Below are positions 1-40,330 of a stretch of 40,330 bases of DNA, in pieces. The position numbers and the translations under genes are program-made. The notes below the pieces were generated by a model. It was not told where the DNA came from. It was given only the letters and a program-made list of their open reading frames with translations, and did no database searches. Where the stretch lies: contig JAAYNF010000076.1 in assembly GCA_012520975.1 (NCBI GenBank), positions 1-40,330 on the forward strand. Direction: 5' to 3'. Numbering within the stretch: the first letter of the stretch is position 1; the number at the start of each line of letters is the position of its first letter. The stretch is from Clostridiaceae bacterium (GTDB lineage: Bacteria; Bacillota; Clostridia; Saccharofermentanales; UBA5734).

Positions 1-336
1 AAAGGTGATGTGCTGACCGTGGCGCAAATCGCCGGGATTATGGGCGCAAAACGGACGCCGGATCTGATCCCCATGTGCCACCCCGTTCTTATCGACGGAA
101 TTGACTTGTCCCTGCGGCTGGAGGAGGAACCGTGCAGTGTGGAAATCAGAGCATCGGTTTCCTGTGTCGGGCGGACCGGTGTGGAGATGGAGGCACTGAC
201 AGCGGTCGCCACAGCGGCTTTGACCGTATATGATATGTGCAAGGCGGTGCAGAAGGATATTGTGATCTCGGATATTCGTCTGCTCAGCAAGGCCGGCGGC
301 GTCCATGGAGATTTTCAAAGGGAGGAAAGCAAATGA
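1..336 (+). CDS. moaC: Cyclic pyranopterin monophosphate synthase MoaC (5'-truncated)
   Basis: MoaC converts the 3',8-cyclo-GTP made by MoaA into cyclic pyranopterin monophosphate, the first stable intermediate of molybdenum cofactor synthesis in the cytoplasm. The window starts inside the gene: the frame is open from base 1 and about 111 residues remain, roughly the last two thirds of a 150-160 aa family. Diagnostic stretches are AKRTPDLIPMCHPV with its conserved His-Pro, the VEMEALTAV segment, TVYDMCKAV and the KSGG-like end 'LLSKAGGVHGDF'. The stop overlaps the start of the next gene by four bases (ATGA), so the two are translationally coupled. Identification is firm; the true start lies outside the window. 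Confidence 0.95.
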   Translation, partial: KGDVLTVAQIAGIMGAKRTPDLIPMCHPVLIDGIDLSLRLEEEPCSVEIRASVSCVGRTGVEMEALTAVATAALTVYDMCKAVQKDIVISDIRLLSKAGGVHGDFQREESK

Positions 337-1232
337 GCTATACGGCGGCGGTGATCACCATCAGCGACAAGGGAGCGCGAGGAGCACGTGTCGACACCAG
401 CGGTCCGGCCCTTTGCTCCATTTTGAAGAGCAAGGGATGGATCGTCAGCCACACCAATATCATTCCCGACGAAAAGGAACAGATCAAAGCGGAACTCGTG
501 AAGTGCGCCGATGTCTTGGGGGCCAATCTTGTCCTGACCACCGGAGGTACGGGCTTTTCGCCACGGGATCTTACACCGGAGGCGACTTTGGAAGTTATTG
601 AGCGCCGTGCAGCCGGGATTCCGGAAGCTATGAGAGCCGAGAGTCGGCGCATTACTCCTATGAGTTGTCTTTCCCGTTCCGAGGCGGGTATCCGGGGCGG
701 AACGCTGATCATCAACCTGCCGGGCAGCGAAGCCGCCGCAAAGGAGAATCTGATGGCGGTGATCGACCCTATCGCCCACGGTCTGGAGATGCTGCTGAGC
801 GACGGCTCTGCCGACTGCGGGGAGCAGCATCACCGGCCCGAAAAAAAATCACCCTCTATGGATGAGTGGCTGCGAGAAGCAAAAACCGATCCTTCGGCAA
901 ACAAGATCGGTATGTATCTGATCCATAACGGCGTGGTGCGTGAAACCGCCAGAGCACAGGTGCGCGATGGACATGAAAACGTGGAACCTGTCTCTGTCAT
1001 GCTCTTTTCCTATGACGCGGAAAAAGTCGAAGAGGTGATAACCGAGACCTACGAGCTACCGGGCATTCACCATGTCCGTGTCTGGCTGAACGAAGGTGAA
1101 CTGAAGGTCGGTGAGGACATCATGTATGTTCTGGTTGGCGGCGACATCCGGCCTCATGTCGTGGCTGCTCTACAGTTCTTGGTAGGCCGCCTCAAAACAC
1201 AATGTATCGTAGAAGAAGAAATTTACGTTTAG
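333..1232 (+). CDS. MogA/MoaB-type molybdopterin adenylyltransferase fused to a MoaE-like domain
   Basis: A 299-residue fusion. Residues about 1-165 are a MoaB/MogA domain, which adenylylates molybdopterin before metal insertion: the start SYTAAVITISDKGARG, the TTGGTGFSPRD loop and GGTLIINLPGS are family hallmarks. After a charged, Ser/Pro-containing linker (about 160-180), residues about 182-299 resemble the short MoaE-like proteins of anaerobes, with 'GMYLIHNGVVRETAR' and an end 'LKTQCIVEEEIYV'. True MoaE, the large subunit of molybdopterin synthase, ends in a Lys-rich PxWK motif; here that motif is replaced by acidic residues, so the domain may not do the canonical sulfur transfer. The start is the ATG overlapping the moaC stop, preceded by GGGAGGAAAG. 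The frame is continuous between the domains, so this is not two genes read as one. Confidence 0.85.
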   Translation: MSYTAAVITISDKGARGARVDTSGPALCSILKSKGWIVSHTNIIPDEKEQIKAELVKCADVLGANLVLTTGGTGFSPRDLTPEATLEVIERRAAGIPEAMRAESRRITPMSCLSRSEAGIRGGTLIINLPGSEAAAKENLMAVIDPIAHGLEMLLSDGSADCGEQHHRPEKKSPSMDEWLREAKTDPSANKIGMYLIHNGVVRETARAQVRDGHENVEPVSVMLFSYDAEKVEEVITETYELPGIHHVRVWLNEGELKVGEDIMYVLVGGDIRPHVVAALQFLVGRLKTQCIVEEEIYV

Positions 1233-1272
1233 CATATGAGCGGATTAATGACAAGGCATATGAGGGACTTGT

Positions 1273-1313
1273 TAATTTCGTCCATTTAAACTAGAATGAA
1301 TGGACTGAAATTA
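1273..1313. repeat. 14-bp interrupted inverted repeat between the mog-moaE fusion and the next gene
   Basis: Arms TAATTTCGTCCATT and AATGGACTGAAATTA pair over 14 bp with a single bulged base around a 12-nt loop. No T-run follows on either strand, so it is a poor intrinsic terminator. It lies 19 bases before the ATG at 1333 and ends close to that gene's ribosome-binding site, so it could be an operator or a 5' UTR hairpin acting on the downstream gene. Confidence 0.5.
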
Positions 1314-1332
1314 TTGAAATGAGGGGCCTGAC

Positions 1333-2127
1333 ATGACGAGCAAAAACTATCAACCGCATCTTTACATGATCTGCTACCCGATTTCCGCGCTGGTGCTGTC
1401 CCAGCTCAAACCGGAGGAGTTCGGTTACCGCTACAATTACGGTTCGGCCAACTATTATGCCGGCAAACTGATCTTTGCGGAAATTGACATCAATTATCGA
1501 CATCCCTATTTTAGGATTGATGAGGTTTTGGAAAAAGTCAAAGCCCACCCGGACGGTACGCCCAAGGCCACAAAATATGTTTCCAGTTACCGGGTGATTG
1601 AACATGTGGAGCTCGACGCCGTTCAGGCGCTTTATCTGGCCAATGCCGACGGAACCAGCTACCCCTTGTATCCGCAAAGCCCCGAAAATCTGCCGGACAA
1701 CGGAGGTATCAACGTTTATGCCGAGATCACGCCGGTCCATATGCTGACCCTGTCGAAATTCAGCATCCGCGACTTTGGCCGCTGGTTCACAGCGAAGGAG
1801 AATCCTCTCCATGTTCCCCGCATTTTATATTTGCAGATCGGTCTGGATGTCGATGGTTTTCTTAGTGATTTCCAGTCCAATCCCTTTCTTTTACCGCCTT
1901 TGGAGGGTGTCCATCCTTCCAAGCTGCGGGATGCCATTTTGGATTTGCGCAGTCGGGAGGAGAAGTTTGTCAAGGGCATCACTCTTAATGCTTCTTTTAC
2001 CAACGAGTCCTACCGATGTATTCAATATGGCTTCATGATGGTTGATGCCAACAAAGAGCTGTTTTTCCCCATGCCGGACCTCAAAGAAATCGAACGCAAC
2101 AATCTGCGATTCTGGCGAGGCATGTAG
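1333..2127 (+). CDS. Conserved-looking hypothetical protein, function unknown
   Basis: A 264-residue soluble protein that I do not recognise. There is no signal peptide and no convincing membrane helix. The N-terminal half is rich in Tyr ('YRYNYGSANYYAGKLIFAEIDINYRHPYF') and aromatic residues continue throughout; the C-terminal part has 'ESYRCIQYGFMMVDANKELFFPMPDLKEIERNNLRFWRGM', which looks like a compact alpha/beta end rather than a shadow frame. The ATG follows GAGGGGCCTGAC, a reasonable ribosome-binding site. It is separated by 100 bases from the molybdenum cofactor genes and is convergent with the GH3 gene, so its neighbours say little about its role. Composition and codon use match the neighbouring genes, which supports it being real. 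Confidence 0.75.
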   Translation: MTSKNYQPHLYMICYPISALVLSQLKPEEFGYRYNYGSANYYAGKLIFAEIDINYRHPYFRIDEVLEKVKAHPDGTPKATKYVSSYRVIEHVELDAVQALYLANADGTSYPLYPQSPENLPDNGGINVYAEITPVHMLTLSKFSIRDFGRWFTAKENPLHVPRILYLQIGLDVDGFLSDFQSNPFLLPPLEGVHPSKLRDAILDLRSREEKFVKGITLNASFTNESYRCIQYGFMMVDANKELFFPMPDLKEIERNNLRFWRGM

Positions 2128-2153
2128 GGATTTTCCGGACAAGGCCTGATCTT

Positions 2154-2176
2154 TGCGACCGCCGGGATCGCATTTT
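2154..2176 (+). terminator. Possible weak terminator after the hypothetical gene
   Basis: A short stem TGCGA/TCGCA with a GC-rich loop is followed by TTTT on the plus strand, 26 bases after the stop at 2127. The stem is only about five base pairs, and the T-run overlaps the end of the convergent GH3 gene. Confidence 0.3.
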
Positions 2177-4382
2177 AAAAGGCAATGTCGATCCGTTCTT
2201 GCAGGCAGTCCCTGGAATTGGTGCCGACATAGATGTTAAATGCACCGTCTTCCAGACGATGGTCCATCGTATTGTTGTAGAAGCCCATGTGGGCTTTGGG
2301 CACCGCGAGGCTGACGGTTGTCCTTTGGCCGGGTTGCAACAGTATTTTTGTGAAGGCCTTTAATTCCTTTACCGGCCGGACAAGTGAAGCCGTAATGTCC
2401 TGAATATAAAGCTGCACCGTTTCCTCTCCTGCGTATTTGCCGGTATTGGAAATTTCGACGCTGGCCAGAACTTGGTCCGCTGTTTGCTCCACCTTTAGAT
2501 TGTCGTAGCTGAATGTGGTGTAGCTCAGACCAAAACCAAAGGGGAAAAGGGGCTCCAGCGGAGCGTCCAGATATCGAGAAGAAAATTTGCTTTTGGCACC
2601 GGGGCGGCCGGTGCTCGGATGATTGTAATAACGGGGGCATTGTCCCACCTGCGCCGGAAAAGTACAGCTTAGTTTACCGCTGGGGTTGTAATCGCCCAAC
2701 AGAACATCGGCGACGGCGTTGCCCATCTGAATGCCCAGTTGCCACGCTTCGACGATGACCGGCACATGGTCTTTGAGCCACGGAATGGCCAGCGGCCGAC
2801 CATTCATCAGGACGGCGATCACCGGTTTTCCGGTCTTCAGTGCGGCTTTGAGCATGGTTTCCTGTTGGCCCGGAAGGGAGATGTCCGCACGTGACGCGGC
2901 CTCACCGCTCATGGAGATCAACTCGCCGACAACCGCAATAATCACGTCCGCCCGGTCGGCGGCTCGCTGCAATTCATCGGGATCAAAGGGCGAGGCAACA
3001 CCACACGTTTTTTCATAGAAGACCTCAAGCCCGGCATTCAATAATCCTTGACGAATGCTGACACAGTCGGTCACGTTAAAGCCCATGGCCCAAGAACCGA
3101 CCACTTCCTCCGGCAGATCCGCCAGCTCACCGATCAGAGCCACACGACGGCTTTGGTCTATCGGGAGAATGTTGTCTTCGTTTTTCAACAGAACAATGGA
3201 ACGGCGGGCGGTTTCCCGCGCCAGTTCAATATGCTCATCCGGCAAAACATCATACAAAGACATTTTTTCCTGGCTGACGTAAGGATGATCAAAAAGGCCG
3301 AGTCCCATCTTGATCCGCAGGATACGTCGGACGGCATCATCGAGAAGCTCCGACGGAATGTCGCCCTGCTCAACCAGCTTTTTCAAATAGGTGCTGTATG
3401 CGTGGGAATTCATATCCATATCCAGTCCGGCCAGACAGGATTTGAGCGCGGCCTCTTCCAAATCGGCGGTGCTGCCGTGCCGGATACAGTCGTCAATGGA
3501 ATTGGCATCACTGACCACAAAGCCGGCAAAACCGAGCCGCTCCTTGAGCAGATCGCGCAGAAGGAATTCGTTGATGGTACAAGGCACGCCGTTATAGTCG
3601 TTGAAGGCCGACATGACTGTGGCGGCACCGGCTGCGACACCGGATTGGAAAGGTGGAAGATAAACGTTGTAGAGCAGGCTGTCGGCCATGGAAACGGTAT
3701 TATAGTCCTGACCGCTTTCGGCGGCGCCGTAGGCGATGTAATGCTTCAGGCAGGCAGCAACATGATCGTCGGCGCCGGGCGCGTTGCCCTGTAGACCCCG
3801 GACTTTGGCTCGAGCATAAACCGAAGCCAGAAAAGGGTCCTCTCCCGGCGATTCGGCGATCCGCCCCCAGCGGGCGTCGCGGGAGACATCGAGCATAGGG
3901 GAAAATGCCCAGTGAATGTTGTGTGACCGAGCTTCGCGCGCGGAAATCCGGGCGGTTTGAGCAAAAATGTCTTCGTCCCAGATACAGGCTTCGGCCAAGG
4001 GAATCGGGAAGACGGTCTTAAAGCCGTGAATGACATCAAAGCCGAAAATCAGAGGGATGCCCAAGCGGGATTCCTCAACGGCAATACGTTGTAATTCATT
4101 TGCTTTGGTTGGGTTGTTCAGCAAAAAAGACCCGATCTTACCGGCTCTGATTTGGTCTTCACGGTAATCCATCTCGGCATTTTGCATGATTTTCTTAAAT
4201 TCCTCCTGACCGATGCGACCCTCGGTCAGCATTTCAATCAGTTCAGGAAAGGGCAGGTCAAAACCACCAACGATGGAAGGAGACAGCTGGGTCATTTGTC
4301 CGATTTTCTCTTCCAAAGTCATCTTGTCAATCAAGTCATCGATGCGTTTTTCATTGTCCGGAATCAGCCAGAAATTTGTCAT
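2175..4382 (-). CDS. Glycoside hydrolase family 3 beta-glucosidase (BglX-like)
   Basis: A 735-residue intracellular GH3 enzyme that releases terminal beta-linked sugars, probably glucose or xylose, from oligosaccharides. Residues about 10-400 form the TIM barrel (LDVSRDARWGRIAESPGEDPFL; KHYIAYG at 213-219); the nucleophile is Asp292 in VVSDANSIDD. The alpha/beta sandwich follows (LLKNEDNILPI, about 420-620), then a fibronectin-III-like C-terminal domain beginning near FPFGFGLSYTTF. No signal peptide is present with the chosen start, so the enzyme should act on imported sugars. The start at 4382 (MTNFWLI) follows AAGGGTGGA; an upstream in-frame extension has no ribosome-binding site. It is divergent from the hydrolase at 4578. 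GH3 specificity cannot be read from the sequence alone. Confidence 0.93.
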   Translation of the reverse strand: MTNFWLIPDNEKRIDDLIDKMTLEEKIGQMTQLSPSIVGGFDLPFPELIEMLTEGRIGQEEFKKIMQNAEMDYREDQIRAGKIGSFLLNNPTKANELQRIAVEESRLGIPLIFGFDVIHGFKTVFPIPLAEACIWDEDIFAQTARISAREARSHNIHWAFSPMLDVSRDARWGRIAESPGEDPFLASVYARAKVRGLQGNAPGADDHVAACLKHYIAYGAAESGQDYNTVSMADSLLYNVYLPPFQSGVAAGAATVMSAFNDYNGVPCTINEFLLRDLLKERLGFAGFVVSDANSIDDCIRHGSTADLEEAALKSCLAGLDMDMNSHAYSTYLKKLVEQGDIPSELLDDAVRRILRIKMGLGLFDHPYVSQEKMSLYDVLPDEHIELARETARRSIVLLKNEDNILPIDQSRRVALIGELADLPEEVVGSWAMGFNVTDCVSIRQGLLNAGLEVFYEKTCGVASPFDPDELQRAADRADVIIAVVGELISMSGEAASRADISLPGQQETMLKAALKTGKPVIAVLMNGRPLAIPWLKDHVPVIVEAWQLGIQMGNAVADVLLGDYNPSGKLSCTFPAQVGQCPRYYNHPSTGRPGAKSKFSSRYLDAPLEPLFPFGFGLSYTTFSYDNLKVEQTADQVLASVEISNTGKYAGEETVQLYIQDITASLVRPVKELKAFTKILLQPGQRTTVSLAVPKAHMGFYNNTMDHRLEDGAFNIYVGTNSRDCLQERIDIAF

Positions 4383-4421
4383 TTTATCTAATCCACCCTT
4401 TATTGGTTGATCGGCAAGGTC

Positions 4422-4450
4422 ATTATAACCATTCCGGCAAGAGCAGGCAA
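4422..4450 (-). promoter_or_regulatory. Sigma-70-type promoter for the GH3 gene
   Basis: On the minus strand TTGCCT and TATAAT are separated by exactly 17 bases, about 30 bases upstream of the ribosome-binding site of the gene starting at 4382. Confidence 0.6.
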
Positions 4451-4510
4451 ACAGGACAAATCCATCAGGCAACCGTGTTGCCGGTCGACTGGCATCCCGG
4501 TCTTAATCTG

Positions 4511-4519
4511 TGCTATCAT
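4511..4519 (+). promoter_or_regulatory. Extended -10 promoter for the alpha/beta-hydrolase gene
   Basis: TGC-TATCAT forms an extended -10 element about 59 bases before the ATG at 4578. No good -35 element lies at the expected distance, as is usual for extended -10 promoters. Confidence 0.4.
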
Positions 4520-4577
4520 ACGCTGGTGGTTGTTTTTAAAAAGCGGATTTCCGGATCAAGACCGAGGGAGGCTGTTC

Positions 4578-5843
4578 ATGATTCGTACGTACCAGACCAT
4601 TGTCGAAATATTTGATTTTGGCCCTTATGTGACCAAAATAATCTGTCCGTTGCCGTTTGCCGTTCCGGCCGCCGCCGTGACAAATGATACGTTTAATGTT
4701 TATGTGGAACGACGCGATCGCCAAACCGGTGACATCATGCTGTTGCCCAAGGACTTTTTTTCCGCTGAACGCCTGCCTTCCAAAGGTTATTGCCCGGTTC
4801 AATCCGCATATCCATCTGATGCGGACGGCAATCTCGTTGCTTGTGGCTCTTTTGTGACGCTGGAATTGAAGGTTCACCCGGATCTGCGGCTCAATTCCCG
4901 TATTGCGGCCCAAACCCACAATACCTTTATTTTCAATGATTTCCGCATGACGCAAAACAAAGCGATTGTCGTCGGTGAGCAGGAACTGGTCGGTTTGGTC
5001 TTCGATCGCCACAGTTTTGAACGGTTCGATGCCGCTGAGGGTTGGATCAACCACCGCTCGTCCTGGTCGGAAATGCCCCTTGGCTACGGGTATTTCCCGC
5101 CGAGAATCGGCCATGGCCTGCGACCGCTGATCATTTGGCTGCACGGTGCCGGAGAAGGCGGCCGGGAAACCCGGATCGCCTATTTGGCCAATAAAACCGT
5201 CAATCTGGCCTCGGATCGGATACAAGCTTATTTCGATGGCGCCTATGTCTTGGCGCCGCAGGCTCCGACCATGTGGATGGACGATGGCAGTGGTGAGTAT
5301 ACGCAAAGCGGACAATCCATGTACAGTGAGGCGCTCAAAGCTCTGCTTGACGAGTTCGTTCGTTTGCATGGGGATATCGACCTTCAGCGAATTTATATCG
5401 GTGGCTACTCGAACGGTGGTTTTATGACCATGCGAATGATCATTGATTATCCCGATTATTTTGCCGCGGCCTTTCCGGTTTGCGAAGCCTTGTATGATTC
5501 CACCATTTCCAAAGAGAACATTGCCGCCATCAAGCACATACCGATCTGGTTCACTCATGCTAAAAACGATACCGTGGTCAAGCCGATGTTAACCACTGTT
5601 CCGACTTATGAACGACTGGTCGCTGCCGGCGCGGAAAATGTTCATTTTTCTTATTTCGACAACGTAGTGGACACCAGCGGTCTGTTCCGGGACGATTCCG
5701 GCCGGCCGTTGGAGTTCTTCGGTCATGCCACCTGGCATTACCTGCTTAATGATGATTGTCGTCTGGATTATGATGGCCGGCCGGTGACGATCGATGGTCG
5801 CGAAGTGACGTTGCTGCAATGGCTGGCGCGGCAAACCCAATAA
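4578..5843 (+). CDS. Predicted alpha/beta-hydrolase (prolyl-oligopeptidase/esterase-like, COG4099 type)
   Basis: A 421-residue protein with an N-terminal beta-rich domain (about 1-165) and a C-terminal alpha/beta-hydrolase domain. The oxyanion-hole motif is IIWLHGAGEGG (about 185-195). The nucleophile is Ser278 in GGYSNGG, the likely acid is Asp331 in HAKNDTVV, and the likely base is a His in GHATWHY (383 or 387). This layout is typical of predicted peptidases and carbohydrate-ester hydrolases found beside glycosidases; the divergent GH3 neighbour favours an esterase working on plant-derived substrates, but that is inference. No signal peptide is seen with the start at 4578, chosen because GAGGGAGG precedes it; the in-frame extension to 4407 runs across the divergent promoter region and is not plausible. 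Confidence 0.8.
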   Translation: MIRTYQTIVEIFDFGPYVTKIICPLPFAVPAAAVTNDTFNVYVERRDRQTGDIMLLPKDFFSAERLPSKGYCPVQSAYPSDADGNLVACGSFVTLELKVHPDLRLNSRIAAQTHNTFIFNDFRMTQNKAIVVGEQELVGLVFDRHSFERFDAAEGWINHRSSWSEMPLGYGYFPPRIGHGLRPLIIWLHGAGEGGRETRIAYLANKTVNLASDRIQAYFDGAYVLAPQAPTMWMDDGSGEYTQSGQSMYSEALKALLDEFVRLHGDIDLQRIYIGGYSNGGFMTMRMIIDYPDYFAAAFPVCEALYDSTISKENIAAIKHIPIWFTHAKNDTVVKPMLTTVPTYERLVAAGAENVHFSYFDNVVDTSGLFRDDSGRPLEFFGHATWHYLLNDDCRLDYDGRPVTIDGREVTLLQWLARQTQ

Positions 5844-5868
5844 ACCCCATGGCAAATTTGCACAAATC

Positions 5869-5891
5869 GGCATCCCGAAATGCCTTTTTTT
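5869..5891 (+). terminator. Intrinsic terminator after the alpha/beta-hydrolase gene
   Basis: A short GGCAT/ATGCC stem with a 6-nt loop runs directly into seven T residues, 25 bases past the stop codon. The stem is only five base pairs, but the T-tract is good. Confidence 0.55.
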
Positions 5892-5934
5892 CGTTACAGC
5901 TTCCAATTATCCACCGGAACAGGCCCTCGTTGGA

Positions 5935-5961
5935 TTGACAAATAACCTTGATGATGATACT
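5935..5961 (+). promoter_or_regulatory. Probable promoter of serC-serA
   Basis: A perfect TTGACA at 5935-5940 is followed after 15 bases by GATACT. The spacing is short, so the exact -10 is uncertain. The element lies about 45 bases before the serC start. Confidence 0.4.
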
Positions 5962-6005
5962 CATATGGTTATGTGTTTGACCTGAATTGATACAGGAGAA
6001 AAGTG

Positions 6006-7094
6006 ATGAGCCGAGTCTATAATTTTTCTGCCGGTCCTTCAATGCTTCCGGAGAAAGTGTTGCAAATCGCTGCGGGAGAAATGAGCGATTACCGTGACAG
6101 CGGTATGTCGGTCATGGAGATGAGTCATCGGTCGGCTGTATATGAAGGTATCATCCAAGACGCTCAAGCCGTCCTGCGCTCGGTCATGCAAATTCCGGAT
6201 GATTATCAGGTGCTGTTTCTGCAAGGCGGAGCCACGACCCAATTTTCTGCGGTACCGTTAAATCTGTTGCGCCATTCGGGCAATGCGGACTATGTCATCA
6301 GCGGCCAGTTTTCACAAAAAGCCTATGAGGAAGCCAAACGTTACGGCGATATCCGCATCTTGGCGTCGGGCCGGGACAACAATTTTTTGCGTATTCCGCA
6401 GGTTGAAGTTGCCGATATTCGCCCGGATGCCGACTACGTTCACATTTGCCTTAACAACACCATTTTCGGCTCGAAATTTGCCAAGATTCCGGACACCGGC
6501 TCGATTCCCTTGGTTGCGGATGTCTCATCCTGTATTTTATCGGAGCCGATTGATGTGTCGCGCTTCGGACTGCTCTACGCCGGAGCTCAGAAAAACATGG
6601 GGCCGGCCGGACTGACCGTGGTCATCGTTCGCGAGGATCTGATCGGCAAGGCGCGGGAGATCACCCCGATTATGTTGGACTACAAAGTTGCCGCCGACAA
6701 CCACAGCATGTACAATACGCCGCCCTGTTACGCCATTTACATTTGCAAACTGGTGCTGGAATGGATTCGCGATGATATCGGTGGATTGGATAAAATGGCC
6801 GAGATCAATAAGCGTAAGGCTGGAAAATTATATAATTTCATTGATTCATCCCGGCTTTTTACCGCCCCGGTAGAGGTTGATTCGCGCTCGATGATGAATG
6901 TCGCTTTTGTCACCGGAGATGCCGAGCTGGACCGCAGATTCTGTCTGGAAGCCGAGCGGCGCGGTTTGGTCAACCTCAAAGGACATCGCAGTGTCGGCGG
7001 TATGCGCGCGTCGATCTACAACGCCATGCCGGAGGCCGGTGTCGATGCTTTGATTACATTCATGAAGGAGTTTGAAACGTCATGTTCAAAATAA
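6006..7094 (+). CDS. serC: Phosphoserine aminotransferase
   Basis: SerC transfers an amino group from glutamate to 3-phosphohydroxypyruvate, giving phosphoserine; it is a cytosolic PLP enzyme. The 362-residue length is normal. Hallmarks are the N-terminal YNFSAGPSMLP, the FLQGGATTQFSAVP segment, the PLP-lysine motif GAQKNMGPAGL, and the C-terminal HRSVGGMRASIYNAMP phosphate-binding stretch. ATG at 6006 is chosen over the GTG three bases upstream because AGGAG is better spaced from it. The gene overlaps serA by 13 bases, so the two enzymes of the serine branch are co-translated. A dedicated phosphoserine phosphatase is not in the window. Confidence 0.97.
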   Translation: MSRVYNFSAGPSMLPEKVLQIAAGEMSDYRDSGMSVMEMSHRSAVYEGIIQDAQAVLRSVMQIPDDYQVLFLQGGATTQFSAVPLNLLRHSGNADYVISGQFSQKAYEEAKRYGDIRILASGRDNNFLRIPQVEVADIRPDADYVHICLNNTIFGSKFAKIPDTGSIPLVADVSSCILSEPIDVSRFGLLYAGAQKNMGPAGLTVVIVREDLIGKAREITPIMLDYKVAADNHSMYNTPPCYAIYICKLVLEWIRDDIGGLDKMAEINKRKAGKLYNFIDSSRLFTAPVEVDSRSMMNVAFVTGDAELDRRFCLEAERRGLVNLKGHRSVGGMRASIYNAMPEAGVDALITFMKEFETSCSK

Positions 7095-8263
7095 CCGTGC
7101 TCAACAAAATCGCCCCGATCGGATGGGATAACTTGGATCGAGAGAAATATGAAATCAGCAATGATCTGGAAAATCCCGACGCGATCCTGGTGCGTTCCGC
7201 CAACCTGCTGGACATGGAATTTCCGGATTCGTTAAAAGCCATTGCCCGCGCGGGAGCCGGCGTCAACAACATACCGGTTGATCGTTGTTCGCAACGGGGA
7301 ATTGTTGTTTTCAACACCCCCGGCGCCAATGCCAATGCGGTTAAGGAGCTGGCCATCGCAGCCTTGTTGCTGACATCCCGCGACATCATCGGCGGTGTCA
7401 ACTGGGTCCATAGTCTGCCTTTGGATTCCGATATCATCAAAGAGGTCGAAAACGGCAAAAGACGATTTGTCGGACCGGAACTCTATGGTAAAAGACTGGG
7501 TGTGTTCGGTCTGGGCGCCATCGGCGCCTTGGTTGCCAATATCGCCACCGAGCTGGGAATGAAAGTGTACGGAAACGACCCTTATCTGACGGTCGAAGGC
7601 GCTTGGCGTTTGAACCACAGCGTCCGCCGGGCCGCCAGCATGGACACCATCTTTGAAAAATGTGACTACATTGCTTTGCATGTTCCCTCGACGCCGGAAA
7701 CCAAAGGCTTTATTAACGCCCAAACACTGGCGACCATGAAAGACGGGGTCCGAATCATCAATCTGTCGCGGGGTGATTTGGTCAATGATCGTGACATGGC
7801 GGCCGCGCTGGAAAGCGGTAAGGTTGCCTGTTATTTGACGGATTTTCCGTCCGCGGAAATACTCGGGATGAAAAATGTTATCGCTATTCCCCATCTGGGA
7901 GCCTCAACCCCGGAAAGCGAAGATAATTGCTCGATTATGGCGGTCAATGAAGTGATCGATTATCTGGAAAACGGCAACATCCGCAACAGCGTGAATTTCC
8001 CCGACGTAATCAATCGGAAACACGGCGACGAGAGCATTTGTATTATCCACCACAATGTGCCCAACATGCTGGCGCAGATCTCCAGTGCGCTGTCTGCGGA
8101 AGGACTGAATATTGAGAACCTGTCCAGTCGCAGCAAGAAGGACGTGGCCTATTCGGTGTTTGAAGTTGCCGGTTCCTGTCCGCAATCCGTGGTCGAAAGA
8201 CTGTCCCGCGCGCAAGGCATCATTCGGATCAACGTCATTCAAAACAACAAAAACAACAAATAG
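7082..8263 (+). CDS. serA: D-3-phosphoglycerate dehydrogenase
   Basis: SerA oxidises 3-phosphoglycerate to 3-phosphohydroxypyruvate with NAD, the first committed step to serine. The 393 residues give a short form: a split substrate domain, a nucleotide-binding domain with GVFGLGAIGALVA (about 140-155), catalytic Arg in NLSRGDLV, a Glu in TDFPSAEIL and catalytic His in IPHLGAST. A single C-terminal ACT domain follows (about 320-393, ICIIHHNVPNMLAQISSAL), which usually binds serine for feedback inhibition. 'TDFPSAEIL' instead of the more common DVFxxEP is the clostridial version, as I remember the family. Its start lies inside serC; no stem-loop is seen after the stop. Confidence 0.95.
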   Translation: MFKITVLNKIAPIGWDNLDREKYEISNDLENPDAILVRSANLLDMEFPDSLKAIARAGAGVNNIPVDRCSQRGIVVFNTPGANANAVKELAIAALLLTSRDIIGGVNWVHSLPLDSDIIKEVENGKRRFVGPELYGKRLGVFGLGAIGALVANIATELGMKVYGNDPYLTVEGAWRLNHSVRRAASMDTIFEKCDYIALHVPSTPETKGFINAQTLATMKDGVRIINLSRGDLVNDRDMAAALESGKVACYLTDFPSAEILGMKNVIAIPHLGASTPESEDNCSIMAVNEVIDYLENGNIRNSVNFPDVINRKHGDESICIIHHNVPNMLAQISSALSAEGLNIENLSSRSKKDVAYSVFEVAGSCPQSVVERLSRAQGIIRINVIQNNKNNK

Positions 8264-8274
8264 GTTCCGAACGG

Positions 8275-8304
8275 TTGGCGCCCGGTCTGCTTAGGGAATA
8301 TAAT
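8275..8304 (+). promoter_or_regulatory. Promoter of the GntR/FadR regulator gene
   Basis: TTGGCG and a perfect TATAAT are separated by 18 bases in the 69-bp gap after serA, about 29 bases before the ATG at 8333. This suggests the regulator is transcribed independently of serCA. Confidence 0.5.
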
Positions 8305-8332
8305 TACGGTATCAATCAAATGGGAGCAAAGC

Positions 8333-9097
8333 ATGGTAGATCAGCTTGAGGACAAAAATCCTTATGGCTTCAAACCGGTTTCCAGCCGACGCGTGTCCGA
8401 GGCCATCTTTGATCAAATTCGCGAGAAAATCCTAAGAGGCGAGATCCGCCCCAATGATCGACTACCGTCAGAGCGGGCGCTGATGGAGATCTTCGGGCGC
8501 AGTCGGCCGACCATCCGCGAAGCTCTGCGTATGCTTGAGCGGTCCGGCCTGATCACGACCATCCCGGGCAGCGGCGGATCGGTTGTCAAGGAAATATCCT
8601 CCCAAACCGTTGAGCAGTCCCTAGAAGGCATGGTTTTGCAAAAGAGCATCACCCCCCTCGACCTGTACGAATTTCGCACGGTTAATGAAACCGCCAATGT
8701 CGCGTGGGCTGTCGAGCGCCGCACCGAGGAAGATCTTTTGGATCTGCGCCGGATCATCAAGCGTTCCGAAGCTTGTCGTGATGATTGGGAGGAGTTTTTC
8801 GCCTGCGATATTGATTTTCACATGGCTGTGGCCCGGGCCGGCAAAAACCAGATGTCGGCCATTGTTCACACCGTCATTTCCCAACTGATCGCCGATATCA
8901 TCTCTCGCGGTTTTCAGCGGCTCAGCCCGGGCGAGCGCGCCAAGCACCGTCGCAATGTGATTGTCAATCACAAAGCATTGTGCGATGCCATCGCCCGACA
9001 AGACAAGAAAAAAGCCGAAGGGATTATTGTCAGTCACCTTGATGAGTTTCGTCACTTTATGATCGAGGAAAATCTGGCGGATCAGCAACCGGTTTGA
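8333..9097 (+). CDS. GntR-family transcriptional regulator, FadR subfamily
   Basis: A 254-residue one-component regulator. Residues about 20-80 form the winged helix-turn-helix (SEAIFDQIREKILRGEIRPNDRLPSERAL..., then RPTIREALRMLERSGLI and the wing PGSGGSVV). Residues about 95-245 are an all-helical FCD domain whose DxxxH-type metal/effector motif is seen in CDIDFHMAVARAG. FCD members bind small organic acids. It lies directly upstream of, and co-oriented with, the iorAB-buk-ptb operon, and a TGGTnnnACCA palindrome typical of this subfamily sits at the iorA promoter, so it very probably represses that operon and is relieved by a 2-oxo or aryl acid. The effector is not deducible. Confidence 0.92.
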   Translation: MVDQLEDKNPYGFKPVSSRRVSEAIFDQIREKILRGEIRPNDRLPSERALMEIFGRSRPTIREALRMLERSGLITTIPGSGGSVVKEISSQTVEQSLEGMVLQKSITPLDLYEFRTVNETANVAWAVERRTEEDLLDLRRIIKRSEACRDDWEEFFACDIDFHMAVARAGKNQMSAIVHTVISQLIADIISRGFQRLSPGERAKHRRNVIVNHKALCDAIARQDKKKAEGIIVSHLDEFRHFMIEENLADQQPV

Positions 9098-9132
9098 ACC
9101 GGACTTTACACCGGCGACATTTGATTTTTCCA

Positions 9133-9161
9133 TTGACCAAGTCATGCGGAGCGGTTATAAT
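9133..9161 (+). promoter_or_regulatory. Strong sigma-70 promoter of the iorAB-buk-ptb operon
   Basis: TTGACC (9133-9138), a 17-base spacer and a perfect TATAAT (9156-9161) are about 88 bases before the iorA start. Transcription should begin near 9168, at the left edge of the operator. Confidence 0.8.
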
Positions 9162-9168
9162 TTGATCT

Positions 9169-9185
9169 AACTGGTCTGACCAGTT
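9169..9185 (+). promoter_or_regulatory. FadR/GntR-type operator overlapping the iorA transcription start
   Basis: AACTGGTCTGACCAGTT is a perfect 8-bp inverted repeat around one central base and contains TGGT-CTG-ACCA, the TGGTnnnACCA core known for FadR-subfamily regulators such as PdhR and LldR. Placement over the predicted start point fits repression by the product of the gene at 8333. Confidence 0.75.
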
Positions 9186-9248
9186 GACAGGCTATAGATA
9201 TTAAATGAACAAATAAAATGATTGATACAGGAAAGGCGGGTTCAAAGA

Positions 9249-11027
9249 ATGAAGATCGAAATCATGACCGGCAATGAGGCCATTGCGCGAGGTGCGTACG
9301 AAGCATCCTGCCATTTGGCCGCAGCATATCCCGGTACTCCCAGCACGGAAATTCTTGAAAACATAGCCGATAATTATGCGGACGATATCAACAGCCGCTG
9401 GGCCTCCAATGAAAAGACCGCGTTGGAAATAGCCGCCGGCGCGTCGATCGGCGGTATGCGCGCATTGGCGGTTATGAAACATGTCGGCGTCAACGTCGCC
9501 GCCGATCCCATGTTTACTTTGGGCATGACCGGTGTGGAGGGCGGTTTGGTTATCGTGTCCGCGGACGATCCTGCCTGCCATAGTTCCCAAAATGAGCAAG
9601 ACAACCGCTTGTATGCTCCTCATGCCAAACTGGCCATGGTCGAGGCTTCCGACAGCCAAGAATGCAAGGATTATGTCAAGGCGGCCTTTGAAATCAGTGA
9701 AAAATTTGATATTCCGGTTCTTTTCCGCATGACCACCCGTGTTTGTCATGCCAAAAGTCTGGTGAAACTGTCCGACCGTCAAGAGGTGGCGGTTCGTAAA
9801 TATGAGGGCAACCCCCGGAAATATTCCATGTTGCCGGCCAACGCCCGCGTTCGCCACGCCAAACGGGAAGAATTGCTGGTCGAGCTGGAAGAATACGCCT
9901 GCACTTCGCCGCTTAATCGCATTGAATGGGGTAAGAGCAAAAAAATCGGAATTGTTACCTCCGGCATCTCCTACCAATATGCTCGGGATGTGTTCGGCGA
10001 TGAGGTGTCTTATCTCAAGCTGGGGTTGACCTATCCACTGCCTAGCAAGCTGATTCAATCTTTCTGCGAGGATGTGGAAACCATTTATGTCATTGAGGAA
10101 AATGAACCGTATCTGGAAAATAAGGTTCGCGCTTTGGGCTTTGCCTGCGTCGGCAAAGACAGGCTGCCGTTGTTGGGCGAATTGAACACCGGCATCGTAC
10201 GCAAAGCTCTGACCGACCAGCCCGATCCGGAGGTCTACAAAAGCGAGATTTCCGCCCCGCCTCGTCCGCCGGTTCTTTGTGCCGGTTGTCCCCATCGCGG
10301 CTATTTTAATGCTCTGCGGAAACGCAAGCGTGACATTGTCGCGGTGGGAGATATCGGTTGTTACGCTCTCGGCATCAACGAGCCGTTCAATGGCTTTGAT
10401 ATTTCCATTTGTATGGGATCCGGTTTTACCGTGCCGATCGGCCTAGCCGAAGCCCTGAAAAAGCAAGGCGACCAACGCAAGGTGTTCGGTATGCTGGGCG
10501 ACTCAACGTTCTTCCATTCCGGAATGACCGGACTTGTCGACGTTGTGCACAGCAATGCCAACGTGGTGCTTTGTATTTTGGATAATGACATTACGGCCAT
10601 GACCGGTCATCAGGCCAACCCGGGAACAGCTCGCTCCCTTACCGGCGAGCCCGCCCGCGTGGTCAGCATCGAAGCCATGGTTCGCGCCACCGGAATTGAA
10701 GAGGATCGCTTGCGCATTGTCAATCCGATCGATCAGACGGCTATGGATGCCGCGATCGATGCCGGTATCAAGGCCGAGGGACCGTTTGTCATCATTACCC
10801 AATATCCCTGTGCGCTTATTAAAGAGGTTGCCAGAACTTTTGTCGGTAAATATTGTGTCATTGATCAGGACAAATGCACCAAATGCAAATCGTGTCTCCG
10901 GATCGCCTGTCCGGCCATCGCCCTGAAAGATGGCGTTATCCAGATTGTCGACCGTCAAGCCTGCACTGCCTGCGGCCTTTGTATGCAGGTGTGCAAATTT
11001 GGTGCAATCAGCAAGGTGGGTGAATAA
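9249..11027 (+). CDS. iorA: Indolepyruvate:ferredoxin oxidoreductase, alpha subunit
   Basis: With IorB this TPP and Fe-S enzyme oxidatively decarboxylates aryl-2-oxo acids (indolepyruvate, phenylpyruvate, hydroxyphenylpyruvate) to aryl-acetyl-CoA, reducing ferredoxin. The 592 residues show the N-terminal pyruvate-oxidoreductase domain (AAAYPGTPSTEILE), 'CAGCPHRGYF' near 345, the TPP-binding region GDIGCYALG, GDSTFFHSGMTGL and DNDITAMTGHQ, and a C-terminal two-cluster ferredoxin domain (CTKCKSCLRIACP and CTACGLCMQVCK). The extra residue in the first cluster motif is usual for IorA. ATG at 9249 follows AAGGCGGG; the upstream TTG alternative is less likely. It is two bases from iorB. Confidence 0.95.
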   Translation: MKIEIMTGNEAIARGAYEASCHLAAAYPGTPSTEILENIADNYADDINSRWASNEKTALEIAAGASIGGMRALAVMKHVGVNVAADPMFTLGMTGVEGGLVIVSADDPACHSSQNEQDNRLYAPHAKLAMVEASDSQECKDYVKAAFEISEKFDIPVLFRMTTRVCHAKSLVKLSDRQEVAVRKYEGNPRKYSMLPANARVRHAKREELLVELEEYACTSPLNRIEWGKSKKIGIVTSGISYQYARDVFGDEVSYLKLGLTYPLPSKLIQSFCEDVETIYVIEENEPYLENKVRALGFACVGKDRLPLLGELNTGIVRKALTDQPDPEVYKSEISAPPRPPVLCAGCPHRGYFNALRKRKRDIVAVGDIGCYALGINEPFNGFDISICMGSGFTVPIGLAEALKKQGDQRKVFGMLGDSTFFHSGMTGLVDVVHSNANVVLCILDNDITAMTGHQANPGTARSLTGEPARVVSIEAMVRATGIEEDRLRIVNPIDQTAMDAAIDAGIKAEGPFVIITQYPCALIKEVARTFVGKYCVIDQDKCTKCKSCLRIACPAIALKDGVIQIVDRQACTACGLCMQVCKFGAISKVGE

Positions 11028-11029
11028 TT

Positions 11030-11623
11030 ATGCGTAAAAATATCCTTCTAATCGGTGTCGGCGGCCAGGGAACCATCCTGACCTCCAAAATCCTTACGGC
11101 CGGATTGGTCGAACTTGGCTTTGATGTCAAAATGAGCGAGATCCATGGCATGTCGCAGCGTGGCGGCAGCGTCACCACCCAGATTCGTTACGGGGAGAAG
11201 ATCTATTCCCCCAACATCGGCGAGGGTGAAGCCGATATCATCGTGGCTTTTGAACGATCCGAAGCTCTGCGTGGTCTGCCTTTCCTCAAACAAGGCGGTA
11301 CCATTATCGTCAACGAGCGCGAGATTTACCCCTTGCCGGTCATGACCGGCGCCATCGCGTACCCGGATAATATTATTGAAAATCTGCAAAAAACCGTCGG
11401 CAATGTTTTGTTTCTTGAAGCCGATCGTATTGCCACCGAATTGGGCAACATCCGGGCGCAAAACATCGTTTTGCTCGGTGCCCTCGTGGCATTTCTGTCC
11501 CTTGACGGTATTGACTGGAGTGAGCTGGTCGGCGAGATGGTTCCGCCCCGGGCAAAAGAATTGAACCAGAAAGCCTTTGCCGCCGGCTTCGATTTCTACC
11601 GGGCCCACACAGCCAAAGCCTGA
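11030..11623 (+). CDS. iorB: Indolepyruvate:ferredoxin oxidoreductase, beta subunit
   Basis: This is the 197-residue gamma-type oxidoreductase domain partner of IorA. Typical motifs are NILLIGVGGQGTILTSKIL at the N terminus and SEIHGMSQRGGSVTTQIRYG (about 37-56). It completes the CoA-dependent 2-oxo-acid:ferredoxin oxidoreductase. It starts two bases after iorA and overlaps nothing downstream; an intrinsic hairpin lies in the 67-base gap to buk. The gene order iorA-iorB and the lengths match the known enzyme. Confidence 0.95.
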   Translation: MRKNILLIGVGGQGTILTSKILTAGLVELGFDVKMSEIHGMSQRGGSVTTQIRYGEKIYSPNIGEGEADIIVAFERSEALRGLPFLKQGGTIIVNEREIYPLPVMTGAIAYPDNIIENLQKTVGNVLFLEADRIATELGNIRAQNIVLLGALVAFLSLDGIDWSELVGEMVPPRAKELNQKAFAAGFDFYRAHTAKA

Positions 11624-11631
11624 GTTATTAC

Positions 11632-11668
11632 CAAAAGCCGGCGGGACAACAGAGCCTGCCGGCTTTTT
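11632..11668 (+). terminator. Intrinsic terminator or attenuator between iorB and buk
   Basis: The arms AAAAGCCGG(G)CGGG and CCTGCCGGCTTTTT form about 13 bp with one bulged G and one G-U pair, ending in five T residues. It lies between iorB and the co-oriented buk, so partial readthrough would set a higher level of iorAB than of the kinase and transferases. Confidence 0.7.
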
Positions 11669-11690
11669 CCAATTCAAGGAGGAAGCGCCG

Positions 11691-12773
11691 ATGAGCTACC
11701 ACATCCTGGCCATCAACCCGGGATCAACAACAACAAAAATTGCTTATTATCAGGACAGCCGGATGCAATGGGTTAAGAATATCGAGCATGATCAGTCCGA
11801 TCTGGCACCGTTCAAAACCATTTATGACCAGTATCATATGCGCCGGCAGCTGGTTCTGGATACTATGGCCGAACAGGGCACATCGACCGCGGTTCTCAGC
11901 GCGGTTGTCGCCCGCGGCGGTTTGCTTCCTCCTGTTGAGGCAGGGGCCTACCATGTTAATCAGGCCATGATGGATACTTTGCGTTATCGGCCGGCCAACG
12001 AGCACGCTTCCAATCTGGGCGCCGTTCTGGCTTGGTCGATCGCTGAGCCGCTGGGCATCCCGTCATTTATTTATGACCCGGTCACGGTGGACGAGCTGGA
12101 AGATATTGCGCAGATTACCGGCCTTAAGGAAATGCGCCGTGTCGGTATGGGTCATAATCTCAATATGCGTGCCGCCGCCATCAAGTTCGCCGATTCCCAA
12201 AATCGGCCATATGAAGAGCTGAATATTCTGGTGGCTCATCTGGGTGGCGGAATCACACTCAGCCTACACAGCGGCGGACGGATCATCGACATGATTTCCG
12301 ATGATGAGGGTCCCTTCTCGCCGGAGCGCGCCGGTGGCCTGCCCGGCTTTCAGGTGATCAAGATGGCGACGTCCGGCGCTTATAACTACAAAGAAATGAT
12401 GGAAAAAGTTCAGCGACAGGGCGGATTGAAGGCATATTTCGGCACATCTGATACACGTCAGGTTGAGGCCAGGATCTCCCAAGGCGATGATTACGCGCGA
12501 TTGATTTTGGAAGCCATGGCGCACAATGTGGCCAAAAACATCGGCAAACTTGCCGTGGTTGTCCGCGGAAAGGTCGACGGAATTGTCTTGACCGGAGGAA
12601 TCGCCCATTCTCGGTTGATCACCGACTGGATCACGGAGCGGGTTTCTTTTATCGCCCCGGTGACCATTCTGGCCGGTGAAAACGAAATGGAATCATTGGC
12701 CTTGGGTGTCCTGCGTGTTCTGCGCGGAGAGGAAAAAGCACGAACTTTCACCGAAGGACGAGAAGGAGAATAA
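11691..12773 (+). CDS. buk: Butyrate kinase (acyl-phosphate:ADP phosphotransferase)
   Basis: The enzyme converts acyl phosphates to carboxylic acids and makes ATP. The 360 residues are the normal size for Buk and smaller than acetate kinase. ASKHA-fold hallmarks are the phosphate loop ILAINPGSTTTKIAYY, the central VAHLGGGITLSLHSGGRIIDM, the adenosine motif VLTGGIAHSRLI and 'ILAGENEMESLALG'. The start at 11691 follows a full AAGGAGG. In this operon its substrate is probably the acyl phosphate made by the two phosphotransacylases from IorAB-derived CoA thioesters, such as phenylacetyl, indoleacetyl or isobutyryl; Buk enzymes are known to accept branched chains, aryl use is inference. Confidence 0.93.
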   Translation: MSYHILAINPGSTTTKIAYYQDSRMQWVKNIEHDQSDLAPFKTIYDQYHMRRQLVLDTMAEQGTSTAVLSAVVARGGLLPPVEAGAYHVNQAMMDTLRYRPANEHASNLGAVLAWSIAEPLGIPSFIYDPVTVDELEDIAQITGLKEMRRVGMGHNLNMRAAAIKFADSQNRPYEELNILVAHLGGGITLSLHSGGRIIDMISDDEGPFSPERAGGLPGFQVIKMATSGAYNYKEMMEKVQRQGGLKAYFGTSDTRQVEARISQGDDYARLILEAMAHNVAKNIGKLAVVVRGKVDGIVLTGGIAHSRLITDWITERVSFIAPVTILAGENEMESLALGVLRVLRGEEKARTFTEGREGE

Positions 12774-12775
12774 TA

Positions 12776-13780
12776 ATGATGAAAGCTAAAATTGTCAGCA
12801 CGGTTCCCAGGTCAAGATTTGAATTGTTCAAAGTCGAGATTCCCGATCAATGGGAGGTTGACTTTGTCGATTATCCTTTGCCGGAGGAGGCTTTGATCGA
12901 AGCTTTGCGCGACGCGGATTTTTTGCTGGTCGGTTCGGTTCATCATGTCAGCAGCGCCGTTATTCATGCCGCCCCCTCGTTAAAAATGATCCACACAGAG
13001 GGCGTCGGCTTTGACAAGGTCGATGTGGAGGCCGCCCGCGCGGTGGGGCTGCCGGTTTGCAACAATCGGGCGGTCAACAATGTTTCGGTTGCCGAACACA
13101 CAATCGGTCTGATTCTGGCGGCTTTGAAAAGAATGGTTTATTCTGATCGCGAGATCAAGCGCGGCGATTTTACCGCTGTCCAGACACAGCTGCGCACCGA
13201 AGGCATCCATGAACTCAGGCACCAACATGTGGGTTTGGTCGGTTGCGGCGCGATTGGGCAGGAGGTGGCTCGCATGCTGGGGGTATTTGGCTGCAAGGTC
13301 AGTTATTTCGATACCTATCGACCCTCCCCTGAACGCGAGCGCGCGCTGAACATTTCCTATTTGGAATTGGATGACCTGCTCGCTCAATGCGATATTGTCA
13401 GCCTGCATGTTCCGGTTTTGCCGGATACCGTCAACATCATCAATGCGCGTGCCCTTGGCCTGATGAAAGATCATGCCATTTTGGTCAATACCTCGCGAGG
13501 TGAACTTATTGATCAGCCGGCCGCCGCGTCGGCCTTGGAAAGCGGTCGGCTGGGCGCTCTGGCCATTGACACCCTCGCCCCGGAACCGCCGGCCAAAGAC
13601 CATCCGTTTTTGACGCTCACCCCTGATGCAGCCGACCGGTTGATCATTACGCCCCACGTTGCCGGCACTACGGCCGAAGCTTTTACCCGTATGCTGCAAT
13701 GGGTGATTGCGGATTTCCAAGAGGTTCTGGCCGGTCGATTGCCCGACCGTGTTTGTAACGGTGTAACCGAACTGCGTTAA
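12776..13780 (+). CDS. D-2-hydroxyacid dehydrogenase (NAD-dependent)
   Basis: A 334-residue member of the D-isomer-specific 2-hydroxyacid dehydrogenase family. The Rossmann motif is VGLVGCGAIGQEVA (about 145-158), the catalytic Arg is in NTSRGELID, the acid Glu is in DTLAPEPP and the catalytic His is in ITPHVAGTT. There is no ACT domain, so it is not a second SerA. It begins two bases after buk (ATGATG; the first is taken) and is followed after 21 bases by ptb. In this context it could reduce an arylpyruvate or branched 2-oxo acid to the 2-hydroxy acid, disposing of reducing equivalents while IorAB oxidises another molecule; the substrate is inferred from neighbours. Confidence 0.85.
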   Translation: MMKAKIVSTVPRSRFELFKVEIPDQWEVDFVDYPLPEEALIEALRDADFLLVGSVHHVSSAVIHAAPSLKMIHTEGVGFDKVDVEAARAVGLPVCNNRAVNNVSVAEHTIGLILAALKRMVYSDREIKRGDFTAVQTQLRTEGIHELRHQHVGLVGCGAIGQEVARMLGVFGCKVSYFDTYRPSPERERALNISYLELDDLLAQCDIVSLHVPVLPDTVNIINARALGLMKDHAILVNTSRGELIDQPAAASALESGRLGALAIDTLAPEPPAKDHPFLTLTPDAADRLIITPHVAGTTAEAFTRMLQWVIADFQEVLAGRLPDRVCNGVTELR

Positions 13781-13801
13781 ATGCCAAGCGAGGAGGATAC
13801 C

Positions 13802-14710
13802 ATGATCCGTTGTTTTGCCGACCTGTATGCAGCTATCCATCAACACCCTCGTGTCACCATCGGCGTCGCCGCCGCCCAAGACAAGGAGGCGCTGCTCTGC
13901 GTGAAAGCTGCGTACGATAAGGGCATTGCCGAGGCGATTTTGGTTGGCGATGAAGATCTGATCCGACCACTGATTGAAGAAGTCGGCCTGCCCGAAACCA
14001 TCCGTGTGGTCAATGAACCGGATGTCAAGCAGGCCGCATGCACAGCCGTCAGGCTGATTCGCGCCGGCGAGGCCCAGATCCTGCTCAAAGGCAGTCTCAA
14101 CACATCGGATTATCTGAAAGCCGTGCTCAATCCCGACATCGGCCTGCGCACGGGGCGTCTCTTGGGCAGTCTGGCGGCTTATCAGTATCCCGGTGGCAGC
14201 AAACTTCTTTTTGCCACCGATACCGGTGTCAACATTCTGCCAAATTTTGATGAAAAAAAACAGCTGCTGCAAAATGCCTTCGCCGCCATGAAAAAAATGG
14301 GCATTGATCGTCCGAAGGTGGCTTGTTTGGCCGCCAACGAAAATGTCAACCCTAAAATTCCCAGTACGGTCGACGCCCGTCGGCTTCAGGAGCATTTCAC
14401 AGCCGACCCTTCCTTTGCGGGAATCATCGAAGGTCCGGTGGCCATGGATGTGGCGCTCAGCGCCGAAGCCGCCCGCCACAAAGGTCTGGACAGCAACGTG
14501 GCCGGTGACGTTGATCTGCTTCTGTTTTCCAGTGTCGATGCCGGAAACATTTGGAGCAAATCGCTGATTCACTTCGCCGGCTTTAGTATGGCCAACGTTA
14601 TTTTGGGCGCGACCCACCCGGTTGTTCTGGTGTCCCGCGCCGACACCGCCGAGATCAAACTCAACTCCGTTGCTCTAGCCTGTCTTTTGGCGGCGCGGGC
14701 AGACCACTGA
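13802..14710 (+). CDS. ptb: Phosphate butyryltransferase-like phosphotransacylase, copy 1
   Basis: Phosphotransacylases exchange CoA for phosphate on acyl-CoA. The 302-residue protein has PTB/PTA C-terminal domain features: ILLKGSLNTSDYLKAVLN (about 95-112), LLFATDTGVNILPNFDEKKQLLQNA, NVNPKIPSTVDA, EGPVAMDVALS and AGDVDLLLFSSVDAGN. Start 13802 is preceded by GAGGAGG; an ATG 21 bases upstream lacks a ribosome-binding site. It pairs with Buk to recover ATP. Compared with copy 2 it has the same motif order but clearly different sequence, so the two have probably diverged in acyl specificity or form a hetero-oligomer. Confidence 0.88.
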   Translation: MIRCFADLYAAIHQHPRVTIGVAAAQDKEALLCVKAAYDKGIAEAILVGDEDLIRPLIEEVGLPETIRVVNEPDVKQAACTAVRLIRAGEAQILLKGSLNTSDYLKAVLNPDIGLRTGRLLGSLAAYQYPGGSKLLFATDTGVNILPNFDEKKQLLQNAFAAMKKMGIDRPKVACLAANENVNPKIPSTVDARRLQEHFTADPSFAGIIEGPVAMDVALSAEAARHKGLDSNVAGDVDLLLFSSVDAGNIWSKSLIHFAGFSMANVILGATHPVVLVSRADTAEIKLNSVALACLLAARADH

Positions 14711-14745
14711 CCGCCAAGAAAGAATATAAAAGGAGTATGTGGGCG

Positions 14746-15666
14746 ATGGCTTACACTAATTTTCAACAGATTATCGATGAAATTCAGAGGAGCTCTCTGA
14801 CCAAACGACTGGCGGTTGCCGCCGCCCACGACGAGCAAACTTTGGAGGCTGTCTTTCGCGCCAGGCGTGACCGAATCGTCGAGCCATTGCTTTTTGGTGA
14901 ACCGGAAAAAATCAAAGCCATCAGCCGCAAGCTTGGCGAATCGATCGCCGATGAGGCTATTTTTCCGGCGGTTGATGACGCCGAAGCCGCCCGTCTCGCG
15001 GTTGCCGCCATCCGTGACAATCGATCCGACATCCTGATGAAAGGCAAGCTGGATACCGCCGTGATCCTCAAAGCCGTCGTCAACAGGGAACATGGGTTGG
15101 GCAAAGACCGGATCATGTCGATGTTGGTCTTTCATGAAATGCCGTCTTACCCGAAACTCTTGGCGGTGACCGACGGGGGAATGTGTCTTTACCCCACTCT
15201 TGAGGAGAAAAAACAGATTTTGATCAATGCTGTTGAAATGATGACCTTGATGGGTTACAAAAATCCGAAGGTTGGCGTGTTGGCCGCCATTGAAAAGGTC
15301 AATCCGAAAATGCCGGAGACCGTTGATGCCGACCAGCTGAAACAGATGAATATTCGTGGTGAAATCACCGATTGTATCGTTGAGGGGCCGATTTCTTACG
15401 ATTTGGCCATGAGCCGCGAATCAGCCGCCATCAAAGGTTTTTCCAGTCCGGTGGTCGGCGATGTTGACCTGCTGGTCGTGCCCGAAATCACAACCGGCAA
15501 TGTGCTTGGAAAATGCCTGGTATATTCAGCCGGAGCCAAAATGGCCGGCATCGTCGTCGGCGCCCGGGTCCCGATCGTGTTGACCTCGCGCGGCGCGCGA
15601 TCCGAAGAAAAGTATAGATCCCTCGTCTTGGCAGCTCTGGCCGATCGTTGCTACGATGAAGCGTAA
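14746..15666 (+). CDS. Phosphate butyryltransferase-like phosphotransacylase, copy 2
   Basis: The 306-residue second phosphotransacylase lies 35 bases after copy 1. The motifs match the family: ILMKGKLDTAVILKAVVN, LLAVTDGGMCLYPTLEEKKQILINA, KVNPKMPETVDA, EGPISYDLAMS and GDVDLLVVPEITTGN. ATG at 14746 is preferred because AGGAG is ten bases away; the ATG at 14737 is almost on top of the ribosome-binding site. Copy 2 is closer in feel to classical clostridial Ptb (DLLVVPEITTGN, SRGARSEEK), but this is recalled, not computed. It ends 12 bases from the convergent aldo/keto reductase gene, so it closes the operon. Confidence 0.88.
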   Translation: MAYTNFQQIIDEIQRSSLTKRLAVAAAHDEQTLEAVFRARRDRIVEPLLFGEPEKIKAISRKLGESIADEAIFPAVDDAEAARLAVAAIRDNRSDILMKGKLDTAVILKAVVNREHGLGKDRIMSMLVFHEMPSYPKLLAVTDGGMCLYPTLEEKKQILINAVEMMTLMGYKNPKVGVLAAIEKVNPKMPETVDADQLKQMNIRGEITDCIVEGPISYDLAMSRESAAIKGFSSPVVGDVDLLVVPEITTGNVLGKCLVYSAGAKMAGIVVGARVPIVLTSRGARSEEKYRSLVLAALADRCYDEA

Positions 15667-15678
15667 CGAATCATTGAA

Positions 15679-16821
15679 CTACTCCAGGATGGCCGCCGCT
15701 TCCTTGAGCAGATCGATAATTTCCAGATGCTGAGGACAGGCCTGTTCACAGGCACCGCATTCAATGCAATCAGAGGCTTTGCCGCCACCGCCTGTGACCC
15801 AATTGTAGGCATTGCGGCTGCCGGTGAGATTGCCATAGACTTTGTAATCATTGACCAAACGGAAAACACCGGGAATATTGATTTGCTGCGGACAACCGTC
15901 AAGACAATATCGGCAGTCGGTGCAGGGAATAACCGGGATGTTGCTTAGGATATCCATGACTTGATCGATGACCAGGCGATCGCCATCGGTAAAGGGAACA
16001 AAAGAAGACATGGTTTCCAGATTGTCTTCCATTTGCTCCAGATTAGACATACCGCTGAGCACGGTGATCAAGCCGTCCAATGAGGCCGCGTAGCGCAGTG
16101 CCCATGCGGCGGCCGAATCGTCCGGACGGACGGCTTTAAACAGTCCCATGACCTCTTGGTTCATGTCGGCCAGAAAGCCTCCTTTGATCGGCTCCATGAT
16201 GACGATCGGCTTGCCCAGCCGGCGCGCCACCTCGTAGCAACGTCGGGACTGGGCTCGGCTGTCTTCATTTTCCCAGTCGGCATAATTAATTTGCAACTGC
16301 ACGAACTCGACTTCCGGACGAGCGGTCAAGATTTCTTCCAGAACCTCCGGTGTGTCGTGAAAAGAAAAACCGGCGTGACGGATCAAGCCTTCGGCTTTGA
16401 CTTGACGCAGAAAATCCCAAGCGCCGATGGTCTCCGAATGCTTATATTTTTCCTGATCAAGGGCATGCAGGAGATAAAAATCGAAATACCCGGCTTCGGT
16501 TCGCGCCAGCGATGTCTCAAACAATGGGCGCAGGTCGGCTTGCGTTTTGGCAAGACCCATGGGCATTTTGTCGGCCAATTGGAAGCTGTCTCGAGGGTAG
16601 CGGCGAACCAGAGCGTCCCGGGCCGCCATTTCGGAATTACCGTTGCCATAAACATAGGCGGTGTCAAAATAAGTGAACCCTCGTGCCATGAAACGATCGG
16701 TCATAGCCGTAACTTGTTCAATATCAATGGCGGCTGACGGGCTGGTCGGGCCAAGGGTGGGCAGACGCATGAGTCCAAAACCGAGCTTGGGGATGTCTTG
16801 CCCAAGGTAAGATGTCTTCAT
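15679..16821 (-). CDS. Aldo/keto reductase with C-terminal two-[4Fe-4S] ferredoxin domain
   Basis: A 380-residue protein. The N-terminal (beta/alpha)8 barrel (about 1-290) has the AKR catalytic residues in FTYFDTAYVYGNG (Asp, Tyr), QLADKMP (Lys) and YLLHALD (His). The C-terminal part (about 290-380) has CTDCRYCLDGCPQ and CIECGACEQACPQ, two CxxCxxCxxxCP ferredoxin motifs. This architecture is common in anaerobes and may couple carbonyl reduction to ferredoxin rather than only NAD(P)H; substrates are largely unknown. Start 16821 (MKTSYLG) follows CAGGAGG. It is the last gene of the LacI-led operon, 39 bases after the UroD-fold gene, hinting at reduction of a sugar- or aglycone-derived carbonyl. 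Confidence 0.88.
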   Translation of the reverse strand: MKTSYLGQDIPKLGFGLMRLPTLGPTSPSAAIDIEQVTAMTDRFMARGFTYFDTAYVYGNGNSEMAARDALVRRYPRDSFQLADKMPMGLAKTQADLRPLFETSLARTEAGYFDFYLLHALDQEKYKHSETIGAWDFLRQVKAEGLIRHAGFSFHDTPEVLEEILTARPEVEFVQLQINYADWENEDSRAQSRRCYEVARRLGKPIVIMEPIKGGFLADMNQEVMGLFKAVRPDDSAAAWALRYAASLDGLITVLSGMSNLEQMEDNLETMSSFVPFTDGDRLVIDQVMDILSNIPVIPCTDCRYCLDGCPQQINIPGVFRLVNDYKVYGNLTGSRNAYNWVTGGGGKASDCIECGACEQACPQHLEIIDLLKEAAAILE

Positions 16822-16860
16822 GTATGGTTCCTCCTGGATGAATATCAATTGAATCTTAAA

Positions 16861-17871
16861 TCATGAACGGTTTTTACCAAACCATTCTTGGCCATAGACC
16901 TTGATCTCATCAAGATAGATGCGTTCAACTTCCGGATGAATGGCAAATAGATTAGGCATGCAGGGAATAAAGTAATTTTGCGGGCAATAGGTATCGATGC
17001 AGCGGCGCACTTCATCACGAATGACCTGTTCATCGTAATCCGGATGATCGATGACCTGGGCATCGATCCCTCCCATTAAAGCCATACGGCCGTCCAGCTT
17101 GCGTTGGATAGCGACGATATCGTTTTGTGGAATGACGCCTTGCCAAATGTCGATTCCCATCTCAGCCATATCCTCGACGATGGGTTCGCAGAAGCTGTCG
17201 GAATGATGCATGAAAATAATGCCGGCGGACTTGACAAAATCAACGATCCGCTGGTGCTGGGGCTTGATGATCGCCCGCCAGACTTCGGGAGCAAGGAATA
17301 AATTATGTTTGCTGCCCCAATCATCGTGGTAATGGATGACATCGGGTTTGAGCTTGTCGATCACGCGTTCCAAATGGCCGATTTTCCAATCAGCCAGTGC
17401 CGTAACCAGGCCGGTCATGGCTTCCGGTTCCAGCATATAATTGCACAGAGCGTCCTCAAAACCCATTAAGGCATGGGACAATTCGAAAATACCGGCAAAG
17501 ATCATGGGCATGACCATGGATTGGCTGCGATCCACTTCGGCCGCCACACGTTGGGCGAAAGACCAATCGTGGCCATCCAGCTCCGGGAACTTAACAAAAT
17601 CCTCCCAACAGGTAATATCTTTGATAACCAGATTATCCGCTGTGTGCAGAGGAATTGCAGCCGGTGCGCCGGTCTGCAGGATCCATTGCACGCCCCAGGC
17701 ATCGTAATAAGGCTCGTCCAAGGTTTTTTTGATGGGCTGGATACTTCCGCTGATCGCATCAAACAGAAAGACCGAACCGGGAAAAGAGCCGGAAAAAGGC
17801 TCCCAAGGTTGCGGGATCCAAGCGGGATTGTCATTGTTGATGGTACGGAGCCAGTTTTCTTTCTTATTCAT
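16861..17871 (-). CDS. Uroporphyrinogen decarboxylase-fold protein (MtaA/CmuA-like), catabolic context
   Basis: A 336-residue URO-D superfamily TIM-barrel protein. Motifs are MPMIFAGIFELSHALMGFEDAL (about 120-141), 'VIHYHDDWGSK', and IIFMHHSDSFCEPIVEDMAEMGIDIWQGV (about 215-245), which places the His-Ser/Cys metal-ligand region as in corrinoid methyltransferases. Heme-synthesis HemE is unlikely: its N-terminal substrate-binding Arg motif is absent and the context is sugar catabolism. MtaA/CmuA relatives transfer methyl groups to or from corrinoid proteins, but no corrinoid protein is in the operon. It lies between the deglycosidase alpha subunit (75-base gap) and the aldo/keto reductase. Start 17871 follows AAAGGAT. 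Function is not established. Confidence 0.75.
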   Translation of the reverse strand: MNKKENWLRTINNDNPAWIPQPWEPFSGSFPGSVFLFDAISGSIQPIKKTLDEPYYDAWGVQWILQTGAPAAIPLHTADNLVIKDITCWEDFVKFPELDGHDWSFAQRVAAEVDRSQSMVMPMIFAGIFELSHALMGFEDALCNYMLEPEAMTGLVTALADWKIGHLERVIDKLKPDVIHYHDDWGSKHNLFLAPEVWRAIIKPQHQRIVDFVKSAGIIFMHHSDSFCEPIVEDMAEMGIDIWQGVIPQNDIVAIQRKLDGRMALMGGIDAQVIDHPDYDEQVIRDEVRRCIDTYCPQNYFIPCMPNLFAIHPEVERIYLDEIKVYGQEWFGKNRS

Positions 17872-17946
17872 GGCGAATATCCTTTCAAAGATAAGATTTG
17901 CACCGAAAGAGTGAAGGTCGATCCGCTTGTCCGCCGCAATCGCCTG

Positions 17947-18924
17947 TCAACCGATGAGTCTTCTCATCATGACATGGTGGCGGCGAACCTGCTCGATCTC
18001 ATCGGGCTCTTCGGCACCAATATAGAGACGCTGCCCTTCAAACTCACTGCAGATGTAACCATTATAACCAATATCCTTAAGAACGGCGATTGGAGATTGG
18101 TAATCGATGCCGGTCTCGTTGCATTGTTCATCCATATCGTAAAATTTTCCGTGACAGTGAATAATGTACGAGGCATAGTCACGCATCCGATCCGGCTGAC
18201 TGAAACGATTGCGCGCCCAAGACATGGCCACGCCGGTTTCGGCCTGTCCGCCCCCCATTTCTTTGACGATGCCAAGCAAAAACTCGGTTGGCTTATTGTC
18301 GGCGCAGGCCACCGCAATCGCCTCCAGAATGTGAGGATCGGCTCCTTTTTGCAGGGCATTGGTCAGAAGCTTTCGCGCCGGTCGTTTGGCAAAAATACCA
18401 AAATCGATAATCAGACCGGCAAATCGGCTGCCGTTTCTGACGACCATATCCATATATTCCACTGTCCAACGGGAGTTGAGTGTCATTGGCGCGTGGATTT
18501 CCAGTCCCATCTTTACACCGTAGTGCTCGGCGAACGGCAGGCTGGCTTCGACGATTTCCTTGCGAACCGGGCACAGGACACGAAGGGTTTTAAAGCCCAA
18601 ACGAGATGCCAATTTGAGATCCCGAGCCATCTGGTCAACCTGCTCGCGCTTGGTCAGAATACGGTTTTTATAAAGCATCCAGTCGATAAAAGAATCCATG
18701 CAGGTGGGTTCGGTTTGATATTTTTCCATCCATGCGAACCAGCGTTCGACATCCGCTTCGGATGGATCAGGATAAGAGCCAACCGGCATCTGCTCGGGGA
18801 TCAGCTCTACTCCATGCGCCCCCACCACATTGGCGGTTGCGTCGATCAGCTGCTCCAGATTTTTTTGGCCGGTATAATAAGCCTGTTGATAACTGTAAAA
18901 GGAAACCCCTAATTTGATGCCCAT
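17947..18924 (-). CDS. C-glycoside deglycosidase alpha subunit-like TIM-barrel protein (AP-endonuclease-2 family)
   Basis: A 325-residue xylose-isomerase-like TIM barrel. The expected metal-ligand set is visible in order: Glu142 (MGLEIHAP), Asp174 (LIIDFGIF), a His in IIHCHGKF (256 or 258) and Glu294 (ICSEFEG). Such barrels include sugar isomerases/epimerases and the catalytic alpha subunit (DgpC/CarC type) of C-glycoside deglycosidases, which eliminate the aglycone from 3-oxo-C-glucosides. The small gene just upstream is recognisably the beta subunit of that complex, which decides this call. Start 18924 follows AGGAGC; the longer in-frame reading overlaps the beta-subunit gene. Without a neighbouring 3-dehydrogenase, the substrate remains open. 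Confidence 0.75.
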   Translation of the reverse strand: MGIKLGVSFYSYQQAYYTGQKNLEQLIDATANVVGAHGVELIPEQMPVGSYPDPSEADVERWFAWMEKYQTEPTCMDSFIDWMLYKNRILTKREQVDQMARDLKLASRLGFKTLRVLCPVRKEIVEASLPFAEHYGVKMGLEIHAPMTLNSRWTVEYMDMVVRNGSRFAGLIIDFGIFAKRPARKLLTNALQKGADPHILEAIAVACADNKPTEFLLGIVKEMGGGQAETGVAMSWARNRFSQPDRMRDYASYIIHCHGKFYDMDEQCNETGIDYQSPIAVLKDIGYNGYICSEFEGQRLYIGAEEPDEIEQVRRHHVMMRRLIG

Positions 18925-18947
18925 GGATAAAGCTCCTAGTCTTTCAT

Positions 18948-19346
18948 TTAACCGCCCATCGGACTGACGTTTTCCAGAACAACCGTGAAAGGACGCGTGC
19001 CGCCCATGTAGCTGATGCGGATGGAGACCGTGACCTCGATTCGATGCATACCCAAAGGGATTCCTCCCGGAAGCGGCACAAAGACGGTTGCTTTCTCGCC
19101 GAACTCCCAACGAAAGGTGGTCTGGGTCTCCATTTCCTTAAAGGTAAAGGTTTCGCCGCTCACCGAAAAGGTCAGCTGATCACGGGTGAACAGGCGGTCG
19201 TTGAAACGAACTTGGATGTCCTCCACCAAGCTGAGACAGACCCCCCGGTAATAGGGAATCTTCAATTTGACGATAAACCCGGTTCCGACTCCGTTCTCCA
19301 CGACGCTCTGAATGTCGTCTCTGGCCAACATATGCTTTTCGTACAT
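18948..19346 (-). CDS. C-glycoside deglycosidase beta subunit-like protein (DUF6379/CGDB family)
   Basis: A 132-residue beta-rich protein. Its order of features, R-D-[DS] near residue 9, VVENGVGTGFIVKLKIPYYRG (about 15-35), EDIQVRFNDRLF, FTFKEM, WEFGEKATVFVPLPGGIPLGMHRIEV and the end 'YMGGTRPF', matches what I recall of DgpB-type beta subunits of C-glycoside deglycosidase. In those enzymes the small subunit wraps the alpha TIM barrel and the pair forms the active hetero-oligomer. The alpha-like gene follows after 23 bases. GCAGGAGAA precedes the ATG. Family membership is by memory; a profile search would settle it. Confidence 0.72.
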   Translation of the reverse strand: MYEKHMLARDDIQSVVENGVGTGFIVKLKIPYYRGVCLSLVEDIQVRFNDRLFTRDQLTFSVSGETFTFKEMETQTTFRWEFGEKATVFVPLPGGIPLGMHRIEVTVSIRISYMGGTRPFTVVLENVSPMGG

Positions 19347-19374
19347 CGTGCTTCTCCTGCGATGATTGATTTAT

Positions 19375-20382
19375 TTAGGGTTTGGATCGGGTTGCCGTTG
19401 AATCGCGCCAGATCAGTTCATGTTTGAAAATAACCTGCCGGGGCACATTCAGCTGCCCTTCGATCTTGGCCACCAAAAGCTGCATGGCTTCACGTCCCAT
19501 GGCTTCGTAGGGCTGCCGGATGGCGGTTAGGGTGGGACGCAAAATCTCATTGATGGGCTGGTCGTCCAGTGATGTTACGGCGATCTGTTGTGGTACTGCC
19601 AGTCCTTTTTCACGAAAGACATTCAAGCAGGCAATGGCGATCTGGTTTTGCTCACAAATAACAGCATCCGGCTGTTCATCAGGGGGCAGTGCGGCAAACC
19701 GGTCGGCGATTTGAACGGCTTGGATAAAATCGTTGCGCAAAAAATTACAGTGAACCAGAAACCGCGGATCCACTTCGACTCGATTGTCCGCAAGTGCCTT
19801 GAGGAAACCTTTGCGACGACTGATAGTCATTTGGAGCATGATGTCTTCGGCGCCGGATGAAACCAAGGCAATTCGGCGGCACCCCTGCTGTAAGAGCTGC
19901 TCGGTCAACCGGTAAGTCGCGGCTTCATTATCGATGGATACCGAGCAGGCGTTCGGCATATTGACGGCGCTACCGCACTGCACCATGCTGAAGGTTCTGT
20001 TGACCTCGGCCATAATGTCTTCTTCCATCATGTTCATAAACAGGATTCCGCTGGCCATGCCGTTTTTGATTCGCCGGCCGTAATCCTGTTTTCCAAAATG
20101 GCGTGTGTGCATCAGGATTACTTCATAATCCAGCTGTGCCGCCGCCCGATAAATACCGTTGAGCATCGGCTCGACAAACCCGAGACCTGCGACCAGAACA
20201 GTTTTGCTGCGCGCGTTACGCAGATTACGGCCCATGATATTCGGTTCGTAATCCAAGGCCTTGACCGCCTTGAGAACTTTTTCCCGTGTTTGGGCGCTGA
20301 CCGGATAATTGTTGTTTAGGGTCCGTGACACGGTCATGGCCGACACGCCGGCCAGCCGAGCCACATCTTTGATTGACGCCAT
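19375..20382 (-). CDS. LacI-family transcriptional regulator
   Basis: A 335-residue regulator. The helix-turn-helix is at residues 4-25 (IKDVARLAGVSAMTVSRTLNNN), followed by the hinge helix 'NIMGRNLRNARS' and a periplasmic-binding-protein-like effector domain (about 60-325) with the typical 'AVTSLDDQP' and 'TAIRQPYEAMGREAMQLL'. It heads the deglycosidase operon and is 28 bases upstream of the beta-subunit gene, so it most likely senses a (keto)sugar or glycoside and controls its own operon through the site at 20450-20461. The 9-codon leader ORF ends just upstream in the same frame. The start MASIKDVA is the family norm. Confidence 0.95.
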   Translation of the reverse strand: MASIKDVARLAGVSAMTVSRTLNNNYPVSAQTREKVLKAVKALDYEPNIMGRNLRNARSKTVLVAGLGFVEPMLNGIYRAAAQLDYEVILMHTRHFGKQDYGRRIKNGMASGILFMNMMEEDIMAEVNRTFSMVQCGSAVNMPNACSVSIDNEAATYRLTEQLLQQGCRRIALVSSGAEDIMLQMTISRRKGFLKALADNRVEVDPRFLVHCNFLRNDFIQAVQIADRFAALPPDEQPDAVICEQNQIAIACLNVFREKGLAVPQQIAVTSLDDQPINEILRPTLTAIRQPYEAMGREAMQLLVAKIEGQLNVPRQVIFKHELIWRDSTATRSKP

Positions 20383-20385
20383 GAC

Positions 20386-20415
20386 CTATTCCTTGCCAAG
20401 GTATTTTTGATTCAT
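20386..20415 (-). CDS. Nine-codon leader ORF preceding lacI
   Basis: ATG to TAG encodes MNQKYLGKE and is preceded by GCAGGAGG at ideal spacing. It is in frame with the lacI start, separated only by TAG-GTC. The lacI start itself has only AAGGA lying inside the leader, so lacI translation may depend on coupling to the leader. It could also be an accidental short frame. Confidence 0.35.
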   Translation of the reverse strand: MNQKYLGKE

Positions 20416-20449
20416 AACGCGGCCTCCTGCGAAACTGCGGTTTCGGATA

Positions 20450-20461
20450 GATAACGATACC
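20450..20461 (-). promoter_or_regulatory. Candidate LacI-family operator
   Basis: GATAACGATACC is an imperfect dyad centred on CG (G.TA.CG.TA.C), the usual centre for LacI-family sites, and lies about 10 bases downstream of the -10 element of the lacI promoter, over the expected start point. Autoregulation is inferred. Confidence 0.45.
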
Positions 20462-20470
20462 TATGCTAAA

Positions 20471-20499
20471 ATGATAAATAGTAGCTTAGGGGATGTCAA
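20471..20499 (-). promoter_or_regulatory. Sigma-70 promoter of the lacI-led operon
   Basis: On the minus strand a perfect TTGACA is followed by 17 bases and TATCAT. It is about 90 bases upstream of the lacI start. Confidence 0.75.
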
Positions 20500-20525
20500 G
20501 AGAAATTTCCGCGGCTCGGATCGTA

Positions 20526-20554
20526 TGGAAAGACCGCCGCCAAGCATCTATAAT
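20526..20554 (+). promoter_or_regulatory. Promoter of pcm
   Basis: TGGAAA, a 17-base spacer and a perfect TATAAT lie about 50 bases before the pcm start. Confidence 0.55.
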
Positions 20555-20603
20555 ATATATAGGGTGACAGCGTCCGCTTAACGGTGATACGAGGTGATAT
20601 GGA

Positions 20604-21194
20604 GTGCGTTGTTCAATTGAGGAATATTATCGTAAATTGGATCGGTCCTTGTTTATTGATAATGTCAACAAAAACTGGGCGGATCTGGATCGACCGTTGC
20701 CGATCGGATTTGGACAGACCATTTCCCAACCCAGCTTGGTTTTGGCCATGACCCAACAGCTCAACCCGCAAAGCCATGACCGCGTTCTGGAGATCGGCAC
20801 CGGATCGGGCTATCAGACGGCTCTTCTTGCCGCCTTTGCCCAAGAGGTTTTCACGGTCGAGCGGATCGCCGAGCTGTCCAGCAAGGCTCGTCAGCGACTC
20901 GACCGGATGGGATTTGTCAATATCCAATATAAAATCGGCGACGGCAGCTTGGGTTGGCCGGAGTTCGAGCCTTACGACAAAATCATGGTGACCGCCGCCG
21001 CCGCCGCGATTCCGGATGAGTTGATCCAGCAGCTGGGGCTTGGCGGGCGCATGATCATCCCGGTCGGCCCGCCCGGAATGCAGGAACTCTTATTGGTCAA
21101 GAAGAGCCGGCAGGGACAGGTCACAAGCCGAATCCTTGAGCAGGTGGTTTTTGTTGAATTGAAAGGACGCTACGGCTGGGGCACCGGTGATTGA
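20604..21194 (+). CDS. pcm: Protein-L-isoaspartate O-methyltransferase
   Basis: A 196-residue cytosolic SAM-dependent methyltransferase that repairs isoaspartyl damage in proteins. The family signature GQTISQPSLVLAMTQQL (about 37-53), motif I RVLEIGTGSGYQTALLA (about 60-76), VFTVERIAEL and the YDKIMVTAAAAAIPDELIQQL segment are all present. The GTG start is chosen because GAGGTG lies seven bases upstream; no suitable ATG is available in frame. It has its own promoter and is convergent with the MATE gene 25 bases downstream. Confidence 0.93.
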   Translation: MRCSIEEYYRKLDRSLFIDNVNKNWADLDRPLPIGFGQTISQPSLVLAMTQQLNPQSHDRVLEIGTGSGYQTALLAAFAQEVFTVERIAELSSKARQRLDRMGFVNIQYKIGDGSLGWPEFEPYDKIMVTAAAAAIPDELIQQLGLGGRMIIPVGPPGMQELLLVKKSRQGQVTSRILEQVVFVELKGRYGWGTGD

Positions 21195-21219
21195 CCCGTA
21201 ACATGGCGTCGGGAAATGA

Positions 21220-22599
21220 TCAGGATGCTGCTGCTTCCTGTTCTCGTGTGTGGGTCAGGTTTTTGATCCAGCGGAAGCGGTTGACTTTTACCACGGCCAC
21301 TAGGCATTTAAGCACTTGGTCGGATTTCAGGCAGGCAAAAACAATGATGGGTGATGCCTGAAAAACATAGGCTGCGATGGCCGCTGAAGGGATGACAATC
21401 AGCCAAACAAAAATCAAATCATTGATCAGTACGAAATGGATGGCGCCGCCGGCGCGGACAATGCCGGTCAGTGACGGCATCTGGTAGGCCATGCCCACAG
21501 CCGTAACCGACAGCACGGTCAACATGCCAAGGGTCATGGTCATGGTTTCCGGTTGCAGATTCTTGTACACCAACGGCAGGAGATCTTTGGCGAAAAAGAG
21601 CAGAATGCCGGTCGCCAAGCCGACGGCGACAAAGAGAATCTGTAAAGTCCGAGCATATTCCTTGACCTTGGGAATGTCGCCTTGACCGACGGTCTGGCCA
21701 ATAACAACCGCCGAAGCTCCTGCCATTCCGTGGATCGCCACACTGAAAATCTGAAAAACAGTATTGGCCACACTGACCGAGGCGGTGGCGGTGGCACCCA
21801 AGTGACCGATGATAAAGCCCTGAGCCGCAAGATTGAAGCCCCAGAAAATGTCGCCGAGGATGACCGGCAGGCCGTAACGAAAAAAGCGCCTTAACAGCTC
21901 GGCTTCGAAGAGCAGAAGATCCGCCGGACGCATCTGCAGTTTCCGGTCAAACCGGGTGACATAGACAAATATAGCAACGGTTTCGAGAATGCGAGCAATC
22001 AGCGTGGCAATGGCCGCGCCACGCACTCCAAGAGCCGGCGCGCCGAGATTGCCGAAAATCAGCACCCAGTTGAGGAAGACATTGACGGCAAAGGTCATGA
22101 TGGACAAATAGAGCCCGATGCGAACGTTTTCCACGCAGCGCATGGAAGCCACCAGAACCTGTGTGATGCAAAAAAAGATATAAGTAAAACGGATAACCCG
22201 CAGGTATTCCAAAGATGCCGCCACAACACCGGCATCCTTGGTAAAGAAGCCCATGATTTGTTCCGGCAGGATCAAAGTGGCCAGTAAAAAAATCAAACCG
22301 GCGCCAAGGGCGAATCTTAGCGCGATGCCGATAATGATTTTGACACTGCGCCCATCCCGTTTGCCCCAGTATTGCGCTGAAAGCACAACCAAGGCAGCGC
22401 TCAGACCGACGATCAGCATATGGAGAATGGCTTGAAGCTGATTGGCGATGAAAATGCCGGAAAGAGCCAATTCTCCCAATGAACCGACCATCAGATTGTC
22501 GGTCAGGTTGACAGCGTAAGTGACGATGTTCTGCAAAGCCAAGGGCACCATCAGCAAAGCAATGCGTTTGTAGAATCCTTTTTCGCGAGTCATAATCAT
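21220..22599 (-). CDS. MATE-family multidrug/metabolite exporter
   Basis: A 459-residue inner-membrane protein with about 12 hydrophobic helices in two homologous halves, the MATE/NorM layout. Typical segments are ALLMVPLALQNIVTYAVNLTDNLMVGSLGELALSG near the N terminus and, at the start of the second half, YGLPVILGDIFWGFNLAAQGFIIGHLG. MATE proteins use Na+ or H+ gradients to expel cationic drugs or metabolites. There are two in-frame ATGs (22599, 22593) and neither has a strong ribosome-binding site. It is monocistronic with its own promoter at 22646-22674; the substrate cannot be inferred. Confidence 0.92.
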   Translation of the reverse strand: MIMTREKGFYKRIALLMVPLALQNIVTYAVNLTDNLMVGSLGELALSGIFIANQLQAILHMLIVGLSAALVVLSAQYWGKRDGRSVKIIIGIALRFALGAGLIFLLATLILPEQIMGFFTKDAGVVAASLEYLRVIRFTYIFFCITQVLVASMRCVENVRIGLYLSIMTFAVNVFLNWVLIFGNLGAPALGVRGAAIATLIARILETVAIFVYVTRFDRKLQMRPADLLLFEAELLRRFFRYGLPVILGDIFWGFNLAAQGFIIGHLGATATASVSVANTVFQIFSVAIHGMAGASAVVIGQTVGQGDIPKVKEYARTLQILFVAVGLATGILLFFAKDLLPLVYKNLQPETMTMTLGMLTVLSVTAVGMAYQMPSLTGIVRAGGAIHFVLINDLIFVWLIVIPSAAIAAYVFQASPIIVFACLKSDQVLKCLVAVVKVNRFRWIKNLTHTREQEAAAS

Positions 22600-22645
22600 A
22601 AGAACACACGTCCAATCCGGATTGCAAACTTTTGTTTATGGAAGC

Positions 22646-22674
22646 AGTATAGCTCAGCTTTCAAATCTAATCAA
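22646..22674 (-). promoter_or_regulatory. Promoter of the MATE exporter gene
   Basis: On the minus strand TTGATT, a 17-base spacer and TATACT lie about 47 bases upstream of the gene. Confidence 0.6.
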
Positions 22675-22709
22675 TTGTTTACTGAAAATTTTCACAGGCA
22701 ATTGGGGGA

Positions 22710-22738
22710 TGGGCATCGGCGCAAGCCTTTGCTAAAAT
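22710..22738 (+). promoter_or_regulatory. Possible promoter of cdd
   Basis: TGGGCA, a 17-base spacer and TAAAAT end 24 bases before the ATG at 22763. Confidence 0.4.
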
Positions 22739-22762
22739 AAACGGGTAACGAGGAGGTGCCAA

Positions 22763-23188
22763 ATGACCGTAGAAACAAAAAAAAGAATGCCGATTACCGA
22801 TGCGGAACTGATCGAGTTGGCAAATCAAGCCAGACAAAGGGCCTATGCGCCCTATTCCGGTTTCCATGTGGGTGCGGCTCTGATCGATGACCAAGGGCGC
22901 GTCTTTACCGGATGCAATATTGAAAATGCCTCCTACGGAGCCACCAATTGCGCGGAGCGAACGGCGATTTTCAAAGCTGTCTCCGAGGGCGGCCGGCAGA
23001 TTCGAAAACTGGCGGCTATTTGTGATCAGGAGACACCCTGTATGCCGTGCGGCATTTGTCGCCAAGTCATAGCCGAGTTCGCCGCCGCTGATTTTGAGCT
23101 GTTGGCAGCCGGTTCATCGGGTAATTTCAAACGCTACACTCAAGAAGCCTTACTGCCGGACGCTTTTGTTCTGCCAACAAAACCTTGA
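22763..23188 (+). CDS. cdd: Cytidine deaminase
   Basis: A 141-residue homotetrameric-type cytidine deaminase that converts (deoxy)cytidine to (deoxy)uridine in pyrimidine salvage. Zinc-site motifs are complete: NCAERTAIF with the catalytic Glu (about 54-62) and PCGICRQ (about 94-100), plus YSGFHVGAALID and CNIENASYG upstream. The ribosome-binding site GAGGAGGTG is strong. It stands alone between the divergent MATE exporter and the convergent LarA gene. Confidence 0.95.
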   Translation: MTVETKKRMPITDAELIELANQARQRAYAPYSGFHVGAALIDDQGRVFTGCNIENASYGATNCAERTAIFKAVSEGGRQIRKLAAICDQETPCMPCGICRQVIAEFAAADFELLAAGSSGNFKRYTQEALLPDAFVLPTKP

Positions 23189-23212
23189 TTCTCTATGCGG
23201 TTTCCGTGTTGC

Positions 23213-24478
23213 CTAATAGGTGGCAGAATCCCGTTGGCATTCAGGCAGGGTAGAACCTGCATAGGGCATGACGATGACCTGCGCGTTTTCTCCCATTTTC
23301 CGTAGCGCGGCATCCAATGCATCCTGTACTGTGGCAAATGGAGTAAGAAAAATACGCCGCACCAAGCTTGGATCCAAATCCGAAACCAAATAGATATCGG
23401 CATCCTCAAGCACCAGAGCAATGGCTGCGGCCTTGTGTCCGCCCAATTCAAAACTTGTCTTTACCCGGTGAATCAGGTCCCTGGGGTGTTTGGCCTCAAG
23501 CATCCACGTTTCAAAGATCTTTCCGCCCAGCCCTTCCTTGCATGAGCCGACCAAAATGATGATGCCGCCCTTTTTTACCGCGTGCTTCGCATTGTCCAGC
23601 GCCTTCTGTGTCTGGTACAAATCGATGTCTTTGGGAGCTCCTCCCTGAGAAGCAATCACGATGTCCCCCCGATTTGCGATCGGTTTTCTATACATATCGT
23701 CCAGAAAACGACATCCGGCCCGATGGGCTTCTGTCACATCTCCGGCGGAAGCAAAGATGATTTCCTTGTGTTCATCCAGCACCACGTTTACGATGTAATC
23801 CACGCCACAAAGATTCGCTGCTTCTTCAATATCCATGCGCACGGGATTGTCTTCCAAGCGACCGGTGCAGGCATAAGGAAGAATCATCATGCTGTGGTTG
23901 GATTGGGTGGCATCCCGGCTGGAGACCCCCGGCATAATGGCCTTTGCTCCTCCCGAGTAGCCGGCGAAATAGTGGTATTCGATGTTGCCGAGACAGATGC
24001 GACGGTCTGCCCGGGCAACCAAGCGAAAGACGTCGACCGGCGTGCCGCTTTTTGTTGTTCCAAGACGGATGCAATCCGTCGGATCGCTGTCAACACAGGT
24101 GATCTCCGTCCAGGCTCGCTCTCCGGCCAGCCGCCGACGTTCTTGTTCTGTGTGCTTTCGATGATTGCCCAACGCAAACACCAGCGTGATGTCCTCCGGG
24201 CGGACGCCGGCCGCGTACAGCTCGTCCAGAAGCGCCGGCATGACCTTCGGGGTGGGCATGGGCCGGGTTAGGTCGCTGGTCACGACGACAATTTTTTCTC
24301 CGGGCTTGACCAGCTCTCGCAAAGGCGGCGCTCCGATCGGTTCGAGCAGGGCGCGGCGCACCTCCTCTTCCCCCGTAAGTTTTTTTTGAAACACATTAGG
24401 CACGAGGATATCCATTAGGTTTTTGTCATTAATGACAAAACGCTGCGCTTCGTCGCCGTAGCCAAGTTCCAACTCCAT
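23213..24478 (-). CDS. LarA-family nickel-pincer 2-hydroxyacid racemase/epimerase
   Basis: A 421-residue LarA homologue. LarA uses a nickel-pincer nucleotide tethered to a Lys to racemise lactate; homologues act on other 2-hydroxy acids. The expected residues are present: His106 in LGNHRKHT, His169 and Lys179 in GNIEYHYFAGYSGGAKAIMPG, and His195 in SNHSMM. No larB, larC or larE cofactor genes are in the window. Its start abuts the stop of the pgk-like gene, so the two are translationally coupled in an operon with an archaeal-type GAPDH and an iron alcohol dehydrogenase. That suggests the substrate is a hydroxyacid produced by dephosphorylation of an acyl phosphate, not necessarily lactate. 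Confidence 0.85.
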   Translation of the reverse strand: MELELGYGDEAQRFVINDKNLMDILVPNVFQKKLTGEEEVRRALLEPIGAPPLRELVKPGEKIVVVTSDLTRPMPTPKVMPALLDELYAAGVRPEDITLVFALGNHRKHTEQERRRLAGERAWTEITCVDSDPTDCIRLGTTKSGTPVDVFRLVARADRRICLGNIEYHYFAGYSGGAKAIMPGVSSRDATQSNHSMMILPYACTGRLEDNPVRMDIEEAANLCGVDYIVNVVLDEHKEIIFASAGDVTEAHRAGCRFLDDMYRKPIANRGDIVIASQGGAPKDIDLYQTQKALDNAKHAVKKGGIIILVGSCKEGLGGKIFETWMLEAKHPRDLIHRVKTSFELGGHKAAAIALVLEDADIYLVSDLDPSLVRRIFLTPFATVQDALDAALRKMGENAQVIVMPYAGSTLPECQRDSATY

Positions 24479-25732
24479 TTAATCCAACCCTCTTTCCGCC
24501 GCGGTGCGCAAAGCCTTTACCACAGGGAGTTCCTCTCCCGTCAAAAAACGAATAAGCGCGCCGCCGCCTGTGCAGATATAGGATATGCGGTCTGTTTGAT
24601 CAAATCGCTTCAGGGCGGTGATGCTGTCCCCTCCTCCCACAACCGTATAGGCCTTGCTGTTCCCAAGGGCCTCCATGACGGTGCGGGTTCCCAAGGACGT
24701 TTCCTCTTGCTCAAAAACGCCCATAGGGCCGTTAAGAAACACGGTTGCGACATCCCGGATGCGACCGGCGTACATTTCGGCGGTCTTTTGCCCTATGTCC
24801 AAAGCCTCTAGATCTTCCGGCACCTCCGAAAGTGCGTAATCAATGCGCAAACCGTTCCGGCTGCCGGCAAGATCCAACGGCAAAACAATTTTATCCGGAT
24901 AGTTTTTACAAAGCGTTTCCGCCGCTTCGAGAAATTTTTCATGTCCGGATTTGCGGATCAAGGCCAAGCTTCCGCTTCCGACAGGCTTCTGCGTGGCCGC
25001 CAGCATGACATTGGCCACAAGCCCGCCGGTCAGAATGGCATCGGCGGTACCGTTTTTCAGGACTGTTTCCATCATCATGAACGTGTCGGAGATTTTTGCC
25101 CCGCCCAGAATGAATAAGCAAGGGCGAGCAGGGGCCTCCATCAGCTTAGAAACTTCGCAGTATTCTCGCTCGAACAGGCGCCCCATGGCTGATGGAAGCA
25201 ATTGTTCAAAGCCGCAAAGGGATGGTTGGTTCCGGTGCGCGGCCGCAAAAGCATCGCAGACATAAAGGTCGGCGAGGGGAGCCAATGTTTGCACGAGAAG
25301 GGTTTTGGATTGTTCTTCGTGGCTCAAACCGAGATTGAGCTCAAACAAGGTCTGTTCCTCACCAAGGTAACGTACATTGTCCAGCAGAAGGATCTCGCCG
25401 TCCGACAGCCGGGAAATGGCTTCCCGGGCGGCAGGGCCGCAAACGTCGTCAATGAACTTCACCGGGCGCGCCAGAAAATCCGAGAGAACTGCCGCGTGGG
25501 GCCGGGTGCTGAAAAAATTATGATATTCGATGTCGCTGCCTTGATGGGCAAGCAGAACAACCCGGGCGCCCTTATCGGACAACTCACGCACCGTCGGCAC
25601 GCAACCCTTGATGCGGGTGGTGTCCCGAAGGGTTCCTTTTTCCCGGTTGATGGGTTGATTGATATCCACGCGGCAAAGCACGGTTTTTCCGCCAACGTCG
25701 AAGTCATCCAGGGTCATAATCCCAAAGCGCAT
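24479..25732 (-). CDS. Archaeal-type phosphoglycerate kinase
   Basis: A 417-residue PGK that makes ATP from an acyl phosphate, canonically 1,3-bisphosphoglycerate. It follows the archaeal rather than the bacterial pattern: TLDDFDVGGKTVLCRVDINQPI, VVLLAHQGS (where bacteria have SHLGRP), CDAFAAAHRNQPSLCGFE, ILTGGLVANVMLAA, NGPMGVFEQEETSLGT and CTGGGALIRFLTGEELPVVKAL. These segments match the Pyrococcus enzyme closely from memory. The start (MRFGIMTLDD) follows GAGAGGGATCC. It lies 34 bases after the archaeal-type GAPDH and directly joins larA-like. A housekeeping bacterial PGK is presumably elsewhere, making this a dedicated catabolic copy, likely gained by transfer. Confidence 0.88.
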   Translation of the reverse strand: MRFGIMTLDDFDVGGKTVLCRVDINQPINREKGTLRDTTRIKGCVPTVRELSDKGARVVLLAHQGSDIEYHNFFSTRPHAAVLSDFLARPVKFIDDVCGPAAREAISRLSDGEILLLDNVRYLGEEQTLFELNLGLSHEEQSKTLLVQTLAPLADLYVCDAFAAAHRNQPSLCGFEQLLPSAMGRLFEREYCEVSKLMEAPARPCLFILGGAKISDTFMMMETVLKNGTADAILTGGLVANVMLAATQKPVGSGSLALIRKSGHEKFLEAAETLCKNYPDKIVLPLDLAGSRNGLRIDYALSEVPEDLEALDIGQKTAEMYAGRIRDVATVFLNGPMGVFEQEETSLGTRTVMEALGNSKAYTVVGGGDSITALKRFDQTDRISYICTGGGALIRFLTGEELPVVKALRTAAERGLD

Positions 25733-25766
25733 GAATGGATCCCTCTCTTTATTTATAAACACAGTG

Positions 25767-26822
25767 TTATCTTTTGAACTTTCCAATGCCCAGATAACGG
25801 TTGGTCTCGGCGGTGCCTTCTTCCCGCGTGGCCTGCATGCCCATGGCGGCTCGTACGGCGTCCAGCGTCTCGGGGATTGTCACGGCTTCTTGGGGGATGT
25901 TGATGGCGAACATAATGTCGTTGCCGGACTCCACGACCGAATCCTCCCACAGGGCGATCTCATACATATCGCCACGGCGGTTGCCCAGATCCCGGGCATA
26001 TTTAAACAAGGAGGCATTGCCCAAAAAACCCTCGGTTGTGGTGACGGTTCGGATGCGCGGATGCTTTCTGAAAACCTCGATGGCTTGTTCCTTTGTAATC
26101 TTCCGACCGTTTTTGCCGCTTGCCAGCACAGTAATAATATGTCCGTGGGTAACAGGAGTATGCACGAGAATCCCTGTGGCATGAATATGGGGCATGATGG
26201 TCATAAGGTCTACCGCCTGATGGGAGGGCGCCGTATCAATCTGAAGGGCGTTGGTCAATCCGCGATGGTAATCGCCGGGATCCGCTACCCGACGAACGAT
26301 GGTGATGGCAACCTTGTCCAGTCCGAATGTCCGATCCAGGCAATCCACGGCGCGGATGAGGCCGGTGGTGTTGCAGGAGGTCAGCTTCAGATAGTCTGCA
26401 CCCAGCCCCTTTTCGTAGTTGGCGTAACCATGGAAGAACACATCGGCGATGGCGTTGCTTTCTCCCCCTTGGAAAACCGCTTTGATGCCGGCCTCTTCGT
26501 ATAACGTCTTGTTTTGGGCGCCGACACCGCCGGGAGAAGAGTCAAGCATGATATCCACTTTGCCCAACAGATCCCTGAAGGAACCGGCGATGGGAATGTC
26601 GTATTTTCGGAAGGCGTCCTTATCCGCGCCATCCACCAGGTAGAGATCATACTTGACGCCGTTTATGCCGATCATATCGTTTTCTCTCAATGCCCGAAGT
26701 CCTAGGCCGGGCATCAAATCCGCAATGCCTACCAGCTCCATATCACCCTGAAGGGCAACGCCATCCGCAATGCGCTGTCCGATTGTACCGTAGCCGGCGA
26801 CACCGACTTTAATCTTTGACAT
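25767..26822 (-). CDS. Archaeal-type (type II) glyceraldehyde-3-phosphate dehydrogenase
   Basis: A 351-residue phosphorylating aldehyde dehydrogenase of the archaeal GAPDH class. Nucleotide-binding motif GVAGYGTIGQRIADGV (7-22); SSPGGVGAQNK (95-105), FQGGESN (117-123) and the catalytic Cys150 in TSCNTTGL match archaeal enzymes; a His in THGHII (226 or 228) is the likely base. The region that in archaeal GAPDH reads KGPINA...PSHHGPD is changed here to RGLTNA...PSHQAVD, so the aldehyde substrate may differ from glyceraldehyde 3-phosphate. GGGAGG precedes the ATG. It is cotranscribed with the archaeal-type PGK, so an acyl phosphate is probably handed on for ATP synthesis. Confidence 0.88.
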   Translation of the reverse strand: MSKIKVGVAGYGTIGQRIADGVALQGDMELVGIADLMPGLGLRALRENDMIGINGVKYDLYLVDGADKDAFRKYDIPIAGSFRDLLGKVDIMLDSSPGGVGAQNKTLYEEAGIKAVFQGGESNAIADVFFHGYANYEKGLGADYLKLTSCNTTGLIRAVDCLDRTFGLDKVAITIVRRVADPGDYHRGLTNALQIDTAPSHQAVDLMTIMPHIHATGILVHTPVTHGHIITVLASGKNGRKITKEQAIEVFRKHPRIRTVTTTEGFLGNASLFKYARDLGNRRGDMYEIALWEDSVVESGNDIMFAINIPQEAVTIPETLDAVRAAMGMQATREEGTAETNRYLGIGKFKR

Positions 26823-26891
26823 GAAAATTCCTCCCTTTGCTTACTATCAATGAGTCGTTGTTAAAACATCAAGGGGCAGTATAGGTTTTGA

Positions 26892-28019
26892 TCAAAGAAG
26901 TTCTGTATAAATTTCCACGATCAGCTCTCGGGTCAAGGGAACGTAGGAGTTTACCACAAGACGCTGTTGATTCTCTAATACAGAGTCCGCAAAGATCTCG
27001 ATATCTTCCGGACGAAAGCCGTATTTGTGCAGGGGCTCCAGAGGCAATATTTTGTCTTCTAAAACCGCCATTTCCTCTAGGGCGTCCTCGGAGGGGCAAT
27101 CCAATACTCTTCCGATCAACTGCTTCAATTCGGCCAGTTTCCCGTCAGGGTCGATTTGGTCGTATTTTTCCAATACTTTGCCGAACAACAGGTAATTGGA
27201 CTCTCCATGGGGCACGTGATACGTACCGCCCAGAGGAAAACTCAGGGCATGTACCGAGGCGCAGCCGGCCTGCAAAAAGGCAATACCGGCATAACAGGAT
27301 GCCGTAAGAAATTCGTCCAAATATTCCAGACGCGCTTCGGAACCGTTTTCGGAGACGCGACGCAGACCTTCCAGAATCATTTCAATGGCTTTTACACCGA
27401 AAAGCTCGCTGGTCATGGTGGCGCGGGATGGAGACAGATAGGATTCCACCGCATGGACAAGGGCGTCAATGACAGAGGAAAAAAACGGCCGATATGGCAG
27501 CGTTCGAAGCATATCCGGAATCAGGCAAACGTCGTCCGGAATAAGGAGGTCGGAGACCAATCCCAGCTTGGTGGTTTCGCCGGCCTGACCGCGCACAATG
27601 GCCACCGAAATATTTGTAACTTCCGAGCCTGTTCCACAGGTTGTGGGGACAGCCACCAGTTTCTTGGCACGCTCGACCGGCGCTTCTTTGAAGAAGATCG
27701 CATGGACCGAACCGGTGCGCCGGATGGCCAGCAGTTTGCCGATATCCATGATCGCACCGCCGCCGACCGCGATGACACGGGAGTAGCTATCTTGGTCAAT
27801 GTCTGCAAAAAGATCGGTGATCATTTCCTCGGAGGGCTCACCGGCACCGTAACGCTCTTGAAAAACGAAACGGCATGGAAGCTGCAACGGCTCCATAAAG
27901 AACTGATAGATGGGCTCGTTGGTCAGCACCAAGTCATTCTCATCAAGGATAAATTCTTCGGCAAAAGAAGAAAAATCTAAAAATTTATTGAGCGTGGGTT
28001 TAAGTAAAATTTCGCGCAT
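26892..28019 (-). CDS. Iron-containing alcohol dehydrogenase, 4-hydroxybutyrate dehydrogenase-like
   Basis: A 375-residue group III (Fe-ADH) enzyme. It resembles the clostridial 4-hydroxybutyrate dehydrogenase: ENDLVLTNEPIYQFFMEPL and FQERYGAGEPSEEMI at the N terminus, NAD-binding IAVGGGAIMDIGKLLA (about 88-103), VPTTCGTGSEVTN, and Fe ligands expected in SSVIDALVHAVE (Asp, His), 'ASVHALSFPLGGTYHVPHGESN' (His, His). It would interconvert a primary alcohol and a (semi)aldehyde with NAD. Start 28019 follows AAAGGAGA; the longer reading lacks one. It is first in the operon with the GAPDH-, PGK- and LarA-like genes, 69 bases before the GAPDH start, and likely feeds or drains the aldehyde used there. 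Confidence 0.85.
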   Translation of the reverse strand: MREILLKPTLNKFLDFSSFAEEFILDENDLVLTNEPIYQFFMEPLQLPCRFVFQERYGAGEPSEEMITDLFADIDQDSYSRVIAVGGGAIMDIGKLLAIRRTGSVHAIFFKEAPVERAKKLVAVPTTCGTGSEVTNISVAIVRGQAGETTKLGLVSDLLIPDDVCLIPDMLRTLPYRPFFSSVIDALVHAVESYLSPSRATMTSELFGVKAIEMILEGLRRVSENGSEARLEYLDEFLTASCYAGIAFLQAGCASVHALSFPLGGTYHVPHGESNYLLFGKVLEKYDQIDPDGKLAELKQLIGRVLDCPSEDALEEMAVLEDKILPLEPLHKYGFRPEDIEIFADSVLENQQRLVVNSYVPLTRELIVEIYTELL

Positions 28020-28078
28020 ATAAAGGTCTCCTTTCGTGAACATATACCGGGAACGTTCAGGAGAAGCCAAGCGAACAG

Positions 28079-28098
28079 GTCGGTAGGGCGGCACCGAC
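28079..28098. repeat. Perfect 6-bp inverted repeat in the leader of the Fe-ADH operon
   Basis: GTCGGT and ACCGAC flank an 8-base GC-rich centre. On the minus strand it covers roughly +4 to +24 of the predicted transcript, so it may be an operator or a 5' hairpin. A palindrome GAACGTTC follows at 28051-28058. Confidence 0.45.
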
Positions 28099-28108
28099 TT
28101 ACCTAGTG

Positions 28109-28137
28109 AGTATAAATCTGCAATATTGAAAAGTCAA
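28109..28137 (-). promoter_or_regulatory. Sigma-70 promoter of the Fe-ADH/GAPDH/PGK/LarA operon
   Basis: On the minus strand TTGACT, a 17-base spacer and TATACT lie about 90 bases upstream of the Fe-ADH start. Confidence 0.7.
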
Positions 28138-28445
28138 CATTGCGAAAGGCCTATGCGAGCGTCCTACGGGTTTGTCGAAATGATTAATAAAAGGTGATTG
28201 ACAAAGGATGTTTAAAGGTGTTTTAATGAAACTGTGCACGGGCACAAAGAAAAGCTGAATGCGAATCTGCTGTTTGTGGAAGATGCGAATAGCAGAGGTG
28301 ATAAAATAAAAGAAAGGAGAAATTGTCCGAAAAACAACGATTCGCAGGAGAAGATGCCGGGGGTCCTGTCCGGGCAAAAGTCCCTGACAAAAGTCCTGAA
28401 GAAGTATTTATCAAAGCGAACAATCATCATGTTTGAATCGGAAAA

Positions 28446-28463
28446 GGTGCATATGGTGCATAT
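28446..28463 (+). repeat. Tandem 9-bp repeat upstream of the ABC importer
   Basis: GGTGCATAT occurs twice in direct succession just ahead of the predicted promoter. With the TGCACCAT at 28501-28508 it forms an inverted repeat across the promoter, so it may be a regulator-binding array. Confidence 0.5.
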
Positions 28464-28508
28464 GATAATGGGCGGAGAAAGGGATATAATCCGGAAAATT
28501 TGCACCAT
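28453..28508. promoter_or_regulatory. Inverted repeat ATGGTGCA/TGCACCAT flanking a predicted promoter
   Basis: Perfect 8-bp arms at 28453-28460 and 28501-28508 bracket ATGATA-17-TATAAT (28462-28490). The arrangement suggests a pair of operator half-sites or two weak operators controlling the importer operon; no regulator gene is adjacent. Confidence 0.4.
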
Positions 28509-28613
28509 CAGTTAAGGAAAAGATAGGCCTCATCTGTAAACGGCAAGGCAGATCTTTTCTCTCGAAGAAACTTTATAGAACATGCAGAATCATGAAAACA
28601 GGAGGTACCCATA

Positions 28614-29936
28614 ATGAAAAAAACACTATCCATTTTGCTCGCAGTCGTGTTGTGCTTCGGCTTGGCGGCGTGCGGGCCGCAGACGCCGACCGACAAGCCG
28701 GTTGTGACCACGGCACCCCCGGTGTCCACAACCGCTCCGCAACAAACAACCGAAAAACCTGACGATAAGCCCCCTGCCAGAGAACTGACGGTATGGCATA
28801 TCTATGGCGAAGGTGATGCCATGCACGATACCACGATGGCTGTCATCAAAGCAGCCGAGGAGGAATTCGGCATCAAGATTAATGCGGTATCCGAAGAAAC
28901 AGAGGCCTACAAGGTGAAATGCAACGCAGCTGCCTCCGGCGGAACGTTGCCTGATATCTTCCTAACCTGGGGTCGCAGTGTCATCGGTCAATTTATTGAT
29001 GCCGGTGTTTTGGTGAATCTGTCGGATTATATGTCGGATGATATAGCCGAAAACGTTACGGATGGCTCTTTTGCCGAGTTCAGCAAGGACGGCAACGTAT
29101 ACGGCTTTACCGATGCCAACTCCGTGGGCGCGCTGTTTTGCAACACGGCTCTGTTTAAAAAGTACAACATAGACGTCATTCCCACAACCTGGGAGGAGCT
29201 GGGGGGCGTGTGCCAGGCCTTCCTCGACAACGGCGTAACGCCTTTCTGCGTGGGTGCGACCGATGCATGGACGTTGGCCATGTATTATGACATTATCGCC
29301 GTGCGCTGCGTGGGCGCTGAAAAAGTTGCCAATACCTTCCTCACAAATGATTTCTCTGATCCCGGATATTTGGAGGCTGCTCAACTGCTGGCACAGGCGG
29401 TTGAGTTGGGCTGCTTCAGAGATGATGCCATCGCCCTCAACCGGACCGAGGCTGAGGCGGATTTCTACGGTGGCCTTATTCCCATGATGATGCAGGGCAG
29501 CTGGACGGCTGCTCGCGTGTATGCCAATGCGGAGAATCCTGATGACTTTACCGCGGTTCCCTTCCCGGTTATCCACGAGGATATTGCCGGCCATTATAGC
29601 CTGACCGGCGGCGGCCAGACCGCTTTCTGCGTTTCCGCCAAGACCGCTGATCCCGCATTTACCACCAAGGTAGCCGAGTTTATCGCTCAGCGTCTTGCGG
29701 ATGGCAAGTTCGCAATGGGTGGGGGTATCAGCCCCTATAAATCCACACCGAATGAAACCTCCAACGCTCTGTTTTATAAGACCTTCGAGATGTCTACCAA
29801 AGCCGAGTCCATGACCATCTGGTTTGATACCGGTTTGAATGCGGAAGTCAAAACAGTCTACTTGAATAAGTTGCAGGAACTCTTTGCCGGTGCCATTACA
29901 CCTGAACAATTTATTGAAGCAATCAACAGCTTCTGA
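28614..29936 (+). CDS. ABC-transporter sugar-binding lipoprotein
   Basis: A 440-residue extracellular solute-binding protein of the MalE/oligosaccharide class. The N terminus is a lipoprotein signal (MKKTLSILLAVVLCFGLAAC) with a lipobox cleaved before Cys20, followed by a disordered Thr/Pro-rich linker (about 21-55) that tethers it to the membrane. The mature domain starts ELTVWHIYGEGDA and has SGGTLPDIFLTWGRS and, later, 'PMMMQGSWTAA', usual for sugar binders. AGGAGGTACCC precedes the ATG. It is followed by two permease genes and a GH3 enzyme, so the ligand is probably a beta-linked oligosaccharide or glycoside. Confidence 0.92.
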   Translation: MKKTLSILLAVVLCFGLAACGPQTPTDKPVVTTAPPVSTTAPQQTTEKPDDKPPARELTVWHIYGEGDAMHDTTMAVIKAAEEEFGIKINAVSEETEAYKVKCNAAASGGTLPDIFLTWGRSVIGQFIDAGVLVNLSDYMSDDIAENVTDGSFAEFSKDGNVYGFTDANSVGALFCNTALFKKYNIDVIPTTWEELGGVCQAFLDNGVTPFCVGATDAWTLAMYYDIIAVRCVGAEKVANTFLTNDFSDPGYLEAAQLLAQAVELGCFRDDAIALNRTEAEADFYGGLIPMMMQGSWTAARVYANAENPDDFTAVPFPVIHEDIAGHYSLTGGGQTAFCVSAKTADPAFTTKVAEFIAQRLADGKFAMGGGISPYKSTPNETSNALFYKTFEMSTKAESMTIWFDTGLNAEVKTVYLNKLQELFAGAITPEQFIEAINSF

Positions 29937-29954
29937 TCTCTGACCGACATGTTG

Positions 29955-29982
29955 GAGGGGCGCGCTTTCCTTGCCGCCCCTC
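29955..29982 (+). repeat. GC-rich hairpin between the binding-protein and permease genes
   Basis: GAGGGGCG and CGCCCCTC form a perfect 8-bp stem with a 12-base loop and no T-run. Such hairpins after binding-protein genes often stabilise the upstream mRNA and lower downstream expression. Confidence 0.6.
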
Positions 29983-30046
29983 TCTCCATGCCGAAGGGGG
30001 CGCGTTCTCGCTCGCCTTTCCTTCAATCAAGATGGAGAAGTGATGC

Positions 30047-30922
30047 ATGAATAAATTACTGAGCAACAAAAAGGCAATCGTTCTGTTTCTTTTTCCGGCT
30101 TTTGCAATTTTCCTGACTTTTATCATTGTGCCCTCTTCGGTTTCTCTTTATTATAGTCTGCATGACTGGAACGGCGTGGGCGCGATGACCTTCGTAGGAA
30201 TCAAGAACTACGTCAGACTTTTTGTGAATAATACGGACGGATTTACATCCGCGGTCTGGCATGCCGGCCTGATTGCTCTTGCTTCCGTGTTTATCCAGCT
30301 TCCTCTCTCGTTCTGCTTTGCCAGTATTTTGGCACGACGCGTGCGCGGGGAACGTTTTTATCTGACAGTATTTTTTATTCCGGTAATTATTTCCTCCACG
30401 GTGGTGGCCCAACTGTGGCTTAAGATTTTCAATGGCAGCTACGGTTTGCTCAATTATCTGTTGACCGCCGTCGGGTTGGAAAAATGGACCCGGGCATGGC
30501 TGGCCAAGCCCCAAACGGCGTTGCCGGCGGTTATCATTCCCATCATATGGCAGTATGTCGGTTACCATATGCTGCTCATGTATACAGCCATCAAAGGCTT
30601 GTCCTCGGATATTTTTGAGGCGGCGCGCATCGACGGAGCCACTAATTTTCAGACCGCCATCAGAATCACCCTTCCAAACATTCGGCCGATTATCCGGGTT
30701 TGCGTGATCTTTGCGGTTATCGGTTCCCTCAAAAGCTACGATATTATTTTTATGATGACCAAAGGCGGACCCATCGGCGCCACCGAGGTGCCTACAACGC
30801 TGATGGTGGAAACCTTGTTCACCGCCCAACGATACGGTTATGGCAGCGCCATGGCGGTGATTATCATCCTGCTGTGCTTCCTGCTATCTTTGCTCATCAA
30901 GAAGTTCTTCAAGGTGGAGTGA
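30047..30922 (+). CDS. Sugar ABC-transporter permease, MalF/MsmF type
   Basis: A 291-residue inner-membrane permease with about six helices. The first helix is near residues 9-31 (AIVLFLFPAFAIFLTFIIV). The EAA loop that contacts the ATPase reads DIFEAARIDGATNFQTAIRITLPNIRP (about 188-214). It forms a heterodimer with the next gene product and receives ligand from the lipoprotein at 28614. ATG at 30047 follows GGAGAAG. No ATPase gene is in the operon, so a shared MsmK-like ATPase encoded elsewhere probably energises it. Confidence 0.93.
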   Translation: MNKLLSNKKAIVLFLFPAFAIFLTFIIVPSSVSLYYSLHDWNGVGAMTFVGIKNYVRLFVNNTDGFTSAVWHAGLIALASVFIQLPLSFCFASILARRVRGERFYLTVFFIPVIISSTVVAQLWLKIFNGSYGLLNYLLTAVGLEKWTRAWLAKPQTALPAVIIPIIWQYVGYHMLLMYTAIKGLSSDIFEAARIDGATNFQTAIRITLPNIRPIIRVCVIFAVIGSLKSYDIIFMMTKGGPIGATEVPTTLMVETLFTAQRYGYGSAMAVIIILLCFLLSLLIKKFFKVE

Positions 30923-30935
30923 CGGGAGTGTGGCT

Positions 30936-31790
30936 ATGAAAAATAAAAACAAACCGAAAAAAATGCGTATAACAGCCGGCATAACGGCGGTGCAGATCCC
31001 GTTGGCGATCTGGGCCCTGTTGCAGCTGTTCCCTATATACTGGCTGTTGGTTTTGTCTTTCAAGAGTAATCAGGAAATATTTAGCGGCAACTCCATTTCT
31101 CTCCCCACCGTGTGGCGTTTTGAAAACTATGATTTTGTCTTTCGCAACGGCAACATGGGAACCTACCTGTTTAATAGTTTCCTTGTAACACTGATAACAA
31201 TTTTGTTGGTTTCGACCTTTGCGATCATGGCATCCTTTGCCATTTCCCGGATGCGGTGGCGGCTGTCGTCAGCGGTTGAAAGCATGTTCATCCTAGGTAT
31301 TACGGTACCGTTGCATGCGGCGCTTTTGCCGACATTTCTCATGCTGGGCAAGATCGACCTGCTCAATACACGCTGGGCGCTGATTTTGCCTTACACAGCC
31401 TTTTCTCTGCCGGTGGCTATCCTTATCTGCAACGGCCTGATGCGCAGCATTCCCAGAGACATCGATGAGGCGGCCTTTTTGGACGGGTGCGGCATTTTCG
31501 GCGTGTTTTTCAGAGTGATTGTGCCGCTGATGAAACCCGCCATCTCCACGATTTCGATCTTTACCTTCCTGCACTCTTGGAATGAACTGTTGTTCGCGCA
31601 AATTTTAATTAATGACAAGGCTCTCAAAACATTAACAGCCGGCATCCAATCGCTGGTGGGCGAGCATTCTACCGCTTGGGGTCCTGTTTGCGCGGCATTG
31701 GCCGTTGCCTCCATCCCCACGATCATCGCCTATCTGTTCATGAGCAAGCAGGTTCAGCAGAGCATGATCGCAGGCTCAATCAAACAATAA
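30936..31790 (+). CDS. Sugar ABC-transporter permease, MalG/MsmG type
   Basis: A 284-residue inner-membrane permease with about six helices, the partner of the previous gene. The EAA motif is DIDEAAFLDGCGIFGVFFRVIVPLMKPA (about 186-213). The ATG at 30936 has GGGAG seven bases upstream; the GTG six bases earlier is too close to it. It lies 13 bases after the first permease stop. The following GH3 gene starts 14 bases after its stop, so import and hydrolysis are transcriptionally linked. Confidence 0.93.
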   Translation: MKNKNKPKKMRITAGITAVQIPLAIWALLQLFPIYWLLVLSFKSNQEIFSGNSISLPTVWRFENYDFVFRNGNMGTYLFNSFLVTLITILLVSTFAIMASFAISRMRWRLSSAVESMFILGITVPLHAALLPTFLMLGKIDLLNTRWALILPYTAFSLPVAILICNGLMRSIPRDIDEAAFLDGCGIFGVFFRVIVPLMKPAISTISIFTFLHSWNELLFAQILINDKALKTLTAGIQSLVGEHSTAWGPVCAALAVASIPTIIAYLFMSKQVQQSMIAGSIKQ

Positions 31791-31804
31791 AGCAGGTGAA
31801 AATA

Positions 31805-33967
31805 ATGGAGCCGATTTTAGATGTAGCGCATCTCAATACAATTTTTGCGATGAAAAAGGAAGAGCAACGCTCTTATTTGGATGCCGTTGCCCAGGAACTG
31901 CGGCAGCATCCGATTCGTCATCTGGATACGGAGTGGGGTTGTCTGACGGATTTCGATTTATCGGATGAATCTTCGCTGGATGCTGCGGTGGCACAGTTGC
32001 TGGACAGCATGGACCTGACTCAGAAAATCAATCAGATGAGCGCGGACATTCCACCGAAACTGTATAAGGTTTTGTTTCCCCGATATAACTGTAAACCCTA
32101 TTATGCCGGCGAAGATCTTGCGTTGAATATTCCGGCTATCAAGTTTTCCGATGGCCCGACCGGGATTGTGGCGGGCTACCATTCCACGGCGTTCCCCGTG
32201 CCCATGGCACGAGCCGCTTCCTTTGATCCCGAACTGGAGCGTCGAATCGGCGATGCCATCGGCAAGGAGGGCCGGGCATCCGGAGCGAACTTTTTCGGCG
32301 GGGTCTGCATTAATCTTTTGCGTCATCCCGCTTGGGGACGAGCGCAGGAAACCTACGGCGAAGACCCGTACCTTTTGGGAAAAATGGGCGAGGCTCTTGT
32401 CCAAGGCGTACAACGCCACATGATGGCCTGTGTTAAGCATTTTGCCGCCAACAGCATGGAAAATGCCCGGTTCCGGGTTAATGTGATTCTTTCGGAACGG
32501 GTGCTGAGAGAGGTCTATCTGCCTCATTTTCTGACCTGCGTCAAGGCGGGGGCCGCAGCGGTCATGAGCGCCTATAATCGGGTCAACGGCCAATGGTGCG
32601 GACACAGCGCCGCTCTCTTGCGAAAAATATTAAAAGAAGAATGGGGATTTCAGGGCCCTGTGATATCTGATTTTATCTGGGGCGTTCGAGATACGGTGGA
32701 GGCTGCTCTCGGAGGCTTGGATATCGAGATGCCGGTGACGCAACATTATGGTCGTCTGCTGGAGCAGGCGGTGACCGAGGGCCGTGTGGATGAAGAGGTG
32801 ATCGATGAAGCCGTAAGTCGGATTCTTCGCGTGAAACTTCGTTTTTCCCGTGTGGGAGAGGGATCCTATCCGGAGCATTTGATGGCCTGCCCCGAACACT
32901 GTGCGCTGGCCAAGGAGGCGGCGATAAAATCAACCGTTTTGCTCAAAAATGACGGTATGTTGCCCCTGAAAAAAGACATTAAAAAGATTACCATCGTGGG
33001 AAAGCTGGCCAAGCAGCCCAATATTGGTGATATGAAAGGCAGCAGCGCGGTCTTTCCTCCTTATGCGGTCACTCCTTGGGAGGGTTTGAGGGAGCGCCTG
33101 CCGGATGTGGAATTCCGCTATGCCGATGGAGAAATTCTTGATGAGATCAGTGAAAAATGCAAGGATGCCGATGCGGTTCTGATCTTTGTCGGCCTGACCT
33201 GCCGGGAAGAAGGCGAGTATATCTTAAAAGAGGGAGCGGTGGGCGGCGACCGGACGAGCTTGGCGCTCTCGGAACACGACCAAGATATTATTTATGCTGC
33301 AACACGCGCAAATTCCAACTGCTCGGTGTTTGTTCAGGGAGGAGGAGCCGTGCTAACCCATCCTTGGGAGCAAAGCGTAAAAGCTCTTATGTTGCTTTGG
33401 TATCCCGGAATGGAGGGCGGAAACGCGTTGGCCGCCTTGCTGACAGGCGATGCCTGCCCCGGTGGCAAGCTGCCCTTTACGATTCCTCGGACGCCGCAAC
33501 AACTGCCATATTTTGACAGAGATGCGACCGAAATCACATATGGCTTTTATCATGGGTATTTTTTGGCCGATCGGGACGGCGCCGCGGTGTCCTATCCCTT
33601 CGGTTTCGGTCTTTCTTACGCCAGAATTGACGTGAAAAATATTCGCGTGGAACGATCGGATTCGGGGGTGGATTTTCTGGCGGATGTATCCAATAAGAGC
33701 GAATTTCCGGCATCCGAGGTGATTCAGCTTTACACCGGATATGAAAATTCCGCCGTGGAGCGACACGTCAAGGATCTGCGTGACTTCCGGCGCGTATACT
33801 TGGAGCCGGGAGAGACCAAGACCGTCCGCCTGCATCTTGAGGCAGGAGATGTGGATTACTATGACCAAAGCAACGGCCGATGGGTGCACGAAAATATCGG
33901 TTATATTGCATATGTGGGAACCTCTTCCGCACAACAAGACCTGACCGCCGTATCGTTTCGCCTGTAA
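31805..33967 (+). CDS. Glycoside hydrolase family 3 enzyme, second and divergent type
   Basis: A 720-residue cytoplasmic GH3 beta-glycosidase. After an unusual N-terminal helical extension (about 1-60) comes the barrel with 'FSDGPTGI', HPAWGRAQETYGEDPYLLG, KHFAANSMENARFRVN and the nucleophile Asp in GPVISDFIWG (about 290). The second domain starts near STVLLKNDGMLPL, and a fibronectin-III-like domain follows SYPFGFGLSYARI. It is a different subtype from the GH3 at 2175: the nucleophile context is SDFIWG rather than SDANS. There is no signal peptide, consistent with hydrolysing sugar imported by the ABC system just upstream. GCAGGTGAAAATA precedes the ATG; the longer in-frame reading overlaps the permease gene. 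Confidence 0.92.
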   Translation: MEPILDVAHLNTIFAMKKEEQRSYLDAVAQELRQHPIRHLDTEWGCLTDFDLSDESSLDAAVAQLLDSMDLTQKINQMSADIPPKLYKVLFPRYNCKPYYAGEDLALNIPAIKFSDGPTGIVAGYHSTAFPVPMARAASFDPELERRIGDAIGKEGRASGANFFGGVCINLLRHPAWGRAQETYGEDPYLLGKMGEALVQGVQRHMMACVKHFAANSMENARFRVNVILSERVLREVYLPHFLTCVKAGAAAVMSAYNRVNGQWCGHSAALLRKILKEEWGFQGPVISDFIWGVRDTVEAALGGLDIEMPVTQHYGRLLEQAVTEGRVDEEVIDEAVSRILRVKLRFSRVGEGSYPEHLMACPEHCALAKEAAIKSTVLLKNDGMLPLKKDIKKITIVGKLAKQPNIGDMKGSSAVFPPYAVTPWEGLRERLPDVEFRYADGEILDEISEKCKDADAVLIFVGLTCREEGEYILKEGAVGGDRTSLALSEHDQDIIYAATRANSNCSVFVQGGGAVLTHPWEQSVKALMLLWYPGMEGGNALAALLTGDACPGGKLPFTIPRTPQQLPYFDRDATEITYGFYHGYFLADRDGAAVSYPFGFGLSYARIDVKNIRVERSDSGVDFLADVSNKSEFPASEVIQLYTGYENSAVERHVKDLRDFRRVYLEPGETKTVRLHLEAGDVDYYDQSNGRWVHENIGYIAYVGTSSAQQDLTAVSFRL

Positions 33968-33981
33968 AGGAGTAGAAGTGC

Positions 33982-35058
33982 ATGCTTTATTGTGATGATT
34001 GGGAGCGTCGACGGGAACGTCATATGGCCCTGTGGGAAAACGAAGTGATCGATCGGGCCTGCATTTCGGTCAAGGCACCCATAGGCAACTGGCAACCGGA
34101 ATCGCTGCCCCAAGACCCGAAAGAGCTCGAGAAATACTGGACCGACGGCGAGTGGATTCTGCAGCGTTTTCTGGACGAATGCGAGCACACTTACTTTGCC
34201 GGGGATTCCTACCCGTCCTTGCGATTCAATCTGGGAGCTGCCGGGCACGCCGGCTTTTTCAAAGGCGTGGGGCATGAATTCCGGGACACGGTATGGTTTT
34301 TCCCAAACGAAGCGCTGCTTCAGGACGAGCGTCTGCCGGAGTTTGACGAGGAAGCCTTTCTGTACAAAAAAACACTGGAACTGGCAGACTACCTGAGCAG
34401 TGAGGCGAAAGGCGATTTTGTTGTTTCCATGCCGGACATCAGCGGAAATATCGACGCCTTGGCCCATATCATCAGTTCCACGCGGGTTCTGGAACTGTTT
34501 TATGAAGACCCCGAATACATTGAACGCGCGCTGGATGTCATTCAGCAGGTTTATATCGAGACCTGCCGGGATTGTTTTGACATCTTTGAAAAAAACCGGC
34601 AAAAGGGCAACTCCATCGGCTGGATGTATACTTATTGCGAAGGTAAACACATGCAGATGCAGAGTGACCTGTCGGTGATGGTTTCGCCTCAAATGTTTGA
34701 CGATTTTCTTAAAAAAGAGCTGGAGGAGCAGGCGGCGTTTTTGGAATATGGCGTATACCATCTGGACGGCCAAGAGCAGCGGCGTCACTTGGATTCGTTG
34801 CTTTCCATTGACGGCATTCGCATGATTCAATGGACCAGCGTCGCCGGCCAGCCCAAGCCGATTGCATATCTGGACTCGCTGAAGAAAATCCAATCGGCGG
34901 GCAAAGGTCTTCTTCTCATGCCTTCCCCCGAAGAGGTGCCGGAACTGATTCGCAACCTATCCGCAAAGGGTTTGTATCTGGTGGTCAAAGCTTCTACGCC
35001 CGAAGAAGCCGATGCGGTGGTTCAATGTGTCGAAAAAGAGTCGCGCCTAATTCGATAA
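33982..35058 (+). CDS. Uroporphyrinogen decarboxylase/methyltransferase-fold protein in a sugar operon
   Basis: A 358-residue protein resembling the URO-D/MetE-like TIM-barrel group found in carbohydrate clusters. Recognisable parts are the start ERRRERHMALWENEVIDRACISVKAP, 'FVVSMPDISGNIDALAHI', YCEGKHMQMQSDLSVMVSPQMFDDF, YHLDGQEQRRHLDSLLSI and IQWTSVAGQPKP. HemE's substrate motif is missing, so heme synthesis is unlikely. It follows the GH3 gene after 14 bases with AAGGAGTAGAAG and is the last operon member. It differs strongly from the URO-D-fold protein at 16861, so they are separate subfamilies. It may act on the aglycone or a methylated sugar released by the glycosidase, which is inference. 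Its 3' end overlaps the convergent ECF gene by 37 bases. Confidence 0.72.
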   Translation: MLYCDDWERRRERHMALWENEVIDRACISVKAPIGNWQPESLPQDPKELEKYWTDGEWILQRFLDECEHTYFAGDSYPSLRFNLGAAGHAGFFKGVGHEFRDTVWFFPNEALLQDERLPEFDEEAFLYKKTLELADYLSSEAKGDFVVSMPDISGNIDALAHIISSTRVLELFYEDPEYIERALDVIQQVYIETCRDCFDIFEKNRQKGNSIGWMYTYCEGKHMQMQSDLSVMVSPQMFDDFLKKELEEQAAFLEYGVYHLDGQEQRRHLDSLLSIDGIRMIQWTSVAGQPKPIAYLDSLKKIQSAGKGLLLMPSPEEVPELIRNLSAKGLYLVVKASTPEEADAVVQCVEKESRLIR

Positions 35059-35633
35059 AGGGCTTTGGTAACGGCGGTACCGGCGACCAGACTGATGGCT
35101 GCCTCCAAGAGGGCGTTGATCCCGGCAATGATGGCGAAGATGGCCGGCCAAGTCGGGCCCCATCCGCGAATATATTCGGTATTGCCGAACAAAAGAAAAA
35201 GCCCGCCGATAAAGAGCACGGTGTTCAGAACGGCGCCGCTGAGGGATGCCACCGCGAAAGAGATGAAATTGGTTTTGTCAATCCGGTGCAGGGTCCGAAA
35301 GATCAGGCCGACCAGCCAGCCCATCAGAACCCGGGGAACGATGGTCAGGATGAAGGTGTAAATGGGATTGAGTTCCAGAAGGACGGCGCCGAAAGCACTA
35401 AACCCAAAACATTGAATGAAACTGGTAATGCCGAAAATGGTTCCCAGAAGGGCTCCGGTTCCCGGTCCCATCAGAATGGCTCCAACGGCGACGGGGATCA
35501 TGATCAAGGTGATCTCAAGACCGGCGGTTTTGATGTAGCCAATGGGTGTGAAGGCCATGAGAATGATGATGGCTGTCAGTATGGCCGTCTGTACCATCCA
35601 CAGCGTGCGGGCTCTGCGTTTGTTTGTTTCCAT
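35022..35633 (-). CDS. ECF-transporter S component, probably pantothenate (PanT-like)
   Basis: A 203-residue membrane protein with about six hydrophobic helices, the size and layout of ECF substrate-binding S components. The first helix follows TLWMVQTAILTAIIILMAFTPIGY; the loop 'ILMGPGTGALLGTIFGITSF' matches the family. S components bind a vitamin and use a shared EcfAA'T module encoded elsewhere. Start 35633 (METNKRR) follows AAAGGAG. It is 43 bases downstream of a CoaX-like pantothenate kinase gene on the same strand, which suggests pantothenate as substrate; that depends on context alone. Confidence 0.82.
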   Translation of the reverse strand: METNKRRARTLWMVQTAILTAIIILMAFTPIGYIKTAGLEITLIMIPVAVGAILMGPGTGALLGTIFGITSFIQCFGFSAFGAVLLELNPIYTFILTIVPRVLMGWLVGLIFRTLHRIDKTNFISFAVASLSGAVLNTVLFIGGLFLLFGNTEYIRGWGPTWPAIFAIIAGINALLEAAISLVAGTAVTKALYRIRRDSFSTH

Positions 35634-35676
35634 ATTTGACTCCTTTGCTGTCGCCTCGCCCAGCGAGTGCAACGCG

Positions 35677-36462
35677 TTATATTCTGCGCCGGCTGTTCAG
35701 TTGATGGATCAGCTTCAAACCGTGCAGAGGCAGATGGGGTTCATGACGAATGGCGCGGCTACCGGCGCAATACGGAATAACCTTTGGCGCCAAACGGCCG
35801 GTTGCGATGATCGTCAGGGTTTCAGTGTTCCATAAATTGGCGATCCGGTCAAGCAGACCATCGACCATGGCGGCAAAACCGTAGATAAAGCCACTGGTCA
35901 TGGACTCGACGGTGTTTTTGCCAAAGAGCGCGCCCGGTTGATCGAGGGCGACAAACGGGAGCTCGGCGGCCTGCGTGGACAGTGCTTCCAGGGATGTTTC
36001 AAGGCCGGGCGCGATCAACACACCGCACAATTCGCCGGCCTGGTTGATTCCGGTCAGGGTTGTGGCAACACCAAAATCAAGGATCACCAACGCGCCTTTT
36101 TCCAAGGCCGCGGCGCCCACCGCATTGGCGACAATGTCGGCACCGACTTGAGAGGGAATGTCGGTCTTGATGTTCAGGCCGGTTTTCACACCGGGACCGA
36201 CCATCAGGGGCTGAACCGCCGCGATCTGCCGGATCGCCTGACCAAGAATATCGTTAAGCGGCCGGACGACCGAAGCGAGAACCGCCCCGGTTATGGCTGC
36301 GGGATTTTGATGATTCATGCGAAAAACATTGTCAAACAGGATGGCATATTCATCGGCGCTACGGCTGCGGCTGGTGGACAGCCAAGACGAAAAAAGCAGT
36401 TGATCCCGATTATAGACACCCAGATTGATATCCGCATTTCCGACGGTGCAGACCAACAGCAT
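35677..36462 (-). CDS. CoaX-like type III pantothenate kinase with altered catalytic motif
   Basis: A 261-residue ASKHA-fold protein of the type III pantothenate kinase family. It keeps STSRSRSADEYAI, GPGVKTGLNIKTD and VILDFGVATTLT. However the first phosphate-binding motif, normally DVGNTN/DIGNTN, reads CTVGNADIN, so the catalytic Asp at position 6 is Thr; the GADR motif reads GADI. These changes suggest reduced or lost kinase activity, or a regulatory role. It is cotranscribed with the ECF S component and starts two bases after the glycosyltransferase stop. A normal CoaA or CoaX may exist elsewhere. Confidence 0.8.
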   Translation of the reverse strand: MLLVCTVGNADINLGVYNRDQLLFSSWLSTSRSRSADEYAILFDNVFRMNHQNPAAITGAVLASVVRPLNDILGQAIRQIAAVQPLMVGPGVKTGLNIKTDIPSQVGADIVANAVGAAALEKGALVILDFGVATTLTGINQAGELCGVLIAPGLETSLEALSTQAAELPFVALDQPGALFGKNTVESMTSGFIYGFAAMVDGLLDRIANLWNTETLTIIATGRLAPKVIPYCAGSRAIRHEPHLPLHGLKLIHQLNSRRRI

Positions 36463-36464
36463 TT

Positions 36465-37436
36465 TCAGTCACCCCCTGTGGTTTTGCGGCCTTTGCGGGC
36501 AAAATGGCCGACCCGCTGACTGATGACATAAAGCGGGCGCCCCTTGACCTCTTCAAAAATCCGACCGATATATTCACCGATGATTCCCAACATAATCATG
36601 GTAACGCCAAAGAAGAAAAGAATAACACACATCAGCGAGGCATAGCCCGGCTCCATGATGACAAGATCAAAAAGGCGGGCCACGAAAACAAAAATCAGGA
36701 ACAAGAAACTGAAAATCGAAAGAATAATACCCAGTCCGATGCCGAGTTTCAGAGGTTTGTACGAAAAGGAAGTGATGCCGTCGATCCCCAGCTTGACCAT
36801 TTTTCGCAAGGGATACTTTGTTTTCCCGGCCAACCGGGGAGCCCGGACGAATTGGACATCGGTTTGGGAAAATCCCAGCCAGCTGATCAATCCTCTGACG
36901 TACCGGTTGTGTTCAGGCATATCCAGCAGGGCATCCCGAACCCGGACATCGATCAGGCGAAAATCACCGACATCGACCGGTATGGGCACATCGGTCAATC
37001 GATTGAGCATCCGGTAATAGGCGGTTGCGGTTTTTTGCTTAAACCAGGTTTCGCCCTCCCGCGCCCGGCGCCGTCCATAAACGACATCAAACCCTTGCCG
37101 CCATTTCTCGATCATCGGACCGATCAGCTCCGGCGGATCCTGCAGGTCGGCGTCAATGATGATGATGGCCTGTCCCGCCGCATGGTCCATACCGGCTGTG
37201 ATGGCCGGCTGGTGTCCGAAATTACGTGAGAATTCCAGCAATTTGATCCGGGAATCGGCTTTGCAAAAGGTCCGGATAATCGATCCGGAGCGATCCCGGC
37301 TGCCGTCATTGATGTAGATGATTTCAAAGGCCTCACCCAGAGATGTCATCACATCAAGCAGCCGCTGATTGGTGATGGGCAGGACCTCTTCTTCATTAAA
37401 AACCGGTACGACAAGCGAAAAACGAATGGTCTCCAT
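36465..37436 (-). CDS. Family 2 glycosyltransferase (GtrB/DPM1-like, undecaprenyl-phosphate sugar transferase)
   Basis: A 323-residue enzyme. The GT2 domain (about 1-225) has LVVPVFNEEEVLP, IIYINDGSRDRSG, the metal-binding IIIIDADLQDPPEL and DVVYGRRRAREGE, the last typical of polyprenyl-phosphate glucosyl/mannosyl transferases. Two C-terminal transmembrane helices (about 233-258 and 265-290) anchor it. It likely transfers a nucleotide sugar to undecaprenyl phosphate for cell-envelope glycosylation. GGGAGGAG precedes the ATG, and a TATAAT lies at 37462-37467 without a good -35. The coaX-like gene begins two bases after its stop, with no obvious functional link. Confidence 0.93.
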   Translation of the reverse strand: METIRFSLVVPVFNEEEVLPITNQRLLDVMTSLGEAFEIIYINDGSRDRSGSIIRTFCKADSRIKLLEFSRNFGHQPAITAGMDHAAGQAIIIIDADLQDPPELIGPMIEKWRQGFDVVYGRRRAREGETWFKQKTATAYYRMLNRLTDVPIPVDVGDFRLIDVRVRDALLDMPEHNRYVRGLISWLGFSQTDVQFVRAPRLAGKTKYPLRKMVKLGIDGITSFSYKPLKLGIGLGIILSIFSFLFLIFVFVARLFDLVIMEPGYASLMCVILFFFGVTMIMLGIIGEYIGRIFEEVKGRPLYVISQRVGHFARKGRKTTGGD

Positions 37437-37527
37437 GGGACTCCTCCCGTATAACGGTTTTATTATAACAGAACAAATAATTAAATACAGTCGGCAGAAA
37501 AGGTACCGTAACCGGGGTAAGTTGCGT

Positions 37528-37533
37528 TATAAT
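37528..37533 (+). promoter_or_regulatory. -10 element of the hpf promoter
   Basis: TATAAT lies about 70 bases before the hpf start; the matching -35 region is weak, so it may need an activator or another sigma factor. Confidence 0.35.
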
Positions 37534-37605
37534 TAAAACAGAGGAGAACACACGGGTGTTTTGAACCTTGAGAAGAGTACATTGATTCAGAAGGGAGCGG
37601 TCGTC

Positions 37606-38139
37606 ATGAAAATCAACATCAGCGGCAAAGGCATGAAAGTAGGAGATCGGCTGCAGCAACGGATTGAGGAGAAGCTAGGGAAATTCAATCGCTTCTTTGG
37701 CGACGATGTGATAGCCAACGTCAAGGTCAGACCGGAGAAAAACCAAAAATGCATCGAAGTGACCCTCAAGATCCAAAAACATTATTATCGGTCAGAAACG
37801 GTAGCCGACGATGTTTTTACCGCGCTGGACCAGGCCGTGGATGTATTGGAAGGCCAAATTCGCAAGCACAAGACCCGGATCGAAAAACGCATCCATGATT
37901 ATGCTTATATCAAAGAGTATCTTAAAACACAGCCTCAAGGTGTCCTGGACGAAGATGAACCGCGGATTATCCGACGCAAATCTTTTGACATTACACCGAT
38001 GGATCCGGAGGAAGCCGTTCTGCAGATGGAAATGCTGGGACACAGTTTTCTTCTATATTTGGATATGGAAACCGACAAGGTTTGTGTGGTCTATAAACGC
38101 AAAGATGGCAATTACGGTTTGATCGAACCCATATACTGA
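37606..38139 (+). CDS. hpf: Ribosome hibernation-promoting factor, long form
   Basis: A 177-residue S30AE protein that binds the 30S subunit and pairs ribosomes into 100S dimers in stationary phase. The N-terminal domain (about 1-100, MKINISGKGMKVGDRLQQRIEEKLGKFNRFF...) and the C-terminal dimerisation domain (about 120-177, SFDITPMDPEEAVLQMEMLGHSFLLYLDMETD...YGLIEP) are both present, so this is the long form of Gram-positive bacteria. Start 37606 follows AAGGGAGCGG; the longer in-frame reading has no better site. A good terminator follows. Confidence 0.95.
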   Translation: MKINISGKGMKVGDRLQQRIEEKLGKFNRFFGDDVIANVKVRPEKNQKCIEVTLKIQKHYYRSETVADDVFTALDQAVDVLEGQIRKHKTRIEKRIHDYAYIKEYLKTQPQGVLDEDEPRIIRRKSFDITPMDPEEAVLQMEMLGHSFLLYLDMETDKVCVVYKRKDGNYGLIEPIY

Positions 38140-38163
38140 TTTAAATTTTGATATGACAAACCA

Positions 38164-38206
38164 AGGGCCGGCCCTCAACATTCGTTTTGAGGCGGCCCTG
38201 TTTTTT
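38164..38206 (+). terminator. Intrinsic terminator after hpf
   Basis: AGGGCCG(GC)CCTCAA pairs with TTGAGGCGGCCCT over 13 bp with a two-base bulge, followed by GTTTTTT. It lies 25 bases past the hpf stop and separates it from the helicase gene. Confidence 0.85.
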
Positions 38207-38330
38207 CCGGCGAGGCGACCTAAAACCAAGAACAATCGTTCGATGTGTGTTATAATGTGCCAAGCATGGCCGCCTCATTTTGCGGTATGCTGTATTTATT
38301 TTTTACAAACCTGCCCAGGAGGACTCAAGG

Positions 38331-40330
38331 ATGGACCTGTTTGATCAGGCGACTTTGACCGCATCCGACTCTGCGGTCGACAGCAATGAATTATTAGCTG
38401 AACTTAATCCCCAGCAAGCCGATGCTGTACGCCATGTCAATGGTCCGTTGCTGATCCTGGCCGGTGCCGGTTCCGGCAAAACGCGGGTGATCACCCATCG
38501 GATCGCCTGGCTGGTGGCCGAGCACCAAGTTCGGCCTTCTTCCATTCTGGCCATTACATTTACCAACAAGGCCGCCGATGAAATGAAGCAACGGGTTGAG
38601 GCGCTGGTCGGTCTCCGCAGCCAATCCATGTGGATTGGAACATTTCATGCCATGATGCTTCGGATTCTGCGCCGCTTTGCCGATCGAATCGGATACCAGC
38701 GCAGTTTTGCCATCATGGATCGTGACGACCAGCAGCGTCTGGTCAAGGCCTGCCTGCAGGAATTGAACTTCTCCGACAAGACCCTTACGCCCAGTGCTGT
38801 TCACAGCCAAATCAGCAATGCCAAAAACGACCTGGTCGGCGTCGAAGAGTTTACCCGCAAAGCCGGCAATGCATTTCCCTTAAGCAAGATCGCTGAGGTT
38901 TATCATCTTTATCAGAAAAAACTGAAAAAAGCCAACAGCATGGATTTTGATGACATTCTGTTTGAATCGGTGCGCCTGTTTCGAGAAAATCCCGATGTCC
39001 TGAGCGAATATCAGGCGCGGTTTCAATATATTTTGGTTGATGAATATCAAGATACCAACCATGCGCAATACCAGCTGATCCACCTGCTGTCCGCCGGTCA
39101 TCGAAACCTGTGCGTGGTCGGAGACGACGATCAGTCGATCTACAGTTTCCGCGGCGCCAACATCCGGAACATTCTGGATTTCGAAAAGGATTTCAAAGGA
39201 TGCAAGGTCATCAAACTGGAGCAAAATTACCGCTCCACCGGCACCGTACTGGAGGCGGCCAATGCCGTCATCAAGGAAAACGAGGGGCGCAAAGCGAAAA
39301 AGCTTTGGACTAATCGTGGTCAAGGCGACCTTGTTACGTTTCTGCGGGCCGAAAACCATAGCGAAGAAGGTCGCTACATCGCCACGGAAATCAACCGGGT
39401 GGTCTCCCGCCGGAACAAGGGGATGCGCTATCGCGACATCGCTATTCTTTACCGTCTCAATGCCCTTTCGCGGAGCCTTGAATCCGCGTTGCGTGATCGG
39501 GGGCTCCCATACCGAATTTTCGGGGGTCAGCGATTCTATGATCGCAAGGAAATCCGAGATGTGCTGGCCTGGCTGCGCCTGATCCGATATCCCGACGACG
39601 ATTTTTCGCTGGTCAGAGCCATTCAGGTTCCTCGGCGCGGCGTCGGCGAGACAACGCTGGAGCGGCTGGGTGATCTTGCCGCCCGCGAGGGCAAAAGCCA
39701 GCTGGAAATCTGCCGGGAGGTCTCCCTTTATCCTGAGCTGCAACGTACGGCTGACCGCCTGCGGGACTTTGCCGCGAAGGTTGATTCTTTCCGCGCCCGG
39801 TTGTTGCAAAATGACATGAGTTTCGCCGAATATGTTGAATGGATTGAAAATGAATCCGGATTGGTTCAGGAGATCGTCGACCGGCGGGAAAGAAGCAGAG
39901 AGATCGACCCGATTGATCGGATCGAAAACCTCAAGGAACTGCTCTCGGACGCCGTTGAGTTTGAAGATTCCCTGCGCCGGTTGCGGGAAACCACAACAGA
40001 GGCAGAGCTGCAACCGGAAGACCACGATCTGCTGGCCGATGATCTGTCCGGCGTTTTGAGCTCTTTTTTGGAACGTGCGGCCCTCTATTCCGAAATGGAC
40101 GAGGATCGGGAGAATCAGGATTATGTTCGACTCATGACCATCCACAGCGCCAAGGGGCTGGAGTTTGATCTGGTTTTTCTGGTCGGGGCCGAAGAAGGTC
40201 TGTTCCCCGGCTACCGCGCCTATGAGGACCAAGAGGCGATCGAAGAGGAGCGGCGGTTGGCTTATGTGGCCATTACACGCGCCCGGGAAAAGCTTTACAT
40301 CACAACCGCCCGGCAGCGACTGGTTTTCGG
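38331..40330 (+). CDS. pcrA: UvrD/PcrA-type superfamily 1 DNA helicase (3'-truncated by window)
   Basis: An ATP-dependent 3'-5' DNA helicase of the PcrA/UvrD class, acting in excision repair and in removing RecA. The frame is open from 38331 to the window end (666 codons), so only the last part of a roughly 720-750 aa protein is missing. Visible motifs are the Q motif NPQQADAV (about 26-33), Walker A AGAGSGKT (44-51), motif Ia AITFTNKAADEM, motif Ib IGTFHAMM, Walker B DEYQDTN (237-243), motif III GDDDQSIYSFRGA, motif IV YRSTG, motif V TIHSAKGLEFD and motif VI AYVAITRAREKLY. CAGGAGGACTCAAGG precedes the ATG. The choice between pcrA and another UvrD-like gene is by overall similarity. Confidence 0.93.
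   Translation, partial: MDLFDQATLTASDSAVDSNELLAELNPQQADAVRHVNGPLLILAGAGSGKTRVITHRIAWLVAEHQVRPSSILAITFTNKAADEMKQRVEALVGLRSQSMWIGTFHAMMLRILRRFADRIGYQRSFAIMDRDDQQRLVKACLQELNFSDKTLTPSAVHSQISNAKNDLVGVEEFTRKAGNAFPLSKIAEVYHLYQKKLKKANSMDFDDILFESVRLFRENPDVLSEYQARFQYILVDEYQDTNHAQYQLIHLLSAGHRNLCVVGDDDQSIYSFRGANIRNILDFEKDFKGCKVIKLEQNYRSTGTVLEAANAVIKENEGRKAKKLWTNRGQGDLVTFLRAENHSEEGRYIATEINRVVSRRNKGMRYRDIAILYRLNALSRSLESALRDRGLPYRIFGGQRFYDRKEIRDVLAWLRLIRYPDDDFSLVRAIQVPRRGVGETTLERLGDLAAREGKSQLEICREVSLYPELQRTADRLRDFAAKVDSFRARLLQNDMSFAEYVEWIENESGLVQEIVDRRERSREIDPIDRIENLKELLSDAVEFEDSLRRLRETTTEAELQPEDHDLLADDLSGVLSSFLERAALYSEMDEDRENQDYVRLMTIHSAKGLEFDLVFLVGAEEGLFPGYRAYEDQEAIEEERRLAYVAITRAREKLYITTARQRLVF

Follow-up and report, generated by a model that had tools for sequence, protein, structure and literature searches.

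Organisation of the operon

Analysis of the window, the whole 40,330 bp stretch of DNA, revealed four intact, co-oriented ORFs on the minus strand between 28,019 bp and 23,213 bp, and their families were assigned by profile scores, which bore out the gene arrangement of the original prediction. These ORFs encode a 4-hydroxybutyrate-dehydrogenase-like Fe-ADH (26,892 bp–28,019 bp), a type II (archaeal-type) GAPDH paralogue, here GAPDH-II (25,767 bp–26,822 bp), a PGK paralogue (24,479 bp–25,732 bp) and LarA, a putative LarAH6 malate racemase (23,213 bp–24,478 bp). The intergenic gaps along the operon are 69, 34 and 0 bp. The PGK was read from the ATG at 25,732 bp; an alternative frame with a TTG start reaches 25,786 bp and is unlikely because it would overlap the GAPDH-II gene.

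The operon had also been credited with one good promoter. A consensus-like box, TTGACT-17-TATACT, does exist 5′ of the Fe-ADH gene (28,109 bp–28,137 bp, minus strand) and was identified by consensus match only. Sites of this type were found six times in the region, compared to 4.9 expected from shuffled sequences, and as this count is not above chance expectation the box is no significant evidence of a promoter.

The host genome and its housekeeping enzymes

A search of the window's genome revealed two housekeeping enzymes elsewhere: a type I GAPDH (C93) and a PGK fused to TIM (C72). The presence of these separate enzymes ruled out a role of the operon in host glycolysis, in agreement with the original prediction. 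A contaminant origin of the contig was also ruled out: its IorA is 92% identical to the counterpart in a genome of the same genus and its tetranucleotide composition correlated with that of the other contigs at r = 0.95–0.96.

Sequence features of the encoded enzymes

GAPDH-II scored 276.8 bits against TIGR01546 (cut-off 232.9) and 384 bits against PRK04207 (cut-off 185), and was approximately 41% identical to the archaeal enzyme 2czc. The catalytic SCNTTG motif is retained and Cys150 is invariant. Alignment of the bacterial subfamily with three archaeal sequences showed 19 near-fixed differences, and the SHH motif was replaced by SHQ in 91/91 sequences. Changes such as this suggest that glyceraldehyde 3-phosphate is not the substrate, and we infer that GAPDH-II is a phosphorylating malate-semialdehyde dehydrogenase.

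The PGK scored 376 bits against PF00162 (cut-off 27), with the P. horikoshii PGK 2cun as its best solved relative. The catalytic and ADP-side residues Arg38, Lys215 and the Asp of GGGDS are all retained. The 3-phosphate basic patch is incomplete: His62, Arg122 and Arg170 are present in the window PGK, while Arg65, a ligand of the 3-phosphate (PMC7729029), is replaced by Ser. This position is Ser or Asp in 79 of the 80 PGKs of the module. The protein is a candidate D-malyl-phosphate:ADP phosphotransferase. The catalytic motifs kept in both enzymes, and the three of four checked phosphate-site residues kept in the PGK, would also suit a second, conditional glycolytic or gluconeogenic pair acting on the normal phosphorylated substrates. 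We consider this very improbable, given the near-universal loss of Arg65, the uniform SHH to SHQ change, the constant linkage with a malate racemase and the housekeeping pair elsewhere in the genome.

By family score LarA belongs to the LarAH6 malate racemases (573.5 bits against NF052593, cut-off 500), and malate racemase activity is predicted. Its best solved relative is Mar2 (6d6z, 415 bits). The malate racemase signature is H/Q-K at the W358/T359 positions (PMC11770544); the window LarA carries it as GGHK, and H-K was found in 63 of the 64 LarA sequences of related loci.

The Fe-ADH scored 130.9 bits against PF25137 and 74.3 against PF00465. Its best solved relative was Cvir-Hbd2 (30sm, 345 bits), taken as a 4-hydroxybutyrate dehydrogenase by name. 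Against the curated NF058672 family, the Cupriavidus-type 4-hydroxybutyrate dehydrogenase, it scored 101 bits, below the cut-off of 500.

Conserved neighbourhood in related loci

GAPDH-II, PGK and LarA were found together in 64 of 90 related loci. Both transketolase subunits were also present in 43 of these 64, and 33 additionally encoded iolD/E/B. Malic enzyme was found in 31/80 scanned loci, and there was no transketolase in the stretch read in 23/58 of the longer scanned loci. The exact four-gene set including Fe-ADH was found nowhere else among the 90 loci. The expected conservation of all four genes thus held for GAPDH-II, PGK and LarA; it was the Fe-ADH only, lying outside the conserved gene set, that was never found with them elsewhere. 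The nearest other Fe-ADH copy, at locus L128, is apparently in a separate operon beside acyl-CoA dehydrogenase/Etf-like genes, and was dropped as a sign of a conserved link. The conserved partners are instead transketolase and the inositol genes, which lie outside the window. Several modules sit beside other, non-inositol genes.

The module transketolases carry Asp in place of His416 in 50/51 sequences and Lys in place of Arg318 in 45/51. Both positions, which we take to be phosphate ligands, are placed in the active site by modelling.

The module lies within inositol-degradation clusters in many bacteria of the gut and rumen, where it takes the place of the normal final steps; this points to a route of inositol use that has yet to be described. 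No description of a route from inositol through transketolase to malate was found in the limited literature set searched. In a survey of 391 genomes of the host's class, iolD was present in 11/15 GAPDH-II genomes (Fisher p = 2e-11). The 27 iolD genomes included 11 with GAPDH-II and 11 with the inositol kinase IolC, with an overlap of 0 (p = 3e-4), and GAPDH-II and IolC were never found in one genome among the 391 surveyed. Two relatives (G010 and G021) are exceptions in carrying both. IolA/MMSDH, the dehydrogenase of the classical Iol pathway, scored above the cut-off in 0/11 GAPDH-II genomes. In one relative (L026) IolD, IolG and IolE were above their family cut-offs and an IolB-like protein scored below its own.

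Genes not found in the window's genome

The inositol-linked module of iolD/E/B with a dedicated transketolase was not found in the window's own genome (96% complete, 176 contigs): IolB, a convincing IolD or IolE and a dedicated inositol-type transketolase were each not detected in this assembly. An IolD-like match (C69) was judged from the sequences to be an acetolactate synthase in a leucine/isoleucine cluster. The sole two-subunit transketolase (C38) sits in an apiosidase cluster; it retains Arg318 and was rejected as the module's partner, its neighbours being apiosidases, an FGGY kinase and an isomerase-like gene.

The larB, larC and larE genes are responsible for synthesis of the NPN cofactor and are required for LarA function. 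No match to any of the three was found in the same assembly, so LarA may be without its cofactor in this genome. Among the relatives, larC is present in exactly those whose locus has LarA.

These undetected genes (inositol genes, dedicated transketolase and larBCE) would fit a marginal or decaying fragment, horizontally acquired, that lacks upstream supply and the LarA cofactor, as would the clustering of the window PGK with the Ser-type enzymes of other Clostridia instead of with its order's Asp-type clade. Such an origin is nevertheless rather unlikely: the four ORFs are intact and tightly spaced, the composition of the operon is near that of its contig (r = 0.90), the Fe-ADH resembles an added partner, and the undetected genes could lie in assembly gaps.

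Proposed pathway

The reading we prefer is that GAPDH-II, PGK and LarA quite probably form a repurposed lower-glycolysis module acting on carboxylate mimics of glycolytic intermediates. In most carriers, IolG, IolE, IolD and IolB would yield 5-keto-2-deoxygluconate from inositol. This compound would mimic xylulose 5-phosphate, with matching carbon chain and stereochemistry and -COO- replacing the phosphate. By passing the C2 unit of 5-keto-2-deoxygluconate to a sugar phosphate, the dedicated two-subunit transketolase would release malate semialdehyde (3-hydroxy-4-oxobutanoate), a mimic of D-glyceraldehyde 3-phosphate. GAPDH-II would convert this, with Pi and NAD(P)+, to D-malyl phosphate, PGK would form D-malate and ATP from D-malyl phosphate and ADP, and LarA would racemise D-malate to L-malate, from which malic enzyme would give pyruvate in the relatives. 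In the window's genome the Fe-ADH would more likely exchange malate semialdehyde with 3,4-dihydroxybutyrate and may so feed or drain it; this step is tentative and the module reading is much firmer. We put the whole explanation, comprising the module, inositol supply in the relatives and Fe-ADH exchange here, at about two in three.

The predicted order of aldehyde, acyl phosphate, hydroxy acid with ATP, and racemisation agrees with the original prediction. Its unusual aldehyde is also kept, and its suggestion of a (phospho)hydroxy-aldehyde is narrowed to a carboxylate aldehyde that is probably non-phosphorylated, because of the malate racemase identity, the adjoining malic enzyme in relatives and the lost PGK phosphate ligand. 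Replacement of phosphate by carboxylate is further suggested by the His416 to Asp and Arg318 to Lys changes of the transketolases, and malate as the product by the LarAH6 score, the H-K signature and the malic enzyme of the relatives' loci. Another carboxylate aldehyde, such as the semialdehyde of tartrate or 2-hydroxyglutarate, or malate 4-semialdehyde paired with the alcohol 2,4-dihydroxybutyrate, appears distinctly unlikely. Characterised malate racemases also accept tartrate (PMC11770544) and non-inositol modules with different neighbours occur, but the inositol and transketolase context predicts exactly 3-hydroxy-4-oxobutanoate, malic enzyme adjoins LarA and LarA has the malate signature.

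More broadly, we lean towards a natural carboxylate copy of the metabolism from xylulose 5-phosphate to 3-phosphoglycerate, taking inositol to malate with ATP formed and without kinase investment. Its carriers would be gut, rumen and termite Clostridia, Spirochaetes and Planctomycetes, and other versions, the Fe-ADH-linked one here among them, would handle different substrates. Diet and soil commonly provide inositol, including that derived from phytate, as a carbon source; its textbook catabolism consumes ATP at IolC. If correct, the proposal would account for inositol use in genomes without IolC/IolA, provide a role for malate racemases and represent a joint switch of substrate by GAPDH and PGK. 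It would also mean that malate-semialdehyde dehydrogenase and malyl-phosphate kinase activities, a type that a related synthetic pathway could obtain only by engineering, exist in nature. The glycolytic labels that current family models give to the module genes would be misleading.

Comparison with known systems

The window LarA resembles Mar2 of Thermoanaerobacterium thermosaccharolyticum in its above-cut-off LarAH6 score and H-K substrate signature, and differs in its placement in a proposed acyl-phosphate module and in a genome where the cofactor genes were not found. The GAPDH and PGK belong to the same families as archaeal type II GAPDH and archaeal PGK; however, the GAPDH is of a bacterial subfamily and the PGK has no basic residue at the Arg65 position.

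The relatives' clusters share the IolG, IolE, IolD and IolB families with the classical myo-inositol catabolism of Bacillus subtilis, but mostly lack IolC (and IolA where tested) and have transketolase, GAPDH-II, PGK, LarA and malic enzyme instead. The predicted output is C2 transfer and malate, whereas that of B. subtilis is DHAP and malonate semialdehyde.

In the sulfo-TK sulfoquinovose pathway (SqwGH), which occurs in Clostridia and Spirochaetes, a transketolase hands C2 to GAP (PMC12890257). Both systems would have a transketolase that accepts a sugar with its phosphate swapped for another anion; the proposed module would use a carboxylate, not a sulfonate, and its aldehyde would be oxidised with ATP formation by the GAPDH and PGK paralogues. 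The synthetic malyl-phosphate pathway for 2,4-dihydroxybutyrate (Walther et al. 2017, PMC5481828) uses aspartate-pathway enzymes and malyl-4-phosphate, whereas the pathway proposed here would use the GAPDH and PGK families, activate the carboxylate beside the hydroxyl and run in the ATP-making direction.

The operon and its genome

The four genes on the minus strand (28,019–23,213) all had intact frames and, by sequence comparison, clear family assignments: an iron alcohol dehydrogenase (Fe-ADH, 28,019–26,892) whose closest solved structure was Cvir-Hbd2, a type II (archaeal-type) GAPDH (GAPDH-II, 26,822–25,767) above the TIGR01546 cut-off, a PGK (PF00162; 25,732–24,479) and a LarA (24,478–23,213) above the LarAH6 malate racemase family cut-off. 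The gaps between them were 69, 34 and 0 bp. The single good promoter of the original prediction could not be upheld; a 10/12 consensus match exists, but matches of such quality were about as frequent in shuffled sequence as in this region. Divergent from the operon, the plus strand (28,614–33,967) encodes an ABC solute-binding protein and two permeases, then a family 3 glycoside hydrolase, with no evident link to the operon. At 9222–15,666 on the plus strand, consecutive genes encode IorA/IorB and butyrate kinase together with a 2-hydroxyacid dehydrogenase and two proteins resembling phosphate butyryltransferase; they form a second acyl-phosphate, ATP-forming cluster on this contig, probably acting on 2-oxo acids.

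The operon GAPDH-II and PGK are not the glycolytic enzymes of this organism, as had been proposed: the genome, searched for housekeeping enzymes, has a type I GAPDH (contig C93) as well as a PGK-triosephosphate isomerase fusion (contig C72) with the normal PGK motif SHLGRP. The window's contig belongs to the genome, because its IorA was 92% identical to the counterpart in a same-genus genome and its tetranucleotide composition agreed with that of other contigs (r 0.95–0.96).

Distribution of the module

When the bacterial GAPDH-II subfamily was searched for in 84,980 named species genomes, at least 572 relatives were obtained. The 80 best, ranked by similarity and not a random sample, were kept; they came largely from Clostridia and Spirochaetes of the rumen, the gut and termites, and two were from Planctomycetes. 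Among 148 neighbourhood genomes (own included), GAPDH-II was above cut-off in 10 others. GAPDH-II, PGK and LarA occurred together in 64 of these 90 loci, and 43 of the 64 also encoded both halves of a split (two-subunit) transketolase, and 33 also iolD, iolE or iolB of the upper inositol steps. Thus three of the four genes predicted as a set recur together elsewhere; Fe-ADH is an addition seen in the window's operon only. GAPDH-II and PGK shared a strand in 81/81 loci having both, spaced by ≤150 bp in 71. Malic enzyme was present in 31 of the best 80 of at least 572. At locus L026, IolD, IolE and IolG exceeded curated cut-offs and IolB was a divergent match below cut-off.

Proposed replacement of the classical inositol branch

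In a less biased, even sample of the class (391 genomes), IolD was found in 27, GAPDH-II in 15 and the kinase IolC in 13. IolD was present in 11 of the 15 GAPDH-II genomes (Fisher p = 2e-11), and the 27 IolD genomes comprised 11 with GAPDH-II, 11 with IolC, none with both and 5 with neither (p = 3e-4); shared ancestry inflates such p-values. The dehydrogenase IolA reached cut-off in none of 11 GAPDH-II genomes. As GAPDH-II accompanies IolD yet rarely IolC or IolA, the module occupies the usual place of the latter two. Both IolC and GAPDH-II were present in G010 and G021, from the separate set of relatives. The genomes with IolD and neither partner at the thresholds applied (G183, G203, G210, G227, G237) may reflect a different fate again for the inositol intermediate, or missing data.

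Proposed route to malate

The last shared inositol intermediate, 5-keto-2-deoxy-D-gluconate, has the ketose form HOCH2-CO-CHOH-CHOH-CH2-COO-; on chemical grounds, from known structures, it is D-threo like xylulose 5-phosphate, with a carboxylate in the phosphate position. Transketolase would convert it to 3-hydroxy-4-oxobutanoate (malate semialdehyde), a carboxylate mimic of D-glyceraldehyde 3-phosphate, from which GAPDH would form D-malyl phosphate and PGK D-malate; malate racemase and then malic enzyme would yield pyruvate. Such a route gives each neighbour of the conserved cluster a use. These known families, newly arranged, likely constitute a new branch of inositol catabolism with the reactions predicted here.

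Residues in PGK, transketolase, GAPDH-II and LarA, as read from alignments, agree with malate semialdehyde as the intermediate. In pig PGK the 3-phosphate is bound by Arg65, Arg122 and Arg170 and the bridging oxygen by His62 (PMC7729029). Across 80 operon PGKs the Arg65 position held Ser in 70, Asp in 9 and a gap in 1, and Arg38, His62, Arg122, Arg170 and Lys215 were retained in all 80. Transketolase residues that we take to contact phosphate (human numbering) were compared across 51 C-halves: Asp stood at the His416 position in 50 and Lys at that of Arg318 in 45, with Arg474 retained in 50. All 51 kept the catalytic Glu366. The compared residues have been located in a modelled active site (PMC8016368). 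The GAPDH-II group showed 19 near-fixed differences from three archaeal enzymes; one of these turns SHH into SHQ, and others lie within the RRxADP...NA stretch. H-K, the malate racemase signature (PMC11770544), was present in 63 of 64 LarA. A more distant LarA type (207–239 bits; GYHK, not GGHK) lies near GAPDH-II at L076, L082, L117, L126 and L132, mostly in Spirochaetes.

At L024 (4059–11,136; G075) and L114 (2665–11,020), GAPDH-II/PGK immediately follow pyruvate/acetoin-dehydrogenase-like E1 alpha, E1 beta, E2 and E3 genes, without split transketolase; L114 also has LarA, and a glycyl radical enzyme lies upstream at L024. Thiamine-dependent oxidative cleavage to glycolyl-CoA and malate semialdehyde would fit this arrangement. 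Loci L138 (G305:C9), L137, L141 (G253:C28) and L142 (G321), most with LarA and malic enzyme and some with transketolase, keep other company. Their neighbours are TRAP transporters alongside short-chain and zinc dehydrogenases, an ABC transporter, or a pfkB-like kinase next to class II aldolases. Neighbours this varied suggest that the module is used for more than one substrate.

The window's operon as a proposed derived version

The window's operon is read as a derived version of the module, its reactions likewise predicted. IolB was not found in its genome and IolD and IolE had no convincing match; an IolD-like match on contig C69 was rejected as acetolactate synthase. The sole split transketolase was rejected as a module partner, as it sits in an apiosidase cluster (C38:1602–9177; L050) that is likely for apiose degradation and also encodes an FGGY kinase, two proteins of the apiosidase family and a distant relative of sulfoquinovose isomerase. 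A search of the genome, 96% complete in 176 contigs, for larB, larC and larE, which make the NPN cofactor of LarA, found none; larC was present in 6/6 tested relatives with LarA and above cut-off in 0/4 without LarA in the locus. The window PGK is of the Ser type common to other Clostridia, and its relatives within the order group apart in an Asp-type clade; the operon was therefore probably acquired horizontally. Cvir-Hbd2 is, judging by its name, a 4-hydroxybutyrate dehydrogenase. Fe-ADH, as an enzyme like it, would be expected to use substrates resembling succinate semialdehyde. Malate semialdehyde is the 3-hydroxy derivative of that compound, so Fe-ADH might, tentatively, interconvert malate semialdehyde and 3,4-dihydroxybutyrate.

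Comparison with known pathways

In the literature searched, no publication connected inositol with transketolase, GAPDH/PGK and a malate racemase. A 2017 study called the activities of malate kinase and malate semialdehyde dehydrogenase previously unreported and engineered both from aspartate-pathway enzymes (PMC5481828). The sulfo-TK pathway, established in Clostridia and Spirochaetes (PMC12890257), is the sulfonate counterpart of the carboxylate route proposed here.
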